63,934 nucleotides of DNA, taken from the IMG/VR virus record IMGVR_UViG_3300035156_000168, positions 1-63,934 of that record; one strand, 5' to 3'. Both the position numbers and the translations under genes were made by a program. Under the pieces are notes generated by a model. That model was not told the origin of the DNA. It searched no databases and saw nothing but the letters and a program-made list of their open reading frames with translations. The DNA is from a virus. The stretch's first letter is position 1, and every line of letters begins with the position of its first letter. Of this stretch, positions 1 through 63,934 are shown piece by piece.

Positions 1-117
1 CGACCATGTGCGAGCGAAAAGTCTCCGAGGGGTGCCGTGGCGGTACGCGCTCCGCTGCATCGACGACCTCGGGCTCATCCTCCGCGCCGAAGTCATCTGG
101 GCGAAACCCAACGGGCT
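1..117 (+). repeat. 117-bp exact direct repeat with 62771-62887 (MTase locus)
   Basis: Bases 1-117 are identical to 62771-62887; the first mismatch is at 118 (g versus a). After that the copies stay similar to about base 230 and then differ strongly in a variable loop. The window begins inside the repeat, as expected for a contig that starts at an assembly-graph fork. Confidence 0.9.
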
Positions 118-1471
118 GCCGGAGTCGGTGACCGACCGGGTGCGGCGCAGCCACGAACAGTGGTTCCACTTTACGAAGGAGCCGCGCTACTTCTCGGCGG
201 TAGACGAAATACGGGAGCAACACAGCGCGCACTCACTGCGGTACGAGGCAAACGGTCGTGGCGCCAAGTACCAGACGGATGCTGTCGATGCCCGCCGCGG
301 AGTTCAGGGATTCGGCGGCAACGGTAACCCCGCACACTCTCTCAACCCTCTCGGCAAGCTCCCCGGCTCAGTATGGACGATCGACGGCGGCGAATCGCTG
401 ACCCGTTCCGTTCTCAACGCCGTCGCAGCAGGCGGCATCACACCCGACGAAGGCGAAAGGATTCTGCTGTGGACGCAGGATGGTTCATGGAGCACGTTGC
501 TCAATCAGACGGCGGCTGCTAGGTCTGGAAAGGGTGGAAAGACAGCAGGGGATACGCCAAAGTCTCCGTCGGTGGAGGTGTCAAGCAGCTCGTCCATCGC
601 GTCTCCTACGAACTTTTCGTCGGACCCATCCCCGCAGGGCTCACCATCGACCACCTCTGTCGCAACACATCCTGCGTCCGACCGGACCACCTTGAACCAG
701 TCACCCTTCGCGAAAACATTCGCCGCGCCAACCCCGAGCGGACAACCTGCAGACATGGACACAGCCTGGCCGACGCCTACATCGACATCACCGCCGCCGG
801 TTTCCACCACAAGAAATGCCGGACGTGCGTCCTCGCCCGAGTCCGACGCAGGCGAGAGCGTTTGGGTGGTGCCAACGCAGCCGCTCAAGGTTCCGGCTGA
901 GCTTGGCATCGACCATTTCGCAGCATTCAGTATGGAGTTCCCGAGGCGGATCATTCAGGGCTGGTCGCCGGCGGGGGTGTGCAGCGCATGCGGCCAGGGA
1001 CGGCGGCCGGTGGGGACCCGTGAGCATGTCGTTGAGGACATGTATCCCGATGCGGCGGTGCCGGGATTGAACAACAGGAACCGCACCGAGTACCGGGGGC
1101 GACGCAGCGTGACCGTGACGCTCACCGGCTACGCCTGCGCCTGCACCGAAGGAACGTACGAGTGGGAATCGCCTAACGGCGTCCCCCATCTGGTCATCAG
1201 AGGCTTGTGCGCCACATGTGGCAACGGTCCACACCCGCTACCACCGACGACACCTTCGACCGTGCTGGACCCGTTCGGCGGCACCGGCACAACCGCGCTA
1301 GTGGCGAAAGCGCTGGGTCGCCACGGCATCTCAGTCGACATGTCCGCTGACTACTGCCGTCTCGCGGAGTGGCGGACCACCGACCGCGGCCAGCTCGCGG
1401 CGGCGATGCAAGTCGAGAAACCCGCCGCAGTGCACCCCGACCAACTCGACCTGTTCGGCGGTGCAGCATGA
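2..1471 (+). CDS. DNA methyltransferase (SAM-dependent), 3' part, with an internal HNH-derived insertion
   Basis: The reading frame is open from the window edge, so the 5' end is missing. The full-length relative at 62418 supplies the N-terminal motif TSPPY, typical of amino-group (N4-cytosine/N6-adenine) methyltransferases. This copy shows the C-terminal SAM-binding motif LDPFGGTGTT, giving the permuted order SPPY first and FxGxG last. Between GSVWT (about 371-379) and the resuming VPTQPLKVP segment (about 869) the frame is interrupted by 489 nt (163 codons) of Ser/Thr/Pro-rich translation. That insertion is really an HNH endonuclease gene read in another frame. The stop overlaps the next gene by ATGA. 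Expected role: modifying phage DNA against host restriction. Activity of this copy is doubtful because of the insertion. Confidence 0.85.
   Translation, partial: DHVRAKSLRGVPWRYALRCIDDLGLILRAEVIWAKPNGLPESVTDRVRRSHEQWFHFTKEPRYFSAVDEIREQHSAHSLRYEANGRGAKYQTDAVDARRGVQGFGGNGNPAHSLNPLGKLPGSVWTIDGGESLTRSVLNAVAAGGITPDEGERILLWTQDGSWSTLLNQTAAARSGKGGKTAGDTPKSPSVEVSSSSSIASPTNFSSDPSPQGSPSTTSVATHPASDRTTLNQSPFAKTFAAPTPSGQPADMDTAWPTPTSTSPPPVSTTRNAGRASSPESDAGESVWVVPTQPLKVPAELGIDHFAAFSMEFPRRIIQGWSPAGVCSACGQGRRPVGTREHVVEDMYPDAAVPGLNNRNRTEYRGRRSVTVTLTGYACACTEGTYEWESPNGVPHLVIRGLCATCGNGPHPLPPTTPSTVLDPFGGTGTTALVAKALGRHGISVDMSADYCRLAEWRTTDRGQLAAAMQVEKPAAVHPDQLDLFGGAA
457..900 (+). pseudogene. Decayed HNH homing endonuclease inside the MTase gene
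   Basis: Read one base out of phase with the MTase (codons at positions 1 mod 3), this stretch encodes a classic phage HNH protein: VWKGWKDSRGYAKV, HRVSYELFVGPIPAGL, then IDHLCRNTSCVRPDHLEP and a Cys/His tail (TTCRHGH...CRTC) ending at the TGA at 898-900. In frame just before it lies DGGC followed by TAG at 520-522, exactly where family members have a conserved Trp (GCWVW). A single TGG to TAG change therefore appears to have broken the gene. No ATG, GTG or TTG follows the stop before the HNH core. The segment is probably an intron-less homing insertion that decayed, although a sequencing error near a contig end could also explain the stop. Confidence 0.75.
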
Positions 1472-1806
1472 CCAACTACGACAACGGCCGCCGCTTCGAA
1501 TGGGCTGTCCGCGACCACCTCATCGCCGACGGATACGACGTGTTCCGCTCAGCCGGCAGCAAAACCAAAGTCGACATGACAGCCGTAAAAACAGGACAAC
1601 TGCTGTTCGTTCAATGCAAACGCGACGGCAAAATCAGCCCCGCCGAACGCGCCAAACTGCTGCAACTCGCAACGCTCATCGACTGCGCTGTGCCTGTTCT
1701 CGCGTGGAAAGAGTTCGGCAAAGCGCAAGTGCTCCTCGCCGTGCTGACTGGGCCGGGGCCGAAAGACCGACGCCCGTTCCACACCGACCAGGTTGTCGCC
1801 GCATGA
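1468..1806 (+). CDS. Holliday-junction resolvase-like nuclease
   Basis: The 112-residue protein starts at ATG 1468, overlapping the MTase stop. It has the compact PD-(D/E)XK layout of archaeal/phage Hjc-type resolvases: GRRFEWAVRDHL (helix with the catalytic Glu), SKTKVDMTA (Asp), and LLFVQCKRDG, where the expected E/QxK signature appears as QCK. Such enzymes resolve branched recombination or replication intermediates before packaging. Coupling to the MTase suggests a DNA-processing mini-operon. Assignment to the broad nuclease fold is fairly secure; the Holliday-junction role is inferred. Confidence 0.7.
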   Translation: MTNYDNGRRFEWAVRDHLIADGYDVFRSAGSKTKVDMTAVKTGQLLFVQCKRDGKISPAERAKLLQLATLIDCAVPVLAWKEFGKAQVLLAVLTGPGPKDRRPFHTDQVVAA

Positions 1807-1967
1807 AAGGCCACGACCCCACCTTCTACCGCAAATACCGCCCCAACTGCCAACCCCTCCACTGGATCGTGTGCGAATGCGGCTGGGAATCACCACGCAG
1901 CGGCTACGCGCGGAACGTCCGCATCCACCACCGCAACCACGCCACCGACGCCGCCAAACCGGCATGA
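1803..1967 (+). CDS. Small Cys-containing hypothetical protein
   Basis: A 54-residue protein, ATG overlapping the previous stop. It carries a CECGWES motif and a His-rich tail (HHRNH), suggesting a small zinc-binding fold. The frame is short but is held in a run of ATGA-overlapping genes, which supports it being real. No function can be assigned. Confidence 0.55.
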   Translation: MKGHDPTFYRKYRPNCQPLHWIVCECGWESPRSGYARNVRIHHRNHATDAAKPA

Positions 1968-2101
1968 CGCTCGCCGAATGGCAGACCACCGAACTGTTCC
2001 ACTACCTCGCCGCCAAACCCGGCAGATGCTCAAAATGCGCCTGGCACGTAGCAACCCAAACCCACCGACCCGACTGCCCAAAACGAAAGCTCACACCATG
2101 A
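1964..2101 (+). CDS. Small CxxC/HxxxxC zinc-type hypothetical protein
   Basis: A 45-residue protein, ATG overlapping the upstream stop by four bases. RCSKCAWH followed by THRPDC gives four plausible metal ligands. It is translationally coupled to both neighbours. Function unknown. Confidence 0.55.
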   Translation: MTLAEWQTTELFHYLAAKPGRCSKCAWHVATQTHRPDCPKRKLTP

Positions 2102-2400
2102 TTACAGACCCGCTGGACCCCGCCGCCATCATGGCCGAGCATCAGCCAAATGTGGCGGGTGACCTAGAAGATGCATGGTGCCGTTACTGCGCCGACGCAT
2201 GGCCCTGCGAGCCGCACCGTCTAGCCGCCGACCTCGCCGCTCAACGGCAGACAACAGCCAAGATCGCAAGCCTTTACCTGTCGCTGCTTATAAAGCAACG
2301 ACTGTCAGATGGAACGCCAGTGCTGAAACTCGTCTTTGACCTCGACCCGCGTCTCGCTGACCAGTTCCGCGCCGCTCTGGCCGGTGAGGGTGCAGCATGA
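2098..2400 (+). CDS. Hypothetical protein, paralogue-like to the protein at 59211
   Basis: A 100-residue protein. Its N-terminus (DPLDPAAIMAEH) and C-terminus (AALAGEGAA) match the N-terminus and an internal segment of the protein at 59211-59690 (DPLDLAAIMAEH, AALAGEGAV), with Cys/His residues between. The pair looks like one family diversified within the genome. Role unknown. Confidence 0.6.
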   Translation: MITDPLDPAAIMAEHQPNVAGDLEDAWCRYCADAWPCEPHRLAADLAAQRQTTAKIASLYLSLLIKQRLSDGTPVLKLVFDLDPRLADQFRAALAGEGAA

Positions 2401-2662
2401 CCATCACAATCCTGCCTGCCGGAACCATCCCGACCTTGACCCCGAAGACTGGTTCCCCAACGAACTCACCGGCTTCAAATCGAAACTCAACGACGACAAC
2501 ATTGCCGCCCTGAATGTGTGCCGAAACGAATGCCCCGCCATGTCGCAATGCTTAACGGTCGCCCTCCAAAGCAACCAACAGTTCGGCATTTGGGGCGGCA
2601 GCACAGCAAACGACCGACGGTCGATGCGACGAAAGGGCACGAAACTCACACGCGTCCAGTGA
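2390..2662 (+). CDS. WhiB-family transcription factor
   Basis: About 90 residues from GTG 2390 (another GTG lies at 2384). The four cluster cysteines are visible: ACRNHPDLDPEDWF, then VCRNECPAMSQC (CxxxCxxxxxC), followed by the FGIWGGST turn and the basic RRSMRRK tail that contacts DNA. WhiB proteins are [4Fe-4S] proteins that bind sigma factor region 4 and are found essentially only in actinobacteria and their phages. In phages they can alter host transcription or block host WhiB. The start is uncertain; the frame overlaps the preceding gene end. Confidence 0.9.
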   Translation: MQHDHHNPACRNHPDLDPEDWFPNELTGFKSKLNDDNIAALNVCRNECPAMSQCLTVALQSNQQFGIWGGSTANDRRSMRRKGTKLTRVQ

Positions 2663-2779
2663 CCACACAGACTGCACGTAGGGTACATAATGATTGGACG
2701 CACCAAGACAGAAAAAGGCCCGCTAGCGCTGGAACGCCCGGGCCGGCCCACCGACGAAAGACTTTGAGGAGATCAGCCA

Positions 2780-3130
2780 GTGGACACCACCAGAATGCAG
2801 CCCGGTGCTGACACGCCAGCACCAACACGAACCTGCGACCACTGCGCCGGCACGCTGCAACGCCGACCAAGCGAGAACAGGCGCGACTGGGAAGCCCGTC
2901 GCTTCTGCTGCATCACATGCCGCAACCGCCACGTCAGCGCCAACGGCCGCCGCGAAACCGAAGGGCGGTACGAAGATCTCGTGTGGCTACTCGAATGTGG
3001 AGAGTCACTTCACCGCATCCCCGACAGGCTCGGCACCACACCACTCGCCCTGTCCCGCTGGCTCCGCCGCAACGGACACCCGCAGCTCGCCGCCCGATTT
3101 GAGCGCGCCGATGTTGTCCGAGCGGCCTAG
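2780..3130 (+). CDS. Zinc-ribbon plus helix-turn-helix DNA-binding protein
   Basis: Starts at GTG 2780 behind a good GAGGAG ribosome site at about 2766. The 116 residues hold an N-terminal zinc ribbon (CDHC ... CCITC, about 20-50) and a C-terminal HTH-like segment (RLGTTPLALSRWLRRNGHPQLA, in part). It stands just upstream of the replication-initiator-like gene, so it may regulate the replication cluster. A GGCCCG/CGGGCC stem (2717-2744) lies in the leader. Confidence 0.6.
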   Translation: MDTTRMQPGADTPAPTRTCDHCAGTLQRRPSENRRDWEARRFCCITCRNRHVSANGRRETEGRYEDLVWLLECGESLHRIPDRLGTTPLALSRWLRRNGHPQLAARFERADVVRAA

Positions 3131-3136
3131 GTTCTT

Positions 3137-3934
3137 ATGCCCCGCGACCAGCGCACGTACATCACCGTGCACGACGGCATGCCCGAGCACCCCAAAGTGG
3201 AACCGCTATCCGACGCCGCGTTCAGGCTTCTCGTGACCACCTGGTGCTGGTGCTCACGTCAACTCACCGACGGTCAGGTGCCGAGCGCGGTCTGGCTCAA
3301 ACGAGGGACTGCGAAGACTCGCGCCGAACTGCGGAACGCGGGGCTTGTCGAAGACACTCCTGGCGGCGTTCTGATGCACGACTACACGGAGCACCAACGC
3401 ACAGCTGACGAGGTTGCGGAGTTGCGCGAGAAGCGCGCCGAGGCTGGCCGGAAGGGTGGGCTAGCCAAGGCAGCAGCCCAAGCAACAGCTAGCAAACCCG
3501 TAGCAAGTGCTAGCCCAGTTGCTAAGCAAACGGCTAGCAAACCTCTAGCAGAGTCAGAGACAGATACAGATACAGACAAAAGCAACCCTCCGGGGGGCGG
3601 ACAAGCCGCCGCCGAAAGCACCCAGCATCTGATCGCTCGATGGATAGATCACCAAGAACGCCGACCACCCGGAGCCGTCATCGGCCAGGTGTCCAAGCAG
3701 TTGAAAGCCATGCTCAACGAAGGCATTCCCATCACGGACTTGGAGTTCGGACTGGCCGCATGGCAAGCCAAAGGGCTACACCCCTCGACGCTTCCCTCCG
3801 TCGTGCACGAGATGCGCACAGCACGACCACAAACACCGAGACGTCAGCAAGAGACTGACGACCTGTTCGACCGAGCACTTCGACGCAACGGCGTCACATC
3901 CCCTGTCGTCGACCAGAAAGCGTTAGGCGCATGA
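3137..3934 (+). CDS. Replication initiator / replisome organiser-like protein with internal iteron-like repeats
   Basis: The 265-residue protein has an N-terminal winged-helix-like domain (LSDAAFRLLVTTWCWCSRQ, AELRNAGLVED) as in phage replisome organisers and DnaD-like proteins. An Ala/Ser/Lys/Pro linker (about 110-155) and a C-terminal helical domain follow. The linker DNA (3488-3553) carries CTAGCA-type repeats spaced about one helical turn and a following A-rich stretch. This recalls lambda O, which encodes its own origin. The next gene could be the helicase-loader partner. The function is inferred from fold resemblance and context. Confidence 0.6.
   Translation: MPRDQRTYITVHDGMPEHPKVEPLSDAAFRLLVTTWCWCSRQLTDGQVPSAVWLKRGTAKTRAELRNAGLVEDTPGGVLMHDYTEHQRTADEVAELREKRAEAGRKGGLAKAAAQATASKPVASASPVAKQTASKPLAESETDTDTDKSNPPGGGQAAAESTQHLIARWIDHQERRPPGAVIGQVSKQLKAMLNEGIPITDLEFGLAAWQAKGLHPSTLPSVVHEMRTARPQTPRRQQETDDLFDRALRRNGVTSPVVDQKALGA
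3488..3580 (+). repeat. Iteron-like CTAGCA repeats with adjacent A-rich tract; candidate phage origin
   Basis: Copies or near-copies of (G)CTAGCAAAC begin at 3488, 3499, 3508, 3521, 3533 and 3544, with spacing 9-13 bp. An ACAGATACAGATACAGAC tract follows at about 3557-3576. Codons here (GCT, GTA, CTA, CCT) are unusual for this GC-rich genome, suggesting selection at DNA level. The alternative is simple amino-acid repetition in a linker. Confidence 0.45.
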
Positions 3935-4434
3935 ACATCGCCGAAGTCATCACCCTCCTCCGCAAAGTCAAAGCTCACTGCCCATCTCAGTTGATCGACG
4001 AGTACACACCCGAAGCGTGGAGCGAAGTGCTCGACGACATCAGTTGGGTTGACGCTAATCAGGCGTTGATCAAGATCTGCAAGATGGATCTCGAGCCTGG
4101 CAAGTCTCGCTACATCGAGCCTGGTCACATTCGAGGCGAAGTCAGACGTCTACGGCTGAAGCGCCTGAACGATTACGGCTTGATTGAGACGCCGCGAGTT
4201 CCTGCGCTGGACGGTGAGGATGTTTGGAGTCCTCGCATCATGCTGAGCGAGTTGCGTTACATGCGGCAGATGCGCGAGCTGATCGCAGATGGGAAGTTGG
4301 GTGCTGGCGAAACCATCCCGCTTGTGGCAATGACGCAGCAGGAAGCTGACGAGCAGGCGCAGCAGAAGGAAGCTTTGCGCGCGAAGCGGGTGCCGACCTG
4401 GTATCAGGCTGAGGTAGAAGCTGGACGGATGTGA
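3931..4434 (+). CDS. Possible helicase-loader-type replication protein
   Basis: A 167-residue, helical, charged protein whose ATG overlaps the stop of the initiator-like gene. The N-terminus (MNIAEVITLLRKVKAHCP) resembles the short N-terminal helical domain of phage helicase loader/inhibitor proteins, and position after the initiator fits. A coiled, Gln/Glu/Ala-rich tract (QQEADEQAQQKEALRAKR) lies near the end. No diagnostic motif is present, so the assignment is tentative. Confidence 0.45.
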   Translation: MNIAEVITLLRKVKAHCPSQLIDEYTPEAWSEVLDDISWVDANQALIKICKMDLEPGKSRYIEPGHIRGEVRRLRLKRLNDYGLIETPRVPALDGEDVWSPRIMLSELRYMRQMRELIADGKLGAGETIPLVAMTQQEADEQAQQKEALRAKRVPTWYQAEVEAGRM

Positions 4435-4709
4435 CCCAGCTCGAGCGCGCGTTGCGGGTGGTGCAGGCGGTCCGTGACGAGCGGTCGACCGGCGACCACG
4501 TTGTGTGCGACTGGGCGCCCTGCGGCCCCTGTGAAGCCCTGGCAGCGTTCGACGCAGCAGAACTACCCGCCGACACTCCTGAGCCCGCAGACGGCGTTTT
4601 TGGGCTTGGTGAGTTCCCGCCAATCGACGTGTGCATCACCGGCGGCATTCACGTGTGGAACGACGCCGGCCGCTGCTCCCGCTGCGACAACTGGAAAGGC
4701 AACCCATGA
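4431..4709 (+). CDS. Small Cys-rich hypothetical protein
   Basis: A 92-residue protein starting at GTG 4431 (GTGA overlap). It has CDWAPCGPC and a C-terminal CSRCDNWKGNP zinc-knuckle-like motif. Translationally coupled. Function unknown. Confidence 0.6.
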   Translation: MTQLERALRVVQAVRDERSTGDHVVCDWAPCGPCEALAAFDAAELPADTPEPADGVFGLGEFPPIDVCITGGIHVWNDAGRCSRCDNWKGNP

Positions 4710-5164
4710 CCGAACCGCGCATCATCCCACCCGAGGCGATGCCACAGCACCGGCGAGACGCCCTCCGCGAGGAGCATGCCGCCGGACTCTGTCAGCGATG
4801 TCGCAATCCGCTCAACGGGCCGTGTGACTCGCTCGTTGCCCTGAACGCGCTAGAGGCTGCTGAGCACACCGCCGCCGTGCTGGGCGAACAGGTGTTGGAG
4901 TTTCAGAAGACTCAGGACGCGATGTGCCGCGACATGGACTACTTCGAGACCCAGATGGAGAAAGCCCGTGCTGATCGGGACGCGTTGGGTGAGCAGCGAG
5001 ACGCCGCCCTGGCGCTGCACTGGCCGGTACAGGCGCCAGGGGTCAACTTCGCTGGCGACCCTTGGGACCCGTACTGCGGCGGTTGCCACGAGGAGTGCGG
5101 CTACGACGCGGCTCCGACCTACCCGTGCCGAACCGCCCGCGCGCTCGGGGTCACCGATGTCTGA
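4706..5164 (+). CDS. Hypothetical coiled-coil, Cys-containing protein
   Basis: A 152-residue protein, ATG overlapping the upstream stop. N-terminal CQRCRNPLNGPC motif, a central heptad-like helical region (about 50-105), and a C-terminal WDPYCGGCHEEC cluster. Probably a small metal-binding early protein; no recognised family. Confidence 0.6.
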   Translation: MTEPRIIPPEAMPQHRRDALREEHAAGLCQRCRNPLNGPCDSLVALNALEAAEHTAAVLGEQVLEFQKTQDAMCRDMDYFETQMEKARADRDALGEQRDAALALHWPVQAPGVNFAGDPWDPYCGGCHEECGYDAAPTYPCRTARALGVTDV

Positions 5165-5357
5165 CCACGAGTACCTGTCAACGGCGTGCGTCCACGATCG
5201 GCACCCGGAGTGTCGTCTGGCCTGCAAGTTCTGCCGGCAGGGGTGCAGCTGCGGCTGCCACGCCGACCCGACTGACCCAGCGAACGCCATCCTCGACGCA
5301 CCCGCCCACGCCACCAGCCAACCCGCGCAACCCATCCGACCGGAGACACCGCTATGA
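5157..5357 (+). CDS. Small Cys-rich protein
   Basis: A 66-residue protein with CRLACKFCRQGCSCGCH, six cysteines in sixteen residues, followed by a Pro/Ala-rich tail. Zinc binding is likely. ATG overlaps the previous stop by eight bases. Function unknown. Confidence 0.6.
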   Translation: MSDHEYLSTACVHDRHPECRLACKFCRQGCSCGCHADPTDPANAILDAPAHATSQPAQPIRPETPL

Positions 5358-5524
5358 GCCCGCTCGCAATCGTGTGGCTCATAGCGGCCGCCGCCAACAT
5401 CGCCTTAGTCGTCACGGGCACCGACCGATGGGACAACGCAATACAAGCAGGCATGTCGGCTCTGTTGGCGCTGTACGCCCAAGAGGTTCACCGCAGCAGG
5501 AAAGCCAAGGAGCGTCAGCCGTGA
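5354..5524 (+). CDS. Small single-span membrane protein
   Basis: A 56-residue protein with ATG overlapping the preceding stop (ATGA). Residues 4-22 (LAIVWLIAAAANIALVVTG) form a membrane segment, followed by a helical stretch and a basic tail (HRSRKAKERQ). It precedes another membrane-associated protein. Role unknown. Confidence 0.5.
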   Translation: MSPLAIVWLIAAAANIALVVTGTDRWDNAIQAGMSALLALYAQEVHRSRKAKERQP

Positions 5525-5976
5525 CCGACCATCCCTGCCTCCGCTGCGGCTCACCCGTCCCGAACGGTGCACAAGCGTGCCTGTACTGCGGCACCTACCT
5601 GATCGACCGCGACAAACCCACCCCACCTGCCGTGACGCCGCCGCCGATGGTGTCACCCGGCCCCGGACTCACCTGGGACCCCAACCCAAACGACCGCATC
5701 CACCGCGGCTACGCCACCGCCTACACCGTCGGCGGGCTCATCATCGGTGTTGCTGAGTTTGTTGCGTTGCGGCGCGAAAAACTGAACCACGACAACGGCA
5801 CCGCCGACAGGGTGAAAAGGACGTTGACCGCGTGCATTCGGTGGGTGTTCGCCACAGACTCCGTCACCGGCGTCCCACTCCGAGTCAAACTCGGCCGCAC
5901 CCGCCGGTTCCTGCTGTCCTGCCTCATCGGACCCGGCTGGCTCTCAGGACACTTCAAAAGAACCGAGGAAATGTGA
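5521..5976 (+). CDS. Zinc-ribbon membrane-associated protein
   Basis: A 151-residue protein from GTG 5521 (GTGA overlap). An N-terminal zinc ribbon (CLRCGSPVPNGAQACLYC, residues 6-23) is followed by a Pro-rich linker, a hydrophobic segment (AYTVGGLIIGVAEFVAL, about 67-83) and a basic C-terminal domain. Zinc ribbon plus membrane segment is common in phage accessory proteins, but no function is recognised. Confidence 0.6.
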   Translation: MTDHPCLRCGSPVPNGAQACLYCGTYLIDRDKPTPPAVTPPPMVSPGPGLTWDPNPNDRIHRGYATAYTVGGLIIGVAEFVALRREKLNHDNGTADRVKRTLTACIRWVFATDSVTGVPLRVKLGRTRRFLLSCLIGPGWLSGHFKRTEEM

Positions 5977-6164
5977 CAACGAACGATCCAGTGTTCGGCC
6001 CAAGATATGCAGTGCCGCTCCCGCCGCTGCACATAGACATTCGTCCCGACGAAAGCGTTGACCCCGAAGCGTGGCGCGACTTCCGAGATGCGGCAACCCA
6101 GGCGGTCTACGACCTGTTCGAGGAGCACGGTCTCGCTGCTCGGGTTGAGGACGGTGCAGCGTGA
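5973..6164 (+). CDS. Small acidic hypothetical protein
   Basis: A 63-residue protein starting at GTG 5973 with GTGA overlap. Hydrophobic/proline N-terminal part, then an acidic helix (WRDFRDAATQAVYDLFEEHG). No family recognised. Confidence 0.55.
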   Translation: MTTNDPVFGPRYAVPLPPLHIDIRPDESVDPEAWRDFRDAATQAVYDLFEEHGLAARVEDGAA

Positions 6165-6382
6165 GCGATGAGCGAGCCCGCAAATTCGAAGAAGCGTTGA
6201 TCGAAGCGCTCGAAGGCGTACTAATCACCAAGTACGTCATCATCGCCGAAACCATCGATGCTCAAGGCGTCAAGACGCTCGAAACAGCCACATCGGAAGA
6301 TTTGCCCATCTGGGACGAGATGGGGATGCTGCGCTTCCATCTGACGATCCGAGACAAGTCAGTCGAAGGCCAGCAGCAATGA
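6161..6382 (+). CDS. Small hypothetical protein
   Basis: A 73-residue protein from GTG 6161 overlapping the upstream stop. Composition suggests an alpha/beta fold (helix KFEEALIEALEG, strand YVIIAET, strand MLRFHLTI). No recognised motif. Confidence 0.55.
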   Translation: MSDERARKFEEALIEALEGVLITKYVIIAETIDAQGVKTLETATSEDLPIWDEMGMLRFHLTIRDKSVEGQQQ

Positions 6383-7104
6383 CCCAGTCCTGTGCCGCGT
6401 GCGGTGCCGAAGTCCGCGACCAGCGCATCTGCGGCCGCTGCCAAGCCGTGACGAAAGTGGACCTCGGGAACATGCCCGAGCTGGCCCGCGAACTCCTGAC
6501 GGTGATGGTGAAGCAAACCAACTACCAGGCGAAGTCTGACGGCGGCCGATCCACCGACCCGGCTTTGGCGTGGGCCGGGGTCGGCGACCAGTACCTGACC
6601 GACCACATCATCGACGGGAAGCCCGTGCCAGGGCTCGACAAATACCTGGAACTGAACCCAATCGCAACCCCATACGGCAAAGCGGCAGCGGCCAGTCTGC
6701 GGGAGGTGCGAGCCACGTTGGTGTCGTGGACACGGCTGCTCGCGGAGGAGATGGGGATACCGCTGCCACGGAGCAGCATCGGCGCCCTGTCAGCGCACCT
6801 GCGGCGCCATGTGCATCTGCTCGGCAACCATGAAGCGGCTGGCGATTTCGTGGTCGAGGTGTCGAAGTTGGTGAAGCGGATCATGGTGGTGATCGACTCG
6901 CCGACGTTCCGGTCGAAGATCCCAGTCGGGCCGTGCATCGAGCAGGTCGACGAACTGCCGTGCACAGGGACGGTGATTGCGTACACGTACGCCGACCAGG
7001 ATGTGGTGGGGACAATGGCGTGTCAGCGGTGCAAGAAGGAATGGCCGCCGCGTGAGTGGCTACGGGTCGGACCGCAGATACTGGCCAAGCGAGAAGCGGC
7101 ATAA
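6379..7104 (+). CDS. Hypothetical protein with terminal zinc motifs
   Basis: A 241-residue protein whose ATG overlaps the previous stop. CAACGAEVRDQRICGRC at the N-terminus and CQRCKKEW near the C-terminus flank a largely helical middle (about 40-190). The pattern is common for actinophage proteins of unknown function. It ends this operon: a stem-loop and a new gene start follow. Confidence 0.65.
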   Translation: MTQSCAACGAEVRDQRICGRCQAVTKVDLGNMPELARELLTVMVKQTNYQAKSDGGRSTDPALAWAGVGDQYLTDHIIDGKPVPGLDKYLELNPIATPYGKAAAASLREVRATLVSWTRLLAEEMGIPLPRSSIGALSAHLRRHVHLLGNHEAAGDFVVEVSKLVKRIMVVIDSPTFRSKIPVGPCIEQVDELPCTGTVIAYTYADQDVVGTMACQRCKKEWPPREWLRVGPQILAKREAA

Positions 7105-7184
7105 CCTGTGCCTGTTGTGTCCTCAATGACTGCACCGCCTGACCATAATGACGCGACGCTGCAAGGTAAACTTAGTCACATGAA

Positions 7185-7216
7185 AGCCCCGCGACTGCGG
7201 CGAACAGTCCGGGGCT
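7185..7216 (+). promoter_or_regulatory. Stem-loop in the leader of the GIY-YIG gene
   Basis: AGCCCC (7185-7190) pairs with GGGGCT (7211-7216) and GACTG (7193-7197) with CAGTC (7205-7209), giving an interrupted hairpin. No T-run follows, so it is either a weak terminator for the upstream operon or a leader structure. Confidence 0.5.
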
Positions 7217-7242
7217 ACGGTCCAACTATCTAGGAGTTGAAC

Positions 7243-7725
7243 GTGTCCGATCCTACCTTGACGCGCAGTGATCTGGAATCCGTCATCGACAGGGATGACC
7301 CACGCCTTCTGTACTTCCTGCGGCTAGTCCTGGGATTCGAGCGCAGGAAGTGCGACGCGCTCACCAAGCCCGAGTTGGAAGCCTTATGGGAGGCTGCGGA
7401 GCGCAGTCGACTGATCGCGATCAAGGCCAACCAAGTCGACGATGCAAGCCGCAACGCTGACAACTACGGCGTCGGGCTGTCGGTCGTCTACTACATCCGA
7501 CTCGGCAGCCGCATCAAGATCGGCACCTCGACGTGCGTGCGGAAGCGGATTAAGACGTTCAACCCTGAGTCGATCCTCGGCCTTGAGCCAGGCGGCATCA
7601 GCGAGGAACGTGCGCGGCATCGGCAGTTCGCACATCTGCGTACGCGTGGTGAATGGTTCCGCGCAGAACCGGAGCTGGTGGAGTTCGCAGCGTCGCTGCC
7701 GTCCAGGTGGAGGCAATACTTGTGA
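7243..7725 (+). CDS. GIY-YIG-like nuclease (MUG113/T5orf172 type)
   Basis: A 160-residue protein. GTG 7243 is chosen because AGGAG ends six bases upstream; TTG 7237 is in frame but overlaps that site. The C-terminal half has the degenerate GIY-YIG signature: VVYYIRLGSRIKIGTS (strand-YYI...KIG), an Arg-rich helix (RKRIKTF), a conserved Glu region (SEERARHRQFAHL) and GEWFRAEPEL. This subtype is frequent in phages as a stand-alone nuclease. The N-terminal 75 residues are helical and may bind DNA. Confidence 0.7.
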   Translation: MSDPTLTRSDLESVIDRDDPRLLYFLRLVLGFERRKCDALTKPELEALWEAAERSRLIAIKANQVDDASRNADNYGVGLSVVYYIRLGSRIKIGTSTCVRKRIKTFNPESILGLEPGGISEERARHRQFAHLRTRGEWFRAEPELVEFAASLPSRWRQYL

Positions 7726-7728
7726 GCG

Positions 7729-7899
7729 ATGCATTCATACGCGACAGCCGAGCAGATCGCCACGGTGTACAGGGATTGGTCGGTCGCCTACGTGCGGAAG
7801 CAGGCGCATAAGTACCAGTGGCGGCGAGTGATTCTCGACCGACGAGCGCATTATCTATGGGCGGATGTTGACGCGACGTACTGGGCTACGCGTCAATGA
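7729..7899 (+). CDS. Small helix-turn-helix protein
   Basis: A 56-residue protein from ATG 7729. Residues 5-33 (ATAEQIATVYRDWSV, then YVRKQAHKYQWRR) resemble a MerR/excisionase-type winged HTH, and the remainder is a basic and aromatic wing. It lies between the GIY-YIG gene and a strong terminator. Excise-like or regulatory roles are possible. Confidence 0.5.
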   Translation: MHSYATAEQIATVYRDWSVAYVRKQAHKYQWRRVILDRRAHYLWADVDATYWATRQ

Positions 7900-7959
7900 G
7901 TGACCAGGTATCGATTCCGTGTTACGCTACCCGCGTCACGCCACAATTGAACTATCACT

Positions 7960-7993
7960 AGCCCGCCGTCTTCCGAGAACTGGCGGGCTTTTC
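7960..7993 (+). terminator. Rho-independent terminator
   Basis: AGCCCGCC (7960-7967) and GGCGGGCT (7982-7989) form an 8-bp GC-rich stem with a 14-nt loop, followed by TTTT. It separates the GIY-YIG/HTH genes from the SNase-like operon. Confidence 0.8.
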
Positions 7994-8007
7994 CGTGCGG
8001 GAGATAC

Positions 8008-8400
8008 ATGCCGACTCTGCCGTACGTCTTCCGCGTCGTCGAAGTCGTCAAGGTCACCGATGCGGACACCTTCTGGTTGAAGCTCGACGTCGGGCTCAGG
8101 TTCGCTGTACTCGCCAACGTGCGGCTGCTCGGCTACGACGGACCCGAACGCCACCGAGGCAGCACCCGCGAGAAGAACCTAGCCGTTGTCGCATCCGTCT
8201 TCGCTGAGGCGTTCCTCAAGTCGGAGCACTCGCTGTGGGTCCGCACCGAACCTGACCCTGATTCGTTCGGCCGTTGGCTCGGTGAGATATGGCGGGAAGA
8301 CAACGCAGGCAAGAAGACGTATCTCGGCGCTGAGCTGCACGAGGCAGGGCTCGCATCGGTGTGGCCGACTCGCTGGGCTGAGGAGTACGACCAGGCATGA
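8008..8400 (+). CDS. Staphylococcal-nuclease-like (SNase) protein
   Basis: A 130-residue protein with a GGAG site upstream of ATG 8008. The SNase fold is suggested by VVKVTDADTFWLKLDVG (D-A/G-D-T with the metal Asp), VRLLGYDGPE (the R-L-x-G-x-D/N-x-P-E motif), and SFGRWLGEIW near the end. The protein is shorter than secreted thermonucleases and lacks a signal peptide, so it would act in the cytoplasm. Phage SNase homologues are common near early and terminase genes. Confidence 0.8.
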   Translation: MPTLPYVFRVVEVVKVTDADTFWLKLDVGLRFAVLANVRLLGYDGPERHRGSTREKNLAVVASVFAEAFLKSEHSLWVRTEPDPDSFGRWLGEIWREDNAGKKTYLGAELHEAGLASVWPTRWAEEYDQA

Positions 8401-8486
8401 AACTCCTATACGCCGTCGTCTACCTGGCAGGCGCGCTGCTCGTCGTCGCCGTCATAACAGGAACCGTCTACATACTCACGAGGTGA
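8397..8486 (+). CDS. Tiny membrane protein
   Basis: A 29-residue peptide, ATG overlapping the SNase stop (ATGA). Nearly all of it is one membrane span (AVVYLAGALLVVAVITGTVY). Retained through overlap with both neighbours. Function unknown. Confidence 0.5.
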   Translation: MKLLYAVVYLAGALLVVAVITGTVYILTR

Positions 8487-8488
8487 GC

Positions 8489-8701
8489 ATGACCGACACC
8501 CTGACCGTCCACACCAAAGCCCACGGTATGGCGTGCTTTGTCTGTGCTACGACCGACGAATGCTGCCTCGCCCTAGCCAACGACGAAACATGCTGCAAAC
8601 GATGCGCAACCACAGCAGGAGTCACACACTCCCGACAACTCGGACGCGACGGCAAATGGGTAGCAGTCGACGGACTACCGAGAGAGGTGGCATGTGGCTA
8701 A
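8489..8701 (+). CDS. Small Cys-rich protein
   Basis: A 70-residue protein with CFVC, CC and CCKRC motifs (six cysteines between residues 16 and 39) and a strand-rich C-terminus (GRDGKWVAVDG). A zinc-binding fold is likely. Confidence 0.55.
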   Translation: MTDTLTVHTKAHGMACFVCATTDECCLALANDETCCKRCATTAGVTHSRQLGRDGKWVAVDGLPREVACG

Positions 8702-8852
8702 AGGGAAGCACGGCAACCTCACAGGCAAGGCGAGCAGAGTGTACGAAGCCTTACGTCGAGGTGGGATGGGCAAGACGAAGGCAGCGAAGATAGCGAACGC
8801 AAGCAAGGCAGGCACCATCAACTACAAGCGCAAGGGTGGCAAGAGAAAGTAG
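8694..8852 (+). CDS. Small basic protein of the actinophage 'G-M-x-K-x-x-A-A-x-I-A-N-A' family
   Basis: A 52-residue Lys/Gly-rich protein from GTG 8694. RRGGMGKTKAAKIANA matches a short motif common in actinophage proteins (YEALRxxGMSKxxAARIANA, DUF7218-like, from memory), with an extremely basic C-terminus (YKRKGGKRK). Probably a nucleic-acid-binding small protein. Confidence 0.6.
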   Translation: MAKGKHGNLTGKASRVYEALRRGGMGKTKAAKIANASKAGTINYKRKGGKRK

Positions 8853-8854
8853 CG

Positions 8855-9112
8855 ATGGCACATCGGGCATACCGAGGTGCACACCAACGCACCCGAGCCA
8901 AGCTGTTGCCCGCTGCCATAGGTACACCATGCCCCATCTGCGGACTCACCATGCATGCATGGATGGCACTCGACCTCGACCACAGCAACCCCGAAGACAA
9001 ACAACGCGGGCTGCCCGGTGACCGCATCGTGTGCGCCAAGTGCAACAGGTCACGAGGCGGAGGACCAACACTCGTCGCACCGAAGAACCACACACCATCG
9101 CGGAACTGGTGA
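8855..9112 (+). CDS. HNH endonuclease adjacent to terminase
   Basis: An 85-residue protein. CPICGLTM ... LDLDHSNPEDKQRG ... RIVCAKCNRSRGG gives the HNH core (DH, then N) plus the two CxxC zinc motifs. Small HNH proteins directly upstream of terminase genes, as in HK97 gp74, stimulate cos-type DNA cleavage during packaging, and the position here fits that role. This is unlike the homing-type HNH genes elsewhere in the window. Confidence 0.85.
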   Translation: MAHRAYRGAHQRTRAKLLPAAIGTPCPICGLTMHAWMALDLDHSNPEDKQRGLPGDRIVCAKCNRSRGGGPTLVAPKNHTPSRNW

Positions 9113-9190
9113 AGTGGTGGGGGAGGAACCCCAAACCCGATCGCCCGCCGGGACCGCCGCCGTCCTGTCGTTTCTCTCTCCGCAGGATGT

Positions 9191-9445
9191 TTGGGGGTTG
9201 CTGTGGTTGGTGAGCCGTTGGATGTGGTGGCTGAAAGTGGTGATAGGGGTGCTGCTTTGGCTGCGTTGAGGGATCTGTTGGCGCGTGAGTTGGTGGCTTC
9301 TGATGGCCGTGGGACGGCTGCTTTGGCGCGTGAGTTTCGGGACACGCTGCGGGATTTGGCGGCTGTTGCGACACCTGAGGGGGATGCGGTTGACGAACTT
9401 GCTCAGGAGCGAGCTAAGAGGCGTTCAGCAGCCTCGGCTCAGTAG
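9191..9445 (+). CDS. Terminase small subunit
   Basis: 84 residues from TTG 9191 (GTG 9203 is also possible). The helical sequence ALAALRDLLARELV ... LAREFRDTLRDLAAV is typical of actinophage small terminases, and it lies immediately before the large subunit. It would recognise packaging sites and recruit TerL. The start is uncertain. Confidence 0.65.
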   Translation: MGVAVVGEPLDVVAESGDRGAALAALRDLLARELVASDGRGTAALAREFRDTLRDLAAVATPEGDAVDELAQERAKRRSAASAQ

Positions 9446-10877
9446 TTGTCCCCCGGTTTCGTCGTCGGCTGGCGACGACGCGATTCGGTTGGCGGCTTCT
9501 GCTGGTTTGTTTCTGGATGAGTGGCAGCAATTGGTGTTGCGGCGGTCGTTGGGGGAGCGTCCTGACGGTAAGTGGGTGACGCCGGACGTGGCTTTGGTTG
9601 TCAGCCGACAGAACGGCAAGAATGCGGTGCTTGAGGCCCGCGAGTTGGCTGGGTTGTTCTTGTTCGGCGAGGAACTGATCATCCATACGGCGCATGAGAT
9701 GAAGGCGGCGGCGGTGACGTTCCGGCGCATTGTGTCGCTGATTCAGGGAACCCCGTCGCTGTTGAAGCGGGTGCGGAACATCGCGTACAGCAAGGGCGAT
9801 GAGGGTGTCGAGCTGCACAACGGGAACCGCCTGCGGTTCATGGCTCGCACGGGCGGTTCCGGTCGGTCGTTTTCGGCTGACACGCTGATTCTCGACGAGG
9901 CGTACAACCTGCCTGACCACGTCATGAACGCTTTGACGCCGACGTTGGCGGCTCGTCCGAACCCGCAGGTCTGGTACACGTCGTCGGCTGTGAACCAGAT
10001 CGAGCATCCGCACGGGTTGACGTTGGCGCGGGTGCGTCGGCGGGCGTTGGCTGGCGGCGACCCGCAGTTGGCTTACAGCGAGTGGTCGGGTGACGAGTCG
10101 GCTTACGCCGCCGACCCGAAGGCATACGCGCAGGACCGTGCCGCGTGGGCGGTGGCGAACCCGGGGCTGGGGATTCGCATCCCCGAGGAGTTTTTGGAGT
10201 CGCAGCTGCGGCGCATGGGCCCGACGGGGTTCGCGACGGAGCACATGTCGATCGGCGACTGGCCGGACGAGCCGGACACCGACAAGCATTATGTGGTCGA
10301 CCCTGAACGGTGGTCGGAGTTGGTGGATCGGCTGTCGGAGCCGACTGACCCTGTGTCGTTCGGCATCGCAGCATCGCAGGACCGTTCGTCTGCCGCGATC
10401 TGTGTGGCTGGGCAGCGGTTAGACGGGTTGGTGCACGTCGAGGTCGTTGATCAGCGCAAGGGCGTGGCGTGGGTTGTGGACAGGATGGTCGAGCTTGATC
10501 GCCGGCAGCGTCCGTGTGCGGTGGTGGTTGATCCTGGCGGGCCTGCGGGTTCGCTGATTATGCCGTTGGAGCAGGCTGGTGTGGCGGTGCAGAAGGTGAC
10601 GGCCCGCGAGTACGCGCAGGCGTGCGGCAGGTTTTTTGTGGCTGCTTCGGAGCGGTCGGATGAGACGCCTGCCGGGGGTTTGCGGCATCAGGACGACATG
10701 CGTCTCAATCTGGCGTTGGAGAACGCGCACACCCGTCCGCTGTCTGAGGCGTGGGCGTGGGACTCGAAAGCGGGAACTGTCGACATCAGCCCGTTGGCTG
10801 CTGTGACGCTCGCAATGCGCGGCTTGGACACTTACCTGGCGACCTCACGCAACAACGGATGGATGGTGTCGCTGTGA
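9384..10877 (+). CDS. Terminase large subunit
   Basis: About 497 residues from ATG 9384; the open frame extends further upstream, so the start is uncertain. The ATPase motor shows an actinophage-type Walker A (VVSRQNGKNAVLEARELAG) and Walker B (DTLILDEAYNL). The nuclease half contains FGIAASQDRSSAAICV, and the C-terminal part has further acidic residues (VVVDPGG). It translocates and cuts concatemeric DNA into proheads. It overlaps the small subunit in another frame. Confidence 0.92.
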   Translation: MRLTNLLRSELRGVQQPRLSSCPPVSSSAGDDAIRLAASAGLFLDEWQQLVLRRSLGERPDGKWVTPDVALVVSRQNGKNAVLEARELAGLFLFGEELIIHTAHEMKAAAVTFRRIVSLIQGTPSLLKRVRNIAYSKGDEGVELHNGNRLRFMARTGGSGRSFSADTLILDEAYNLPDHVMNALTPTLAARPNPQVWYTSSAVNQIEHPHGLTLARVRRRALAGGDPQLAYSEWSGDESAYAADPKAYAQDRAAWAVANPGLGIRIPEEFLESQLRRMGPTGFATEHMSIGDWPDEPDTDKHYVVDPERWSELVDRLSEPTDPVSFGIAASQDRSSAAICVAGQRLDGLVHVEVVDQRKGVAWVVDRMVELDRRQRPCAVVVDPGGPAGSLIMPLEQAGVAVQKVTAREYAQACGRFFVAASERSDETPAGGLRHQDDMRLNLALENAHTRPLSEAWAWDSKAGTVDISPLAAVTLAMRGLDTYLATSRNNGWMVSL

Positions 10878-12391
10878 CCGCTGAACTGATGGCGGTCATG
10901 GCGGGCGACATCGATCGGCGTTGCCAGGGGCGGAACGGCGAGCCGGGTTACACGCTGCTCGGGCAATATCTGTCGGGGTCGCAGCCGTTGCGGTTCCTGC
11001 ACCCTGAGGTTGTGTCGCAGGTCGGGGACCGGTTGACGTCGCTGGTCATCAACTGGGCGCGGGTTGTGGTTGGTGCAGTCGAGGAACGTCTGGACGTTGA
11101 GGGGTTTCGGCTGCCGGGTGTTGACGGCACGGATGACCTGTTGTGGGAGCAGTGGCAGGGCAACAATTTGGACGAGTGGTCGCAGCTCGGGCATGTGGAT
11201 GCGATGACGAACGGACGCGCGTTTGGGTTGGTTTGGTCCGACCCTGACCAGCCGGACATGCCGCGTATCACTGTCGAGTCGGCGACGCAGATGACGGTGA
11301 TGTACCGTGCGGGTTCGCGTCGGATTGAGTCGGCGGCGAAGGTGTACGCCAACCCTGACCTGGGCCCGAACCGTGTGGGTGGTGGGCGGATCGGCTGGCT
11401 GTATCTGCCTGACCGTGCCGAGCAGTACGTGTCGACGGGCAGTTACGGCGCGTGGGAGTTGCAGGACGTCAAACCGAACACGCTCGGCGTGGTGCCTGTG
11501 GTGCCCTTGGTGAACCGCCCGAAGCTGACGGACCTGTCGGGTGAGTCCGAGCTGGTGGACGTGCTGCCGTTGGTGGATGCGGTCAACAAGCTGGGCACCG
11601 ACATGATGGTGTCGTCTGAGTTCCACGCGATGCCGCGCCGATACGCGACGGGCATTGAGATTCCGCGCGAGGTGTTGGCGAACGACCGGTTGCGGTCTGA
11701 GGTTGCGGCGAAGTGGGACGACGCCACGAAGGGTAAGACGTGGCTGGCTGGCCCGGGCGTTCAGTTCGGGCAGTTCCCTGAGGCGACGCTCGACAACTTC
11801 ATCAACGCCATCAAAATGTTGGAAGGCGCGATCGCCGCCATCGGCGGGCTGCCGCCGCACTATATGGGTTTGGCGTCGGACAACCCGGCGTCGGCTGACG
11901 CGATCCGTTCCGCTGAGGCCTCTTTGGTGAAGCGGGCGTTGCGGAAGCAGACAGCGTTCGGTGGGTCGTGGGAGGAAGTGCAGCGGCTCGGTGTGTGTGT
12001 CCGTTTGGGCATTCCGCGCGCTGACCTCGACCCGGCGTTTGAGCGGCTTGAGACGCAGTGGAAGGACCCGACGACACCGACGCCGGCGCAGAAAGCTGAC
12101 GCTGCCGTGAAGTTAGTGACCGGGGAACGTCCGATCATCGACGTCGACCAGGCCCGTGAGGATTTGGGTTACACCCCGGCGCAGATTACGGCGATGAATG
12201 CCCGCGCGGACCGGGCTCGTGCTGAGGCTGTGACAGCTGATGTGCGTGCCCGTGTCGACCAGGCGGACGAGTTGATGGCGTCGCAGGGTTTGTCGCAGGC
12301 GTCGGCGTTTGCCGCTGTCGGTTTGTTGGCTGCTGCGCAGCAGATTACGACGACGCCTTCCGTGGCGTCCGGCGGTCAACCCGCCGCATAG
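10874..12391 (+). CDS. Portal protein
   Basis: 505 residues from GTG 10874, overlapping the TerL stop (GTGA). The sequence follows the SPP1 gp6-like portal family of actinophages: VVGAVEERLDVEGFR, GRAFGLVW, LVNRPKL ... SELVDVLPLVDAVNKLGTDMMVSSEFHA in part, and IAAIGGLPPHYMG. Twelve copies would form the DNA entry ring at the capsid vertex. No separate MuF-like or protease gene follows; scaffold and capsid come next. Confidence 0.92.
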   Translation: MTAELMAVMAGDIDRRCQGRNGEPGYTLLGQYLSGSQPLRFLHPEVVSQVGDRLTSLVINWARVVVGAVEERLDVEGFRLPGVDGTDDLLWEQWQGNNLDEWSQLGHVDAMTNGRAFGLVWSDPDQPDMPRITVESATQMTVMYRAGSRRIESAAKVYANPDLGPNRVGGGRIGWLYLPDRAEQYVSTGSYGAWELQDVKPNTLGVVPVVPLVNRPKLTDLSGESELVDVLPLVDAVNKLGTDMMVSSEFHAMPRRYATGIEIPREVLANDRLRSEVAAKWDDATKGKTWLAGPGVQFGQFPEATLDNFINAIKMLEGAIAAIGGLPPHYMGLASDNPASADAIRSAEASLVKRALRKQTAFGGSWEEVQRLGVCVRLGIPRADLDPAFERLETQWKDPTTPTPAQKADAAVKLVTGERPIIDVDQAREDLGYTPAQITAMNARADRARAEAVTADVRARVDQADELMASQGLSQASAFAAVGLLAAAQQITTTPSVASGGQPAA

Positions 12392-12457
12392 TTCACCGTT
12401 TCGGCGTGATGCCGTGACGGGCACCTATCGAGGGCGTGACGCCCGAGGAGGAACAGC

Positions 12458-13063
12458 ATGTCCGAAGGAAGCACGGAGCAGAACACCGAAACCGTTGTCA
12501 CTGCGGTCGAGGAGAAGAAAACCGAAACGCCGAAGCCTGAGGTCAACCTAGACCTAGTGAAGGTGCAGGCGGCGCTCGACAAGGAACGCGAGCTGCGCAA
12601 GGCGGCCGAGAAAGAGGCGAAGACGCGCGGCTCCCGGCTCGATGAGTTGGAGTCGGCTGGCAAGTCGGACCTGGAGAAGGCGATCGACGCGGCTCGGCGT
12701 GAAGCTGAGGCGAAGGCCGACGAGCGGGTCACTGCGGCGCAGCAACGCGTCAATGCACGTCTGGTTGCTGCTGAGGTGCGGGCGATTGCTGCCGAGAAGC
12801 AGTTCCGCAGCCCCGGTGTGGTGTCCAAACTTCTCGATCTCACCGCTATCGACGTCGACGAGGACGGCACGGTCGACGCGGGCGCGATCGTCAAGCAACT
12901 CGACCAGTTGGCGAAAGAACACGACTACCTGCTCATCGACAACGGCCCGAAACGCCCACAGGGAGATGTCGGGCAGGGTCCGCGCACTGCTGTGACCCCT
13001 GAAACAACCCCTGGCCTAGGTCGGCTCCGCGCTGCTTACGCCGCCTCACCCACCAACAAGTAA
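12458..13063 (+). CDS. Capsid scaffolding protein
   Basis: A 201-residue, highly charged protein with a long predicted coiled coil (about 35-110, KERELRKAAEKEAKTRG, then EAKADERVTAAQQRV) and a C-terminal part rich in Gly/Pro. A GAGGAGGAAC ribosome site precedes ATG 12458. Position between portal and capsid is diagnostic. No protease domain is visible. Confidence 0.85.
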   Translation: MSEGSTEQNTETVVTAVEEKKTETPKPEVNLDLVKVQAALDKERELRKAAEKEAKTRGSRLDELESAGKSDLEKAIDAARREAEAKADERVTAAQQRVNARLVAAEVRAIAAEKQFRSPGVVSKLLDLTAIDVDEDGTVDAGAIVKQLDQLAKEHDYLLIDNGPKRPQGDVGQGPRTAVTPETTPGLGRLRAAYAASPTNK

Positions 13064-13114
13064 CACTCCCCTGCGGCTGTCGCTGGCGGGGTAAACCTGA
13101 AAGGAAGACCCCCA

Positions 13115-14062
13115 ATGGCCGTAACCCTGGCCCAAGCCGCTGTTCTTTCGCAGAACACGCTCGCTCGCGGCGTCATGGAGACGTTCGTCATCGAGTCGAC
13201 CGTGCTCGACCGCATTCCCCTCATGCAGATTGAGGGCAACGCGTACGCCTACACCAAGGAGCTTGCGCTTCCCGGTGTCGCGTTCCGGTCGGTGAACGAG
13301 GCCTACGTCGAGTCGACCGGCACGTTCGTGCAGGCGACTGAGGCGCTGGTCATCCTCGGCGGCGACGCCGACGTGGACCGGTTCATCGTCCAGACCCGCG
13401 GCAATCTGCAGGACCAGCGCGCCGCTCAGACCCGCGCGAAGGTGAAGGCAGCTGCCTACAAATTCCAGGACACGTTCATCAACGGCGACGTGACCGTGGA
13501 CACCAAGAGCTTTGACGGGCTCAAGAAGCGCCTCACCGGCGCTCAGGTCATCTCGTCGGGCACGAACGGCGCACCGATCGTCGGCAACGGCGGCACGGAC
13601 GCGATGTCGTTCCTCGACCGTCTCGACGACTTGTTCGGCGCTGTCGCTGGCGGCCCCGACGTCGTCTACGCCAACTCGGCGGTGCGTTCGCGTATCCGTG
13701 CGGCAGCTCGTCGTGTCGGCGGGTCCGATGTCGTCGAGAACGACCTGAACGGCAAGCGGCAGCTCGTCTGGAACGGTGTGCCGATTGTGGACATCGGCAC
13801 CAAGGCCGACGGGTCGCTGATCATCCCGCAGACCGAGGTGCAGGGTTCGTCGTCTGTCGCGTCGTCCATCTACGCGGTGAAGTTCGGCAACGACGAAACC
13901 GACCAGGCCGTCACCGGTCTGACCAACGGCGGCGTGCAGGTGTACGACCTCGGCGAGGTGTCCGACAAGCCTGTCTACCGCACCCGGCTGGAGTTCTACT
14001 GCGGCCTCGCGACGTTCGGCGGTCAGGCCGCCGCCCGTCTCACCGGCGTCCTCGCCTCCTGA
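13115..14062 (+). CDS. Major capsid protein
   Basis: A 315-residue protein with a strong ribosome site (GAAAGGAAG). The sequence has HK97-fold capsid character: N-terminal arm (LSQNTLARGVMETF), E-loop-like segment (AYTKELALPGVAFRSVN), and P-domain helix (YANSAVRSRIRAAARRVGG). Length and position after the scaffold support the call. Confidence 0.9.
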   Translation: MAVTLAQAAVLSQNTLARGVMETFVIESTVLDRIPLMQIEGNAYAYTKELALPGVAFRSVNEAYVESTGTFVQATEALVILGGDADVDRFIVQTRGNLQDQRAAQTRAKVKAAAYKFQDTFINGDVTVDTKSFDGLKKRLTGAQVISSGTNGAPIVGNGGTDAMSFLDRLDDLFGAVAGGPDVVYANSAVRSRIRAAARRVGGSDVVENDLNGKRQLVWNGVPIVDIGTKADGSLIIPQTEVQGSSSVASSIYAVKFGNDETDQAVTGLTNGGVQVYDLGEVSDKPVYRTRLEFYCGLATFGGQAAARLTGVLAS

Positions 14063-14093
14063 CCGACCCAACTCGACGACAAGGAAAACTGAC

Positions 14094-14474
14094 ATGGCTG
14101 TAACCAACGCTCAGGCCGAGCAGAAGCCCCCAGTGGCTGCTGCGGCGCAGAAAACCACCCTCGACAGTGATGTGTCGAAGCCCGGTGTTGTCGCTCCCGG
14201 CGACGCCCCGTTCGACACCGTCGACGCGACCGAAATCGCCACGTCGGTCCGTGGCGACAAGATGTCCGCCGGCTTGGCCGGGTTCGGCGTCGTCAACGCT
14301 GTCGTCAAGCTGGACCGGATTCCCGGTCACCTCAGCCCCGAGGACGTCGCGAAGTTCAACGGCGGCCCGGACGGCGGCGGTGAGCGCTCGGAGACGTACC
14401 AGGCTGTGAGCCCGGACGGCAAGATCGTCACCGTCAACCACAACATCGACACCGGCGAGACGTCGGTTTCCTGA
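14094..14474 (+). CDS. Small head-associated protein
   Basis: 126 residues following the capsid gene. The N-terminus is Ala/Gln-rich and unstructured, and the C-terminal part has strands (GKIVTVNHNIDTGET). Position suggests a decoration or head-completion protein, but no motif proves this. Confidence 0.55.
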   Translation: MAVTNAQAEQKPPVAAAAQKTTLDSDVSKPGVVAPGDAPFDTVDATEIATSVRGDKMSAGLAGFGVVNAVVKLDRIPGHLSPEDVAKFNGGPDGGGERSETYQAVSPDGKIVTVNHNIDTGETSVS

Positions 14475-14478
14475 CCTC

Positions 14479-15039
14479 ATGGAGCCGTTCGCTTCTCCCG
14501 CCGAGCTTGCCACCTATCTGCAGTCGGCGACGCAGGCTGAGGCGGACGCTGGTAGTGGCGACGTTCTGGAAACAGGCGTCGCCACGCAAGCCCTTGCGGC
14601 GGCGTCGGGTGCCATTCGTGCGGCGTGTGGCTGGTCTATAAGCCAGGAGACGGTGTCCGGCAGCGTGACGTTGGCGTCGGGGTCGTGTGTGTTCCTGCCG
14701 ACGTTGTATTTGACGGCGGTGTCGTTGACGTCGGGTGGGTTGGCGTTGGTGGACGGCGCCGATTTCACGTGGTCGCGGAATGGGTTGTTGCGGCGTTCGG
14801 CGTTGACTCGGTATTGGTTGGGGTCGGTGGAGATCACCTACACCCACGGCTACGTCACTGTGCCTGATGCTGTGAAGGCTGTGTGTCTCGAGCGGGCGGC
14901 TCAGCAGGTGGTAAATCCGTTGCAGATGGCGTCGGCGACTGTCGGCGGTGTGGTGGATGTGTATCGCCGTGCTGAGGCTGGCAGCGATTTGGCGTCCGAT
15001 CCGCGTTTGGCGCCGTTCATGCTCCCGGCCATCGGATGA
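14479..15039 (+). CDS. Head-to-tail adaptor
   Basis: 186 residues. ASPAELATYLQ near the N-terminus, AASGAIRAACGWSIS, then a strand-rich middle and a helical end (VPDAVKAVCLERAAQQV) are typical of connector gp6/gp15-type adaptors that dock under the portal. The stop overlaps the next gene. Confidence 0.8.
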   Translation: MEPFASPAELATYLQSATQAEADAGSGDVLETGVATQALAAASGAIRAACGWSISQETVSGSVTLASGSCVFLPTLYLTAVSLTSGGLALVDGADFTWSRNGLLRRSALTRYWLGSVEITYTHGYVTVPDAVKAVCLERAAQQVVNPLQMASATVGGVVDVYRRAEAGSDLASDPRLAPFMLPAIG

Positions 15040-15365
15040 GGCTGAACGACAAGGTCAGCATCCTGTCGGCTGGCGACCTCGCGGAGGACTCTCACGGCAA
15101 CCCTGTTGTCGACTGGGACAACGCTGCGGTGAAGGTGGAGCCGGCGCAGGTGGTGCCGGTGTCCAGTTCGGAGAACGTAAGTGCTCAGGACACGGTGACG
15201 ACTAGGTGGCGGGTGTTCCTGTTGCCGATGACGGCTGCCGGGTCTGAGTCGCGGATTCTGTGGCGCGGGCTCACCTATGAGGTGGACGGCGACGTGGAGT
15301 TGCACACCGACTCGCGCAGCCGTCCGCATCACCGGGAGGCGTTGCTGCTGCGGGTGTCGGGATGA
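15036..15365 (+). CDS. Head-to-tail stopper-like connector protein
   Basis: 109 residues, mostly beta: RLNDKVSILSAGDLAEDSHGN, then RWRVFLLP and RILWRGLTYEVDGDVELH resemble SPP1 gp16/HK97 gp10-neighbour stopper proteins. ATG overlaps the adaptor stop. It would seal the head after packaging and join the tail. Confidence 0.7.
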   Translation: MRLNDKVSILSAGDLAEDSHGNPVVDWDNAAVKVEPAQVVPVSSSENVSAQDTVTTRWRVFLLPMTAAGSESRILWRGLTYEVDGDVELHTDSRSRPHHREALLLRVSG

Positions 15366-15589
15366 TCGGCCGTTCTGGCGGATACGTCGGCCCCGGCTCG
15401 CCGACCGACGATCGGGTGCCCGGCGGGTTCTTCGGCTGTCACTACGCGCTGCCCACGCCGGTGAGCAAGGGTGAGTACTTAATGCCGATGACCGTGCGGT
15501 GCCCGAGGCGGAACCATCGCCATCGCATCTGGCGCCGATTGGCGTTGCCACGACTGCCTGACCGAACGGCTGACGATGCTTCTGCCTGA
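15362..15589 (+). CDS. Hypothetical connector-region protein
   Basis: 75 residues from ATG 15362, overlapping the previous stop. Gly/Pro-rich start and an Arg/His-rich end. An internal in-frame ATG at 15482 is an alternative start. The frame overlaps the next gene by 14 bases. Support is mainly positional. Confidence 0.45.
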   Translation: MIGRSGGYVGPGSPTDDRVPGGFFGCHYALPTPVSKGEYLMPMTVRCPRRNHRHRIWRRLALPRLPDRTADDASA

Positions 15590-15968
15590 CGCCGAAGCGT
15601 TGCTGATTGCGGCGTTGAAAGCGCAGCCGTCGGTGACTGCACTGTGCGGCGGCAGGGTTGGCACCCGCCTATCAGGCACCTACCCCGCCATTCGTGTCAC
15701 AACCCTTGGTGGCGGCGAGTCTGTCACCGACACCGGTTCACCTGATTTGCAGGTGGAGTGCTGGGGTGACGGCACCGGCTCCGCAGCCGAAACACAGGCG
15801 TCGGATCTAGCACGGACGGTGCATTCGGTCGGCGGCAGTCTTCGCGGCACCTATGGGCCGGGGACGGTTGTCGGGTCGTGGACGTACGGCCTGCCGCTCC
15901 ACAGTCCTGACGGGGCCACGTCGAGGGAACGCTACATCGTCACCGTCGGCGTCACCCTCCAACCGTGA
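15576..15968 (+). CDS. Tail terminator-like protein
   Basis: 130 residues: DAEALLIAALKAQPSVTAL, RVGTRLSGTYPAIRV, LQVECWGDG, ARTVHSVGGSL and ERYIVTVGVTLQP follow the DUF3168/gpU-like tail-terminator pattern. It would cap the tail tube and join it to the head. Confidence 0.75.
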   Translation: MLLPDAEALLIAALKAQPSVTALCGGRVGTRLSGTYPAIRVTTLGGGESVTDTGSPDLQVECWGDGTGSAAETQASDLARTVHSVGGSLRGTYGPGTVVGSWTYGLPLHSPDGATSRERYIVTVGVTLQP

Positions 15969-16174
15969 ACCGGCCACGCCAGTACACCGACGAAGTTTTG
16001 GCGGCGCAACGGCAGATGGCCGCTGAACGCGGCGACGACCCACCGCCTGCACCCGAAGGCCAGGTCCGCTACCACATCGCCGTCGACCCGAAACATCTGC
16101 ACCAAGGCACCGCCGACCGTTACACGGTGGCGTCCATTTTGCGCGCCATCGCCGACCAGCTCGACCACATCTAG
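15965..16174 (+). CDS. Small hypothetical protein in the tail region
   Basis: 69 residues, GTGA-overlapping start. Basic and helical at both ends (YTDEVLAAQRQMAAERG, YTVASILRAIADQLDHI). It ends tail-to-tail with a minus-strand gene, four bases overlapping. Function unknown. Confidence 0.5.
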   Translation: MNRPRQYTDEVLAAQRQMAAERGDDPPPAPEGQVRYHIAVDPKHLHQGTADRYTVASILRAIADQLDHI

Positions 16175-16383
16175 CCGCGGAGACTGATCCGCTTCAACGT
16201 CCCGTCGCCGGCTCGTTCTGTGACGACTTCGATCTTGGCGAACGTGTGCCCGCACGGCCACAGCGTGTGATCCAGCCCTAGCGCCGTTTCAATGCTGCCC
16301 ACACGCTCCTCGCACTGCGGGCAGCGCGCACCGAAGTCCCATAAATCGCTTTGGAGTGAGGCGTCTGTCGTCTCTAATTTCAT
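16171..16383 (-). CDS. Small zinc-binding protein on the minus strand (possible moron)
   Basis: 70 residues with CPQCEERVG and LWPCGHTF, a zinc-ribbon-like arrangement. It opposes the late operon and converges with the preceding gene. Isolated minus-strand genes in a structural operon are often morons with their own promoter; none is obvious here. Confidence 0.5.
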   Translation of the reverse strand: MKLETTDASLQSDLWDFGARCPQCEERVGSIETALGLDHTLWPCGHTFAKIEVVTERAGDGTLKRISLRG

Positions 16384-16414
16384 CCGTCAATCGTCCCACA
16401 ACAAGGAGAACCCA

Positions 16415-16729
16415 ATGGCTGAGAAGTCAGCAGCAGCACCGATCGCGACGCCGGACGAAGTGGCGAAGCTGGCCGAAGCCCAAGACGCCGAGTACGGGAC
16501 ATTCATTGCCGCCGCACCGATCGCGTTCAACGGCGCCAACGCCTACAACGCGGGCGACATTGTGCCGGTGTCGAACGTCAAGAAGTACGGCTATGACACC
16601 ACAGGTCAGGTCGTGAAGATCGGATCCGCTGCCGCGCAGAAGATCGTCGGTGCCGTGCACTCTCAGAACGCCACCGTCCAGCAGGTCGAAGTGCCCGTCG
16701 TTTCGCTCGGCGTCCCCGTCAAAGACTAA
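16415..16729 (+). CDS. Small tail-region structural protein
   Basis: 104 residues, AAGGAG ribosome site before ATG 16415. Ala-rich helical start, then a beta-rich part (NAYNAGDIVPVSNVKKYG, GQVVKIGSAAAQ, VQQVEVPVVSLGVPV) that could be a decoration or tail-associated fold. It directly precedes a homing-type HNH gene on the other strand and then the tail tube gene. Confidence 0.55.
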   Translation: MAEKSAAAPIATPDEVAKLAEAQDAEYGTFIAAAPIAFNGANAYNAGDIVPVSNVKKYGYDTTGQVVKIGSAAAQKIVGAVHSQNATVQQVEVPVVSLGVPVKD

Positions 16730-17507
16730 GAAGCTTCTTGGCGGCACGTTGGCGAGCAACCTTTTCACGCTGACACTGTCGACAAGACCTGCCGCCACGA
16801 GGCATTCTCTCGTTTGGCGGAATCCGGTAGGTGTTCTCCTCGGTGAACTCGTGACCTCGCTTGCAGTGCGTCTTGCCGATGTTTGCGAGTACGGGGTTCG
16901 GCTTTCCTGTTGGTGGCTTTCGCTTGAGTTGGTGCATCCGCTCGCATTCCAAGCAGGATCGCCCACCGTTCGGTAAGCGGTCGCTGACTGGAATGACGCG
17001 GGTGTTCCCAGGTGTGAACTCGTGACCTCGCTTGCAGTGAGTCTTCAAGACGTTCCTGTTGATGCCTCGGTTGGTATTGATCTTCTGCGTCACAGGCTCA
17101 AGATGATCGGGCCGAACACACGCTCTATGTGGGCAGGCATCACCGCCAACGCACTCTGTCTTCGCGCGAGTGTGACAAAGATGGTCAAGACCGAGCCCCT
17201 CTGGCACGGGTCCAACGAGCGATTCATACGCATATATGTGCGCGATCACCTGTTGCCTCTTGTCGCCTTCCTGGCGGTGGAAACTTCCGTAGCCATGTGA
17301 CAGCCCGCCCGTCCAGATCCAGCAGGTGTCTGTCTTGGTGACGTGACTCCAAAAGCGTGTCGTCTCGTCTTGCTTCCACCTGTTGTCCGTGAACGTGGGG
17401 TCTCCCCACTTTTTCCACCGCTGGTAGTGCTTCCCGCACATCCCGCGCGCGAGCAGGGCGCCCATGCAGTACCTGCCGTTTTCGTACACTCCGCAACCGC
17501 GTGCCAT
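16719..17507 (-). CDS. Homing-type HNH endonuclease with tandem zinc ribbons
   Basis: 262 residues from the ATG at 17507 (another in-frame ATG lies six codons upstream). The order is: an N-terminal Cys region (CGVYENGRYC, MCGKHYQRWKKWG), the HNH core (CWIWTGGLSHGYGSF, LGLDHLCHTR ... CVRPDHLEPVT), then two tandem zinc-ribbon units that both begin KTHCKRGHEFT and end RSCxxC. It is antiparallel to the late operon and its 3' end overlaps the preceding gene by 11 bp. This is a typical free-standing homing endonuclease inserted between two tail genes. Confidence 0.88.
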   Translation of the reverse strand: MARGCGVYENGRYCMGALLARGMCGKHYQRWKKWGDPTFTDNRWKQDETTRFWSHVTKTDTCWIWTGGLSHGYGSFHRQEGDKRQQVIAHIYAYESLVGPVPEGLGLDHLCHTRAKTECVGGDACPHRACVRPDHLEPVTQKINTNRGINRNVLKTHCKRGHEFTPGNTRVIPVSDRLPNGGRSCLECERMHQLKRKPPTGKPNPVLANIGKTHCKRGHEFTEENTYRIPPNERMPRGGRSCRQCQREKVARQRAAKKLLSL

Positions 17508-17542
17508 AGGACGACTATAGCACACCTGAGAGGATCAGTTTA

Positions 17543-18124
17543 ATGGCTCCTGCCGCCGTAGTTACACCTAACTTGCTTGTGGACCCGGGCTTTTTGTTCT
17601 GGGCTCCGCTGGGGACCACCCTTCCCACGAACACTGTGACTGCCTCAGTGTTTAGCGACACTTGGCCGGTGGCCTGGCTGCCACTCGGGGCCACAACTGA
17701 GGGTTCCACCCTGTCGTACGAAACCTCTGTGGAGGCGATGTCGGTTGCGGAGTTCTTCGACCCCATCAAGTACGCCACAGTGTCCCGCACCGGCACCCTG
17801 TCGTTCTCGCTGGCGAACTTTTCGCTGACCAACCTAAAGCGGGCTTTGAACGGCCCCAGCCCGACCGTCAGCGGCGCGACGACCACCACCATGAGCACCC
17901 TGGTCCTGCCGACACCAGGCGCTGAGGTTCGATCGATGATCGGCTGGGAGTCGTCCGACTCCACCGTCCGCGTAGTCGTGCATCAGGCGCTCAGCTCGGG
18001 CACGATTGAGATGGCGTTCCAGAAGGCACCGGACTTCGCTTCGATTCCGTTCGAGTGGAACATGGAGGTGCCCTCGTCGGGTCAGCCGTTCTCCATGTGG
18101 ACCGCTGGTGTGGCGCGGGGCTGA
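17543..18124 (+). CDS. Major tail (tube) protein
   Basis: 193 residues with GAGAGGA ribosome site. Beta-rich sequence with the actinophage tail-tube pattern: NLLVDPGFLFWAPLGT, DTWPVAWLPLGATTEGST and the late segment IPFEWNMEVPSS. Position immediately before the chaperones and tape measure is diagnostic. Confidence 0.85.
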   Translation: MAPAAVVTPNLLVDPGFLFWAPLGTTLPTNTVTASVFSDTWPVAWLPLGATTEGSTLSYETSVEAMSVAEFFDPIKYATVSRTGTLSFSLANFSLTNLKRALNGPSPTVSGATTTTMSTLVLPTPGAEVRSMIGWESSDSTVRVVVHQALSSGTIEMAFQKAPDFASIPFEWNMEVPSSGQPFSMWTAGVARG

Positions 18125-18127
18125 CCT

Positions 18128-18649
18128 GTGGCGTCGATCGGCAAGTTCGGGAAGCCGCGTCCGCAGTCGGAGCAGGCTGACCCTGACACGTTCGAGTGGT
18201 ACGGCTCGGACATTCGGTTGCAGTCGGGCATCAACCAGGTGCGGCTCATCAACTTGATGGCGACTGCACGGTCGGTGGATTCCGACTCGCCGGCGGCTGC
18301 GGCGATCATCCGCGACCTGTTTGAGATGGTGGTTGAGCGCGACGACTTCGCCAACTTTTGGCAGCTGGCGGAGGACAACTGGGTCGAGACAGAAGACCTA
18401 GTTGAACTGTCGCAGGTGTTGATGGAGGCGGTCACGAACCGCCCTACCAGGAGGCGGCCCGACTCCTCAGTTGGGCAGCCGCAAACACCGGTGAACTTGC
18501 AGGCAGGCTCCTCCTCGCAGGTGTCGCCTGGTCCCGTGGAGGAGACGACACCGGTGGCGCATCGCCCGGATTTGGTGCTGTTGCAGCAGAACGGGAAGGC
18601 GACGCGCGAGGAGATGGAACGCAAGGTCCGTCAGGCGATGGTCAGCTGA
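18128..18649 (+). CDS. Tail assembly chaperone (G-type)
   Basis: 173 residues from GTG 18128. A helical N-terminal domain (LINLMATARSVDSD, AAAIIRDLFEMVVERDDFANFW) is followed by a Ser/Pro-rich linker and HRPDLVLLQQNG. It precedes a short ORF in the -1 frame, the layout of the programmed-frameshift G/GT chaperones that hold the tape measure. No perfect slippery heptamer was found. Confidence 0.85.
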   Translation: MASIGKFGKPRPQSEQADPDTFEWYGSDIRLQSGINQVRLINLMATARSVDSDSPAAAAIIRDLFEMVVERDDFANFWQLAEDNWVETEDLVELSQVLMEAVTNRPTRRRPDSSVGQPQTPVNLQAGSSSQVSPGPVEETTPVAHRPDLVLLQQNGKATREEMERKVRQAMVS

Positions 18650-18891
18650 CGCTCGCCGAGATCGCGAACGCCGCCTATGTGGTGTTGCTCGACGAGGTGT
18701 TGGCGCGGGCGATGTCTGAACGTCAGGTGACGGCGACGTTGGCGGCGGCTGGGATGAAGGATAAGTCGGGTAAGCCGATCAAGATCATTGACCCGGACGA
18801 GGAGCGTAAGTCCTTCCATGAGCGGCTGCGGCGGCCGTTCGACTTTGAGCAGCGGCAGGCTGCTGTGTTGAAGGTGGTGGGTTCGGCGTGA
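18646..18891 (+). CDS. Tail assembly chaperone T extension (reached by frameshift)
   Basis: Read in the -1 frame relative to the gene at 18128. The conserved stretch starts LTLAEIANAAYVVLLDEV, immediately at the G stop (18647-18649), and runs ARAMSERQVTATLAAAGM to the end. The first conventional start codon (GTG 18679) lies inside this conserved stretch, so expression as a G-T fusion through a -1 slip is more likely than independent initiation. The exact slip site is not assigned. Confidence 0.7.
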   Translation: MTLAEIANAAYVVLLDEVLARAMSERQVTATLAAAGMKDKSGKPIKIIDPDEERKSFHERLRRPFDFEQRQAAVLKVVGSA

Positions 18892-19190
18892 CGGTCAAAA
18901 ATTACAAGGTCGACTTGAAGCAGGACCCGGTCGTCGCGCGGGAGCTGTTGAAGGACGGTTGGCTGATTGCTGAGGAGGCGTCGCGGGTTGCGGCGGGGCT
19001 CGGGTTGGTTGGCCGTCCGTCCAAGGGAGGCGCGGCGTCGATCGGTGCTGAATTGGTGACTATCGACGGCGAGCCTGAGGTGCGTATCTCTTGGGCTCGC
19101 GAAAAGTTTTGGATGTACTTCGCGGAGACAGGCACGGTGCATCAGAACGCGACCCCGTTCCTGCGCACGGCTTTCAACCGCTTCCGCTGA
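18888..19190 (+). CDS. HK97 gp10-like tail/connector protein
   Basis: 100 residues from GTG 18888 (GTGA overlap). AREKFWMYFAETGTVHQNATPFLRTAF closely follows the gp10/minor neck protein consensus (ETGT ... PFLRPA), split here only in the sense of being short. Its location between chaperones and tape measure, rather than among the connectors, is unusual. It could be the tail-completion protein displaced by gene shuffling. Confidence 0.65.
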   Translation: MTVKNYKVDLKQDPVVARELLKDGWLIAEEASRVAAGLGLVGRPSKGGAASIGAELVTIDGEPEVRISWAREKFWMYFAETGTVHQNATPFLRTAFNRFR

Positions 19191-19241
19191 CACCGTTCGC
19201 GATGTCAGCGGCTTTTTCTATGTCTAAGCGAGGGGGTTGAC

Positions 19242-22200
19242 ATGCCGAAGCTTGCGGAAATGTATGTCGCCCTCCGCGCGGATGATGGGCCAGCTAATAA
19301 GGTCATCGCCGGTGTTCGGTCGTCGTTGCAGAAGTTGGACTCGACGAGGGTTCAGCCGAACATCACGATGTCGGAGAAGCCTGTCGCTGACATTGCGGCG
19401 TTGGAGAAGCGGCTCGCTGGTTTGGCGAGCACACGCGTCCGGCTGAATGTTGACTCGACGGTGGCTGCCTCTGAGGTTCGCACTTTGGGTCGGCAGTTGG
19501 AGGCGTTGCAAACGTCGCGGCATTCAATCCCGGTCGAGTTGCAGGGTCAGATCAACGGGCAGATCGCTGAGGTTGAACGGGCCCTCGCTGTTGCGACAAA
19601 GCGGCAGAACCAGATTCCGTTGCGGTTGGAGCGGATCACCGACCAGGTTGCGGCGGTGCAAACCCAGCTTGAGGGTTTGGGCGGCGTCGAGGTTGACGTG
19701 CCGGTCAAAGAGTCGGGGCTGGAACGGGTCAAGCAGCATTTGGCGGCGATGGCTCGGGACCGCTACGACGCCACCATCTATGTGAACGCGAAGAACAGCG
19801 ACGGCGGCGGCGACTTCGACCCGGGCGCGTTGTTGAAGACTCCGGCGTTGCTTGCAGCTGTGAATGTGGCGGCGTCGGCTATGGCGTCCCTCGGGGCTGG
19901 CGGCATTTCGTTGGCCGCCGCTATGGCCCCGGCTGCTGGTGCGATGGCGGCTGTTCGGGTGGGGATGGTCGCGGTTCAGCAGGGTGCTGCTGTGGCGAAC
20001 ATCGCAATGATGGGTGTCAGCGACACCATGAACGCGATGGCTGAGATGGAAGCGAAGGTCGCTTCCGGGGCGAAGATCAGCAAGCAGGAGCAGGCCGAGT
20101 ACAACGCCATGCTGAAAGCGGCGGGCCCTGCGGTCGTCACTTTTGCTGGTCAGTTGAAGACGTTGCAGGACGGCTTCGACGGGCTTCGGAAGCCAATCCA
20201 GAACGTGCTTCTGCCCGCGTTCGGGGCGGCTTTGCAGACGATCTCGACCACGTATCTGCCGTTGCTGCGGACCCAGCTTGTCGGCACTGCGACTGTGCTG
20301 GCTGGGGTGACCGCCGCGTTCACTGAGTGGCTGTCGTTCCCGAGCACCGTCGGCAAAGTGAACACAGTCCTCGGGGCCAACAACAGGATTCTGAGCCTAC
20401 TCGGCCCGGTCGCGCTCAACCTGGCCGACATTCTGCTCAACATTTGGGTTGCGGCGCTGCCCATGACGATCCGCTTCGCGGAGTGGCTGGGCATTGTCAC
20501 CACCAAGTTGGCGCAGATGGTGGAGAGTGCGGCTGGCAGCGGGGCGCTGGTTGCCTATTTCAAGCTGGCCGGCGACACCGCCGCGCAACTTGGTGCCATC
20601 TTCGGCAATCTCGCGGTCGGGTTGTTCCGCGTGTTTCAGGGCGGCGCCGCACAGGGACGCACTTTCCTCGACCTGTTCCAGACGTTAACAGCCAGGTTCG
20701 CCGCGTGGACGGGGTCGCTCGCCGGCAAAAATGCAATCGCTGATTTCTTCGCGCGTGCGCAGCCGGTGCTGAACGAGGTCGGGTTGTTGGTTCGGGACAT
20801 AGCGAAGGCGTTCGGCGAACTGTCGACTCAGACTGGGTTGGCTCCGGTGATCGCGCAGGTTCGGACCCAGTTGCTGCCGGCGCTGCTGTCGATTGTGACC
20901 GCCACGTCGAGCCAGCTGTTGCCGTCGCTGGTGGCGCTCGCGACGAAGGCAGCCGACTTCTTCAACGTCATGTCCGGTCACGGCGGATCTTTGGTGCTCA
21001 CCATCGACCTGTTGACCAAGTTCGCTAACTCGGCGCTGTGGTTGTTGAACAACATTCCTGGCGCGACGACTGCGCTGGGTGCGTTCTTCGCGGTGATGGC
21101 AGTCAAGCAGGCGTTCTCGATCATCGGTCAACTCAGCGGACTTACGTCCACCATCCCGATTCTGGTGTCGGCGTTCGGCGTTTTGCGGGGGACAGTCGTT
21201 GCGACTCAGGCGCCGTTGGCGGCGCAGGCGTTGGCGTGGGTCGCGTTGAAGGTGCAGATGCTGGCGCAGGCTGCGGCGAGTGGGATCGCGACGGCCGCAA
21301 CGACTATCTTCGCGGGTGCCGCGCGGGCTGCTGGTGTGGCGATGCGGTTCATGCTCGGCCCTGTCGGGCTCATCATCACCGGCATCGGGCTGCTGGTCGC
21401 AGGCGTCATCTACGCGTACAAAAACTTTGAGCCGTTCCGAAACATTGTGGACACGGTCGGTCGTGCGCTGCTCACCGGTTTGGTGGCTGCCGTCGATGCT
21501 GTGGTGGCAGCGTTCCGCAGGGTTGCTGTTTCCGCGACGGCGGACTGGGCTGCGGTGAAGGCGGCTGTCACGGCAGCGTGGAACGGCATCGTGTCGTTCT
21601 TCTCGACGGCGGGCGCGACGATCGTCGCCGCTGTGTCGCGGGTGTGGACGGCTGTCGCGACCGACGTGTCGAACGCATGGACTGCCATCAGGACCGCCGT
21701 GTCGAACGCCTGGAACGGGATCGTCGCGTTCTTCACCACCGGAGCGGGTGGTCAGATTGTCGCCGCCATCGGGACGATATGGACAACCGTGCGTAACGCT
21801 GTCGCGGGAGCATTCGCCGCCATCTGGGGTGCCATCAAAGTAGCGATCGGCGCTTGGGTGACGCTCATCAAGATTGAATTGGCGATCATCGGCGCTGTGT
21901 TCCTGCTTGCCTGGCAGGGCCTGTCTGCGGTGGCGCGTACGGCATTCGGCGCTGTGCAAGCAGTGATTGCGACGGTGTGGGGGGCTATCCGCTCCGCGTT
22001 CACCACTGCCCAGTCAGCTCTGTCTGCGGCGTGGTCCGCGTTCTGGAACACCATCAAATCGGTCGTTAGCGCGGCTTGGAACTTTGTGTATAGCGGGATC
22101 ATCGCGCCGGTCATCACGACAATCAGGAACGCGTTCAACGCCTTCATAGCGTACGAGGTTCAGGTGTGGACGAACTTCTGGAACAACATAAAGGCGGTCG

Positions 22201-24431
22201 CGTCGGCGGCCTGGACGTTCGTGCGTGACAACATCATCACCCCAATCTGGAACGGCATCAGAGCCGTCTTCACCGCAGCGCACACCTTCGTCCGCAACGC
22301 CTGGAACACGTTCTGGGAAGCAATCAAGACAGCGGCTCGGGTGGCCTGGACGTTCGTCAAAGACAACATCATCAACCCGATCTGGAACCAGGTAAAGGCG
22401 ATCTTCGCAGCGGCGCACACCCTATTGCGGAACGCCTGGACGGTGTTCTGGAATGCCGTGCGCACCACAGCGAGCACGATCTTCAACGCCATCCGCACCC
22501 TCGTTAACACAGTGTGGAACCAGATCAAGACATTGTGGTCGGCGGCGCAGGGTGTGGTGACAAGGGCTTGGGACACGTTCTGGGGGACTATCAAGAGGGT
22601 CGGTGCTGCGGCGATCGAGTGGGTGCGGGCTCAGATCAACGAGAAACTGAACGCGGTCAAGGGCATCGTCAGCCGTTTCGTGTCGGCGGTCGGTGGCATC
22701 TGGGGCGGCATTCAGGGCAAGTTCTCTGGGCCGTGGAACTGGGTGAAGAACAACGTTCTAGACAAGCTCGCTGCCGCTTACAACGCGGTCGCGAAAGTCG
22801 TTGGCGCGCCGACGCTCAACTTGGCCGACGGCGGCCCGGTGGGGAATGCTGGCGGTTCCCCAACTGAGGGTGCGGTTGGTCGGGCTGACGGCGGGCCGAT
22901 CGACAAGCGCGCCGCCGGTGGGCGTATCCGCGGCAGGGGCGGGCCGCGTCAGGACAACATTGCGGGGATTGACCGGGCGACGGGTGTGCAAACGTCGTGG
23001 GTGTCCGCCGGTGAGTATGTCGTCAACGCGAAGCAGTACCAGAAGAACAAGCAGGTTGTGGAGTCCATCAACTCGGGCCTCGACTTTAATGAGGCTGTCG
23101 GGCGCAGGTTAAATCGTGAGTACGTCGCGCGGGCGTTCGGTGGGGAGATTCCGCGTCTGTGGATCGGCGGCGGCACGAAACCTGCTGCGGGTTCTGTGAG
23201 TCAGCACAGCGGCTACGGGTGGGCGCGGTGGGCTGGCGACATCAACGAGCCAGGCGCTGCCGATATGGGTAAGCCGGTGAGTGCGTGGAAGTCGGGCATT
23301 GTGGCGGCGACGACAACAATGTCGGGGTCGTACGGCAAGCACATCCGCATCAACCACCCCGGCAATGAGCGCACCCTGTACGCCCACCTGTCGCAGTTCT
23401 CGGTCAGCCCGGGGGCCCGGGTGCGACAGGGCCAGAAAATCGGCGAGAAGGGCAACACGGGAAACTCGTCTGGGCCTCACTTGCACTTCGAGTTGGCGGG
23501 CGGCAGTGATTCGATTACCGGCAAGATAGGTAACGCCGTCAAGGGTGCGGTCGAGTCGGTAATAGAGATGATTAAGCCGCGGGCGATGTTCACTGCGGCG
23601 TCGAACCCGATCCTTGGCTTGGTCGAGAAGGGGTTGGGTGCGCTGCCTGGCGGCGACACCCCGTTCTCGAAGATGATGGCCCGGTTCCCGCGAAAACTGC
23701 GTGACATGTTGGCGTCCAAGCTGCCGGAGTCGTTCGGCATTGAAAGCAGCGGCGGTGGAACGGACGGCGTCAATGTGGGCGCGGGCTCGGGCGACCGGAT
23801 GAAGAACGCGTCAGTTATTGCTCAGGTCGGCAAGGGCGGCGGCAAGAGAGCGCAAACCATCGGTTTGATTACCGCGCTTGTGGAGTCCGGTCTTCGCAAC
23901 GTCAACTACGGCGACCGCGACTCTCTAGGCTTGTTTCAGCAGCGGGCGCCGTGGGGTCCGGCGTCGGCTCGGATGAATCCGCGCACGTCGGCGGGCATGT
24001 TCTACAACGGCGGCCGCGGCGGGCAGCGAGGGCTGTACGACATCTCAGGTTGGCGCAGCATGAGCATGGGCGCCGCCGCGCAGAGGGTTCAGGTGTCAGC
24101 ATTCCCGGGCCGCTACCAAACCCGGGTCAAAGAGGCTGAGTCGATTCTTAGTGCGCTCAAAATGGCGGACGGCGGGATTGTGCAGGGCGGTCGTGGTGGG
24201 ACTTTGGCGCACATCGGTGAGGGTGCCCGCGATGAGTTGGTGACTCCGTTGCCGCGCGGCTGGAAAGCGGCGGACTCGGGTGGGGATATGCGGCGGTTGA
24301 TTGCGTTGTTGGAGGAGCGCGGGTTGGGTGAGACGCATTTGACGATGAACGCGTACAACCCGGTGGCGGAGCCGACGACGGTGTCTACGAACAAGCAGTT
24401 GCAGCGCGTCGGCGCGCTGGGGATTGTCTGA
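19242..24431 (+). CDS. Tape measure protein with M23 peptidase and lysozyme-like domains
   Basis: 1729 residues. A helical N-terminal half has hydrophobic segments (about 198-245 and 390-420). A long middle is built of aromatic repeats of the AWNGIVSFF / AWTFVRDNIITPIWN type, about 30-40 residues each (about 760-1180). The C-terminal region carries two cell-wall hydrolases: an M23 metallopeptidase (about 1330-1415; HIRINHP, YAHLSQ, HLHFEL) and a lysozyme-like domain (about 1525-1640; TALVESGLRNVNYGDRDSLG, FQQR). The length sets tail length, and the enzymes would open peptidoglycan during DNA entry. Confidence 0.95.
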   Translation: MPKLAEMYVALRADDGPANKVIAGVRSSLQKLDSTRVQPNITMSEKPVADIAALEKRLAGLASTRVRLNVDSTVAASEVRTLGRQLEALQTSRHSIPVELQGQINGQIAEVERALAVATKRQNQIPLRLERITDQVAAVQTQLEGLGGVEVDVPVKESGLERVKQHLAAMARDRYDATIYVNAKNSDGGGDFDPGALLKTPALLAAVNVAASAMASLGAGGISLAAAMAPAAGAMAAVRVGMVAVQQGAAVANIAMMGVSDTMNAMAEMEAKVASGAKISKQEQAEYNAMLKAAGPAVVTFAGQLKTLQDGFDGLRKPIQNVLLPAFGAALQTISTTYLPLLRTQLVGTATVLAGVTAAFTEWLSFPSTVGKVNTVLGANNRILSLLGPVALNLADILLNIWVAALPMTIRFAEWLGIVTTKLAQMVESAAGSGALVAYFKLAGDTAAQLGAIFGNLAVGLFRVFQGGAAQGRTFLDLFQTLTARFAAWTGSLAGKNAIADFFARAQPVLNEVGLLVRDIAKAFGELSTQTGLAPVIAQVRTQLLPALLSIVTATSSQLLPSLVALATKAADFFNVMSGHGGSLVLTIDLLTKFANSALWLLNNIPGATTALGAFFAVMAVKQAFSIIGQLSGLTSTIPILVSAFGVLRGTVVATQAPLAAQALAWVALKVQMLAQAAASGIATAATTIFAGAARAAGVAMRFMLGPVGLIITGIGLLVAGVIYAYKNFEPFRNIVDTVGRALLTGLVAAVDAVVAAFRRVAVSATADWAAVKAAVTAAWNGIVSFFSTAGATIVAAVSRVWTAVATDVSNAWTAIRTAVSNAWNGIVAFFTTGAGGQIVAAIGTIWTTVRNAVAGAFAAIWGAIKVAIGAWVTLIKIELAIIGAVFLLAWQGLSAVARTAFGAVQAVIATVWGAIRSAFTTAQSALSAAWSAFWNTIKSVVSAAWNFVYSGIIAPVITTIRNAFNAFIAYEVQVWTNFWNNIKAVASAAWTFVRDNIITPIWNGIRAVFTAAHTFVRNAWNTFWEAIKTAARVAWTFVKDNIINPIWNQVKAIFAAAHTLLRNAWTVFWNAVRTTASTIFNAIRTLVNTVWNQIKTLWSAAQGVVTRAWDTFWGTIKRVGAAAIEWVRAQINEKLNAVKGIVSRFVSAVGGIWGGIQGKFSGPWNWVKNNVLDKLAAAYNAVAKVVGAPTLNLADGGPVGNAGGSPTEGAVGRADGGPIDKRAAGGRIRGRGGPRQDNIAGIDRATGVQTSWVSAGEYVVNAKQYQKNKQVVESINSGLDFNEAVGRRLNREYVARAFGGEIPRLWIGGGTKPAAGSVSQHSGYGWARWAGDINEPGAADMGKPVSAWKSGIVAATTTMSGSYGKHIRINHPGNERTLYAHLSQFSVSPGARVRQGQKIGEKGNTGNSSGPHLHFELAGGSDSITGKIGNAVKGAVESVIEMIKPRAMFTAASNPILGLVEKGLGALPGGDTPFSKMMARFPRKLRDMLASKLPESFGIESSGGGTDGVNVGAGSGDRMKNASVIAQVGKGGGKRAQTIGLITALVESGLRNVNYGDRDSLGLFQQRAPWGPASARMNPRTSAGMFYNGGRGGQRGLYDISGWRSMSMGAAAQRVQVSAFPGRYQTRVKEAESILSALKMADGGIVQGGRGGTLAHIGEGARDELVTPLPRGWKAADSGGDMRRLIALLEERGLGETHLTMNAYNPVAEPTTVSTNKQLQRVGALGIV

Positions 24432-25318
24432 TGGCTACCTATTCCGCGTTTCCTGTTTTCGTCGACGGCGTCCGTCTGGACTCGTCGGCGTGGAATGTGG
24501 AGTCGAAGGTTCGGCAGTGGGCTGGCGCCCGGTCGGCTGACGTGGTGCTGCCTGGGGTCGACGGTGTCGCCGCCAGTTTGAACGACGACCTCGAACCGAC
24601 GTTGATGACGCTGTCGATGTGGGTGGTTGGCACTGATGAGAACGGGTTGATCCCGAACGGGTCGAACGGGATGGCGCAGTGTCGCGCGAACCTGGACCAG
24701 CTGTCGGCTTTGTTCGGTGTCCGGCATCGACTGCTGTCCATCATCGAGGTGGTGGACGGGGGCGGCACGCAGCGGCAGGCGAACGCGAAAGTCGTTGACT
24801 CGATCTCTCCTGAGATCCGGGCAGGTGGGTTGGGTCGGTTCACGGTGACGTTGCAGCTGCCGGAGGCGATGTGGCAGGACCCGGCGACGTCGGACTGGTC
24901 GCAGGCATCAGTGGTGGCCGGCAACACCTATGAGGTGACGTCGTTGCTCGGGTCGACGGCGCCTATAGCTGACGAAATCTTGACATTCACTGGTCCGGCG
25001 ACGAACCCGCAGATCACCGACTTCACGACCGGCGCCTACATTCGGCTCAATGCGGCGTTGCCTGCCGGTCAGGTGTGGCGGGTCAACTGCGCTAGTTGGA
25101 CGACCCGCTACGGGGCGGGGTTGACGTTCGGGTCGCTGGACACGGCGGGCACGGACGCGCAAGCGGTGACCGTGTACGGCGGCGGGACGGCCCGGTTTCT
25201 GCGGCTGCAGCCCGCGTTGACGGGCGGTGCGCGGCGGGTGTCGGTGACTGTCGCCGGCACCGGGTTCACATCGGCGACGGCTATCGGTGTCCGAGCGAGA
25301 CGCAAGTACATCCAGTGA
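24431..25318 (+). CDS. Distal tail protein (Dit-like)
   Basis: 295 residues starting one base inside the tape-measure stop. FPVFVDGVRLDSSAWNVESK and DVVLPGVDGVAASLNDDLEP near the N-terminus, then a long beta domain with RFTVTLQLPEAMWQDP, are typical of Dit proteins of actinophages. The C-terminal half (TYEVTSLLGSTAPIADEILT) resembles the carbohydrate-binding-like extension of evolved Dit proteins. It would join the tube to the tip. Confidence 0.82.
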   Translation: MATYSAFPVFVDGVRLDSSAWNVESKVRQWAGARSADVVLPGVDGVAASLNDDLEPTLMTLSMWVVGTDENGLIPNGSNGMAQCRANLDQLSALFGVRHRLLSIIEVVDGGGTQRQANAKVVDSISPEIRAGGLGRFTVTLQLPEAMWQDPATSDWSQASVVAGNTYEVTSLLGSTAPIADEILTFTGPATNPQITDFTTGAYIRLNAALPAGQVWRVNCASWTTRYGAGLTFGSLDTAGTDAQAVTVYGGGTARFLRLQPALTGGARRVSVTVAGTGFTSATAIGVRARRKYIQ

Positions 25319-25334
25319 CTGACGGGGGTGACTG

Positions 25335-28300
25335 ATGCCCGTCGCCTACGTCTCCGGCAACTCGACCACAAGAGTCAGCACCACCGACTCGACGTCGTTC
25401 ACGATCACAGTTAATGCCCCGCCGACGATCACCGCCGAGAATCTGCTGCTGGCGTTCGTCTATCAAGCAGACACCGACGCGGCGATGGCGACTTTGGCCG
25501 GGTGGACCCGCGCCGATTTCATCGCCCCGGCGACGGGCGGCGGCGGTTGCCAGTACGTCCTGTGGAAGTACGCCACCGGCTCGGAACCTGCCTCGTACGT
25601 GTTCTCATGGACCGCGCCGACGGCGTCGCCGTGGTTCCTGTCAGCTGTCGTCGTCCAGTACAGCGGTGTTGCTGCCAGCGACCCCGTCAACGCTGTCGAG
25701 GTTGTAGCCAGCACCGCCAACTCGACGAGCATCGTCGCACCGTCTATCCCAGCCACCGCTGCTGGTGTGCTGGTGTGCGGGTTCGCGTCGTGGCTGGGAA
25801 ACACCACCACCGTTCCTGCGGGGATGACGGCACGCCAGAACCCTGTCAACGCCACCAACACGTCGCTGCGGGTTGTCGATCAGCCGATAGCGGCTGAGAC
25901 GACGGGCACTCGGACGTCGACTCAGTCTTCGTCGACAAGGTGGAGCGCGTCATCGGTTGTCCTAGCCGAAGCTGCTGAAAACCCTACGACGACGGTCGGG
26001 AACACTCGCACGGCGACGTGGCAGGTTGCGGCGAGTCCCGACTTTTACTCCGACGTGTACTCCGACGTCTACGGCGCCAACCCTGCGCCGCCGTTGACGA
26101 CGGTCGGGAACACCCGCACCGCGACATGGCAGGTTGCAGCCACACCCGATTACTACTCCGACGTGTACTCGGACACGTACGGTGCGGGGCCGCCGCCACC
26201 TGCACCGTTGGTGACTGTCGGCAACACGAGAACAGCGACGTGGTCGGTTGACACCATCGGTGTGGTCACCGTGTCGAGGTCGGCCTCATGGTCCGTGGGC
26301 CGTATCGTCACGGGCAGCCGCGCCGCGAGCTGGTCGGTGTGGAACGGCCCGATCGCCAACACCCGCACCGCGTCGTGGGCTGTGTTCGGGTTGGCGTTGC
26401 CGACGACCGCCATCGCGACGCCCGGCATGCGGCTGCGGGTGTTCCTGCCGAACGGCGCCGACCAGGGAAACCTGCCAACACCTGAGTCCGGGAACGTCGC
26501 CTACCCACTGAACGACGTCGGTGCGCTCACTTTCTCGTATGCGCTGCGGGCGCCGCGTGCGTCGCTGTTGGGGCAGCCGTGCGAGATATCGGTTGAGGTC
26601 ACACCCGATGGTGGCTACACGTGGTTGGAGCCGCCGAACTCCCGGTTTGTGTATGTGACGGACGGCGCTGACCCGCTGGACCCGGCGAACAAGTACAGCG
26701 TGCAGTGCAAGTCGTTGGTGTGGCGGCTGTCGAAGTCGGTGGTGCTACCCAACAATCTGCTGAATGCGGACGGCAAGCGGGCGTTCCTGTCCGCCAATGT
26801 CGGCATCATTTTGAAGACGCTGTTCACTGAGGCGCAGGCCCGCGGGTCGATGACCGGCATCGACCACGCCTCATTTTCGACGGTGCTCGACTCGGGCGGT
26901 CAGGCGTGGGGGACGACTCTCACGAAGTACTACGAGCCGGGCATCAACTATCTGGCGGTGTTGCAGGACTTCGCCGACTCCGGTCTGTGTGACTTCAAGA
27001 TGCAGGGCCGCAGCTTGTACGTGTACCGCGCCGACACCACTCTCGCTGTGGACCGCACGGTCGGCGGTTCGCAGGTGACGTTCCGCGCCGGCCGCGATTT
27101 GACAGATGCGCCGTTCACCCGCACCTGGGAAGGGCTCGCGAACTACGCCTATTTTGCGGGCGACGGCGTCAACTACGAGTACACCGAGCCGACCGCGATC
27201 ACGCCGTGGGGTCGCCAGGAACTGTTCATCTCCAACGGGTCCGTATCCGACCCGGGCACGATGGCGGTCCTGACGCAGAACGAACTCGCGCAGCACGATG
27301 TGGAGCGTACGCAGTACACACGCGGCTTGGATTTCACGCGGGCGACGCATCGGCCGTTCTGGGATTACGGCGTCGGTGACTACGTGTGGTCGACGGCGGA
27401 CGGTTCGCAGCCAGCCCGGTTGCGGATTCGTCAGCTGACGCTGCAGGTCAACGCGCAAGGCATCCTCGCCGGCAATGTGGTCCTCAATGACCGGTTCATT
27501 GAGTCGGACGTGCGGGCTGCTCGTCGCATTCAGGGCATCACGAACGGAGCCCAGTCGGGCACGGGTACGGGCACCCCGCCGGTCACGGACAACCCTGACG
27601 GCACCGCAGACAGCAAAGCGCCGGCGAAGGTGCTCGGCTTGTCTGGGGCGAGCACCGCCTACATGGGGCCCGGTGGTTTCCCGCAGGCGCAGGTCACCCT
27701 GACGTGGGGTGCGGTGACGACGAACGTCGACGGCACCCCAATCACCGACCTCGACCATTACGAGATCCACCGCCGGCCTGTCGGATCGATTCCGCCGACG
27801 CAGCCGAACACCGATCTGCGGCACTTCGCGACGACGACCAACAACACCTACGACTCGTCACCGTATATTGTCGGCTCGTCGTGGTTCTTCTCCGTCAAAG
27901 CGGTCGACACATCCGGCAACCGGTCCGAGTTGTCCGCTGAGCATTCGGTGGGGATGGCGACCGACAACACCGCACCGCAGGCACCCGCCGCCCCAGTCCT
28001 GACCGCGAAACTAGGGCTGATCCAGATTTTCTGGTCCGGCCTGCCAGCGACGGGTGTGTGGCCGCCCGACTTCGCCTATGTCGAAGTGCACGTCTCGACG
28101 GTCAACAACTTCACCCCGACCGACGCGACCTTGTTCGACACCTTGTACGGCGAAGGCAGCTCCATCTACACGGCGGGCGCCTACGGGGTGCCCGTCTACG
28201 CGAAGCTGGTCGCGGTCGATAAGACGCCGCTCAAGTCGGGCGCCTCGACTCAGGGCACGGCGACGCCAGTGCAACTCGTCAACACCGACCTCATCACGGG

Positions 28301-29498
28301 CATCGTCAACGAGCGGCTGCTAGCTGCGGATGCGGTCACGTCGGCGGCTATCGCTGACCTAGCGGTGGGCACCGCGAACATCATCAACGGCTCAATCGTG
28401 AACGCGAAGATCGGCAGCCTAGCGGTCAACGACGCCAACATCGCCGCGATGAATGTCGGGAAACTGTCGGCGGGCACGTTGAACGCTGAGGTGCTGGTCG
28501 CGAACCGGCTTACCACGTCCATGTCGGGCAGCCGCGTGCAGATGGACTCGACTGGTCTGCGAATGTTCCGCGGGTCGGAGACGCAGCCGATCGTGTTCCT
28601 CGACCCGACCCCGGGTCAGCTCATCATCCGCAACACGACGGACGCGTCTCACACGTCGAGCGGTCACGGCATTCAGTTCGGCGAGTCGAACAACCTGAAC
28701 GTCATCATCGACAACAACGAGATCATGGCGAGAAACAACGCGTTCTACGCCACGCTCGGTGTGAACCTTGAAGGCGGCGGCGTCACCATCGGCGGCCGCA
28801 TGGGCGGCTTCACCGACGCCAACCGCGGCAGCATCCCGAACAACGACAACCACCACATCTTGATGCGCGGCAACATTGAGGTGCAGAACATCGGGTCAGG
28901 TAACTATGACGATCCGTATTCGCCGTTCATTGTCGGGTGGCGGGCGTCGACGCACCTTTTTATGACCAACAACAAGATCGGCGCATCGGGTGGTTTGGGT
29001 GCGAACCCGCTCTACATCAACCCGCGCTCGACTTCGGGCGAGGACCATTTCCAGCCGGTGTGGATGGGTTGCGACAGCATCGCCATCCGTCGGATCGGTC
29101 CGGCGCAAGGCGGGGTTATTTCCACCGAGGCTGGTGTGGCGTTGCAACTCGTCAACGGGCAGGTGAACTCGCGAAGCGCATCCATCGTCGGCAACTGCTC
29201 GATGGGTGCGTCCGCGTTCAACGTGCTGTCGCAGTCAGACACGAAGCACATGGTTTCCGATTTGGCGGGGGCACTGGAAACAGTCCGTGGCGTCAAAAGC
29301 AAGCGTTGGCAGTTCCGCGACGAGATCAACCCCGAGGATCAGTGGCACTACGGGCCGATGCTGGAAGACCTACCTGACGAACTGCGAACCCGGGTCGGCG
29401 ACGACCAGCAGGGCTACAGCATCAGCTCGCTGGTCGGCCTGTTGTGGGAAGCAGTGCGCGAACTAGCGGCGGAGGTGGAGCGTGGCAAGGAACGCTGA
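25335..29498 (+). CDS. Large minor tail protein (tip/central fibre) with TRxATW repeats and S74-like chaperone end
   Basis: 1387 residues. Beta-rich N-terminal domain (about 1-210); about six TRTATW repeats alternating with YSDVYSDVYG segments (about 216-350); a Tal/gp27-like baseplate core (about 355-740, with AVLQDFADSGLCDFKMQG); a fibronectin III-like domain (about 755-880); trimeric beta-structure (about 950-1290). The end, SDTKHMVSDLAGALETVRG ... HYGPMLEDLP, resembles the S74 self-cleaving chaperone of fibres. It is both a structural tip and receptor-binding candidate. Confidence 0.85.
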   Translation: MPVAYVSGNSTTRVSTTDSTSFTITVNAPPTITAENLLLAFVYQADTDAAMATLAGWTRADFIAPATGGGGCQYVLWKYATGSEPASYVFSWTAPTASPWFLSAVVVQYSGVAASDPVNAVEVVASTANSTSIVAPSIPATAAGVLVCGFASWLGNTTTVPAGMTARQNPVNATNTSLRVVDQPIAAETTGTRTSTQSSSTRWSASSVVLAEAAENPTTTVGNTRTATWQVAASPDFYSDVYSDVYGANPAPPLTTVGNTRTATWQVAATPDYYSDVYSDTYGAGPPPPAPLVTVGNTRTATWSVDTIGVVTVSRSASWSVGRIVTGSRAASWSVWNGPIANTRTASWAVFGLALPTTAIATPGMRLRVFLPNGADQGNLPTPESGNVAYPLNDVGALTFSYALRAPRASLLGQPCEISVEVTPDGGYTWLEPPNSRFVYVTDGADPLDPANKYSVQCKSLVWRLSKSVVLPNNLLNADGKRAFLSANVGIILKTLFTEAQARGSMTGIDHASFSTVLDSGGQAWGTTLTKYYEPGINYLAVLQDFADSGLCDFKMQGRSLYVYRADTTLAVDRTVGGSQVTFRAGRDLTDAPFTRTWEGLANYAYFAGDGVNYEYTEPTAITPWGRQELFISNGSVSDPGTMAVLTQNELAQHDVERTQYTRGLDFTRATHRPFWDYGVGDYVWSTADGSQPARLRIRQLTLQVNAQGILAGNVVLNDRFIESDVRAARRIQGITNGAQSGTGTGTPPVTDNPDGTADSKAPAKVLGLSGASTAYMGPGGFPQAQVTLTWGAVTTNVDGTPITDLDHYEIHRRPVGSIPPTQPNTDLRHFATTTNNTYDSSPYIVGSSWFFSVKAVDTSGNRSELSAEHSVGMATDNTAPQAPAAPVLTAKLGLIQIFWSGLPATGVWPPDFAYVEVHVSTVNNFTPTDATLFDTLYGEGSSIYTAGAYGVPVYAKLVAVDKTPLKSGASTQGTATPVQLVNTDLITGIVNERLLAADAVTSAAIADLAVGTANIINGSIVNAKIGSLAVNDANIAAMNVGKLSAGTLNAEVLVANRLTTSMSGSRVQMDSTGLRMFRGSETQPIVFLDPTPGQLIIRNTTDASHTSSGHGIQFGESNNLNVIIDNNEIMARNNAFYATLGVNLEGGGVTIGGRMGGFTDANRGSIPNNDNHHILMRGNIEVQNIGSGNYDDPYSPFIVGWRASTHLFMTNNKIGASGGLGANPLYINPRSTSGEDHFQPVWMGCDSIAIRRIGPAQGGVISTEAGVALQLVNGQVNSRSASIVGNCSMGASAFNVLSQSDTKHMVSDLAGALETVRGVKSKRWQFRDEINPEDQWHYGPMLEDLPDELRTRVGDDQQGYSISSLVGLLWEAVRELAAEVERGKER

Positions 29499-29841
29499 CG
29501 GCACCGCCACCTGTGACCGGTGCGGCGCTCGGTTGGCTGGCTACGGGGTGTTGTACGGGATGGTGTGCACCGACCTCACTCCGGGCGGCGCTGTCCGGGA
29601 CTTGATCTACTGCTACGCCAACCAGTGCCGCAGCGTCGTCCTCGACGGGTTCCTGCGCAGTCTCGGCACGGACCCGCTGCGGTGCACCGACGACAACACA
29701 CGCCTCAACTCGCGGGCAGTGAGCGACGCGATGCTTGCCGTCGATATGCAACCAGCCTCAGGGGAGGCGCGACTGATGCAGTTCTGCTATGCGACCGGGT
29801 CACGTGACCGGTTCCTGACCCATGTACAGGAGACACGGTGA
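29482..29841 (+). CDS. Minor tail-region Cys-rich protein
   Basis: 119 residues from GTG 29482, overlapping the previous gene end by 17 bases. CDRCGARL, CTDL, CYANQC and RCTDD give several potential zinc ligands. Position suggests a small tail accessory or assembly protein. No family recognised. Confidence 0.6.
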   Translation: MARNADGTATCDRCGARLAGYGVLYGMVCTDLTPGGAVRDLIYCYANQCRSVVLDGFLRSLGTDPLRCTDDNTRLNSRAVSDAMLAVDMQPASGEARLMQFCYATGSRDRFLTHVQETR

Positions 29842-30269
29842 CGCTGCAACGGGTGTGCAATTTGGACGGCACGATTATTGACACGTCAGGCGACGACTTT
29901 TTCACGGTCACGCACGGCCGGACCGGGGAGACGAAAGATATCTGCCCGCGCTGTTCCAGGTCGGCGTACTCGGTGGACGTTTGGGCGCCGACGGTCGGTA
30001 AGGATGTCGGTGCTCGGGTGAAGCCGACCGTGTATGCGATGGACAACAACATTCCGTTCGCGTACGACGCGATCGTTGGGGGGACGACGGGCGTGACGGA
30101 GCCGACGTGGCCGACGGTGCCTGGTGAGACGGTGGTCGACGGTGACGTGACGTGGGTCACCCATGAGGGGCCGACCGGTAACTCGGCGGTGTTCCAAACG
30201 ATTCCGGCGCCGCCGAAGTACATTTCGCTGTGGGGTTGGATGACGGGCACCAATGAGTCAGCCGACTGA
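29838..30269 (+). CDS. Minor tail protein, hypothetical
   Basis: 143 residues, GTGA-overlapping start. N-terminal CNLDGTIIDTSGDD and CPRC motif, then a beta-rich repeat-like part (GGTTGVTEPTWPTVPGETVV, DGDVTWVTHEGP) as in many phage fibre-associated 'DGDVTW' modules. Probably a virion or assembly component. Confidence 0.6.
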   Translation: MTLQRVCNLDGTIIDTSGDDFFTVTHGRTGETKDICPRCSRSAYSVDVWAPTVGKDVGARVKPTVYAMDNNIPFAYDAIVGGTTGVTEPTWPTVPGETVVDGDVTWVTHEGPTGNSAVFQTIPAPPKYISLWGWMTGTNESAD

Positions 30270-30447
30270 CCCGATCCAACTGGACCCGAACGGGGTGGCG
30301 CGTCGGGCAGCCGCCCGCTATCAGCGGATCATCGCCGACTTGGTCGATGAGAACGCCCGCCTTGAGACGTACATCGCTCAGCTGCTGACCCAACAGCAGC
30401 CGGCAGCCTCTGCGCCTGACGCGTGGGGCGACACAGCCCCCCAGTAA
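30253..30447 (+). CDS. Small coiled-coil protein
   Basis: 64 residues. A heptad-like helix (AARYQRIIADLVDENARLET) flanked by polar, Gln/Pro-rich ends. ATG lies within the end of the preceding gene. Function unknown; perhaps a tail assembly factor. Confidence 0.55.
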   Translation: MSQPTDPIQLDPNGVARRAAARYQRIIADLVDENARLETYIAQLLTQQQPAASAPDAWGDTAPQ

Positions 30448-30518
30448 GTCCGTCACCACCTATTCAGTCCCCAGCGCTTCGCGTGTGGGGCTTCAACCCA
30501 TGCCCGAAAGGAAACCCC

Positions 30519-30836
30519 GTGGCCGACAAGAAGGTGAAGCTCGTCACGTCGTACAAGACCGACGACGGGCAGACGATGTACGAGTTCCGCTGCCCATACC
30601 CGACGGGGTGCGGCGAGAACGCACTGGACCCAGACGCGACGCCGTATCGGGCGTTCAACCTCGCCGACCGTGAGTGGGCTGTCGCCCGCGGCAAGCAACA
30701 CCTCGCGGAACACGAAAGCACAGCCGACCCGAACCGCGACAACGAACTCACACCTGAGATGCACGAGTTCAGGGTCGCTCTCGGCATCGCCGCCGCTGCC
30801 GCACCAACCGTAAACCCCGACGACTGGGAGCTGTGA
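30519..30836 (+). CDS. Small hypothetical late protein
   Basis: 105 residues from GTG 30519 with GAAAGGAAA ribosome site. CPYPTGCGEN with His-containing ALARGKQHLAEHES-type helix (actual AVARGKQHLAEHES) suggests a single zinc finger. A CCCCA/TGGGG hairpin lies in the gap before it. Confidence 0.55.
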   Translation: MADKKVKLVTSYKTDDGQTMYEFRCPYPTGCGENALDPDATPYRAFNLADREWAVARGKQHLAEHESTADPNRDNELTPEMHEFRVALGIAAAAAPTVNPDDWEL

Positions 30837-30839
30837 GTC

Positions 30840-31388
30840 ATGGCCGCTATCACTGCTGGCGAAATCTTGTGGAAACTGACGACCTCGGCTGTTGTTGCTG
30901 GCAACAGCACGAGCAACACCACCCCTGGCACGTATCTGGGTGGGCATGTCACGTCGAACAACTACGCCGACAACGGACCGCTGTTCCCTGACGTGACTGG
31001 TGCGCAGAACGCCGCGAACCAGGTCGATTACGCCGGGATGGCTATTCACAACAGCAACGGCGCGAACAACTACGTAGGTGCGGTTGTGTACATCTCGTCC
31101 GACGACGGTTTGGGTGCGTCCATCGCCATTGGTGTGGACACTACGGCGCAGACGGCGGTCGGTGCTGCGTCGGGCACGCCGCAGCTGGTGACTATTGCGA
31201 ACAGCACAACGGCTCCGGCTGGTGTGACGTTCTCGGCGCCAACCACGGCCGCTGGCGGGATTGCGCTCGGAACCATCAACTTCGGGAACGTGCGCGGGTT
31301 CTGGGTTCGGCGTACGGCAGCGAACACCGCCGCCCGTTCCGGCGACACGGTCACCCTCGCAGTCAGCGGCGACACCGGCTCACTGTGA
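30840..31388 (+). CDS. Beta-rich minor tail/structural protein
   Basis: 182 residues rich in Ala, Thr, Gly and Asn: ITAGEILWKLTTSA, GTYLGGHVTSNNYAD and GTINFGNVRGFWVRRT. The pattern is known from phage tail-associated proteins that carry a single jelly-roll-like domain. No enzymatic motif. Confidence 0.6.
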   Translation: MAAITAGEILWKLTTSAVVAGNSTSNTTPGTYLGGHVTSNNYADNGPLFPDVTGAQNAANQVDYAGMAIHNSNGANNYVGAVVYISSDDGLGASIAIGVDTTAQTAVGAASGTPQLVTIANSTTAPAGVTFSAPTTAAGGIALGTINFGNVRGFWVRRTAANTAARSGDTVTLAVSGDTGSL

Positions 31389-31507
31389 CCGTCCGTCGGC
31401 GGACAGTCCTCGGATTCACGGCGGCTGTCCCGCTCGACCGTCTGACGCGCCGCAAACCGAAGCCTCGCCGCGGCGTCTACAACAACCGCTACTCCGACAC
31501 CTACTAA
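31385..31507 (+). CDS. Tiny basic protein ending in YSDTY
   Basis: 40 residues from GTG 31385 (GTGA overlap). Very basic (RRRTV, RLTRRKPKPRRG) with the ending YNNRYSDTY. The Y-S-D-x-Y element recurs in the large tip protein (YSDVYSDVYG, YSDTYG), so it may be a short virion linker module. Confidence 0.5.
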   Translation: MTVRRRTVLGFTAAVPLDRLTRRKPKPRRGVYNNRYSDTY

Positions 31508-31519
31508 GGGAGTCCGCCC

Positions 31520-31918
31520 ATGCCCACAGCGCCGAACCTGCCGACAAGCGGCCTCACCTCGGGTGTGTCGTCGGGTGCGCTCACCAACTGGTACACCCTC
31601 AACGGGATCGCGAACAGCATCTATCTCGCGTCGATCGGCACGACCCGCACTGGGGCGTACACGTTGACGCAGGCGAACTCGGGCGAGTTAATTCCGGTAA
31701 ACGCGGCAGGGTCGGTGGCGATCACCGTCCCCGTCCTCGCCGTCGGCACCAGCGTCGAGCTGTTGCGGCAGGGTGCGGGTGCGGTGACGTTGACGGCGTC
31801 GGGCACGACGTTCCTGGTGCCGGCCGGGTCGACAGCAACCCCGCGTGTGCAGGGGTCAGTAATGGCGCTGCTGTGGCTGACAACGACGTCGGTGTTGGTC
31901 AGCGGGGACCTCACCTGA
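31520..31918 (+). CDS. Minor tail protein with small beta domain
   Basis: 132 residues. YTLTQANSGELIPVNAAGSV, ITVPVLAVGTSVELLRQG and AGAVTLTASGTTFLVPAG form the common phage-fibre beta domain (TYTLxxxDxGxxVxxNxA ... VTVP) seen in adsorption appendages. Overlaps the next gene by one base. Confidence 0.7.
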   Translation: MPTAPNLPTSGLTSGVSSGALTNWYTLNGIANSIYLASIGTTRTGAYTLTQANSGELIPVNAAGSVAITVPVLAVGTSVELLRQGAGAVTLTASGTTFLVPAGSTATPRVQGSVMALLWLTTTSVLVSGDLT

Positions 31919-33492
31919 TGGCTCTCCGCAAAGCGCGCCGCCGCGGCATTCAACGCATCGGCATCCCAGTGTCGGCCCCGGTCGCCTACGTCAACAACGC
32001 GTCGGTGATCGACGCTTTCACCGACCCCGTCCTGGTTGTCCCGACTGGGGTGGCGGCGGCGCACACATGCATCGCGATCGTGACCGTGCAGAACCGTGCA
32101 GCGGTGTTCACCACCCCAACCGGGTGGACGGCTGGCGGGACGAGGGTGGCGACTGGTGCGTTGCAGTTCACGTCTGCGCTGTTCTACCGCAGCGGCTTGT
32201 CGGCGGGGCAGTCGGTGACGTTTGTGACGTCGGACACCACCAGCAACCGAGGCATCGCCTTCCTGGCGTTCTCGGGTGGCGACGGCACCCTCGACGGGGT
32301 CGCGTCGTCAGCGGAGACAGTGTGGGGCACAACCCACACTGCACCCAACATCACCCCTGTCAACGCTGGCACTTTGCCGGTGACGATTTGTGTGGACCCG
32401 GGTGCGTCGTCGTTCACCGTCCCCGCTGGTTGGACGGAGCGGCTGGACACCGGCAACGTCAACTTCAACAACGGCGCTGTGGCGGCGACCCGCGACACCG
32501 CCACCACAGCAGCGAACCAGGTCGTCACCGGCCCCGTCGTCACAGCCGGGTCGGCGTCGGACTACTCGCTGATGTGGACGATCGGCATCAAGAAGACCGG
32601 CGGGGTTGGTGGCGGCACGCCGGGTGCGACCCGAGTCCTCGACTTGGCGGCTTGGTTGTACGACCCGATTCCCGCGAACCCGGTGTTGGACAGCCAAAGC
32701 GCAGCGATTTCGGCTGCTTTGGCTGGCGGGTCGCACATCGCGAACATGGTCGACTTTGGGACGACGATGGTCCGTACCGGAGTGACAGCGGCGACACCTC
32801 GCTACGACGTCCAGTTTGAGTATGTGCCCGAGTGGGGTTCCGATCCGTTCGGCACTGAGACGATGCCGATCCCGGCTGGAACGGTGGTGCCGCCTGGCAC
32901 GGACGGGCATGTGTCGATTGTTGACCCGACCACCCAGCAGATTTATTCGTTGTGGGCGGCGAACTTCAACGGGACGGTGAAGACGGCGGGGTTCGGCGCG
33001 AAGGTTGCGTTGTACGGCGACGGTCGGGAGATTACTGGGTCGTCGACGGGTGCGAACTTGTGCCGGTACGCCGGTGTCGTCGGTGAGGACGAGCTGATCG
33101 CGGGGAACATCAACCACGCCCTGTTCTTCTCGACCGACATGGCTCGCTTGACGACGTTTAGGTATCCGGCGGTGAAGACGGACGGGTCGAACTTGGTGGG
33201 TAGTTCGGTGACCATCGAGGAGGGCGCCCGGGTGCAACTGAACCCGGCTGTCAACGTCGACGCCATCCCCGGCATCACCGCAGGCGAACGGACTGTCGCG
33301 AAGGCGCTGCAAACCTACGGCGCGTATTGCGGCGACAACGGCGGTGGGCGTATGGCGTTCATCTTCGAGTACACCGCCGCGACGATCCAGCAAACTCGGT
33401 ATCCGAGCGTCGGTTTGGCGTGGGACTACTTCGACATGTCGCACATTCCGTGGAACCAACTGCGGGTCCTCAACTCTTGGAACGGAACCTGA
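31918..33492 (+). CDS. Minor tail protein (putative receptor-binding/lectin-like)
   Basis: 524 residues from ATG 31918; the open frame continues upstream but overlaps the previous gene. N-terminal beta sandwich (about 15-235), Gly-rich linker, and a C-terminal domain (about 245-524) with SSTGANLCRYAGVV, HALFFSTDMA, ITAGERTVAKALQTYGAY and CGDNGGGRMAF. This C-terminal pattern recurs in actinophage minor tail proteins, probably for surface-glycan recognition. Confidence 0.75.
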   Translation: MALRKARRRGIQRIGIPVSAPVAYVNNASVIDAFTDPVLVVPTGVAAAHTCIAIVTVQNRAAVFTTPTGWTAGGTRVATGALQFTSALFYRSGLSAGQSVTFVTSDTTSNRGIAFLAFSGGDGTLDGVASSAETVWGTTHTAPNITPVNAGTLPVTICVDPGASSFTVPAGWTERLDTGNVNFNNGAVAATRDTATTAANQVVTGPVVTAGSASDYSLMWTIGIKKTGGVGGGTPGATRVLDLAAWLYDPIPANPVLDSQSAAISAALAGGSHIANMVDFGTTMVRTGVTAATPRYDVQFEYVPEWGSDPFGTETMPIPAGTVVPPGTDGHVSIVDPTTQQIYSLWAANFNGTVKTAGFGAKVALYGDGREITGSSTGANLCRYAGVVGEDELIAGNINHALFFSTDMARLTTFRYPAVKTDGSNLVGSSVTIEEGARVQLNPAVNVDAIPGITAGERTVAKALQTYGAYCGDNGGGRMAFIFEYTAATIQQTRYPSVGLAWDYFDMSHIPWNQLRVLNSWNGT

Positions 33493-33881
33493 TGGCTGCC
33501 ACCACCACCCGCCTGCACATCATCTGCACCGACGCCGCCCGGCAGTTGGTTAACGACACTCTGCGGAACGTTGACCCGACGTCGGTGGGCGACCCGATCA
33601 CCGTCCCCCTGAAAATGGCTGACGACCCGACGGATGCGGTGGTGGCTTGGGGTGCGTCGTGGGCGATGGACGGCGCAACCAACAATGCTTTCCGTAACGC
33701 AGTCCGTGATGCTGGATGGTCGCCGCGCCCCACCAACGCCGAACGCACCGTCTACGGCCCCACGTCGAACGTGCCCGCGTTCGGCACACAAAGGCTGTGG
33801 CTGTGGGACGGCTACACCGTCGACTTCTGGGCTAGCGTGACCGACCTCGGGCTGTCGCGGATCGAAGACAACAGCCACTAA
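33492..33881 (+). CDS. Minor tail-region protein
   Basis: 129 residues, ATG overlapping the previous stop. Alpha/beta sequence (RLHIICTDAARQLVNDTLRN, VVAWGASWAMDGAT, LWLWDGYTVDFWA). It sits between two adhesion-type proteins and may be a small fibre chaperone or structural partner. Confidence 0.55.
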   Translation: MAATTTRLHIICTDAARQLVNDTLRNVDPTSVGDPITVPLKMADDPTDAVVAWGASWAMDGATNNAFRNAVRDAGWSPRPTNAERTVYGPTSNVPAFGTQRLWLWDGYTVDFWASVTDLGLSRIEDNSH

Positions 33882-35293
33882 TGGCGTTACCGACACCGAC
33901 GTTTCGGTGGCGAGCCGGGAACGTCACCGGGTTAGCGGACGGTGCAGCGGTTGACACCGTCCCCGGCGAAGGAACCGTCACCACGTCGATGGTGCAAACG
34001 GTGAGCACGAAGCGTCCGTTGTGGCGGGCTGCCGGTTTGAACGGGCAGCCGTCGTTTGAGTTGGACGGCGTCGACGACGCGTTCAGCACATCGGCGACGA
34101 TCACGAGACCGCAGAACGCCACTTGGATTGCGGTGCTTCGACCCAGCAACGTCAACACGTTGCAGCCGCTGCACATGTCGTCTCAGGAAATGTTTCAGGA
34201 CACCGGGCAGCACGGCATTTACGTCGCAGCTCCTTGCACCATCCCGGGCGCGGCGTCGGCTAACGTGTCGCAGGCGTGGACAGGTTTGTATGCGGGGGCG
34301 GCGTCGCAGTTCCGGAAGAACGGGACAACGGTCGCGTCGGCTTCCTTGACGTCACCAGCGACGGCGGCGGTGACCGCGTTCATGGGGACAACTGCCACCG
34401 CGACGCGTCCGTTCGCTGGGCAGTACGCCGAGTTGATCGGCTGGAACTATGTGCTGTCGGCCGCCGAACTCGTCGACGCCCACATCTATGTGCAGGACAC
34501 GTACGGCATCACGATGGCCGGAACTGCCCCGCCGACCATCGAAATCACGCTGCGAGCGGTCGGTGCGCACACCGCCGCCGCTGCCGCTGTCACCCCTTTG
34601 GCACCGGGGGTCCCGGCTGGGGTGGTGGCCGGCGACATGTCCATTTTGACGGTGCAGGGGAAACGGACGGCTGCCGCGACGGCTCCGACGGTCACGACGC
34701 CGACCGGTTGGACGTTGATCTCAACCACCCACGCACCTGGGGTTGTGGCGGGCGTCGACACCGGCTCGAACACGGTCGCGAACTTTTACCGCACAGACAC
34801 CTACACAGCCCCGTCGATTGTCACCTCAGGGTTCGACTCGGCGGGTGCGGTCATCACCGCCTACACGACCGCTGGGACGAGTTGGGCGGCCCCGGTGGTC
34901 ACGTCAGGGTCGGACACCGTCTCAGGGGCGGGCGGGTCGATCACTGGCGCGGCTGGGTTGGATGTGGCACCGCTCGATTTGGTGCAAGTGTCGGCTGGCC
35001 TGTCGGGGGACATCGGCGCCGTCACCGTCCCCACCATCGGTGGGATGGGCGGCGCGACGTTGGGTGGCACGTCGTCGCGGGTCAACTTTGCTGTGACGAC
35101 CGGCAACGACTCGCGCACGCTGGTGGCGGACTGCCAAGTCGACTCGGGCACGTCGAATGCGTCGCCGACGTTCACGTTCACCAACGCATCCGCAACCACC
35201 TCCCACGCCCAGTTCGTGCGGTTGCGGGGGATCGCCGCCGGTGGCGGACAAACCGAACCAGCACTCCCGATCATCGTTCTCCGCACCCGCTAG
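33881..35293 (+). CDS. Minor tail protein with LamG/concanavalin-like domain
   Basis: 470 residues. Residues about 20-210 fit a LamG-like lectin fold (GQPSFELDGVDDAF, NATWIAVLRP, GIYVAAPC, FAGQYAELIGWNYVLS). The C-terminal half repeats a beta sandwich like the one at the N-terminus of the 31918 protein (GVVAGDMSILTVQGK, PTGWTLISTT). Carbohydrate binding at the cell surface is the likely role. Confidence 0.72.
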   Translation: MALPTPTFRWRAGNVTGLADGAAVDTVPGEGTVTTSMVQTVSTKRPLWRAAGLNGQPSFELDGVDDAFSTSATITRPQNATWIAVLRPSNVNTLQPLHMSSQEMFQDTGQHGIYVAAPCTIPGAASANVSQAWTGLYAGAASQFRKNGTTVASASLTSPATAAVTAFMGTTATATRPFAGQYAELIGWNYVLSAAELVDAHIYVQDTYGITMAGTAPPTIEITLRAVGAHTAAAAAVTPLAPGVPAGVVAGDMSILTVQGKRTAAATAPTVTTPTGWTLISTTHAPGVVAGVDTGSNTVANFYRTDTYTAPSIVTSGFDSAGAVITAYTTAGTSWAAPVVTSGSDTVSGAGGSITGAAGLDVAPLDLVQVSAGLSGDIGAVTVPTIGGMGGATLGGTSSRVNFAVTTGNDSRTLVADCQVDSGTSNASPTFTFTNASATTSHAQFVRLRGIAAGGGQTEPALPIIVLRTR

Positions 35294-35302
35294 GAGTCAC
35301 AC

Positions 35303-35740
35303 ATGGCACGGTTCTCTGCTGGCGGTATCACAACCGCCGGTTCGACCACGCTGCCCGTTTCGTCGCTGTACTCAACTGCCACGATGCGAGCCCGGGTCCG
35401 GGAAATCGGCGTGTTCAACACGACGACGACTGCTGTCGCGTTGCGGCTGGTTCGGTTGACCACCACCGGCACACGAGGCGCAGCTCTCACCGCAGGAGCC
35501 ACTTACGCAGAGGACCCCACTCCTCCTATCTGTATCGCCTACAACACGCACACTGTCGCTCCGACAATGACCGACCTCGGGTTCCGGGTCCAACTGGGGG
35601 CTGCGATCGGGTCCGGTTTTGTGTGGACGTTCGACGACTTCGTCCTCACTATCGGCGCGGTAGCGAACTCTGGTATCGGCATTGTCCCTGACACCGGCAC
35701 CGGGCAAGCACTCTCGATCTATTGGCACTGGACCGAGTGA
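35303..35740 (+). CDS. Small structural protein
   Basis: 145 residues of beta-rich sequence (SSLYSTATMRARVREIGVFN, VALRLVRLTTTGTRG, YNTHTVAPTMTDLGFRVQLG), typical of phage tail decoration domains. It precedes the 14-residue-repeat protein. Confidence 0.6.
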   Translation: MARFSAGGITTAGSTTLPVSSLYSTATMRARVREIGVFNTTTTAVALRLVRLTTTGTRGAALTAGATYAEDPTPPICIAYNTHTVAPTMTDLGFRVQLGAAIGSGFVWTFDDFVLTIGAVANSGIGIVPDTGTGQALSIYWHWTE

Positions 35741-35763
35741 CCTCAACGGGACAGAGGTAGGCC

Positions 35764-37683
35764 ATGTCCTCTCTCGTCCGGTATGGCGTACCGCGCGGCA
35801 GCGATGTCGGTGGCCGATCCGCCTCGCGGATCGTCGCCGTCCCTGTTACACCGGAAGCGGAACTCACCCCTGTCGGGAATAGCCGCACTGCGACGTGGGG
35901 AACCGCGCAGCAGGTGCAAAACACCCGCACGGCGTCGTGGGCGACGCTGGCTGCCCTACTGGTCACCAGGTCGGCGTCGTGGGTGACACGCACATCGGTG
36001 GTCAACACCCGCACCGCCACGTGGGTCACCGCCGCTTCGGTTCTGGGCACGCGGTCGGCGACGTGGGCGACCCGCACAAGCGTCGTCAACTTGCGCGCCG
36101 CGACGTGGGCTGTTCTGACCCCGACGGCCAGTGCCCGCACCGCTACATGGGTCACCCGGTCGGTGACCACCGCCACACGCCTTGCGTCGTGGGCTGTGCT
36201 CACTCCCACCACCAACACTCGCAGCGCGACGTGGGCGACGCTGACCGCTGTCGGCAACACACGCAGCGTCATGTGGGCTGTCCTCACACCAACCACCGCC
36301 ACGCGTACTGCCACGTGGTCGGTGCTCACCGCCACCACAAACACCCGCGCCGCCACATGGGTGACAGCGTTCGCTGTTCTCACCACGCGCTCCGCGACAT
36401 GGAATGTTGCTGGGTCGCTGTTCACCGTGGCCTCCGCCCGCACCGCAACTTGGACCGTTCTAGCCGCTGCCAGCAACACACGGGCAGCGACATGGACGGC
36501 CCTTCGTGCTATTACGGCGAGCCGCAGCGCGACGTGGGCGACACTCGCTGCTGTCGTCGGCACCCGGTCGGCGCTGTGGGCCACAACCTCCGTCGTCGCT
36601 GGTAGCCGTTCAGCAACGTGGGCGACATCCACCGTCACCGTCACGACCCGCAGCGTCACCTCGCACACCGCAGCTATCGTCACCGCGACGCGAACAGCCA
36701 CCTGGCAGATACTCACCCCGACCACGAACACACGCTCCGCGACGTGGGCTGTCCTGTCGACGCGCGCCAACACCCGCAGCGCCACATGGCTGACAGCTGC
36801 CGCAGTCGTAGTCACCCGCTCAGCGACGTGGAACACCGCCGGGTCGCTGTACACAGTCGCCGGTCAGCGCACCGCAACTTGGACGACCCGGGCCGCTGTT
36901 GTCGTCACCCGCTCCGCGACGTGGGCAACCACAACTGCGACAACGAGCAGCCGCACAGCACTGTGGGTCACCCGCCAAACGTTGACAGCAACCCGCTCCG
37001 CGACTTGGACCACGCGCACAGCAGTCAACGCCAATCGCACCGCAACATGGCTGACCGCGACAGCCATCACAGGCAGCCGCACAGCCACGTGGCAGGTCGC
37101 TGGCGTCCAACTGACCGTCACCGGAACCCGCACTGCCACTTGGCAGGTGCGGTCCCTCACAACGGCATCCAGGGCCGCCACGTGGCAAGTGCTCACCGCC
37201 ACCACCGGCAGCCGCACAGCGACTTGGGCGGTGCTGAGCAGCCGCAGCAACACCCGCACAGCGACGTGGCTTACACGTGCGTCCGTCACCGGCAACTGCA
37301 CGGCGTCTTGGGCGACAGCCGCCGCCCTCACCGACAGCCGTGCCGCGACGTGGGCTGTCCTCACGGCAACCACAGACACCCGCTCCGTCAGTTGGAACGT
37401 CAACACTGGCATCACCAGCAGCCGCGACGCGACCTGGACTGTCTACCGCAGCATCGTCTCCACACGCATCGCGCTGTGGGTCGTTGCCGTTCTCATCCCC
37501 GAATTCACATATCGCGAAGACGCCGGACGCACCCACAGACCTTCGTCGCTCATCACACCCCGACCCATCGCCACCGACACATACGAAGACGTCTACTGCA
37601 ACAACTACACGACGGTTTACACCTTGCGGCCCGCTATCAGTACAACGCCCCGCGAACTGACGGGCGTGACTTATCGCCCATGA
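35764..37683 (+). CDS. Tail-region protein made of 38 copies of a 14-residue TRxATW repeat
   Basis: 639 residues. After a 39-residue leader, the protein is 38 consecutive units of T/S-R-T/S-A-T/S-W plus eight variable residues (about residues 40-580). Three units are three residues longer and carry AG-(S/V)-(L/Q)-(F/Y/L)-TV. The C-terminus ends in YEDVYCNNYTTVY-type sequence, echoing YSDVY segments of the tip protein, which itself has about six TRTATW units. A beta-solenoid or extended fibre is likely. No family is known to me. Confidence 0.8.
   Translation: MSSLVRYGVPRGSDVGGRSASRIVAVPVTPEAELTPVGNSRTATWGTAQQVQNTRTASWATLAALLVTRSASWVTRTSVVNTRTATWVTAASVLGTRSATWATRTSVVNLRAATWAVLTPTASARTATWVTRSVTTATRLASWAVLTPTTNTRSATWATLTAVGNTRSVMWAVLTPTTATRTATWSVLTATTNTRAATWVTAFAVLTTRSATWNVAGSLFTVASARTATWTVLAAASNTRAATWTALRAITASRSATWATLAAVVGTRSALWATTSVVAGSRSATWATSTVTVTTRSVTSHTAAIVTATRTATWQILTPTTNTRSATWAVLSTRANTRSATWLTAAAVVVTRSATWNTAGSLYTVAGQRTATWTTRAAVVVTRSATWATTTATTSSRTALWVTRQTLTATRSATWTTRTAVNANRTATWLTATAITGSRTATWQVAGVQLTVTGTRTATWQVRSLTTASRAATWQVLTATTGSRTATWAVLSSRSNTRTATWLTRASVTGNCTASWATAAALTDSRAATWAVLTATTDTRSVSWNVNTGITSSRDATWTVYRSIVSTRIALWVVAVLIPEFTYREDAGRTHRPSSLITPRPIATDTYEDVYCNNYTTVYTLRPAISTTPRELTGVTYRP
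35881..37503 (+). repeat. Tandem 42-bp coding repeat (38 units) in the tail gene
   Basis: DNA encoding the TRxATW units. Units are mostly 42 bp, three are 51 bp (starting near 36397, 36820 and 37078). Nucleotide sequence varies considerably between units while RxATW is kept, indicating protein-level selection rather than recent expansion. Confidence 0.85.
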
Positions 37684-38204
37684 CCCTATGTGAGAAGGGC
37701 CTGCCACTTGACTACCCAACCCTGACGCAGCGAAAGCGGCACGCAATGACCCGCACACCCAAACGGCAGCAGGAATATGAGATCGTGCGCAAGATCGACG
37801 AAGCCTCCCCCTCGGCGCTGTTTGCCACGCAAGCGTGGGCGTGGGCCGCCATCGTCTACGGCGCCATCACCATCGCATCAGGGCCCAGTCGTTACACCAG
37901 TCCCACGTTTGTCGCCCTCAACCAAGTCCCCGGCTCCCCCTACATCTGGGGCGCACTGTTCATCATCGCCGGTGCCACAGTCAAAGTCGGATGCACCACG
38001 GCGCGCTGGAAGCTCCGCGACACCGGGATCTGGCTGCTGACTGTCATGTTCCTCGGATTCGCTGGCTGCTTCGTCTACGCCGCTGTAGTGAACCCTCACG
38101 CGCCCATCGGCGGAGCTGTCATCTACGCCGCCATAGCACTGCAACTGATGGTGCTCCGCCGACTCAGAGGAAAGCCGCCCACTCATGATGCGACGAATCG
38201 TTGA
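37680..38204 (+). CDS. Multi-span membrane protein
   Basis: 174 residues from ATG 37680, overlapping the repeat-protein stop (ATGA); ATG 37746 is an alternative. Four hydrophobic segments (AWAWAAIVYGAITIA, YIWGALFIIAGATV, IWLLTVMFLGFAGCFVYAAV, GAVIYAAIALQLMVL) follow a charged N-terminus. It starts the membrane/lysis region; holin-associated function is possible. Confidence 0.65.
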   Translation: MTLCEKGLPLDYPTLTQRKRHAMTRTPKRQQEYEIVRKIDEASPSALFATQAWAWAAIVYGAITIASGPSRYTSPTFVALNQVPGSPYIWGALFIIAGATVKVGCTTARWKLRDTGIWLLTVMFLGFAGCFVYAAVVNPHAPIGGAVIYAAIALQLMVLRRLRGKPPTHDATNR

Positions 38205-38583
38205 CGCTTCCCTGCCCGCCGGCTGCCTGTTCGCCATTACCCCCGCCGCTGCTGGTTGGCAGAAGCTCCCCGACAGCCTGGAAGCAACCCTCGGTCACTT
38301 CTGGGGGCAGACATGGGCGGCCACCCTCGCCGCGTCCATGCTCGCCATTCTCGTCGGCATCTGCCTCCGCCGCCCCCGTCCCTCTCTCGCCTACCTCATC
38401 GAATGGCCGGCGCTCATCTTCGCAGCCATCATCTCCACCATCTACGGTTCCGCAATCTGGCTGCGGTTCGGCACCCCGTCGTGGATCGCGATCTGGTTTG
38501 TGTACGCCATCGGCCTCCACTTCCTTGCCCGGTTCGCGGAACTCGCCTACGCGCACCAAGTGGTGGCTAAGAGGGGCGAATGA
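38185..38583 (+). CDS. Membrane protein, lysis-region
   Basis: 132 residues with an N-terminal hydrophobic segment and two to three further spans (TWAATLAASMLAILVGICL, WPALIFAAIISTIYGSAIW, WIAIWFVYAIGLHFLA). ATG overlaps the preceding gene by 20 bases. A holin-like or holin-partner role is plausible from position. Confidence 0.6.
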   Translation: MMRRIVDASLPAGCLFAITPAAAGWQKLPDSLEATLGHFWGQTWAATLAASMLAILVGICLRRPRPSLAYLIEWPALIFAAIISTIYGSAIWLRFGTPSWIAIWFVYAIGLHFLARFAELAYAHQVVAKRGE

Positions 38584-39023
38584 CTACCGGCGGCGCGTGG
38601 ATAGCGATCGTGACTTCGATCATCGCCGGACTCGCAGGGTTCGCCGCCCTCATCCGCACCTTTCTTGAACGGCCCAAATATCGCGCGGACGCGATGACGC
38701 TCGTCACCCAAGCCGCCACCGATCAGATGGCGACATTGAAAGGCGACAACGACGACGTGCGGAAACGACTGAGTGCTGTCGAAGCGAAACTCGAAGTGGC
38801 GCTGGAAAAGGTCGACGCCGCCGAAAGCAAACTCGAAGACTCAGAACGGCTCAACCGGCAATTACGACAGCAACTGCGGGTGCTGATGCAGCACGCCCGC
38901 CGCGCGCAGGAATGGTCCGACAAGTACTACAACGCCGGACACCCACCGGGTATGCAGCCGCCGCCGCGCATCCCCTACTTCGACGACAGCCTGTTCGACG
39001 CCGACGACAAGGAGTCACCCTGA
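38580..39023 (+). CDS. Membrane-anchored coiled-coil protein
   Basis: 147 residues. One N-terminal span (WIAIVTSIIAGLAGFAALI, about 7-25), then a long charged coiled coil (about 50-105, VEAKLEVALEKVDAAESKLE) and a Pro-rich acidic tail. The topology is that of a spanin- or LysZ-like lysis accessory protein. Confidence 0.62.
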   Translation: MTTGGAWIAIVTSIIAGLAGFAALIRTFLERPKYRADAMTLVTQAATDQMATLKGDNDDVRKRLSAVEAKLEVALEKVDAAESKLEDSERLNRQLRQQLRVLMQHARRAQEWSDKYYNAGHPPGMQPPPRIPYFDDSLFDADDKESP

Positions 39024-39958
39024 TGGCCGACAGAACCAAACGACTCGCGTCGGTAGGTGTGGCTGCGGTGCTGATCGCATCCGGCGCCGTGTACGCCGCC
39101 GCCGATGCCCCTGCGAACGCGTGCGACTCGGTGTCGTCGTCGGCGATCGACACCATCCGGGAGTTGAAAGCCTACGAGGATTGCAGGTTTGATCGGGTCG
39201 AGGCGCAGCTGTCGCGAATCGAAGGTGGCACGCCGTCTCCGACTCCGACGGCGACAACAACCGCATCACCGACACCGACCGCCACCTCCACCACGTCCCC
39301 GCTGGCGGGCCCGACCGGCGTGGCCGGGACGTGGACGCGCAGGTTCACCGACGAGTTTTCCGGCACCGCAATCGACCGGAGCCGGTGGACCACCCTCGAC
39401 GGGTGGCGGATGAACAACGTCACTACCCGCGACCGGAACGTCACCGTCACCGGCGGCAACGCTGTCCTCACCTTGTCGTCAGCCACCGAAGGCGCCGAAC
39501 TCGACAGCGCACCCTACGACGGCGCCGGAGCGAACGGCTACCTGCTGCCAGTGGGCGGGTTTGTTGAAGCGCGGATCATGTTCCCGGGTGATGGCACCGA
39601 CCTGTACAACTGGCCCGCGTGGTGGGCGTCCGGCCCCAACTGGCCGGCAGCCGGCGAACACGACATCGCTGAAGTGTTGGGCGGCGACCTGACCGTCAAC
39701 TACCACTCACCGAACGTCAACCACAACCTCGGCGAACCAACCGGCTACTGGGGCGACGCATTCCACACCTACGGGCTGCACCGCAAAGCAGGATCAGCCG
39801 ACGTCTACTTCGACGGACGCCTCGTCGAGACGTACCGCACCGAAGACAACGGACAAGGCGAAGCGCTGCTCATCAACATTGGTGTCGGGCAAGGGTCACG
39901 CACTGTCACCGGTGCCGCTGGTGCTGTGAAGGTCGACTACGTGAGGGCATGGCAGTGA
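39023..39958 (+). CDS. Secreted GH16-family glycoside hydrolase
   Basis: 311 residues. A signal-type N-terminus (RLASVGVAAVLIASGAVYAA), Ser/Thr/Pro linker (about 72-96), then a GH16 beta-jelly-roll: FTDEFSGTAIDRSRW, the catalytic motif EHDIAE (about 212-217, fitting ExDxxE), and ADVYFDGRLVETYR. GH16 enzymes cut beta-1,3/1,4-glucans, agars or similar. In a phage lysis region this suggests attack on a host surface polysaccharide. It overlaps the membrane coiled-coil gene stop by one base. Confidence 0.85.
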   Translation: MADRTKRLASVGVAAVLIASGAVYAAADAPANACDSVSSSAIDTIRELKAYEDCRFDRVEAQLSRIEGGTPSPTPTATTTASPTPTATSTTSPLAGPTGVAGTWTRRFTDEFSGTAIDRSRWTTLDGWRMNNVTTRDRNVTVTGGNAVLTLSSATEGAELDSAPYDGAGANGYLLPVGGFVEARIMFPGDGTDLYNWPAWWASGPNWPAAGEHDIAEVLGGDLTVNYHSPNVNHNLGEPTGYWGDAFHTYGLHRKAGSADVYFDGRLVETYRTEDNGQGEALLINIGVGQGSRTVTGAAGAVKVDYVRAWQ

Positions 39959-40680
39959 CCGACCGTGTCCTCGACCGTGTGCCGTCCGTCCCCGACCGCC
40001 GCCGCCAAGTCGAGTTCAACCTCGCCGATGCGATCGTTGGGCTCACCCCACGGTCATACACATGGGCTGTTCCGTTCTGCCTTGACCAGCGAGCTGAAGG
40101 CGCATGCGTCGCACATGGGGCCACGCACGAGGCAGTGGCTCGTCCGGTGATGATCGACTTCGCCAAGCACCCACTGCCGGACTGGGCGGTGCGTGCTAAC
40201 CGCGTTCGCACCGCTGGTGGCAGCGCGCAGCAGATCGCGCAGGCGTACGCGTTCGACGCCTACGACTGGTGCCGCCGCAACGACGAATGGAGCGGCGAAG
40301 CGTATAGCGGAACCAGCGTCGCGGCTGGCGCGAGGTCGATGGTCGTCTCTGGCTTCTGGGGCCAATACCGGTGGACCATCGACGTGAACGATATGGCCGT
40401 GGCGGTCAGCCGCACCGGACCGGCAGTCATCGGAGTGGATTGGATGACGGGCTTTTTCGAGCCCGACCGGAACAACTTCCTCAACCTCACCGGTCGCGTC
40501 GAAGGCGGGCACTGCGTCCTCGTCAACGGCTACAGCACCACGCGGCGTGCGTTCAAGATCACGAACTCGTGGGGACCTGGCTTCGGTCGTGACGGGACTG
40601 CGTGGATACGCCACGACGACATGGCCCAGCTGCTCCACGATGGCGGCGAGTGCTGTGTGCCTATGCGGCGAAGTGTGTAG
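39949..40680 (+). CDS. Papain-like (C1) cysteine peptidase
   Basis: 243 residues. LDQRAEGACVAHGATHEA holds the oxyanion Gln and nucleophile Cys (about 53). GGHCVLVNGY holds the His, and KITNSWGPGFGRDGTAWI the Asn: the papain order Q-C-H-N with the NSWGxxxGxxG signature. There is no signal peptide. Phage C1-type proteins occur beside lysis genes and may cut peptide crosslinks or process virion proteins. Confidence 0.85.
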   Translation: MAVTDRVLDRVPSVPDRRRQVEFNLADAIVGLTPRSYTWAVPFCLDQRAEGACVAHGATHEAVARPVMIDFAKHPLPDWAVRANRVRTAGGSAQQIAQAYAFDAYDWCRRNDEWSGEAYSGTSVAAGARSMVVSGFWGQYRWTIDVNDMAVAVSRTGPAVIGVDWMTGFFEPDRNNFLNLTGRVEGGHCVLVNGYSTTRRAFKITNSWGPGFGRDGTAWIRHDDMAQLLHDGGECCVPMRRSV

Positions 40681-40825
40681 CGGCGCGCCATTGGCGTTTC
40701 TCCCGCGTCCGCTGCGTCTGGCTGTCAGGTGTCAGGTCGCATTCTTCACAGGTGCAGCGGCGGCGCGCGCCTGTCGGGCCCGCCAGCATTCGCCGGGTGC
40801 CCGACTTGCCCAGCATTCGCGCCAT
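40661..40825 (-). CDS. Small basic CxC/CxxC protein on the minus strand
   Basis: 54 residues. RRRCTCEECDLTP zinc-like motif and an Arg/Trp-rich tail (RTREKRQWRAATHF) of a type often seen in small actinophage proteins. It overlaps the peptidase 3' end on the opposite strand. The call rests on motif resemblance only. Confidence 0.45.
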   Translation of the reverse strand: MARMLGKSGTRRMLAGPTGARRRCTCEECDLTPDSQTQRTREKRQWRAATHFAA

Positions 40826-40917
40826 GCCGCTCACTCTACTGAACAAACATTTCGTCTGCTCGCCGATGGCGCGGTCTCCCTACCTGTCAGGCGCGTCCTC
40901 TAACTAGCAACACTCCC

Positions 40918-40949
40918 CACCCCTCCCCCACCGGACGAGGGGTGAATTC
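40918..40949 (+). terminator. Stem-loop, possible terminator before the endolysin
   Basis: CACCCCTC (40918-40925) pairs with GAGGGGTG (40937-40944), followed by AATTCT. The gap 40826-40987 otherwise holds no convincing gene. It could end transcription from the peptidase operon. Confidence 0.5.
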
Positions 40950-40987
40950 TGCACGCCCTCCCCCACCACAAGTGACACAGGAGAAGC

Positions 40988-42625
40988 ATGGCGAAAGACG
41001 TACCCGACGTTGCGAGTTGGAACCCGTACTGGGAGAACAGCGTCGCCAACATCAAAAAAGGAATGCAAGCACTCATCGACGTCGGCTCCGACGTGATCGG
41101 CATGCAGGAAATGTCCCACGACCCAACCTGGGACGCGATAGCGGCATGGACGCCAACAATCGGCTGGTGGACGACCCCGAAGTCGAACGCCATCCCCATC
41201 CACGTCAACACCAAAACGTACGAGATCGTCGACTGGAAGTCGGTGCTGTACGACGACAGCGACCGCACCGTCGAACCGGGTGCGGGCGGCAACACGACCC
41301 CGACGAAAAGCATCATGCGGGTGTCGGTCCGTCACCGCGAGCAGGGCACCGTGTCGCACCACTTCAACATGCACCTGATCGCCACGATTGAGAGCGGCGG
41401 GCAGGTTGGTGGGAACCCGTTGCGGCTGGCGTTCGCGCAAGGCCACCTCGACCTGTTCAAACAGTTGGCGGCGCCGTACCTCGCAACAGGTGAGCCGGTG
41501 ACGGTCTCCGCCGACTGGAATGTGTCGTCGTCGACTTCCGCAGGGAAGTGGCTCCGCGACCAAATGACCCCGCTCGGGTTCGTGTCGGCGCAGCACAAGC
41601 TGGGCCCGTTCAACACGCACGGCGTCCGCGAAATCGACGACGTGTTCTACGCCAACTGTGAGGCGACGAAGTTCCGCCGGCTCGACGAGTTCGGCTCCGA
41701 CCACAGCCCAATCGAGGTGGACCTGGGCCCAAAAGCAGAAGAGGAACCCGAATTGGCTACCTGTCAGAACGGCTACCCGGTCGCGTTCAGCCGCGAACAG
41801 ATTAAGCCCAGCCCCGCCACCGTCACCATCGCGGGTCTGCGGAAGTTCACCGTCCGCTCCGACCACGCCCCCGCGTGGCAGATCCTCGGCGACCATTTGC
41901 ACGAGTACGTGGAGGCCGTCAACGAGGGCTACAAGGACATAGACGACTGGTCGTACACCGTCCGTCCGGTGCGCGGTCAAACGTCCGGCTACAGCAACCA
42001 CTCCGGCGCTTGCGCGTGGGACTGGAACGCCACCCAGCACCCGCTCGCCACATCCCCAGCCGCCAACTTCACGACACGGCAGATCACCCGCATCCGTGAG
42101 CTGATGTCGAAGTTCGTCGGCAACGGTCAGCGCATCTTCCGTTGGGGCGGCGACTACTCGGGCCGCAAGGACGGCATGCACTTGGAGGTGGTGGCGTCGT
42201 CGGCGGACGTGGCCGCGTTCGTCCGCGACTTCAACGCCGGCAAAATCCGCCTGTCGTTCGTCGCACCACCACCAGAGCCGGTCGTCGTTAAGCCCGCCGC
42301 GGTCAAACCGAAGGTGTCGCTGAAAGCGGTACAGGCTGGGTTGCGGTCAGGGTCCGAACTCGTCGAAGGTCCCACCGGCAACGACGGCGCCGAGTATCAG
42401 CGGGCGTTGAACAAGTTCACCGGGTTCGAGTTGGTCACCGACGGCGTGCTCGGCCGCAACAGCCGCGTCGTCACCGCACAAGCGCAACTCAAGGTGGCAC
42501 GCGGAAACGGCGCGAACCTGACAACCGCTGACTGCTGGCCGAACTCCGGCTACAACACGGACCTCGACGGCATCGTCGGTGCGGAAACGTTCAAAGCGCT
42601 CGGCCTGGACAACACCGACATCTAA
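40988..42625 (+). CDS. Endolysin: EEP (DNase I-like) domain fused to M15 peptidase and C-terminal binding domain
   Basis: 545 residues, GGAGAAG ribosome site. Residues about 5-250 follow the endonuclease/exonuclease/phosphatase fold: VASWN, VIGMQEM, SADWNVSS, FGSDHSPIEVDL (Asn, catalytic Glu, DxN, SDH). Residues about 260-420 are an M15/VanY-like D-Ala or L-Ala-D-Glu peptidase (SGYSNHSGACAWDWN, GRKDGMHLEV: zinc His/Asp/His). About 435-545 is a peptidoglycan-binding-like end (TDGVLGRNSRVVTAQAQLKV). A nuclease-endolysin fusion is unusual: it could degrade host DNA or free viscous DNA at lysis. Confidence 0.8.
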   Translation: MAKDVPDVASWNPYWENSVANIKKGMQALIDVGSDVIGMQEMSHDPTWDAIAAWTPTIGWWTTPKSNAIPIHVNTKTYEIVDWKSVLYDDSDRTVEPGAGGNTTPTKSIMRVSVRHREQGTVSHHFNMHLIATIESGGQVGGNPLRLAFAQGHLDLFKQLAAPYLATGEPVTVSADWNVSSSTSAGKWLRDQMTPLGFVSAQHKLGPFNTHGVREIDDVFYANCEATKFRRLDEFGSDHSPIEVDLGPKAEEEPELATCQNGYPVAFSREQIKPSPATVTIAGLRKFTVRSDHAPAWQILGDHLHEYVEAVNEGYKDIDDWSYTVRPVRGQTSGYSNHSGACAWDWNATQHPLATSPAANFTTRQITRIRELMSKFVGNGQRIFRWGGDYSGRKDGMHLEVVASSADVAAFVRDFNAGKIRLSFVAPPPEPVVVKPAAVKPKVSLKAVQAGLRSGSELVEGPTGNDGAEYQRALNKFTGFELVTDGVLGRNSRVVTAQAQLKVARGNGANLTTADCWPNSGYNTDLDGIVGAETFKALGLDNTDI

Positions 42626-42826
42626 TTGACCGTGGCTCCGCCGTTCTCGGGGATTCACCATCAAACTCCCAAATAGTTGGGTTGGGTTGGGGTTTATCAC
42701 GGCGGGCCACGGATTCAGTTGTACATCCAGAGTAGACGAGAGGACCACAAAACGTGGACGACAGCCCGTTCCAACCGACACGGAGTCGGCGATGATTCGA
42801 CAATCTTCTGCTTCGAAAGGCGTGCC

Positions 42827-43285
42827 ATGCCCATTGTGAACGCATCTGTGCTGAAAGCCGACGCCAGCAACCGCGCCCTACGCACCTTCCTGCAAGGGCT
42901 CGCCTACGTTGTGCTGTTCGCTGTCGGGCTCGTCCTGTACAACGCGTTCAGCACCGCAACCCGCTGGTCCGACTTCGACTGGTCCGCGCTGCTGTTCTCA
43001 GCGCTGCAGGCCGCGGTCATGGCCGGGTTTGCGTACCTCATGAGGTCTCGCCTTGACGCGTCGTCGGTGCCGACACCGCTGCCGCCCGAATACCCCGGCG
43101 AACCCAACGAAGAACCGCAGATCATCAACGTAGACGCGGATAAGTTAAGGGAAGGCACTTTGGGGGCCACCAACGTAAAGGAAGGGACGTTGGGCGGCGC
43201 GCAGATCATCTCGAACCGCACCGGCAAGGTCTACGACGACCACCCCGACCGAGGCATGCGAGACGACGGGACGCCGATCGTCTGA
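42827..43285 (+). CDS. Holin-like two-span membrane protein
   Basis: 152 residues from ATG 42827 (GAAAGG site). Two membrane segments (LAYVVLFAVGLVLYNAF and WSALLFSALQAAVMAGFAYLM, about 24-68) with a long charged C-terminal tail containing repeated REGTLGATNVKEGTLGGAQI-type units. Placement right after the endolysin fits a class II holin, although the tail is longer than usual. The 200 bp before it hold no gene I can support. Confidence 0.75.
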   Translation: MPIVNASVLKADASNRALRTFLQGLAYVVLFAVGLVLYNAFSTATRWSDFDWSALLFSALQAAVMAGFAYLMRSRLDASSVPTPLPPEYPGEPNEEPQIINVDADKLREGTLGATNVKEGTLGGAQIISNRTGKVYDDHPDRGMRDDGTPIV

Positions 43286-43299
43286 CTGCGACATCCGAT

Positions 43300-43677
43300 T
43301 CAGGTGCCTACCAGTTGGTGAGCGCGTTGATGTGACACCCCGAGCAGAGCCCCGATGTCCCGCAAGGGAACATCCGCAGAGGCGAGCCCCTTCGCCAACT
43401 CGGCAGCTTCATGAGCAGCCTCGGCCTCGAGCTGAGCGGCGGCTTCCTTGTCGTGGCGGATGAGCGCCACCTTTTCCCCGACCGAGATCCCTCCCACGTC
43501 CCCGTAGCTGAGGGACACGTCCACGTCGCTAAGTTTCACGTCGAGAGTGACCGCGATGTACTCGCGGGCCATGAGTTCGATCTCGGACACGCGTCGAGCT
43601 TGAGTGACCCCGTCTAGTTCGGGGATGTGGATCATCCACCAGCGGCCTTCTCTGGTCACTGTTACGTCGTACCTCAT
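43300..43677 (-). CDS. hicB: HicB-like antitoxin
   Basis: 125 residues from ATG 43677. The N-terminal partial RNase H-like HicB domain (YDVTVTREGRWWMIHIPELDG, then ARRVSEIELMAREYIAVTL) is followed by helices and a C-terminal HTH (LRDIGALLGVSHQRAHQLVG) for operator binding. It overlaps the toxin gene by four bases. It should neutralise HicA and repress the operon. Confidence 0.85.
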   Translation of the reverse strand: MRYDVTVTREGRWWMIHIPELDGVTQARRVSEIELMAREYIAVTLDVKLSDVDVSLSYGDVGGISVGEKVALIRHDKEAAAQLEAEAAHEAAELAKGLASADVPLRDIGALLGVSHQRAHQLVGT

Positions 43678-43874
43678 TTGCCCCCCTGGGCGCTCTTGAT
43701 TGCAGCCATGATTTGACGGACTACCCCTGGCGAGATGGTGCGGTGGCCGTCGGGCACCGACACACTGACTGACCCTGCCTGCCAAACGGTGTGGCTTCCC
43801 ACGGTCCGCACCGGCAGGAAGCCTGCGTCCCGGAGTTGCTTCACCATTTTGCGGGTGGGCTGCTCGCTAACCAT
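43674..43874 (-). CDS. hicA: HicA-like mRNA interferase toxin
   Basis: 66 residues. MVKQLRDAGFLPVRTVGSHTVWQ ends in the GSH motif with the catalytic His; VPDGHRTISPGVVRQIMAAI completes the HicA double-stranded-RNA-binding fold. It precedes the antitoxin in the operon, the usual HicAB order. Phage-borne HicAB may stabilise the prophage or block other phages. Confidence 0.85.
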   Translation of the reverse strand: MVSEQPTRKMVKQLRDAGFLPVRTVGSHTVWQAGSVSVSVPDGHRTISPGVVRQIMAAIKSAQGGK

Positions 43875-43879
43875 GACTA

Positions 43880-43912
43880 TAGTCTAGCGCCGTAGACGCT
43901 TTCTAGTCAAGC
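43880..43912 (-). promoter_or_regulatory. HicAB promoter and operator
   Basis: On the minus strand TTGACT (43905-43910), 18 bp, then TAGACT, with the hicA ATG only a few bases downstream, suggesting a near-leaderless transcript. The perfect inverted repeat GTCTA (43882-43886) / TAGAC (43893-43897) overlaps the promoter and is a good HicB operator candidate. Related TAGAC elements occur at about 43916 and 43933. Confidence 0.6.
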
Positions 43913-43950
43913 GGCATAGACACTTGCTGCGCTAGACTCAGACAGCACTC

Positions 43951-43984
43951 CGCCCCGCGCCCTAACCGGCGCGGGGCGATTCTT
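43951..43984. terminator. Strong terminator hairpin between two minus-strand operons
   Basis: CGCCCCGCGCC (43951-43961) pairs perfectly with GGCGCGGGGCG (43968-43978), an 11-bp stem with a 6-nt loop. ATTCTT follows on the plus side. It lies downstream of the 43991 gene and upstream of the HicAB promoter, so it insulates the two minus-strand units. Confidence 0.75.
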
Positions 43985-43990
43985 GCGTTG

Positions 43991-44254
43991 TCAGGAGGTC
44001 CGCGACATAGGCCAGTCATCATGGTCATGCAGATACTGAGATACGTCAGCGACGAGGCAATCAGCAACTGTGAGTCGAGGGTTGTGAGCGTGCCACTGGG
44101 CTTCTTCGACGACCGCTTCAAGGCAGTCATTGATGGTCTCGCCGTCGCCCGCATTCACCCACTCGGTCTTCCACCAGTCGTCGCAATCGCAAGTCGCCCT
44201 CACGCGCTTCTCGTTTGAAACGATGCCGACGTACACGTGATGCCCCATCGTCAT
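43991..44254 (-). CDS. Small hypothetical protein
   Basis: 87 residues. Strand-rich start with CDCDDWWKTEW, then a helix (TINDCLEAVVEEAQWHAH) and VADVSQYLHDHDDW end. ATG overlaps the stop of the 44251 gene. No family recognised. Confidence 0.6.
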   Translation of the reverse strand: MTMGHHVYVGIVSNEKRVRATCDCDDWWKTEWVNAGDGETINDCLEAVVEEAQWHAHNPRLTVADCLVADVSQYLHDHDDWPMSRTS

Positions 44255-44388
44255 GCCTCCGGTTCTGGGCGCTTGCCCTTGATGATCTTCGCCACCGATT
44301 CGTACCCGATGCCCTCGCCGCGCAGCTGCTCCGACGTCAGACCCGCGGCGCGGAGTGCGACCCGATCAGGTGTCCACTTCGGCCCCAT
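44251..44388 (-). CDS. Very small HTH-like protein
   Basis: 45 residues: MGPKWTPDRVALRAAGLTSE, then QLRGEGIGYESVAKIIKGKR, a single helix-turn-helix-like pair. It forms an ATGA-coupled two-gene unit with the protein at 43991. It may be a small regulator. Confidence 0.5.
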   Translation of the reverse strand: MGPKWTPDRVALRAAGLTSEQLRGEGIGYESVAKIIKGKRPEPEA

Positions 44389-44439
44389 GTCGGCAGCCTA
44401 ACAAACTACTGAGCGGAAGGGGTGCCCTGTCGAGGGAGC

Positions 44440-44475
44440 GGCGTCGCACGCGAGCGAAGCGAGTGGAGCGACGCC
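44440..44475. repeat. Inverted repeat upstream of the transfer-like cassette
   Basis: GGCGTCGC (44440-44447) pairs with GCGACGCC (44468-44475), the loop containing repeated GCGA units. The 44389-44601 interval holds no other feature I can support. It could be a terminator, an operator, or a DNA-processing site for the adjacent cassette. Confidence 0.45.
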
Positions 44476-44601
44476 GAGCCTACCGGCTTTGTCAACTCTG
44501 ACGCAACAAAAACTGGACATCCCGTGCAGTCTCTGTGGAGTTACGCGCCGCATCCGTTAATGTGTGCGTAGCAGTGTTTCCCCCACCAGAGAGGTCAACG
44601 C

Positions 44602-44628
44602 ATGAACATTTTCGGAGTGGCGACGTGA
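44602..44628 (+). CDS. Possible 8-codon leader peptide
   Basis: ATG 44602 with AGAGAGG just upstream encodes MNIFGVAT and stops at 44626-44628, overlapping the GTG start of the next gene (GTGA). It would couple translation of the membrane protein. It could equally be chance. Confidence 0.35.
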   Translation: MNIFGVAT

Positions 44629-44867
44629 GAGGCATGTTGCACAGCCTGTTCGCTGGGCCGTTCAAAACGGCGGTGCTTATCGGCGCAGTGTTGATGCTCG
44701 TCGTCGGCATCGGCCAAGCCGCGACAGCCATGTATGTCGGCGGTCGCGCTATCGGCGGCGGTGTCGGTGTCACCGTTTACGACTTCATCCCTGGCATGGC
44801 TGACGGCTTCAACCAGGCGAAGGCTGACGCGGTGAAGATCCGCCAGCAGTACCAGGCGCAGAGCTAG
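44625..44867 (+). CDS. Small membrane protein heading the transfer-like cassette
   Basis: 80 residues from GTG 44625. One strong membrane span (TAVLIGAVLMLVVGIGQAAT, about 14-33) and a Gly-rich then charged helical tail (FNQAKADAVKIRQQYQAQ). It is directly coupled to the ATPase gene (TAGTG overlap). A membrane anchor or pore component is a reasonable guess. Confidence 0.65.
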   Translation: MRGMLHSLFAGPFKTAVLIGAVLMLVVGIGQAATAMYVGGRAIGGGVGVTVYDFIPGMADGFNQAKADAVKIRQQYQAQS

Positions 44868-46720
44868 TGGCGAAGATGGCGGCGAAGCGGCGGCGTAAGG
44901 CGTCGTCATCTGTTGAGCAGTGGGTTGTTTCGCATGTGCTGACGAAGTGGTGGTTTTGGCTGTGGGCGGCGTTCACGTACGTCACTTACAGGTTCTTCGG
45001 TGACATGTGGTCGGTGTTGAAGGTGGAGGCGGCGATTGTCGGCGTCTCCACCTGTGTGTTTGTGTCGCTGTGGCGCCGGGAGCGTCTGCGGCTACTGGCG
45101 GCGAAGGGTTTGCCGAACCCTGGCTTGTTGGGGGTGGTGAAGGACGCCGGGAAGGTGGCCGTCGCCATCCCCAGAACCCGTGAGGGTTGGGTTAACGCGT
45201 GGGCGTCGCTGCCGGCGTTGAAGGGCCGCAAGATGCCGCCGTTGCGGAACATGACGATGACAGCGGACGGTGATTTGGAGACGTTGGTTCATGCGTCGAA
45301 GTACGGGGTGACGGTTGAGCTGATCCAGGCGAACGCCGCCGACATCGCGCAAATCTGCAACTCGCCTCGGCTGGTGGTGCGCAGGACGTCTATCGGCTGG
45401 GCGAAGCTCACGTTCCGGTTCACGGAGCCGTTGGAGCGGGTGCTGCCCATCGCCGAGCTGCCGCTGCCGAAGACGCGCGGGAACATCGTCATTGGCGTGA
45501 CCGAAGACGGCGACCCGATGGAACTGCCCGGCGATCAGTGCATCCTCGACGGCGGCGTTCAAGGGTCCGGGAAGTCGAACGACCTGTGGTGCTTGTTGGC
45601 GTCTCTGAACATGCAGGGCATCCCGACGCGGGCGCGGTTCATCGACTTGAAGGACGGCATGGAACTCAGCCGCCTGGGTGCGAACCCGCTCGGCGAATGG
45701 GTGGGGTTGGGGAACCTTTGCGTCGCCGGGTACACCACCGACGCCGACGAGGGTTTGCAGATCGTTCAGGACGCCCTCGACGACATGCGGGAGCGCGCGA
45801 AGCGGTTGGGTGAGGACAAGGTGCGGAAGTTCCGCGAGTACACCCAAGACGACCCGTTCTTGCTGTTGGTGATCGACGAGGCGCTCGACTACAACGACGA
45901 GTTCAAGAAGGGCACTTCCCGTCCTTTGGGCCAGTTCAACCGGAAGGTGCGGGCGGTGGGCGGGCTGACGATGGCGACGGTGCAGTACGCGCACGCGCAG
46001 GACATGGGTGTTGGTAGGAAGCCGTTCGGCACCCGCATCTGCCACCGGGCGGAGAAGGAAACCGGCGACACCATCCTTGGGGCGGGTGCTGCGTCTCGCG
46101 GTGCGGAGGTCGACAAAATCCCACAGTCGATGCCTGGCGTCGGGTTCTACGTGGACCCGGACAGGGGCGAGCAGACCCCGTTCCGGTCGGCGTATGTGAC
46201 GGACGCAGACGCGGACCGCATCGCCTCCGGTCTGCTGCCGGAGGGCATCGAGTTCGGGACGCCCGCCGAGGAAATCGCACCCGAGTGCGCGGTCTATTGG
46301 CTGCGGTCGTCGGACGGTGAGTCGCTGTACATCGGGAAGGCGCTCGACCCAGCCGCCCGTTGGGACCAGCACAAGTCGCCCAGCAGCAGCGACTACAAGC
46401 CGTGGATCGACGAAGTCGACTGGACGCAGACGAAGGTGTTCTGGAAGGACAACGAGGCGGCGGCGCTCAAGTACGAGAAGCATCTGACGGAGAAGTTCGG
46501 GTCGAAGTACAACGACCTGAACAACCGGAAGACGCCGTGGCGTGTTGACTGGCGGGCTGAGCACAAGGCGAAGAAAGCCGCGGAGGCTGCGGATGCTGTG
46601 CCGGAGCCGTCGAACGAGGAGTTGGCTGGGCGTCGCCCGTTGCAGCTGGTCGTGAACGACGACGTGGACGATGACGGTCTGATGCCTACCGGTACTGATT
46701 CGTACTACGGCAGCGAGTGA
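44867..46720 (+). CDS. FtsK/TraB-type DNA translocase fused to a GIY-YIG domain
   Basis: 617 residues from GTG 44867. Two N-terminal membrane spans (about 27-70). The FtsK/SpoIIIE-HerA motor has Walker A GGVQGSGKS (about 229-236), the FtsK-type FIDLKDGMELSRL, Walker B LLLVIDEALD (about 331-339), and the arginine-finger-like FGTRICHRAE with ILGAGAASRGAE. Residues about 474-555 form a GIY-YIG nuclease-like domain (VYWLRSSDGESLYIGKALDP, ARWDQHK). Such motors pump double-stranded DNA in Streptomyces-type conjugation. The nuclease fusion is unusual. Confidence 0.85.
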   Translation: MAKMAAKRRRKASSSVEQWVVSHVLTKWWFWLWAAFTYVTYRFFGDMWSVLKVEAAIVGVSTCVFVSLWRRERLRLLAAKGLPNPGLLGVVKDAGKVAVAIPRTREGWVNAWASLPALKGRKMPPLRNMTMTADGDLETLVHASKYGVTVELIQANAADIAQICNSPRLVVRRTSIGWAKLTFRFTEPLERVLPIAELPLPKTRGNIVIGVTEDGDPMELPGDQCILDGGVQGSGKSNDLWCLLASLNMQGIPTRARFIDLKDGMELSRLGANPLGEWVGLGNLCVAGYTTDADEGLQIVQDALDDMRERAKRLGEDKVRKFREYTQDDPFLLLVIDEALDYNDEFKKGTSRPLGQFNRKVRAVGGLTMATVQYAHAQDMGVGRKPFGTRICHRAEKETGDTILGAGAASRGAEVDKIPQSMPGVGFYVDPDRGEQTPFRSAYVTDADADRIASGLLPEGIEFGTPAEEIAPECAVYWLRSSDGESLYIGKALDPAARWDQHKSPSSSDYKPWIDEVDWTQTKVFWKDNEAAALKYEKHLTEKFGSKYNDLNNRKTPWRVDWRAEHKAKKAAEAADAVPEPSNEELAGRRPLQLVVNDDVDDDGLMPTGTDSYYGSE

Positions 46721-48699
46721 TGGACGAAGACGAGGTCGGTCACAGTCTGACCGCCGGTCACGTTGTGATGGCTGGCGTCCTGGCGTTGTTCCTTGCCGGA
46801 GGGCACGCATATCAGGCGTCGGACGACCCGCCGGAGGTGGCGTGCGCCAACACTGTCGTCACGCCGTCAGCGGCGGGTGTCGAGATCGCGGCGAGCATCG
46901 GTCGAGGGATCAACGCGTTGGCTCACGGTCGTCCGTCGGAGGAGACGGTGCGCGACTACACCCTCGGCGCGTGGGGCCAGGTTGGGCTGTGGGTCGGTTC
47001 GGGGATCGCTGCGGCTCGCGGTCAGGAGTTGCCGAAGTCGGCGCTGATTGAGCAGCGGAAAGCGGTCGCGCAGGCGGTCGCTTTGCAGGATGCGTGCACC
47101 CCGAAGGCGGTGTGTGAGGCGCCGTTGCCGACCGCGGCGGCGGCGATTAGCACGTCTCGGCTGAGTCTCACTGGCGCTCCGCAGGCAGCGGACGCAGCAC
47201 GCAAGGCAGGGTTCACTGGTGAGGATCTTGTGGTGGCTGTTGCTGTCGCCGCCGCCGAGTCGGGCTATCGCAATGTGCGGTCGAAGCCGAACAGCAACGG
47301 CTCCTACGACCACGGCTTTTGGCAGATCAACAGTGTCCATCGCGGACTGTTGGCGGGCGGCGACTGGCGCGACCCGTACGACAACGCGCAGATGGCGTAC
47401 CAGGTGTGGGAGGACGCCGGGTGGCGGGCGTGGACGACCTACAAGAACGGCTCCCACCGACGCCACATGGATGCGGCCCGCGCGGCCGGCCAGGGCGCAC
47501 AGCAGACCCCGGCGGTGCCCGATCAGCCGACCTGCGAAGCGGGGAACCTGCAGGGCGTGATTTCGTCGGTGGCTGAGTTGAACCCGTCCGGCGCCGGCAA
47601 CTGGCAGGGCATGGTCCACGAGGGCCGCTGGTGGTATGTGGCGCACGCCACCGCTGGCGACCGGGCGCAGATCATCCACCGACTCGACGCCGACGGCAAA
47701 GAGGTCGACCAGATGACACTGGCAGGGTTCGAGCACGCCACCAGCTTCGGGGTGCGGCGCGGGGTCGTCTACGCCACCGACGGCCAACGTCAGGTCGTGA
47801 CCGTCAAGTACCAACCAGGCGAGACGGTGCGGTCAGGTCAGCCGACCGGATGGGCAGGGCAGGTGTCGTTCGACCCCGACGGGTCCCGGGCAGTGCTCCG
47901 CAACGGCAACCGATACAAGGTTATGGACCTCGCGACAGGTAAGCCGGTTGGCCGGCAGATTGTCACCCCGACCGGGCCGAGGCAAGGGTTCTCGGTAAAG
48001 GGCGACACCGTCTATGTGCTGTCGGGGTCGACGAACGAGAAGGCGCGGATCGACGCCTACTCGGTGCAAACCGGGTTGCAGAGCGGCACCCGTGATGTGA
48101 CAGGGGTCGGCTACAAGCAAGGCGAAACAGGTCGGTTCCGCGAGCCGGAGGGCATGTTCGGCAACCTGGTCGGCGTCAAGGTGCACACCGGCGACAAGCG
48201 GCGGCTGCGGGTGTTCCGCATCGACGCAGCTCGCACTGGCACACCTGCGGCGTTGACGTCGACGCAGATCGGTGGTGTGCGAACCGTGCAGTCGAAGGGC
48301 CGCACCTGGCAGATCCCGATCCCGAAAGGCCCGCGCGGCGTGGCTATCAACTTCGTGCTCGACCAGATCGAGCAAGGCGACCAGTACATCTACGGCAGCA
48401 AAGGCCCGGACACGTGGGACTGCTCGTCGCTGATCGCCGCCGGCTACCGCAAAGCTGGCATCAGCGTGTACCCACAGTCGGGGGTGATGAACCGCACCCT
48501 CAAACACGTGCCGCTGTCAGAGGCGCAACCGGGCGACATCTTCTGGCACCCCGGTCACGTCCAGCTGAACTTGGGCCGGATCAACGGCAAGAGAGTTGTC
48601 CTGGAAGCGGCAAACCCGCGCGACGACCTGCGCATCGACGACTCCGGCTGGGCCAAAATTGACGCAGTGCTTCGACCCACAGACGGAATCCCGACATGA
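46717..48699 (+). CDS. Membrane-anchored lysozyme-like / beta-propeller / NlpC-P60 cell-wall hydrolase
   Basis: 660 residues from GTG 46717 or ATG 46720. N-terminal span (about 14-32); a helical region; a lysozyme/transglycosylase-like domain (about 155-255; AVAAAESGYRNV, YDHGFWQINSVH); a beta-propeller-like middle (about 275-500; repeated strand units like those of tail-associated propellers); and an NlpC/P60 peptidase (about 540-655; DTWDCSSLIAAGYR with Cys, PGHVQLNLG with His). The muramidase + NlpC/P60 order recalls CwlT of Gram-positive conjugative elements, which opens the wall for DNA transfer. A second tail-independent lysin is the alternative. Confidence 0.8.
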   Translation: MMDEDEVGHSLTAGHVVMAGVLALFLAGGHAYQASDDPPEVACANTVVTPSAAGVEIAASIGRGINALAHGRPSEETVRDYTLGAWGQVGLWVGSGIAAARGQELPKSALIEQRKAVAQAVALQDACTPKAVCEAPLPTAAAAISTSRLSLTGAPQAADAARKAGFTGEDLVVAVAVAAAESGYRNVRSKPNSNGSYDHGFWQINSVHRGLLAGGDWRDPYDNAQMAYQVWEDAGWRAWTTYKNGSHRRHMDAARAAGQGAQQTPAVPDQPTCEAGNLQGVISSVAELNPSGAGNWQGMVHEGRWWYVAHATAGDRAQIIHRLDADGKEVDQMTLAGFEHATSFGVRRGVVYATDGQRQVVTVKYQPGETVRSGQPTGWAGQVSFDPDGSRAVLRNGNRYKVMDLATGKPVGRQIVTPTGPRQGFSVKGDTVYVLSGSTNEKARIDAYSVQTGLQSGTRDVTGVGYKQGETGRFREPEGMFGNLVGVKVHTGDKRRLRVFRIDAARTGTPAALTSTQIGGVRTVQSKGRTWQIPIPKGPRGVAINFVLDQIEQGDQYIYGSKGPDTWDCSSLIAAGYRKAGISVYPQSGVMNRTLKHVPLSEAQPGDIFWHPGHVQLNLGRINGKRVVLEAANPRDDLRIDDSGWAKIDAVLRPTDGIPT

Positions 48700-48721
48700 A
48701 CCGGCGAGAGGGCAACTGACA

Positions 48722-49213
48722 ATGTTGATCGACTACTTCGGCTTCAACGAGGTGATGAAGTCGCTGGCCGTGTTCGGGCTCATTCTGTCCGGGTTCCTAA
48801 CCGTCATCGTGCTCATTTTCGTCCGGCCGCCGCTCACCACGCAGACGAACGCCAGAACAGGCGAAACGCGGCACGGCATCTTCCGCTGGTTCGCGGTGTT
48901 CACCGCCATCTTCTCAGGCGTACCCCTGCTCATGATCGTCGTCCGGGCTGCGGCGACACCAATCGCATGGCTGGCGGCGCACTGGGTGTGGCTGGGGTTC
49001 GCCGCCATCGCCGCTGCGGCCGCGTGGGGTGCTTTAACGTGGTGGATCAACCGCCCCCGCATCGTCAAGGATGAACCTGTGCAAGTGCTGCCGCCACCAA
49101 CCAACCACAACCCGGGACCGTCGCTGCCACAGCCGCCACGCCCGCACGCGGCGCCGTCGCAGTACTACTACGGGCAATGGTCACAGTCCCCCGACACCAC
49201 CCCGCGCGGGTGA
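48722..49213 (+). CDS. Multi-span membrane protein of the cassette
   Basis: 163 residues from ATG 48722. Three hydrophobic segments (LAVFGLILSGFLTVIVLIFV, WFAVFTAIFSGVPLLMIVV, WVWLGFAAIAAAAAWGALTW) and a cytosolic Pro-rich tail with YYYGQW. It follows the hydrolase closely and is GTGA-coupled to the next gene. It resembles the small membrane components of minimal conjugation systems only in topology. Confidence 0.65.
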   Translation: MLIDYFGFNEVMKSLAVFGLILSGFLTVIVLIFVRPPLTTQTNARTGETRHGIFRWFAVFTAIFSGVPLLMIVVRAAATPIAWLAAHWVWLGFAAIAAAAAWGALTWWINRPRIVKDEPVQVLPPPTNHNPGPSLPQPPRPHAAPSQYYYGQWSQSPDTTPRG

Positions 49214-49452
49214 CCACGGAAGACGACGACGTGCAAGCTGTCGTGGACGCAGTGCTCGCGAAAGATGTGTGGCGGGTCCAACGCGACCAACACATTTGGG
49301 ACCTGATGCACGTCCACGGCTGGAAGGTTCCACGCATCACCGCCACACTCGCCGTCGCTTTGGACCGAGCTGGGGTGCCCGCAGCGGAGCAGCGCGGGCT
49401 AGGCGTATCCCACGACAACATCCGACGAGTCACCGAAGGGCCGCGGCCATGA
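49210..49452 (+). CDS. Small HTH-like protein
   Basis: 80 residues from GTG 49210. The sequence HIWDLMHVHGWKVPRITATLAV, given here in part, and GVSHDNIRRVTEG resemble a DNA-binding helical pair. Coupled to the cassette and to the next gene; could be its regulator. Confidence 0.5.
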   Translation: MTTEDDDVQAVVDAVLAKDVWRVQRDQHIWDLMHVHGWKVPRITATLAVALDRAGVPAAEQRGLGVSHDNIRRVTEGPRP

Positions 49453-49847
49453 CACTCACCGAGTTCCTGCTGGCGCGGATCGCGGAGGATAAGGCCAGTG
49501 CGTCAACGCACGCTTACTCTACAGTCGTCGGTGATGTTGCGCTCGGGGACGGTCGGCGCGCCCCTTTAAACAGTTGGGTGAGATTTAACCCCGCTCGCGT
49601 GCTAGCGGAGTGCGAAGCCAAGCGGCGGATTGTGACCGAGGTGCACTACGACCGCAACGCCGAGAGTGTGGCCGAGGCGAAGGCTGACCACGAGCGACAC
49701 GGGTGGCCCGTCTTGGTGGAGTCGGAGTGCGCCTCTTGCAGTTGCTACTCGGACTGCGTCGTCTCAATTGAGGACTGCCCCACACTGCGGCTACTCGCAC
49801 TGCCGTACGTCGACCACCCATCATTCCAGGATGAATGGCGGGCTTAG
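49449..49847 (+). CDS. DUF6221-like actinobacterial protein
   Basis: 132 residues. MTLTEFLLARIAEDKA, FNPARVLAECEAKRRIV and CPTLRLLALPYVDHPSFQDE match a family (DUF6221, from memory) widespread in Streptomyces and actinophages. The middle holds CASCSCYSDC, a metal-type cluster. Function unknown. Confidence 0.75.
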   Translation: MTLTEFLLARIAEDKASASTHAYSTVVGDVALGDGRRAPLNSWVRFNPARVLAECEAKRRIVTEVHYDRNAESVAEAKADHERHGWPVLVESECASCSCYSDCVVSIEDCPTLRLLALPYVDHPSFQDEWRA

Positions 49848-49875
49848 TCGGATGACACGCTGTAGGATAGGTGAC

Positions 49876-50391
49876 GTGACGGTTTGGCTTCCTATACCTG
49901 GGTACGAGCGCACTTACGAAGTGTCCGATATGGGCGAGGTTCGGAGCAGGCCGCGGCCGAGAACCCGAGGCGGAACCCTTAAGACATGGATCGGACGCCG
50001 CGGCTACCCGGTTGTATCGCTCGTGCAAAATGGCCGACAAGCAACTCGCGTGGTTCATGGACTTGTGGCCTTAACGTTCCTCGGGCCAAGACCCGAGAGC
50101 CAGGAAGTGCGTCACCTGAACGGTGACCCCACGGACGCGCGCGCCTCAAATCTCGCTTACGGCACCCGAGGCGAGAATGTTCGAGACAAACGTCACCACG
50201 GCAGTGACCACAACGTGAACAAGACTCACTGCCCACAAGGGCATCCTTATGACGAATCCAATACCTACGTTCTGCCTTCGCGGCCGGGCGCTCGTTACTG
50301 CCGCGAGTGCGCCAGGGTGAGAGCTCTTGCTCGTTACCACGCAAAGCGCACCCCCGACTTTGACGAGGCGTGGCGTCCCGATGCCGGTTGA
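49876..50391 (+). CDS. NUMOD4/HNH homing-type endonuclease
   Basis: 171 residues from GTG 49876 (AGGATAGG upstream); ATG 49852 is in frame. WLPIPGYERTYEVSDMGEVR is the NUMOD4 DNA-binding motif, VVHGLVALTFLG and VRHLNGDPTDARASNLAYGT the HNH core, and THCPQGHPYDESNT ... RYCREC a C-terminal zinc ribbon matching those of the other two homing-type HNH proteins in this genome. Confidence 0.88.
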   Translation: MTVWLPIPGYERTYEVSDMGEVRSRPRPRTRGGTLKTWIGRRGYPVVSLVQNGRQATRVVHGLVALTFLGPRPESQEVRHLNGDPTDARASNLAYGTRGENVRDKRHHGSDHNVNKTHCPQGHPYDESNTYVLPSRPGARYCRECARVRALARYHAKRTPDFDEAWRPDAG

Positions 50392-50524
50392 CTTCGTCGC
50401 GGAGCGGCGGTGCCCCGAGTGCGGGCAGGAGTCCGTCGACGACTGGCTGCCGTTCTGCTCGGAGGAGTGCCGCGCCGCGTTCGCTGCGGCGACGGTCCGT
50501 GCAGGCGAAGTGGACGGCACGTAA
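50381..50524 (+). CDS. Tiny zinc-ribbon protein
   Basis: 47 residues from ATG 50381, overlapping the HNH gene end. CPECGQESVDDWLPFCSEEC is a complete four-Cys zinc ribbon, followed by an Ala-rich helix. Function unknown. Confidence 0.55.
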   Translation: MPVDFVAERRCPECGQESVDDWLPFCSEECRAAFAAATVRAGEVDGT

Positions 50525-50580
50525 AGAAACTCTGGCCGTAGGTATTGCCAGTGGCAAGGCAGGTGTGCCACAGTTGAGAC

Positions 50581-50916
50581 ATGAGCACAGCAACCACATA
50601 CCGCACCTTTGACGCCATGACCGACGACCCGAACTGGCTCGGCTTCGGCTACCTCGGGGGACGCAGCAACTACCTCCACGAATACGACCCGGAATGCCTG
50701 GCCGAGATGAGCAGCACAGACAGGGCCATACACGTCGCTCACATTGACGGTGTCATCGTCCGCCATGCAGCCGCTCGCGGTTGGACCGATGTTGAGTTGT
50801 TCGCCTGGGCCAACAGCAAGAACGGCCGCTGGTTCGCTGACACCGCTTTCGGTGGCACCGACGCCGACCTCGACAAGGCGCGCGAATGGCGGCTGCTGGA
50901 GTTGCCGCGTGACTGA
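50581..50916 (+). CDS. Hypothetical protein
   Basis: 111 residues. Aromatic and acidic: DDPNWLGFGYLGGRSNYLHE, then HAAARGWTDVELFAWANSKN (helical) and an acidic end. The 56-bp gap upstream contains the palindrome TTGCCAGTGGCAA (about 50545), a possible operator. No family recognised. Confidence 0.6.
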   Translation: MSTATTYRTFDAMTDDPNWLGFGYLGGRSNYLHEYDPECLAEMSSTDRAIHVAHIDGVIVRHAAARGWTDVELFAWANSKNGRWFADTAFGGTDADLDKAREWRLLELPRD

Positions 50917-51085
50917 CCAGCACAAGATCCCGAACCGCGGCCTGCGCGTCCCCGACGACGAGTGGCAGCCCGCCCTCGCGGAAGCTGCACGGCGCCGCGA
51001 ACCCCTGTCCGCGTACCTGCGGCGCGCCATCCGGCACTACAACGCAGGCGGCGACATCCCAACCAAGAAACGAGCACCGAAATGA
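50909..51085 (+). CDS. Small ribbon-helix-helix-like protein
   Basis: 58 residues from GTG 50909. RGLRVPDDEWQPALAEAARR, then PLSAYLRRAIRHYN follows the strand-helix-helix outline of small DNA-binding regulators. Overlaps the upstream gene by eight bases. Confidence 0.6.
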   Translation: MTDQHKIPNRGLRVPDDEWQPALAEAARRREPLSAYLRRAIRHYNAGGDIPTKKRAPK

Positions 51086-51396
51086 CCGACCAGTGCCAAG
51101 AGCAAGTCAGTGACGGTGGCCGGTGGCCGTCCTTCCACACCTGCGGGCGGCCGATCAAACGCGACGGACTTTGCGGGCTACACGCCGCAGCAAAGGATCG
51201 AGCCGCGCAACGCGACCGCGACATGGCCGCCAAGCGGGACGGGCAGAAACGGGCTAAGGCCAGTGCCGAAGCTGCCCTGACTGAACTGGGGGTCAAGGGC
51301 CGCGCGGCGTACGACTCAATCGCTGCCGCCTACACCGGCGAGGTTGTGGTGTCGGTGGACGAACTGCGGCGTCTGATGGCGAGGGCCGACGCATGA
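51082..51396 (+). CDS. Small Cys/His and coiled-coil protein
   Basis: 104 residues, ATGA overlap. FHTCGRPIKRDGLCGLH gives a CX9-10CxxH metal-type motif, followed by a basic coiled coil (RDRDMAAKRDGQKRAKASAE). Function unknown. Confidence 0.6.
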   Translation: MTDQCQEQVSDGGRWPSFHTCGRPIKRDGLCGLHAAAKDRAAQRDRDMAAKRDGQKRAKASAEAALTELGVKGRAAYDSIAAAYTGEVVVSVDELRRLMARADA

Positions 51397-51725
51397 CCGA
51401 CGACGAACTGGCCGCCATCCGCGAACGGGACTCTGAGCTTGCTGAGTTCGCGCCGAGAATGGACGCCGTGTACGCCGACCGCCGCGCCCTGCTGGCTGAG
51501 GTGGTGCGGCTCCGCGCCCAACTCGCCGAAGCACTCGCCGACTGCGGGGATGAGTATGCAGGGTCAGCCGGTGAGCAGTGGAACCGCACAACAGCCGCGG
51601 TGCCGAGGGCGTCAGTCGAAGCCGCCCGCGTCGCCGTCCAACGCGACCAGGACCGCGGCCGAGACAGCGACCCTGCCACCATCCGACTCGCCAACGCCAC
51701 AACACAGACAGGAAACAAGACATGA
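51393..51725 (+). CDS. Coiled-coil hypothetical protein
   Basis: 110 residues, ATGA overlap. Long charged helix (ELAAIRERDSELAEFAPRMD, then LLAEVVRLRAQLAEALADCG) with a helical C-terminal tail. Typical of actinophage early accessory proteins. Confidence 0.6.
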   Translation: MTDDELAAIRERDSELAEFAPRMDAVYADRRALLAEVVRLRAQLAEALADCGDEYAGSAGEQWNRTTAAVPRASVEAARVAVQRDQDRGRDSDPATIRLANATTQTGNKT

Positions 51726-51847
51726 GCGACACACAGATGTTGCTGATACTTGGACTAGCAATGTTGACATTGGTCGGGTTCGTCGTCTGGTCCGTATGGG
51801 ACATGCGCCGATCCGCGAACCGCCAACGGGCAGGAGACAAGACATGA
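51722..51847 (+). CDS. Small membrane protein
   Basis: 41 residues, ATGA overlap. One span (MLLILGLAMLTLVGFVVWSV) with a basic C-terminal tail (MRRSANRQRAG). Function unknown. Confidence 0.5.
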   Translation: MSDTQMLLILGLAMLTLVGFVVWSVWDMRRSANRQRAGDKT

Positions 51848-52017
51848 CCACATCGGGGTGGCTGATCGTTCTGCTCACAGTGGTCGTGCTGTTCGCGTCT
51901 CGCTCCGTCACTGTGCTCCTCGACTACCTCGAAGCGGTGGACCGCGAAAAACAGCAGCGAAGGCCAGTGCCGGACCACGCGCGCATCGCCGAACTAGAGC
52001 GCGAACTGGGAATGTGA
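51844..52017 (+). CDS. Small membrane protein with charged tail
   Basis: 57 residues, ATGA overlap. One span (LIVLLTVVVLFASRSVTVLL) followed by a charged helix (EAVDREKQQRR, ARIAELERELGM). It is the last gene before the attP region. Confidence 0.5.
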   Translation: MTTSGWLIVLLTVVVLFASRSVTVLLDYLEAVDREKQQRRPVPDHARIAELERELGM

Positions 52018-52087
52018 CGTTGTCGGGTTCTGACATGCACCCTGAACGGGCCTAGTTCGACGACCCGGCGAACACGTCCTTCTGTCG

Positions 52088-52327
52088 GGCACATACGAGG
52101 GCACATGGGCGGGCGAGCTTACGCTCAGATGGCTCAGTGAAGGCACATGTTCAGACAGGATCAGCACACTCAGCGGCAGGATTTTGGAGGGTCTGATTGT
52201 GGTTTTGACTAGGGATTTTAGGCTGCGCCCCCGAGTGGATTCGAACCACTGACCGACAGATTAGAAGACTGTTGCAATGTGCTCCCCACTAGGGGAAATG
52301 CTGGCGTCGGGCACATCTAAGGCACAT
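52088..52327. repeat. Five GGCACAT repeats flanking attP (arm-type integrase sites)
   Basis: Exact GGCACAT copies start at 52088, 52100, 52142, 52310 and 52321: three on one side and two on the other side of the tRNA-derived core. Spacings of 11-12 bp within pairs are one helical turn. This is the expected P/P' arm arrangement of a tyrosine-integrase attP. Confidence 0.7.
52224..52267 (-). other. attP: attP core: 3' half of tRNA-Arg(TCT)
   Basis: The minus strand reads CTTCTAA (anticodon loop, TCT), then the anticodon-stem 3' strand, AGTGG-TTCGAAT-CCACT (T arm) and CGGGGGC plus GCA (acceptor 3' strand). The upstream part does not fold into a 5' half, so only the 3' part of a tRNA-Arg gene is present, as in phages that integrate into tRNA genes and restore them. 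The interval 52018-52408 holds this core, the arm repeats and no gene. The integrase lies about 0.8 kb away. Confidence 0.82.
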
Positions 52328-52408
52328 CGTCGCCAAAACTTGCAATGTTTCGCCTAGTCAGCGTCCACTTCGACTGGCTACAACGTCCACAATACATGTA
52401 AGGAAGCC

Positions 52409-53071
52409 ATGCAAACCAAGAGACGGACAGTACGCGACGACCAGCACGGGACCATAACGGGTTACACCTACGGCTGCCGATGTGACACCTGCACAGAAGC
52501 CAACCGCGTCAAACACGAGTCGATCAGACAAGCGATGCTGGCCGACCCCGAGGACCGTCGTCATGCCACCGCGACTGGCTACAAGTACGGGTGCCGGTGC
52601 GAGGCGTGCTCACGCGCGAACAGCCTGGCAGACGCTGCCCATGACGCCGCGTTTCGTCGCGACCTTACCGACCAGCGTCATGGCACGGCGGCTGGCTACG
52701 CGTACGGCTGCGCATGCGACGGTTGCCTGCGCGCAGGCAAGGCGTACCGCGCCGGAATCGTTCAGCTCTTGGCTCAGGACCCCGACGACCCTCGGCATGG
52801 CACGTCAACGGGCTATACGTACGGATGCAGATGCGAGCCTTGCCGGGAAGCGAAGATGGATTCCAACGCCACATCAGCGCGGTTGGAGTACCACTCGGAA
52901 CGCGCCACGCACGGCGACCTCCGCCTATTCGCACATGGGCTAGGACTCAGCGTGCCCCGCAGCGGGGCACGTCGTGAAGCGCTCATTAAGCGGTACAACC
53001 GAGAGCACCCCGATCGTCCGTACACCGACGAATCGGATCATGAGTACAAAGAACGCCAATGGCAGCGTTGA
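52409..53071 (+). CDS. Protein with four HGTxTGYxYGCRCxxC zinc modules
   Basis: 220 residues, AAGGAAG ribosome site. Four modules at about 13-32, 52-70, 90-108 and 127-146 share HGT/HAT-x2-GY-x-YGCRCxxC and a following helix. The C-terminal part (RSGARREALIKRYNREHP) is basic. The single module is common in actinobacterial proteins; tandem copies beside attP suggest a DNA-binding role, perhaps a directionality or recombination accessory. It converges with the integrase, only four bases apart. Confidence 0.6.
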   Translation: MQTKRRTVRDDQHGTITGYTYGCRCDTCTEANRVKHESIRQAMLADPEDRRHATATGYKYGCRCEACSRANSLADAAHDAAFRRDLTDQRHGTAAGYAYGCACDGCLRAGKAYRAGIVQLLAQDPDDPRHGTSTGYTYGCRCEPCREAKMDSNATSARLEYHSERATHGDLRLFAHGLGLSVPRSGARREALIKRYNREHPDRPYTDESDHEYKERQWQR

Positions 53072-53074
53072 CGC

Positions 53075-54151
53075 CTAGCGTTCGTACCCGCCCATCCGCT
53101 TAGCCACGTCGTCAACACCCTGCTCCCACGCGTGGCCGTACAAGTCGACCGTCATGGTGGCGCTGGCGTGCCCGAGCATCCGTTGCACCACTTTGACGTC
53201 GGCACCGGATGCGATGGCGAGGCTGGCGGCGGTGTGGCGTAGGTCGTGTGGCCGCAGCCCGTCCAGCCCGACTTGTGCGGTGGCGTCCTGGAAGCGTTTG
53301 TAGAAGCGGCTGTGACGTCTCAGCCCACCCCGAGCGGCCGGCAGCAGTGGCTCATCCGGCCCGCGCCCGCCGGCCAAGTTGATAAGTTCAATTAGCAACG
53401 CGGGTGGTACACCAACTTCGCGCGCCTTCCCCGTCTTCGTGTCCCCGACAGTGAGCACTCCCCCGCGTTCCCCCACCGACCTCGACACCGTCAACCTGGC
53501 CCGGGCCGCATCCAAGTCGCGGACCCGCAACCCCGCCAACTCACCCCAACGCAACCCGGTGAACGCCAACGTCCTCACCGCGATCCCGTCCGGGCCGCAC
53601 GCCTCCGCCAACTCATGAATCTGCTGCTGCGTCAACGGCCTCCCCTGCCTACGGGCCGGCATCTTCACCGACACCCCCGCAGTCGGATCAGCAATCACCA
53701 AACCGTCGCGGACAGCCAAAGCGAACACACCGGACAGAATTTGTAGAGCCTGACGAGCCACAGAAGGGGACGTGCGCGCAGCCTTCTCCGCAACCCACCC
53801 AGCAACCTCCGAATGCCGCACATCTGACAGCTGCCGGTCCTCCCACTCCGGCGCCACATGAATCCGCCACTTCGACTCATAGTTCCCGACATGCCCCGCC
53901 GACAGCCCCCGCTTCGTGCGTATCCACGCCGCGTACTGCTTCCCGACCGTCGCCTGCGACGCCAACTGCTGCGGTGTGACCCGCAGCTCCGCCAAATGCC
54001 GCTCCGCCTCATCCTTAGTGGTGAAGTTCCGCTTCCGCTGGTTCTCGTCGGAGTCCCGCCACCGCGCCTGCCAACGCTGCCCGCGACCGTTCAACGCCGT
54101 CGGCACCTTACGGCCACCGACCTTACGGAACCACAAATCGTAGACAGCCAT
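53075..54151 (-). CDS. int: Tyrosine integrase
   Basis: 358 residues. N-terminal arm-binding and SAM-like core-binding domains (about 1-165), then the catalytic domain with all key residues: GLRWGE (Arg), DTKTGKAR (Lys), HDLRHT (His-x-x-Arg), GHAS (His), and VDLYGH (Tyr nucleophile). It would recombine attP with the host tRNA-Arg attB. It begins a minus-strand lysogeny block with the lipoprotein and repressor. Confidence 0.96.
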   Translation of the reverse strand: MAVYDLWFRKVGGRKVPTALNGRGQRWQARWRDSDENQRKRNFTTKDEAERHLAELRVTPQQLASQATVGKQYAAWIRTKRGLSAGHVGNYESKWRIHVAPEWEDRQLSDVRHSEVAGWVAEKAARTSPSVARQALQILSGVFALAVRDGLVIADPTAGVSVKMPARRQGRPLTQQQIHELAEACGPDGIAVRTLAFTGLRWGELAGLRVRDLDAARARLTVSRSVGERGGVLTVGDTKTGKAREVGVPPALLIELINLAGGRGPDEPLLPAARGGLRRHSRFYKRFQDATAQVGLDGLRPHDLRHTAASLAIASGADVKVVQRMLGHASATMTVDLYGHAWEQGVDDVAKRMGGYER

Positions 54152-54174
54152 CAGTTCCTCTTGTGTCTCGTCGG

Positions 54175-54789
54175 CTACTTCACGGACCCGGAGAACACCG
54201 CAGACTCGTGCTCGCCGTCGCCGATACTGAACTCCATCACCACGTCATCCTGATACTTCGGCGGGATGAAGAACGGCCAGCCAGCGGAGCGCGCTTTTCC
54301 GGGAATCAACTTGCCGCTCATATCGCCCAAACTTTCCGATACCACCGGGGCTTCGGCTGGTTCGCCATCCGGACCGTACGCAACGTCGGGCACCCCGATC
54401 AGGTTGAGAGTGCGCTTCGAGTTGTTGCGGACCCGGATGGTGAACACCACGTAGTCCTGGCCCAACTTCTGATTGAACTCGGCGTCCTGCTTACTGATCT
54501 TGGCGTGGCGAATCTTGATGACCTCAACCTGCACCCCGTCGTCCCACGTGTACTTCTCCTTGAACGAAGCAACCATCGGCTCAGCTTCCTCAGTTGGCCC
54601 GTCCGGCTCAAGGTCCGCGCACTCCTCCTGCTCCGCCTCTGTCGTCGCGTTGTCGCAGTCCAGCTCCGACTCCGAGGCAGTGGCCGCAGGACCGTCGCCT
54701 GGGGCGACACCAGTCGCTGGGGCCTGCGTACAGCCCGTCACGAGCAATAGGCAGAACAGCAGTGTGAGTCGTCGTAGCGTAGCGATCAT
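54175..54789 (-). CDS. Lipoprotein of the lysogeny block (superinfection-exclusion candidate)
   Basis: 204 residues from ATG 54789. Signal peptide with lipobox (LFCLLLVTGC, Cys about 20), acidic linker (about 40-75), then a beta-sandwich like DUF4352/Ltp proteins (VVFTIRVRNNSKRTLNLIGV). A secreted lipoprotein expressed from the prophage between int and repressor is the classic place for an exclusion factor that blocks DNA entry of related phages. Direct evidence is lacking. Confidence 0.72.
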   Translation of the reverse strand: MIATLRRLTLLFCLLLVTGCTQAPATGVAPGDGPAATASESELDCDNATTEAEQEECADLEPDGPTEEAEPMVASFKEKYTWDDGVQVEVIKIRHAKISKQDAEFNQKLGQDYVVFTIRVRNNSKRTLNLIGVPDVAYGPDGEPAEAPVVSESLGDMSGKLIPGKARSAGWPFFIPPKYQDDVVMEFSIGDGEHESAVFSGSVK

Positions 54790-54847
54790 GAAGCAGCCCC
54801 CCGGTTGCGTTTGGTGGTGACGTCGACTGTCGGCCGTGACCCGTTCA

Positions 54848-55534
54848 TCAGTTCCTCTCAGCAGCTCTAAACGGTGCCTTAGGCGCAGGCGGCGGCGTGT
54901 AGTCACCTCGAAGCCACTCCGCGTCCGCGCCAGTTCGCTGCGCCCACAACTTCACTATGTCATCGACGGGAACCGCGATCCGACCGCTCAAAATGTCTTC
55001 GAGCTGATCGACGTTCACGCCAAGAAAACTCGCCATCTCATCCTTCGCAACACCCGACTGCTCAAGGGACTGGGAGAGGCGAGCTAGCACGTCAGAGTCA
55101 CTCCCCCGCGCCTCAACTTCCTCCTCGACCTCAGACTCCTCAACTTCGATCGAGGCAGCCTCAGCCTCGACGGCCTGACGCAACTTCCGGCGACGCAACA
55201 TAGACCGATGCAAGGCCAGCAGGTTCTCACGGTCGTCAACGGACAGTCGCTCGTCCAGCCGGATCGCACGCTCCGTTGTGATCTTCACCTGCGGCAGCGG
55301 ATACCCCATCGCCTCAAGGTAGGCGGCAACCACTCGCTCAATCGGCACGTCCAGGGCGGCTGCCAGCGCCTCGACGTTCTTGCTGCCAAAAAACACTATG
55401 TCGTTCAGCATCAGCTGACTCCATCGCGCTTCGCTGATCGGGTGACCAGCGCGCTTGGCGCGCCGCACCATCTCTGCGTTCGACCAGCCCTCCTTTGTGC
55501 GAACTTGTTCAACTAGACGCGCGATCGCGTGCAT
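54848..55534 (-). CDS. Immunity repressor with two HTH regions
   Basis: 228 residues from ATG 55534 (GAAGGGA site upstream). N-terminal HTH-like (WSNAEMVRRAKRAGHPISEA), a middle with a very acidic stretch (about 150-170), and a second HTH (VAKDEMASFLGVNVDQLEDI) with a Pro-rich end. It is divergent from the Cro-like gene across an operator-rich gap, as expected for a CI-like repressor. Confidence 0.75.
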   Translation of the reverse strand: MHAIARLVEQVRTKEGWSNAEMVRRAKRAGHPISEARWSQLMLNDIVFFGSKNVEALAAALDVPIERVVAAYLEAMGYPLPQVKITTERAIRLDERLSVDDRENLLALHRSMLRRRKLRQAVEAEAASIEVEESEVEEEVEARGSDSDVLARLSQSLEQSGVAKDEMASFLGVNVDQLEDILSGRIAVPVDDIVKLWAQRTGADAEWLRGDYTPPPAPKAPFRAAERN

Positions 55535-55591
55535 GTACTTGTGTGTCCCTTCGTCGCCGAACTCCCCCGAGTCCTGTGGCGTACACCGGCT

Positions 55592-55649
55592 ACGGTACGT
55601 CGCGCCGTTCGCTCTGTCCACTCTTTGTGGACATGTCGCACCGTACCGT
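55592..55649. promoter_or_regulatory. Operator candidate in the repressor/Cro divergent region
   Basis: The perfect inverted repeat TGTCCAC-TCTTT-GTGGACA (55615-55633) lies between ACGGTACG (55592-55599) and its inverse CGTACCGT (55642-55649). A further GTGGACAC lies near 55740 and CCGTACACC near 55707. The region 55535-55818 separates the divergent regulators and contains no gene. Promoter hexamers were not clear. Confidence 0.55.
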
Positions 55650-55818
55650 TTGGGCCTGTCAGAGCGCAGTTTGACGCGCACAACGCGACGAAGCACCCCG
55701 CATTCCGTACACCGTGTTCCAAACTAACATTCACACAGAGTGGACACCGTCCGCATATCGCGTTACGGTTTCAAACAGAGCAAGAAGCACGACGACCCCC
55801 GCAAAGAAAGCACAGGCG

Positions 55819-56079
55819 ATGATCCACGTGAACGGTACAGAGTTGCAGCGGGTGATGGCAGAACGTCGCATGTCGCACCGTCAACTCGCAACCGCGATTG
55901 GTTGGGGAGCTCACTCGCGAGTGAGCCGTCTTGTTCACGGTCAAGCGAAGTCGGTAACTGCTGAGCAGGCTCAGAGAATCGCGGACGCCTTGCAGGTAGA
56001 GGTGCCGTTCCTGTTTGTGCCCGCAGCGTCCACAAAGCCTTCAGGCGACGCGCACAAGGATTCGAGGATCGCGGCATGA
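55819..56079 (+). CDS. Cro-like XRE-family regulator
   Basis: 86 residues from ATG 55819. A single HTH_3 domain (GTELQRVMAERRMSHRQLAT, then HSRVSRLVHGQAKSVTAEQAQRIADALQV) and a short tail. First gene of the rightward early operon, divergent from the repressor. Confidence 0.82.
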   Translation: MIHVNGTELQRVMAERRMSHRQLATAIGWGAHSRVSRLVHGQAKSVTAEQAQRIADALQVEVPFLFVPAASTKPSGDAHKDSRIAA

Positions 56080-56351
56080 CCGCGCAACCCGACGTGTCGC
56101 TGGACTGCGGTGCGCGAATCCTCGCCGCGCTTGCATCGTCATTTGAACAGCGCACAACTCGCGCGCAGTACGTGCAGCGGGTGCTCGAAGCGGTCGCCTC
56201 TGAGTTGCTAGTGGCAGTCATGGAAAGCGCCGGCGACGACGTGTCCGAGCGTGTCGCGGACAACGCGTTTCATGCGGCTTCTAAGTGGGCGACTGAAGCA
56301 GCCGGGAGTCTCGAAGCTGTATTCGCAACGACGGACCGGGCGGCTGTCTGA
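56076..56351 (+). CDS. Small helical early protein
   Basis: 91 residues, ATGA overlap with the Cro-like gene. Predicted all-helical (ILAALASSFEQRTTRAQYVQ, VASELLVAVMESAGDDV). No motif recognised. Confidence 0.6.
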   Translation: MTAQPDVSLDCGARILAALASSFEQRTTRAQYVQRVLEAVASELLVAVMESAGDDVSERVADNAFHAASKWATEAAGSLEAVFATTDRAAV

Positions 56352-56548
56352 TGCCTGAGCGCTACTACAAGTCCGCCGAAATCAAAGAGATGTGGAACAT
56401 CGACCAGGCGCTCTACACCGAGTGGTGCCGCGCTAGGGAGATCGAGCACGTGAACCTCGGCAGGAAGGGTGCGAGGCGTCCTACCTACGCCTCGACCGAA
56501 CGTCAGATCAAACGCTTCCTCGAATCCCGCACCAAGCGGGCGAGGTAA
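56351..56548 (+). CDS. Excisionase-like winged-HTH protein
   Basis: 65 residues. YYKSAEIKEMWNIDQALYTE, then VNLGRKGARRPTYASTERQI is the strand-helix-wing outline of MerR/Xis proteins. In the early operon near int, it is a good candidate for the recombination directionality factor. Confidence 0.65.
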   Translation: MPERYYKSAEIKEMWNIDQALYTEWCRAREIEHVNLGRKGARRPTYASTERQIKRFLESRTKRAR

Positions 56549-56621
56549 GGACTCCCCCGCCCCTCCGGTCAAAGACGGGGCGAGGGAACCAACAACCACC
56601 TTCAAGACAGGAGTTTACTCA

Positions 56622-57236
56622 ATGCCCGATGCACAGGTAAGTATCAGCAAGATCGACACCGAGCACATGCTGGTGCCGATTGTGGGGACGTCGCCGCTGA
56701 TCGTTCACAAGTTCAGCGAGAAGGCGAAGCGTCAGATGCTCGACGCTCAGCAGGGACGCAAGTCGCCGAAGGTGGCGCGTGACCCCGAGGCTGACTATCA
56801 GGCCGCGTTCTACCGCACCAAAGAGGGCTACGGCTTCCCGGCTGTGGCGTTTAAGGCGTGCACGATCGGCGCCGCACGGTTCTACGGCAAAGACGTGAAG
56901 ATGACCGAGCTGCGGCAGTTCCTGTTCTTCAAGGGCATTGTGTCGGAGAAGGACCCGCAGTCACTTGTCGAGATCGTCGGCGAGCCGCATATGCGCGAAG
57001 ACGTCGTGCGGCTCGGGATGAGCGGCACAGACCTCCGTTACCGGCCCGAGTTCACCGAGTGGTCGGCGACGTTGGAGGTCATATACATCCGGTCGAGCCT
57101 CACGTCTGAGTCGGTGCTGTCGCTGATCGATGCGGGCGGCATGGGTGTCGGCGTTGGCGAATGGCGCCCTGAAAAACGCGGTGACTACGGCACATTCCAA
57201 ATCGACCCGACGCGTGACGTCGTGGTGACGAAGTGA
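56622..57236 (+). CDS. Conserved phage protein of unknown function next to the pentamer repeats
   Basis: 204 residues from ATG 56622 (CAGGAG site). VGTSPLIVHKFSEKAKRQML, ARDPEADYQAAFY, GFPAVAFKACTIGAARF, LRYRPEFTEWSATLEV and GMGVGVGEWRPEKRGDYG form a pattern I recall from many unrelated phages, where it often sits beside short GGC-type repeats and a partner like the gene at 57715. The Gly-rich end resembles the loop of RAMP/Cas7-like RRM proteins; that is only a hypothesis. DNA annealing or repeat-RNA binding would fit. Confidence 0.7.
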   Translation: MPDAQVSISKIDTEHMLVPIVGTSPLIVHKFSEKAKRQMLDAQQGRKSPKVARDPEADYQAAFYRTKEGYGFPAVAFKACTIGAARFYGKDVKMTELRQFLFFKGIVSEKDPQSLVEIVGEPHMREDVVRLGMSGTDLRYRPEFTEWSATLEVIYIRSSLTSESVLSLIDAGGMGVGVGEWRPEKRGDYGTFQIDPTRDVVVTK

Positions 57237-57238
57237 GC

Positions 57239-57714
57239 ACGGCAGGCGAGGCAAGGCAAGGCGGGTTGAGGCTTGGTGGGGCACGGCTTGGCATGGCAGG
57301 TCTGGCACGGCTAGGCGTGGCAAGTTCTGGCGAGGTCAGGCGCGGCAAGGCAGGCATGGCGAGGTTGGGTAAGGCTAGGCGCGGCCGGGCATGGCACGGT
57401 ACGGCTCGGCTCGGCAGGCACGGTTTGGTTTGGTGCGGTCGGGTCAGGCGCGGCTTGTCTGGGCTAGGCACGGCTGGGCAGGTTGGGCACGGCGTGGCAC
57501 GTCACGGTTCGGCCAGGCTTGGCGAGGCGCGGCAGGCAGGGCTACGTCTGGCAGGGTGCGGCGAGGTCGGGCACGGTTGGGCAGGCTTGGCTTGGCACGG
57601 CGCGGTTTGGTCGGGCGGGGTTTGGCAGGGCATGGCCCGGCAGGCGAGGCGTGGTGAATCGCGGTTGGGCATGGCGACGCGCGGCCAGGCTTGGCGAGGC
57701 GCGGCAGGTCTGGC
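57239..57714 (+). repeat. GGCNN pentamer-repeat array, about 475 bp
   Basis: Almost the entire interval is written as GG(C/T)NN pentamers. The phase slips by one base wherever GGCAG is followed by a 4-mer (GNNN) instead of a 5-mer: at 57241, 57295, 57349, 57413, 57477, 57531, 57580, 57639 and 57703. The resulting units are 54, 54, 64, 64, 54, 49, 59 and 64 bp, all 5n+4. Open frames run through in several frames on both strands purely because stops are excluded. It lies between two conserved unknown genes and may be an origin, structured RNA or recombination element. Confidence 0.9.
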
Positions 57715-58134
57715 ATGAACCTCCGCGACGCATTGCAGTCCGTCTACGACCAGCGTGGGCTTCTCACGCCTGCGTTGGTCGTAGATGAGGCCCGACCCGA
57801 TGACCACCCCCTGCATAACCGGTTCGAGTGGGACGACTCCATCGCTGGCGAGGCGTACCGCCACCAGCAAGCCCACCGGCTGATTACGTCGGTGCGGGTC
57901 AACATCGGCCACGACAAGCACGGCCCCAAGGACGTCCGGGCATTCGTAGCTGTGCCGACGTCGCTGCCGCAACCGAACTACATGCCGATCGCCGACGCGT
58001 TCGCCGACGACATGACCCAGCGCATCGTGCTCGCCGAGTTCGAGCGTGCGCTCAAGCAACTGCACCGACGCTACGGACACCTCAAGGAGTACGCGCAGAT
58101 GTTGAGAACGCATTTGACAGAGGACGCGGCATGA
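57715..58134 (+). CDS. Conserved phage protein, probable partner of the 56622 protein
   Basis: 139 residues, starting directly at the last repeat. LTPALVVDEARPDDHPLHNR, FEWDDSIAGEAYRHQQAHRL and LHRRYGHLKEYAQML are a recognisable set of conserved motifs that I recall in other phages in the same neighbourhood as the 56622-type protein. The segment RLITSVRVNI is strand-like. No function is known to me; context suggests a role with the repeats. Confidence 0.7.
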   Translation: MNLRDALQSVYDQRGLLTPALVVDEARPDDHPLHNRFEWDDSIAGEAYRHQQAHRLITSVRVNIGHDKHGPKDVRAFVAVPTSLPQPNYMPIADAFADDMTQRIVLAEFERALKQLHRRYGHLKEYAQMLRTHLTEDAA

Positions 58135-58352
58135 CCGGCCCGATGGTGTGGGCGAGTGACGGCGAGTTCTACATCGCTGACACCGAAACCCCGCGCGACG
58201 GCTACTCCTCGCCGCGACTGGCGCGGTGCGACATCGTGCAAACCCCCGATGACCGCACGGGGGAAGCGCTTTGGCGGCTGATCGTCGCCGCTGTGGAGTC
58301 GCACGCGAAGGACCGGGCGGCGGTGCCTTTCGGAGGAGCACCGCCCCCTTAG
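58131..58352 (+). CDS. Small hypothetical protein
   Basis: 73 residues, ATGA overlap. Beta-like start (VWASDGEFYIADTETPRDG), helical end (ALWRLIVAAVESHAKDR). Ends the unit before a stem-loop. Confidence 0.55.
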   Translation: MTGPMVWASDGEFYIADTETPRDGYSSPRLARCDIVQTPDDRTGEALWRLIVAAVESHAKDRAAVPFGGAPPP

Positions 58353-58355
58353 ACG

Positions 58356-58386
58356 GGTGCCGCCGCACCCCCCCGGTGGCGGCACC
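58356..58386 (+). terminator. Stem-loop after the repeat locus
   Basis: GGTGCCGCC (58356-58364) pairs with GGCGGCACC (58378-58386), a perfect 9-bp stem. No T-run follows, so termination may be factor-dependent. Confidence 0.55.
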
Positions 58387-58520
58387 TCAATCGTCAGGCG
58401 GCGGGTTGAGTCCCCCCAACTCCCCGCCGTCTGACCCCCAACCGCAGGCAGGACACAAGGCAGGGCGCCGGGCCGCATTCCGCGAGAGGACCCGACGCCC
58501 TAGACGAAAAGGAGTATCGC

Positions 58521-58814
58521 ATGACTGGACCCGAAGACTTCCCCGCCACCGATGTGCTGCGGTGGGAGCAAGTCACCGTCGACAAGGCGTTCGCCGAGAT
58601 GGTGATGGTCGACGACAACGCCCGCAACGCCGCCGACTGGGAGCAGCGCCTCGCCGACAACGAAGACGTGACCGACTGCGACCTGGGCGTCATGTTCGTC
58701 GAGGAGCCGCGGTTCCAGTGGGAGTTGCTGCTCATCACCGCGACAGCGCTCGCGTTCTGGGTCGGCATCGGCGCCGCTGGTGTTGCGGCGTGGAACTGGC
58801 TGGTGCCGCGATGA
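58521..58814 (+). CDS. Membrane-anchored acidic protein
   Basis: 97 residues with GAAAAGGAG site. Acidic soluble part (about 1-65) and a C-terminal span (WELLLITATALAFWVGIGAA). Tail-anchored topology. Function unknown. Confidence 0.6.
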   Translation: MTGPEDFPATDVLRWEQVTVDKAFAEMVMVDDNARNAADWEQRLADNEDVTDCDLGVMFVEEPRFQWELLLITATALAFWVGIGAAGVAAWNWLVPR

Positions 58815-58903
58815 GCGCCACGGGAACCCTGAACGCACTCGCCGTCGTCGGGTTGCTGCTGCTCGTGTGTGTCGCGGCGTTCTGGTTCGGCGGCCGGCGA
58901 TGA
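58811..58903 (+). CDS. Tiny membrane protein
   Basis: 30 residues, ATGA overlap on both sides. Span LNALAVVGLLLLVCVAAFWF. Function unknown. Confidence 0.5.
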   Translation: MSATGTLNALAVVGLLLLVCVAAFWFGGRR

Positions 58904-59214
58904 CGATGCACCTCGACCCCCGTTTCGTTCAGCTACTCGGGTTGCCGACCTGTGCGTGTGGCGGCACCGGCACGGTGCAGGTCACAAACTTCACCGCCGA
59001 CGGCCTGCTGCACACCAGCGAGCCGTGCGACTGCGTCGACAACGTGGTGGCGCTCCGCAAGGTCACCCCCGCTGTCATGGCCCGCCCCCGCAAAACGGTG
59101 TGCAGGACGTGCGGCGGAACCCGGCGCTATCTGTGGACGAAGGTCGGCGCGGCTGGCGGCGAAATAGTCGACCGTTACGGCGACTGCCCCGACTGCGCAG
59201 GCGGTGCCGCGTGA
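58900..59214 (+). CDS. DnaJ-type zinc-finger-like protein
   Basis: 104 residues. CACGGTGTVQV ... CDCV and CRTCGGTRRY ... CPDCAGG reproduce the CxCxGxG/CxxCxGxG rhythm of DnaJ zinc domains without a J domain. Small proteins of this kind are common in actinophages. Function unknown. Confidence 0.65.
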   Translation: MTMHLDPRFVQLLGLPTCACGGTGTVQVTNFTADGLLHTSEPCDCVDNVVALRKVTPAVMARPRKTVCRTCGGTRRYLWTKVGAAGGEIVDRYGDCPDCAGGAA

Positions 59215-59690
59215 GCACCGATCCGCTGGACCTTGCCGCCATCATGGCCGAGCACGCCGATGTCGAGGCTCGCTGGCGTCGCTCTGGCGCCGACAGTGGC
59301 TTCCAAACTAACGAGTGCCAGTGCGAGGACGCGCCGCACGAGAACGCGTTACACGATCTCGCCGCCGAAGACGTCCCCGCCTTGCTGGATCAGGTCAAAC
59401 GTCTGGCTGCTGACCTCGGCGCCGAACGGGACAAGGTGCGGCGGGTGGAATGGCTGCGCGACCATTGGGCTTTCTGGCCCAGCATGTCTAAAGAAGTTGC
59501 CGAGCTTGACGCCGCTCTGGCCGGTGAGGGTGCAGTCGGCCAGCCCGTGTGCCTCTGCCCCAAAAATCTCATCGGGTCAGTAGCGGGGTGCCCTCGGCAC
59601 AAATCGCACCCGTTCGACAACGGCCCACAGTGGGAGGGCTACGAGGGCACCAGTTTCGGACTGCACAGCCCGACCGGCGGTGCCGCATGA
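59211..59690 (+). CDS. Hypothetical protein related to the 2098 protein
   Basis: 159 residues from GTG 59211. DPLDLAAIMAEHADVEARWR and the late AALAGEGAV match the small protein at 2098. The rest has CQCEDAPHENALHDLAAEDV, a coiled helix and CLCPKNL/CPRHKSH Cys-His motifs. Function unknown. Confidence 0.6.
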   Translation: MSTDPLDLAAIMAEHADVEARWRRSGADSGFQTNECQCEDAPHENALHDLAAEDVPALLDQVKRLAADLGAERDKVRRVEWLRDHWAFWPSMSKEVAELDAALAGEGAVGQPVCLCPKNLIGSVAGCPRHKSHPFDNGPQWEGYEGTSFGLHSPTGGAA

Positions 59691-59854
59691 CCGCCGTCAT
59701 CGCCATGTTCACCAACGATCAATGGCTCGCCATCGTCAAGGGCGTCGGCTTCCTCATCTTCTGGTGGATCACCCTCAGCCCAGTCCGCAAGTTGTGGACG
59801 TCGCCGCGCCACATTCACCACCACACCGACGCCCGACGCGCCAAGGACAACTGA
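59687..59854 (+). CDS. Small membrane protein
   Basis: 55 residues, ATGA overlap. One span (WLAIVKGVGFLIFWWITL) and a basic, His-rich tail (RHIHHHTDARR). Function unknown. Confidence 0.5.
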   Translation: MTAVIAMFTNDQWLAIVKGVGFLIFWWITLSPVRKLWTSPRHIHHHTDARRAKDN

Positions 59855-60102
59855 TGCCTTTCAACCCGTACGAACCCGAATCCGAAGCAGAACGCAACAG
59901 CAACGCCAAGTCCTACACGCGGGCGGAAGTGAACGCCGGCGCCTACCCGGCCGGGACACCCGCCCACTACACCAAGATCCGGTCCGCCGGCGGTCTGTAC
60001 GTCGCCGTTTGCAGCTGCCTCTGGCGGTCGAACGCTGTCTGCTACACACCCGGCATCGCGCAAGCGGAAGCCGAACGACACATCAAGAGGTCGGCGGCAT
60101 GA
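59854..60102 (+). CDS. Small hypothetical protein
   Basis: 82 residues. Acidic start (NPYEPESEAERNSN), YTKIRSAGGLYVAVCSCLWR and a helix ending in HIKRSA. The CSC..C pattern could bind metal. Coupled to the annealing-type protein that follows. Confidence 0.55.
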   Translation: MPFNPYEPESEAERNSNAKSYTRAEVNAGAYPAGTPAHYTKIRSAGGLYVAVCSCLWRSNAVCYTPGIAQAEAERHIKRSAA

Positions 60103-60683
60103 GCATGTCACCGGAGAAAGCTGCTCAGCTGCGTAAGCCGTTCGAGCCTGCACAGATCGGCCGCCTACCCAAGGGCGGCGTCATGCTCGACTACGTCGGG
60201 CACGCCGCGACAACCGACCGTCTGCTGCAAGTTGACCCGTCGTGGACGTGGGAGCCACTCGCTGTAGACGCCCAAGGTCTGCCGGCGGTCGACCAAGCCG
60301 GAAACCTGTGGATCAAACTCACGGTCTGCGGAGTAACCCGGCTCGGCGTCGGCGACGGCAAGAACATGAAGGAACGCATCGGCGACGCCATCAGGAACGC
60401 CGCGATGCGGTTCGGTGTCGCCTTGGATTTGTGGGCGAAGGAAGACCTCAACCCAGAACACCGCGACGAAACGCCGAAGGCAGCGCCCGTTGTCACACGC
60501 GGCAACTCCGACGTTGCAGAGGCCCAAGCGCGCGTGTGGGCGGCGTCCAATATCCCGCTCAAAAACGGAAACGACGACACCCGCCGCGAGTTCATCCGCA
60601 AAGCCATCACCGACCGCGGCTACGACCGCCTCAAAGTCAGCGACCTCAACGACCTCGCATCAGAGTGGGAGTTAGCCAAATGA
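60099..60683 (+). CDS. Rad52/Erf-like single-strand annealing-type recombination protein
   Basis: 194 residues from ATG 60099. GGVMLDYVGHAATTDRLLQV, WTWEPL, LWIKLTVCGVTRLGVGDG and IGDAIRNAAMRFGVALDLW follow the plan of Rad52-superfamily phage annealases (Sak/Erf/DUF1071), with the G-D-A-x-x-N-A-x-x-R-F-G helix. The C-terminal part is charged. It would promote phage recombination together with the Holliday-junction-type nuclease. Confidence 0.72.
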   Translation: MSMSPEKAAQLRKPFEPAQIGRLPKGGVMLDYVGHAATTDRLLQVDPSWTWEPLAVDAQGLPAVDQAGNLWIKLTVCGVTRLGVGDGKNMKERIGDAIRNAAMRFGVALDLWAKEDLNPEHRDETPKAAPVVTRGNSDVAEAQARVWAASNIPLKNGNDDTRREFIRKAITDRGYDRLKVSDLNDLASEWELAK

Positions 60684-61171
60684 ACGCAGCAGAACGCCTC
60701 ATGGCACTCAAAGCCCTACAGGTTGGCGTCAACGCCGCCGTCGAAGAAGCGACCCGCGAAGTCGACGCTCTGCGGGAAGCGACGTCGAGCAAGTCGTTCG
60801 ACACCCGGTTTGGGACGTTGGTGCTGACAGCTCCGAAGCCGACCATCCAATTCGCTGTCGTCGACCTACACCGCTGGGTGAAAGACAACCTGCCGCACGA
60901 GTACATCCCGGCCCACACCGAAACCGTAACCGTCGAGCATCCGGCCAGCATCCACCCAACCGCTGAGGCGACGCTGCGGAAGCGGTGCAGCATCGCCAAG
61001 GACGGCAGCGTTGTCGACACCGAAACGGGTGAGTTGATCGAGTTCGCGTCCGTCACTCAACGCAGCCCCTACTGGACCGGCAGGCTGTCGGACGAAACCA
61101 AGCAGGAAGCCGTCGAGACGGTGCTGTCCAGGGTTGATGCGGTGACCGGGTTGATGGTTGTCGAATCATGA
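60680..61171 (+). CDS. Conserved phage early protein
   Basis: 163 residues, ATGA overlap. N-terminal helix (ERLMALKALQVGVNAAVEEA) and a beta region (FGTLVLTAPKPTIQFAVVDL), then KDGSVVDTETGELIEFASV and a helix. It occurs after the annealing gene and could assist DNA replication or recombination; no motif proves it. Confidence 0.55.
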   Translation: MNAAERLMALKALQVGVNAAVEEATREVDALREATSSKSFDTRFGTLVLTAPKPTIQFAVVDLHRWVKDNLPHEYIPAHTETVTVEHPASIHPTAEATLRKRCSIAKDGSVVDTETGELIEFASVTQRSPYWTGRLSDETKQEAVETVLSRVDAVTGLMVVES

Positions 61172-61512
61172 TGACACTGACTCAGACGTTGGATTCGGTG
61201 GTCGCCATGTACCACGAGCAAGCCATCGAAGCAGCAAAGTCCGAAGCGGAACACAAGCGTGTTCGTGCGAAACGTTTTCTGAAAGCCCGCCACGACGGAG
61301 ACGCGAAGTCGATCGCGGAAGCCGACGCAATCGCCGAAGCCGACGACGTTGTCGCCGACCTGTACAGCAAGCGGCTGATTGCTGCCGCTATCGCTGACTC
61401 TACCAAGCAGAAGATCCTCAGCCTGCGCGAAGAAATCGGGTGGCAGCGCTCGTTGATGGCTAACCGTCGCGAAGCCGACCGCATTCACGCGATGGACGGA
61501 TCGGTCACATGA
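61168..61512 (+). CDS. Helical protein, possible recombination accessory
   Basis: 114 residues, all helical: TLDSVVAMYHEQAIEAAKSE, ADAIAEADDVVADLYSKRLI, LREEIGWQRSLMANRREADR. Position between the annealing-type operon and HNH. Function unknown. Confidence 0.55.
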   Translation: MMTLTQTLDSVVAMYHEQAIEAAKSEAEHKRVRAKRFLKARHDGDAKSIAEADAIAEADDVVADLYSKRLIAAAIADSTKQKILSLREEIGWQRSLMANRREADRIHAMDGSVT

Positions 61513-61889
61513 GAACCACAGGACCAACCGCCGACCTGCGGATACAAGCCGTCGAACGCACCAACGGTTTATGCCAGAAGTGCTGGCGGCCGGGCAGCCA
61601 ACTCCATCACCGCAAACCACGCGGTGCGGGCGGGACCAGCGACCCGACCATCAACGCCCTGCCGAACTTGGTGTGGCTCTGCCTCGCCTGCCATGCACAC
61701 ATCGAGCAGCACCGGCTGGCGAGCTACGAAACCGGCTGGCTTGTGCGGCGCAACGCCAACCCAGCCGAGCAATATCTGATCGACAACCTGGGCCGGATGT
61801 TGATGCTGCTACCCGACGGCTCCGTCACCTACTCGGACGTGTTGCCGGACGTGTTTCTGCCGTCCGGTGACCTCACTCCACCTTTCTAA
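61509..61889 (+). CDS. HNH endonuclease (non-homing, restriction-type)
   Basis: 126 residues, ATGA overlap. CQKCWRPGSQLHHRKPRGAG (HH of the motif), LPNLVWLCLACHAHIEQH (N and second CxxC with H). A standard compact HNH fold without NUMOD or zinc-ribbon tails. Such proteins in early phage operons can nick DNA or assist packaging. Confidence 0.85.
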   Translation: MRTTGPTADLRIQAVERTNGLCQKCWRPGSQLHHRKPRGAGGTSDPTINALPNLVWLCLACHAHIEQHRLASYETGWLVRRNANPAEQYLIDNLGRMLMLLPDGSVTYSDVLPDVFLPSGDLTPPF

Positions 61890-61900
61890 CAGGAAGTGCC

Positions 61901-62236
61901 ATGACCAAACCCCCTGACTTGTTCGCCCGGGCGGCCGCGTCCGACGACAGCGCCACCCGCCAGTTAGGCGCCGAAATCGAAAAGTCGACCGCCGACCTGA
62001 AACAACGCCTGCGAAACGAAGCGGAAACCGAACTGGCGGCGTTGGAGAAGCGCCGCGCCGAACTGCGCGCCGTCATCCACCGCCGCACCGAACAGAAGGC
62101 CACCAAGGAAGCCGACGACAGCCGACCCGCAGCCATTCGCGCCTGGGCGATCGAGCAGGGCATGGGCGTCAAAAAGCGTGGGCGGATCGCCGCTGAAATC
62201 GTCGAACTGTACGACGCATGGCACGGACAGCTATGA
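61901..62236 (+). CDS. Lsr2-like DNA-binding protein
   Basis: 111 residues. N-terminal coiled coil (about 20-75, LKQRLRNEAETELAALEKRR) and a C-terminal domain AIRAWAIEQGMGVKKRGRIA, then AEIVELYDAW, matching the Lsr2 AT-hook-like domain (RAWA..NG..V..RGRIP.E). Lsr2 is a mycobacterial nucleoid silencer; phage homologues may interfere with host silencing of phage DNA. Confidence 0.82.
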   Translation: MTKPPDLFARAAASDDSATRQLGAEIEKSTADLKQRLRNEAETELAALEKRRAELRAVIHRRTEQKATKEADDSRPAAIRAWAIEQGMGVKKRGRIAAEIVELYDAWHGQL

Positions 62237-62421
62237 CCGTCACCTACGCCCCGCCCGCAGCGTGGCGCACCATCCGCTACGACTACCGAATCCGGCTACC
62301 CCAACAGCACAGTTGGATACGCGCCACCGACCGGCAAGTCGTCGAAGCCGACAAAATCAACCGACGCTACGGCGACCGGATCGTCGGCGTCAGGTACAGG
62401 ACACGGCAGGTGCCGCTGTGA
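62233..62421 (+). CDS. Small hypothetical protein
   Basis: 62 residues; ATG 62233 is preferred over 62218 because of the ATGA overlap. Strand-rich, basic (WRTIRYDYRIRLPQQHSWIR, RIVGVRYRTRQVPL). It precedes the MTase by GTGA coupling. Confidence 0.55.
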   Translation: MTVTYAPPAAWRTIRYDYRIRLPQQHSWIRATDRQVVEADKINRRYGDRIVGVRYRTRQVPL

Positions 62422-63934
62422 CCGGCTCAGCTCAAATCATCCGCGGCAACGCCCTCGACCTGCCGCTGGCGGACGCGTCCGTCGATCTCATCTGCACGAG
62501 TCCGCCTTATTTCGGTTTGCGCTCGTACACCGACGCAGGGGAGCACTACGCCGGCCAGATCGGTGCGGAAGCAACACCCACCGAGTTCGTCGACGCGCTC
62601 ATCCAGGCGACCCGCGAAATGGTGCGCTGCTTGAAACCGTCCGGGTCCATCTGGATCAACCTCGGCGACTCGTACGCAGGCGCCGCTCCCGGACCGCAAG
62701 GCAAGGCAGGCCAGCGCGCCGACCGGGCCAGCGCTAACGAACCGTCTCGAGCGGCGGTCGCGCGCGGCGGCGACCATGTGCGAGCGAAAAGTCTCCGAGG
62801 GGTGCCGTGGCGGTACGCGCTCCGCTGCATCGACGACCTCGGGCTCATCCTCCGCGCCGAAGTCATCTGGGCGAAACCCAACGGGCTACCAGAATCGGTG
62901 ACCGACCGGGTGCGGCGCAGCCACGAGCAGTGGTTTCACTTCACTCGGGAGCCGCGCTACTTCTCGGCGGTAGACGAGATACGAGAGCCCCATGCACCAT
63001 CGTCGATGGCTCGGTACGCCAGCGGATTCGGACAGACAAAGCACAGCGCAGAACTAGACAAGCGGTACAAGGCTGACACGCTTGAGGCCAACCCGCTCGG
63101 CAAGCTCCCCGGCTCGGTGTGGACGGTGCCGACGCAGCCGTTGCAGGTGCCGCCCGAACTGGGCGTCGACCACTTCGCATGCGTTGACACTGACACGGAG
63201 ATGCTAACCAGTCGCGGCTGGTTGCGCTGGGACGAAGTCAAGGTCGGCGATCTAGCCGCCAGTTACGACGTGACCACCGGCCGATCGCGCTGGACCCACG
63301 TCCAAGCGGTCAACACCTACGACTACGACGGCGACTTGGTGTCCGTCGAATCGCGCGACCTGTCCATGCGTCTCACACCCAATCACCGCACCGTCGTCCA
63401 GCGCACTCGGGGACGGAGCAAGCAGCGCGGTCCGGTCGAGATTGTGGAAGCGCGGCAGCTCGACCGATACCACTCCATCCCCCGCTCCGCCCCGTGGACG
63501 CACACCACCGACGACAGCGTCGGCACCGGATGGGCGAGCATCCTCGGATGGGTCGCGGCTGAGGGTTGGTATCAAGGCCGCTGCGTGTACCTGTCGCAGT
63601 CTGCAACAGCCAACCCCGACAAGGTGAAGCAGATCGACGCGCTACTACCTGACGCGACGTGGCGGCGGGAGCGGCAACGCGAGTGGCGCGGCACACCGTG
63701 GCTCGACGTGCAATGGCGCCTGTCAGACACTGACGCGATCGCGGTCCAGAAGGCGATGCCGGACAAGCTGCTGCCTGCGTCGCTCATCACCGCCACCACG
63801 TCCGAGCGGTGGGCTGTGCTCAACGCCTTCATCGCTGGCGACGGTCACGTGCGCCTAGACGATGAGCGCATCTCGATCTTCCAGAAGTCGCGGCACAACT
63901 TGGACGTGTTGCAAGCCATCGCGGTCACGTTGGG
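62418..63934 (+). CDS. DNA methyltransferase, 5' part, interrupted by an intein (cut by window end)
   Basis: Starts at GTG 62418 (GTGA overlap) and runs off the window. IIRGNALDLPLADASVDLIC, TSPPYFGL (motif IV), WINLGDSY and LGLILRAEVIWAKPNGLPES define an N4C/N6A amino methyltransferase. From residue 255 the sequence becomes an intein, inserted after DHFA. The 1-1471 fragment provides the missing C-terminal half of an allele or paralogue, including the SAM motif. Likely anti-restriction. Confidence 0.88.
   Translation, partial: MTGSAQIIRGNALDLPLADASVDLICTSPPYFGLRSYTDAGEHYAGQIGAEATPTEFVDALIQATREMVRCLKPSGSIWINLGDSYAGAAPGPQGKAGQRADRASANEPSRAAVARGGDHVRAKSLRGVPWRYALRCIDDLGLILRAEVIWAKPNGLPESVTDRVRRSHEQWFHFTREPRYFSAVDEIREPHAPSSMARYASGFGQTKHSAELDKRYKADTLEANPLGKLPGSVWTVPTQPLQVPPELGVDHFACVDTDTEMLTSRGWLRWDEVKVGDLAASYDVTTGRSRWTHVQAVNTYDYDGDLVSVESRDLSMRLTPNHRTVVQRTRGRSKQRGPVEIVEARQLDRYHSIPRSAPWTHTTDDSVGTGWASILGWVAAEGWYQGRCVYLSQSATANPDKVKQIDALLPDATWRRERQREWRGTPWLDVQWRLSDTDAIAVQKAMPDKLLPASLITATTSERWAVLNAFIAGDGHVRLDDERISIFQKSRHNLDVLQAIAVTL
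62771..62887 (+). repeat. 117-bp exact direct repeat with 1-117
   Basis: Second copy of the MTase segment described at 1-117. It is internal here and continues upstream into the full MTase N-terminus. Confidence 0.9.
63180..63934 (+). mobile_element. Intein with LAGLIDADG homing endonuclease (partial)
   Basis: Starts at Cys (63180-63182). Block A is CVDTDTEMLTSRGW; block B is LTPNHRTVVQ (TxxH). The endonuclease has two dodecapeptides, ILGWVAAEGWY and LNAFIAGDGHV, each with the acidic residue. The C-terminal splice blocks lie beyond the window. Insertion beside the conserved DHFA of the MTase gives a highly conserved homing target. Confidence 0.9.

Follow-up and report, generated by a model that had tools for sequence, protein, structure and literature searches.

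The window, by which we mean the whole stretch of DNA analysed here, is a 63,934-base IMG/VR virus sequence from a temperate tailed phage of actinobacteria. Downstream of its endolysin gene, its putative holin gene and a HicBA pair, it carries a cassette of four co-directional genes. The features of this cassette and of its surroundings that are used below are as follows.

19242-24431: M23-like stretch inside the tape measure
40988-42625: separate M15 endolysin
42827-43285: putative holin
43300-43874, minus strand: toxin-antitoxin pair of HicA and a HicB-like protein, located between the lysis genes and the cassette
44602-44628, plus strand: 8-codon leader ORF, read from the sequence (MNIFGVAT followed by a stop; ATG preceded by GAGAGG)
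44634-44867, plus strand: P0001, single-span membrane peptide of 77 amino acids (alternative start GTG at 44625)
44867-46720, plus strand: P0002, membrane-anchored FtsK/Tra-type dsDNA motor of 617 amino acids with a GIY-YIG domain
45194-46261, plus strand: motor region of P0002 (amino acids 110-465; Walker A GVQGSGKS at 230, DLKDGMEL at 260, Walker B VIDE at 335)
46289-46513, plus strand: GIY-YIG nuclease domain of P0002 (amino acids 475-549; Pfam PF01541, 1.4e-10)
46720-48699, plus strand: P0003, membrane-anchored wall hydrolase of 659 amino acids (N-terminal span, amino acids 11-29)
47191-47439, plus strand: SLT_3 lysozyme-like domain of P0003 (Pfam, 4.9e-15; catalytic Glu in AAAES)
47977-48156, plus strand: part of the propeller-like middle domain of P0003 (Phage_RBD_prop, PF21311, 3.1e-7)
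48376-48576, plus strand: NlpC/P60 endopeptidase domain of P0003 (Pfam, 3.2e-8; Cys in WDCSS, His in GHVQL)
48722-49213, plus strand: P0004, membrane protein of 163 amino acids with three hydrophobic segments and a Pro-rich tail
53075-54151: tyrosine integrase, which is also normal in temperate phages

Genes one and two overlap by 1 nucleotide, as do genes two and three, and a short gap precedes gene four. The 1-base overlaps are a sign of translational coupling, and an earlier sequence-only reading of four coupled genes, with a small membrane protein first (P0001 has one hydrophobic segment) and a multi-span membrane protein last (P0004), is borne out. That reading began the first gene at 44602, which proved incorrect: the ATG there opens the 8-codon leader, and the real start lies at 44625 or 44634. 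The leader has a ribosome site of its own, and its TGA stop (44626-44628) overlaps the GTG at 44625; the leader frame differs from that of the membrane peptide, and translational coupling of the leader to the first gene is possible. A consensus promoter scan gave no match on the plus strand, and terminator-like sites did not exceed their frequency in shuffled sequences. The operon is not a product of chance, because the Walker, GIY-YIG, lysozyme Glu and NlpC Cys/His motifs are intact in long coupled frames, and because the gene order is conserved in a second phage (L009, described below) at 32% motor identity.

The remainder of the record is that of a phage. Its terminase (9384-10877) is nearest to those of Rhodococcus phages (41%), its major capsid protein gene has 72% DNA identity to Gordonia phages, and portal and repressor genes are also present. 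Judged by these terminase and capsid matches, the host is probably a mycolic-acid actinobacterium. The separate endolysin named by the sequence-only reading is present as the M15 protein, and an M23-like stretch lies in the tape measure. Elsewhere in the window, a NUMOD4-HNH endonuclease gene (49837-50391) lies directly 3' of the cassette, and an ORF at 7243-7725 encodes MUG113, a member of the GIY-YIG clan. DNA methyltransferase copies at the two contig ends (62418-63932 and 8-1471) share near-identical sequence, with the right-end copy apparently split by an intein-like insert (CVDTDTEMLTSRGWLRW...) that the left copy lacks. The assembly probably stopped at this repeat.

In Pfam, FtsK_SpoIIIE is found in P0002 with an E value of 1.7e-3, below the Pfam cut-off. 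The clan of the motor is settled by the profile matches, since P0002 matches phrog_1358 at 2.7e-13 and the family profile matches FtsK (3e-21) and TcpA (2e-18) in the PDB. The sequence-only reading gave the motor two N-terminal spans; the AF2 model does contain two long N-terminal helices, but only one span is strongly hydrophobic. The motor region of the same model is confident, with pLDDT values mostly near 90, and a Foldseek search with it places TcpA of pCW3 first (1.6e-17), followed by FtsK (1.7e-16), with HerA (1.8e-7) and the STIV packaging ATPase B204 (8e-6) far lower. By this fold ranking, P0002 is not of the viral packaging-ATPase type, and the phage has its own terminase.

The nearest plasmid sequences to P0002 are 14 Tra-like motors of actinobacterial plasmids and AICEs (E values to 6e-15), which adjoin replication initiators and often integrases. 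In an alignment of P0002 with its relatives, the Walker A motif, the D-K-E strand, the Walker B motif and the arginine positions are invariant. In a tree of 56 sequences, P0002 and the motors of two other phages, L009 and L010, share a clade (SH-aLRT 96). The plasmid/AICE Tra clade lies next to it, and chromosomal FtsK and EccC fall outside both; the exact placement of the P0002 clade is uncertain because the branches are long. On its sequence and modelled fold, P0002 is a motor of the FtsK/SpoIIIE-HerA clan that belongs to the Tra branch and is neither a packaging nor a chromosomal motor, in agreement with the TraB/TcpA-type assignment made from the sequence alone.

An FtsK fold with a dsDNA motor might also serve to segregate a plasmid-like prophage or clear it from the septum, as FtsK and SpoIIIE do with chromosomes. 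We consider this use highly improbable, given that a tyrosine integrase is present and that the hydrolase would be left unexplained. Furthermore, no ParA over its cut-off was found in the record, nor were RepSA and Prim-Pol (the RepSA positive control worked; the record is possibly incomplete). By those tests, the element is therefore neither an AICE nor a partitioned plasmid.

The C-terminal GIY-YIG domain that the sequence-only reading attached to the motor is present. Alignments identify the residues Y477, Y488, G490, R498, H502, E537 or E530, and N549; the corresponding part of the AF2 model is of low confidence and was left uninterpreted. The motors of L009 and L010 also end in a GIY-YIG domain, and that of a further phage, L020, carries the clan member MUG113. 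The L020 fusion may be independent, because L020 falls elsewhere in the motor tree. As a separate observation, the FtsK-GIY-YIG gene of L010 directly follows a gene with a weak DUF2637/HTH match (L010:3936-7212), and the DUF2637/HTH family also occurs near the pMR2 motor. Profile searches of 399 and 395 actinobacterial genomes (some shared; about 790 sampled) gave hundreds of motor relatives, a few candidates per genome were scored, and no motor-GIY-YIG fusion was seen among the listed matches. Likewise, none of 50,697 phage records held a motor relative with a GIY-YIG domain.

In TraB, a clt-reading domain occupies the C-terminal place where P0002 has its GIY-YIG domain, and no clt-reading winged helix was detected at the C-terminus of P0002. 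TraB binds clt (PMC12857230). The exchange of a clt-reading domain for a nuclease domain therefore suggests, by analogy, a different way of selecting or processing DNA. No cluster of clt-type direct repeats was found beside the motor. A pentameric GGYNN repeat array of ~480 bp stands 9 kb off (57237-57715 of the window; 73 GGYNNGGY in 479 bp). Within the window, runs of four fall almost entirely inside this array, which is missing from L009 and could be an origin or recognition array.

A nuclease on a membrane-anchored motor invites the alternative that the cassette acts in superinfection exclusion or defence. The motor-nuclease would then grip and cut DNA as it enters across the envelope, and the site of entry would be remodelled by the hydrolase and the membrane proteins. 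Consistent with this alternative are the intact GIY-YIG motifs, a weak PADLOC match to mad8 (5.6e-6), the categorisation of phrog_1358 as moron/host takeover, and the setting of the cassette in a temperate phage with integrase and repressor and with a HicBA pair next door. However, two intact wall-cleaving domains, and another set of them in L009, are hard to account for in this way, and the nearest motors are Tra proteins rather than defence motors. We therefore regard exclusion as unlikely.

P0003 has the lysozyme-like, propeller and NlpC/P60 domains, behind a membrane anchor, that were proposed from the sequence alone. Because its AF2 model has a mean pLDDT of 30, the propeller is assigned from the Pfam match. 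The best PDB match of P0003 is to CwlT-type hydrolases of Tn916-like elements (1.9e-7), as the sequence-only reading anticipated, although the NlpC matches to CwlT are modest and are shared with other NlpC proteins. With its membrane-anchored lysozyme and NlpC/P60 domains, P0003 is of CwlT-type make-up.

The best phage matches to P0003 come from Rhodococcus phages P19 and Toil; they are putative entry lysozymes and cover its lysozyme part only. Together with the resemblance of its middle domain to a phage receptor-binding propeller, and with the location of the cassette after the lysis genes in both phages, these matches would suit an accessory of virion entry, lysis or host takeover. P0003 would then serve in entry as a lysozyme, or as a second lysin, and the motor would aid phage DNA entry or process host DNA. 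This role appears distinctly unlikely to us, as the cassette lies outside the tail gene block, P0003 has an N-terminal membrane anchor, the motor is not of the packaging type, and the L009 cassette is on the strand opposite to the lysis genes.

A motor-alignment scan of 2.9 million viral contigs yielded 13 relatives, and L022 and L023 came from a further profile scan. L009 is a 38-kb phage contig with terminase, portal-type and tape-measure genes that carries all four gene types in the same order as in the window. Its motor (720 amino acids) is 32% identical to P0002, and its anchored hydrolase (812 amino acids) is encoded by a gene that overlaps the motor gene by 4 bases. This hydrolase combines M23, SLT_3 and EEP-like domains, such that M23 and EEP-like domains replace the propeller and NlpC domains of P0003, and the lysozyme domains of the two proteins are 48% identical. 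The counterparts of the outer genes are recognised by place and topology only.

L009:7260-7511: counterpart of P0001, one-span peptide of 83 amino acids (28% identity, not significant alone)
L009:12161-12391: counterpart of P0004, two-span protein of 76 amino acids

An EEP (DNase I-like) domain also occurs in the window, at the N-terminus of the M15 endolysin (40988-41767; motifs QE, NMH, DWN and SDH). It shares homology with the EEP-like regions that L009 has in its cassette hydrolase (E 2e-24) and in its endolysin, had no match in 50,697 phage records, and may cut phosphodiester bonds in the host envelope or in DNA.

The recurring linkage of ATPase and hydrolase that had been proposed thus appears in L009, and the four-gene set is a real unit because it recurs in this one distantly related phage; the full set is known in two phages only. 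A control scan of 56 genes that lie downstream of other motor relatives revealed no wall hydrolase; 25 encode RepSA, three encode integrases and one encodes a telomere resolvase. Eight further viral records that contain a related motor, those of the FtsK-GIY-YIG phages L010 and L020 among them, lack SLT_3. No additional family members came from direct pattern scans that used P0002, P0003 or the P0002/L009 pair.

Several candidate cassettes were rejected. The NlpC genes that lie 4-5 kb from the L011 and L012 motors encode unlinked secreted NlpC proteins. Other matches of the lysozyme-domain scan, besides L009, are SLT domains in other contexts, and the two SLT loci examined, L086 and L091, are tape-measure-type genes. 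Separately, a Nocardia suismassiliense contig (L053:7212-10055) carries a Tra-like motor gene directly before a ResT/TelK telomere resolvase gene, which suggests a linear element with hairpin ends that has a transfer motor.

The clear kinship of P0002 to AICE Tra proteins raises the further possibility that the cassette is a transfer module captured from an AICE or plasmid and now inert or in decay. All frames are intact, however, the set has been retained in two deeply divergent phages, and neither the hydrolase linkage nor the GIY-YIG fusion is seen in any AICE relative examined. Inert carriage of this kind is very improbable as an explanation of the present cassette.

We favour the interpretation, with a probability of roughly 0.42, that the cassette is a minimal envelope-spanning dsDNA transfer machine of the actinomycete Tra kind, whose likeliest use would be to deliver excised phage DNA to a neighbouring cell. 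By analogy with known systems, the motor would form a hexameric pore at the membrane and move dsDNA, and the GIY-YIG domain, standing where TraB has its clt-reading domain, would recognise, nick or linearise the DNA to be moved. The anchored hydrolase would open peptidoglycan locally, in the manner of CwlT and PrgK, and the two small membrane proteins would play a Spd-like or scaffold role. Excised phage DNA or neighbouring host DNA would thus reach an adjacent cell without a virion. What counts against transfer is that the intact motor nuclease and the EEP nuclease-like domain of the L009 hydrolase would suit the destruction of DNA as well as its transfer. The confinement of the full set to two phages, the lack of clt-type repeats beside the motor, the purely positional conservation of P0001 and P0004, the modest NlpC matches to CwlT and the missing SLT_3 hydrolase in the L010 and L020 records also weigh against it. 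The stronger claim, that a tailed temperate phage has a complete minimal conjugation machine of new design, whose Tra-type pump is equipped with a nuclease and a multi-enzyme wall drill of its own, and hence a second, capsid-free route from cell to cell, is one that we consider doubtful.

Phages and conjugative elements are usually seen as separate gene-moving routes, and the operon is a concrete candidate for a virus that uses both. The motor-nuclease fusion also bears on how actinobacterial dsDNA conjugation selects and processes DNA. Were the function exclusion instead, the cassette would represent a new envelope-based defence architecture.

Among known systems, the Tra proteins of AICEs and actinomycete plasmids (pSAM2, pMR2, pS2b and pGRS1) are the nearest sequences to P0002. 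They are likewise single FtsK/SpoIIIE-type motors with an N-terminal span, and they have the DLKDGMEL/DPKGGMEL signature in common with it. However, they end shortly after the motor, whereas P0002 adds a GIY-YIG domain, and unlike the AICEs, the phage cassette has a coupled wall hydrolase and a tailed-phage carrier. The Streptomyces TraB systems with Spd (pIJ101 and pSVH1) share with the cassette one motor and small membrane proteins in one transcription unit, and TraB is a lone motor that works together with Spd membrane proteins (PMC12857230). The TraB of pIJ101 is far more distant from P0002 than is the L009 motor (65 bits versus 207 with the same profile, which includes P0002), and it has no co-encoded hydrolase, whereas the phage motor does. 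With a C-terminus that is GIY-YIG rather than a clt-reading domain, P0002 is not a classical Streptomyces TraB in the strict sense.

TcpA of pCW3, from Clostridium perfringens conjugation, is the best PDB fold match to P0002. TcpA operates with a full Tcp transfer apparatus, of which the phage cassette shows only a hydrolase-like part. No relaxase and no VirB4, VirB6 or VirB8-like part was seen among the proteins scanned, which are part of the gene set, and on that scan the cassette is probably not a Gram-positive T4SS in the strict sense.

CwlT of Tn916-type elements and PrgK of pCF10 are wall hydrolases that serve conjugation; they are membrane-anchored and bi- or tri-functional. CwlT has lysozyme and NlpC/P60 domains, like P0003, and PrgK has M23 and SLT domains, like the L009 hydrolase. 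PrgK comprises LytM, SLT and CHAP domains, of which SLT is the active muramidase (PMC11323569). The phage hydrolases differ from both in having an SLT domain of the SLT_3 type and a propeller-like or EEP-like domain, and in being partnered by a TraB-type motor rather than a T4SS.

FtsK-type translocases, some of them Tra-related, are also found in other phages (Omegavirus, Streptomyces phage Gilgamesh and Bacillus phage Andromeda; phrog_1358 and phrog_3551), and the neighbourhoods of those of Omegavirus, Gilgamesh and Andromeda lacked a wall hydrolase in all three cases read. The Streptomyces plasmid-phage pZL12, a phage-like element with tra and a plasmid-type replicon, offers a precedent for phage elements with Tra; it is likened to the cassette by its description alone, according to which its conjugal transfer requires a major tra gene together with genes next to it (cited in PMC3583192). 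What is new in the cassette is the fusion of motor and nuclease and the pairing of motor and hydrolase, within a known kind of machinery.
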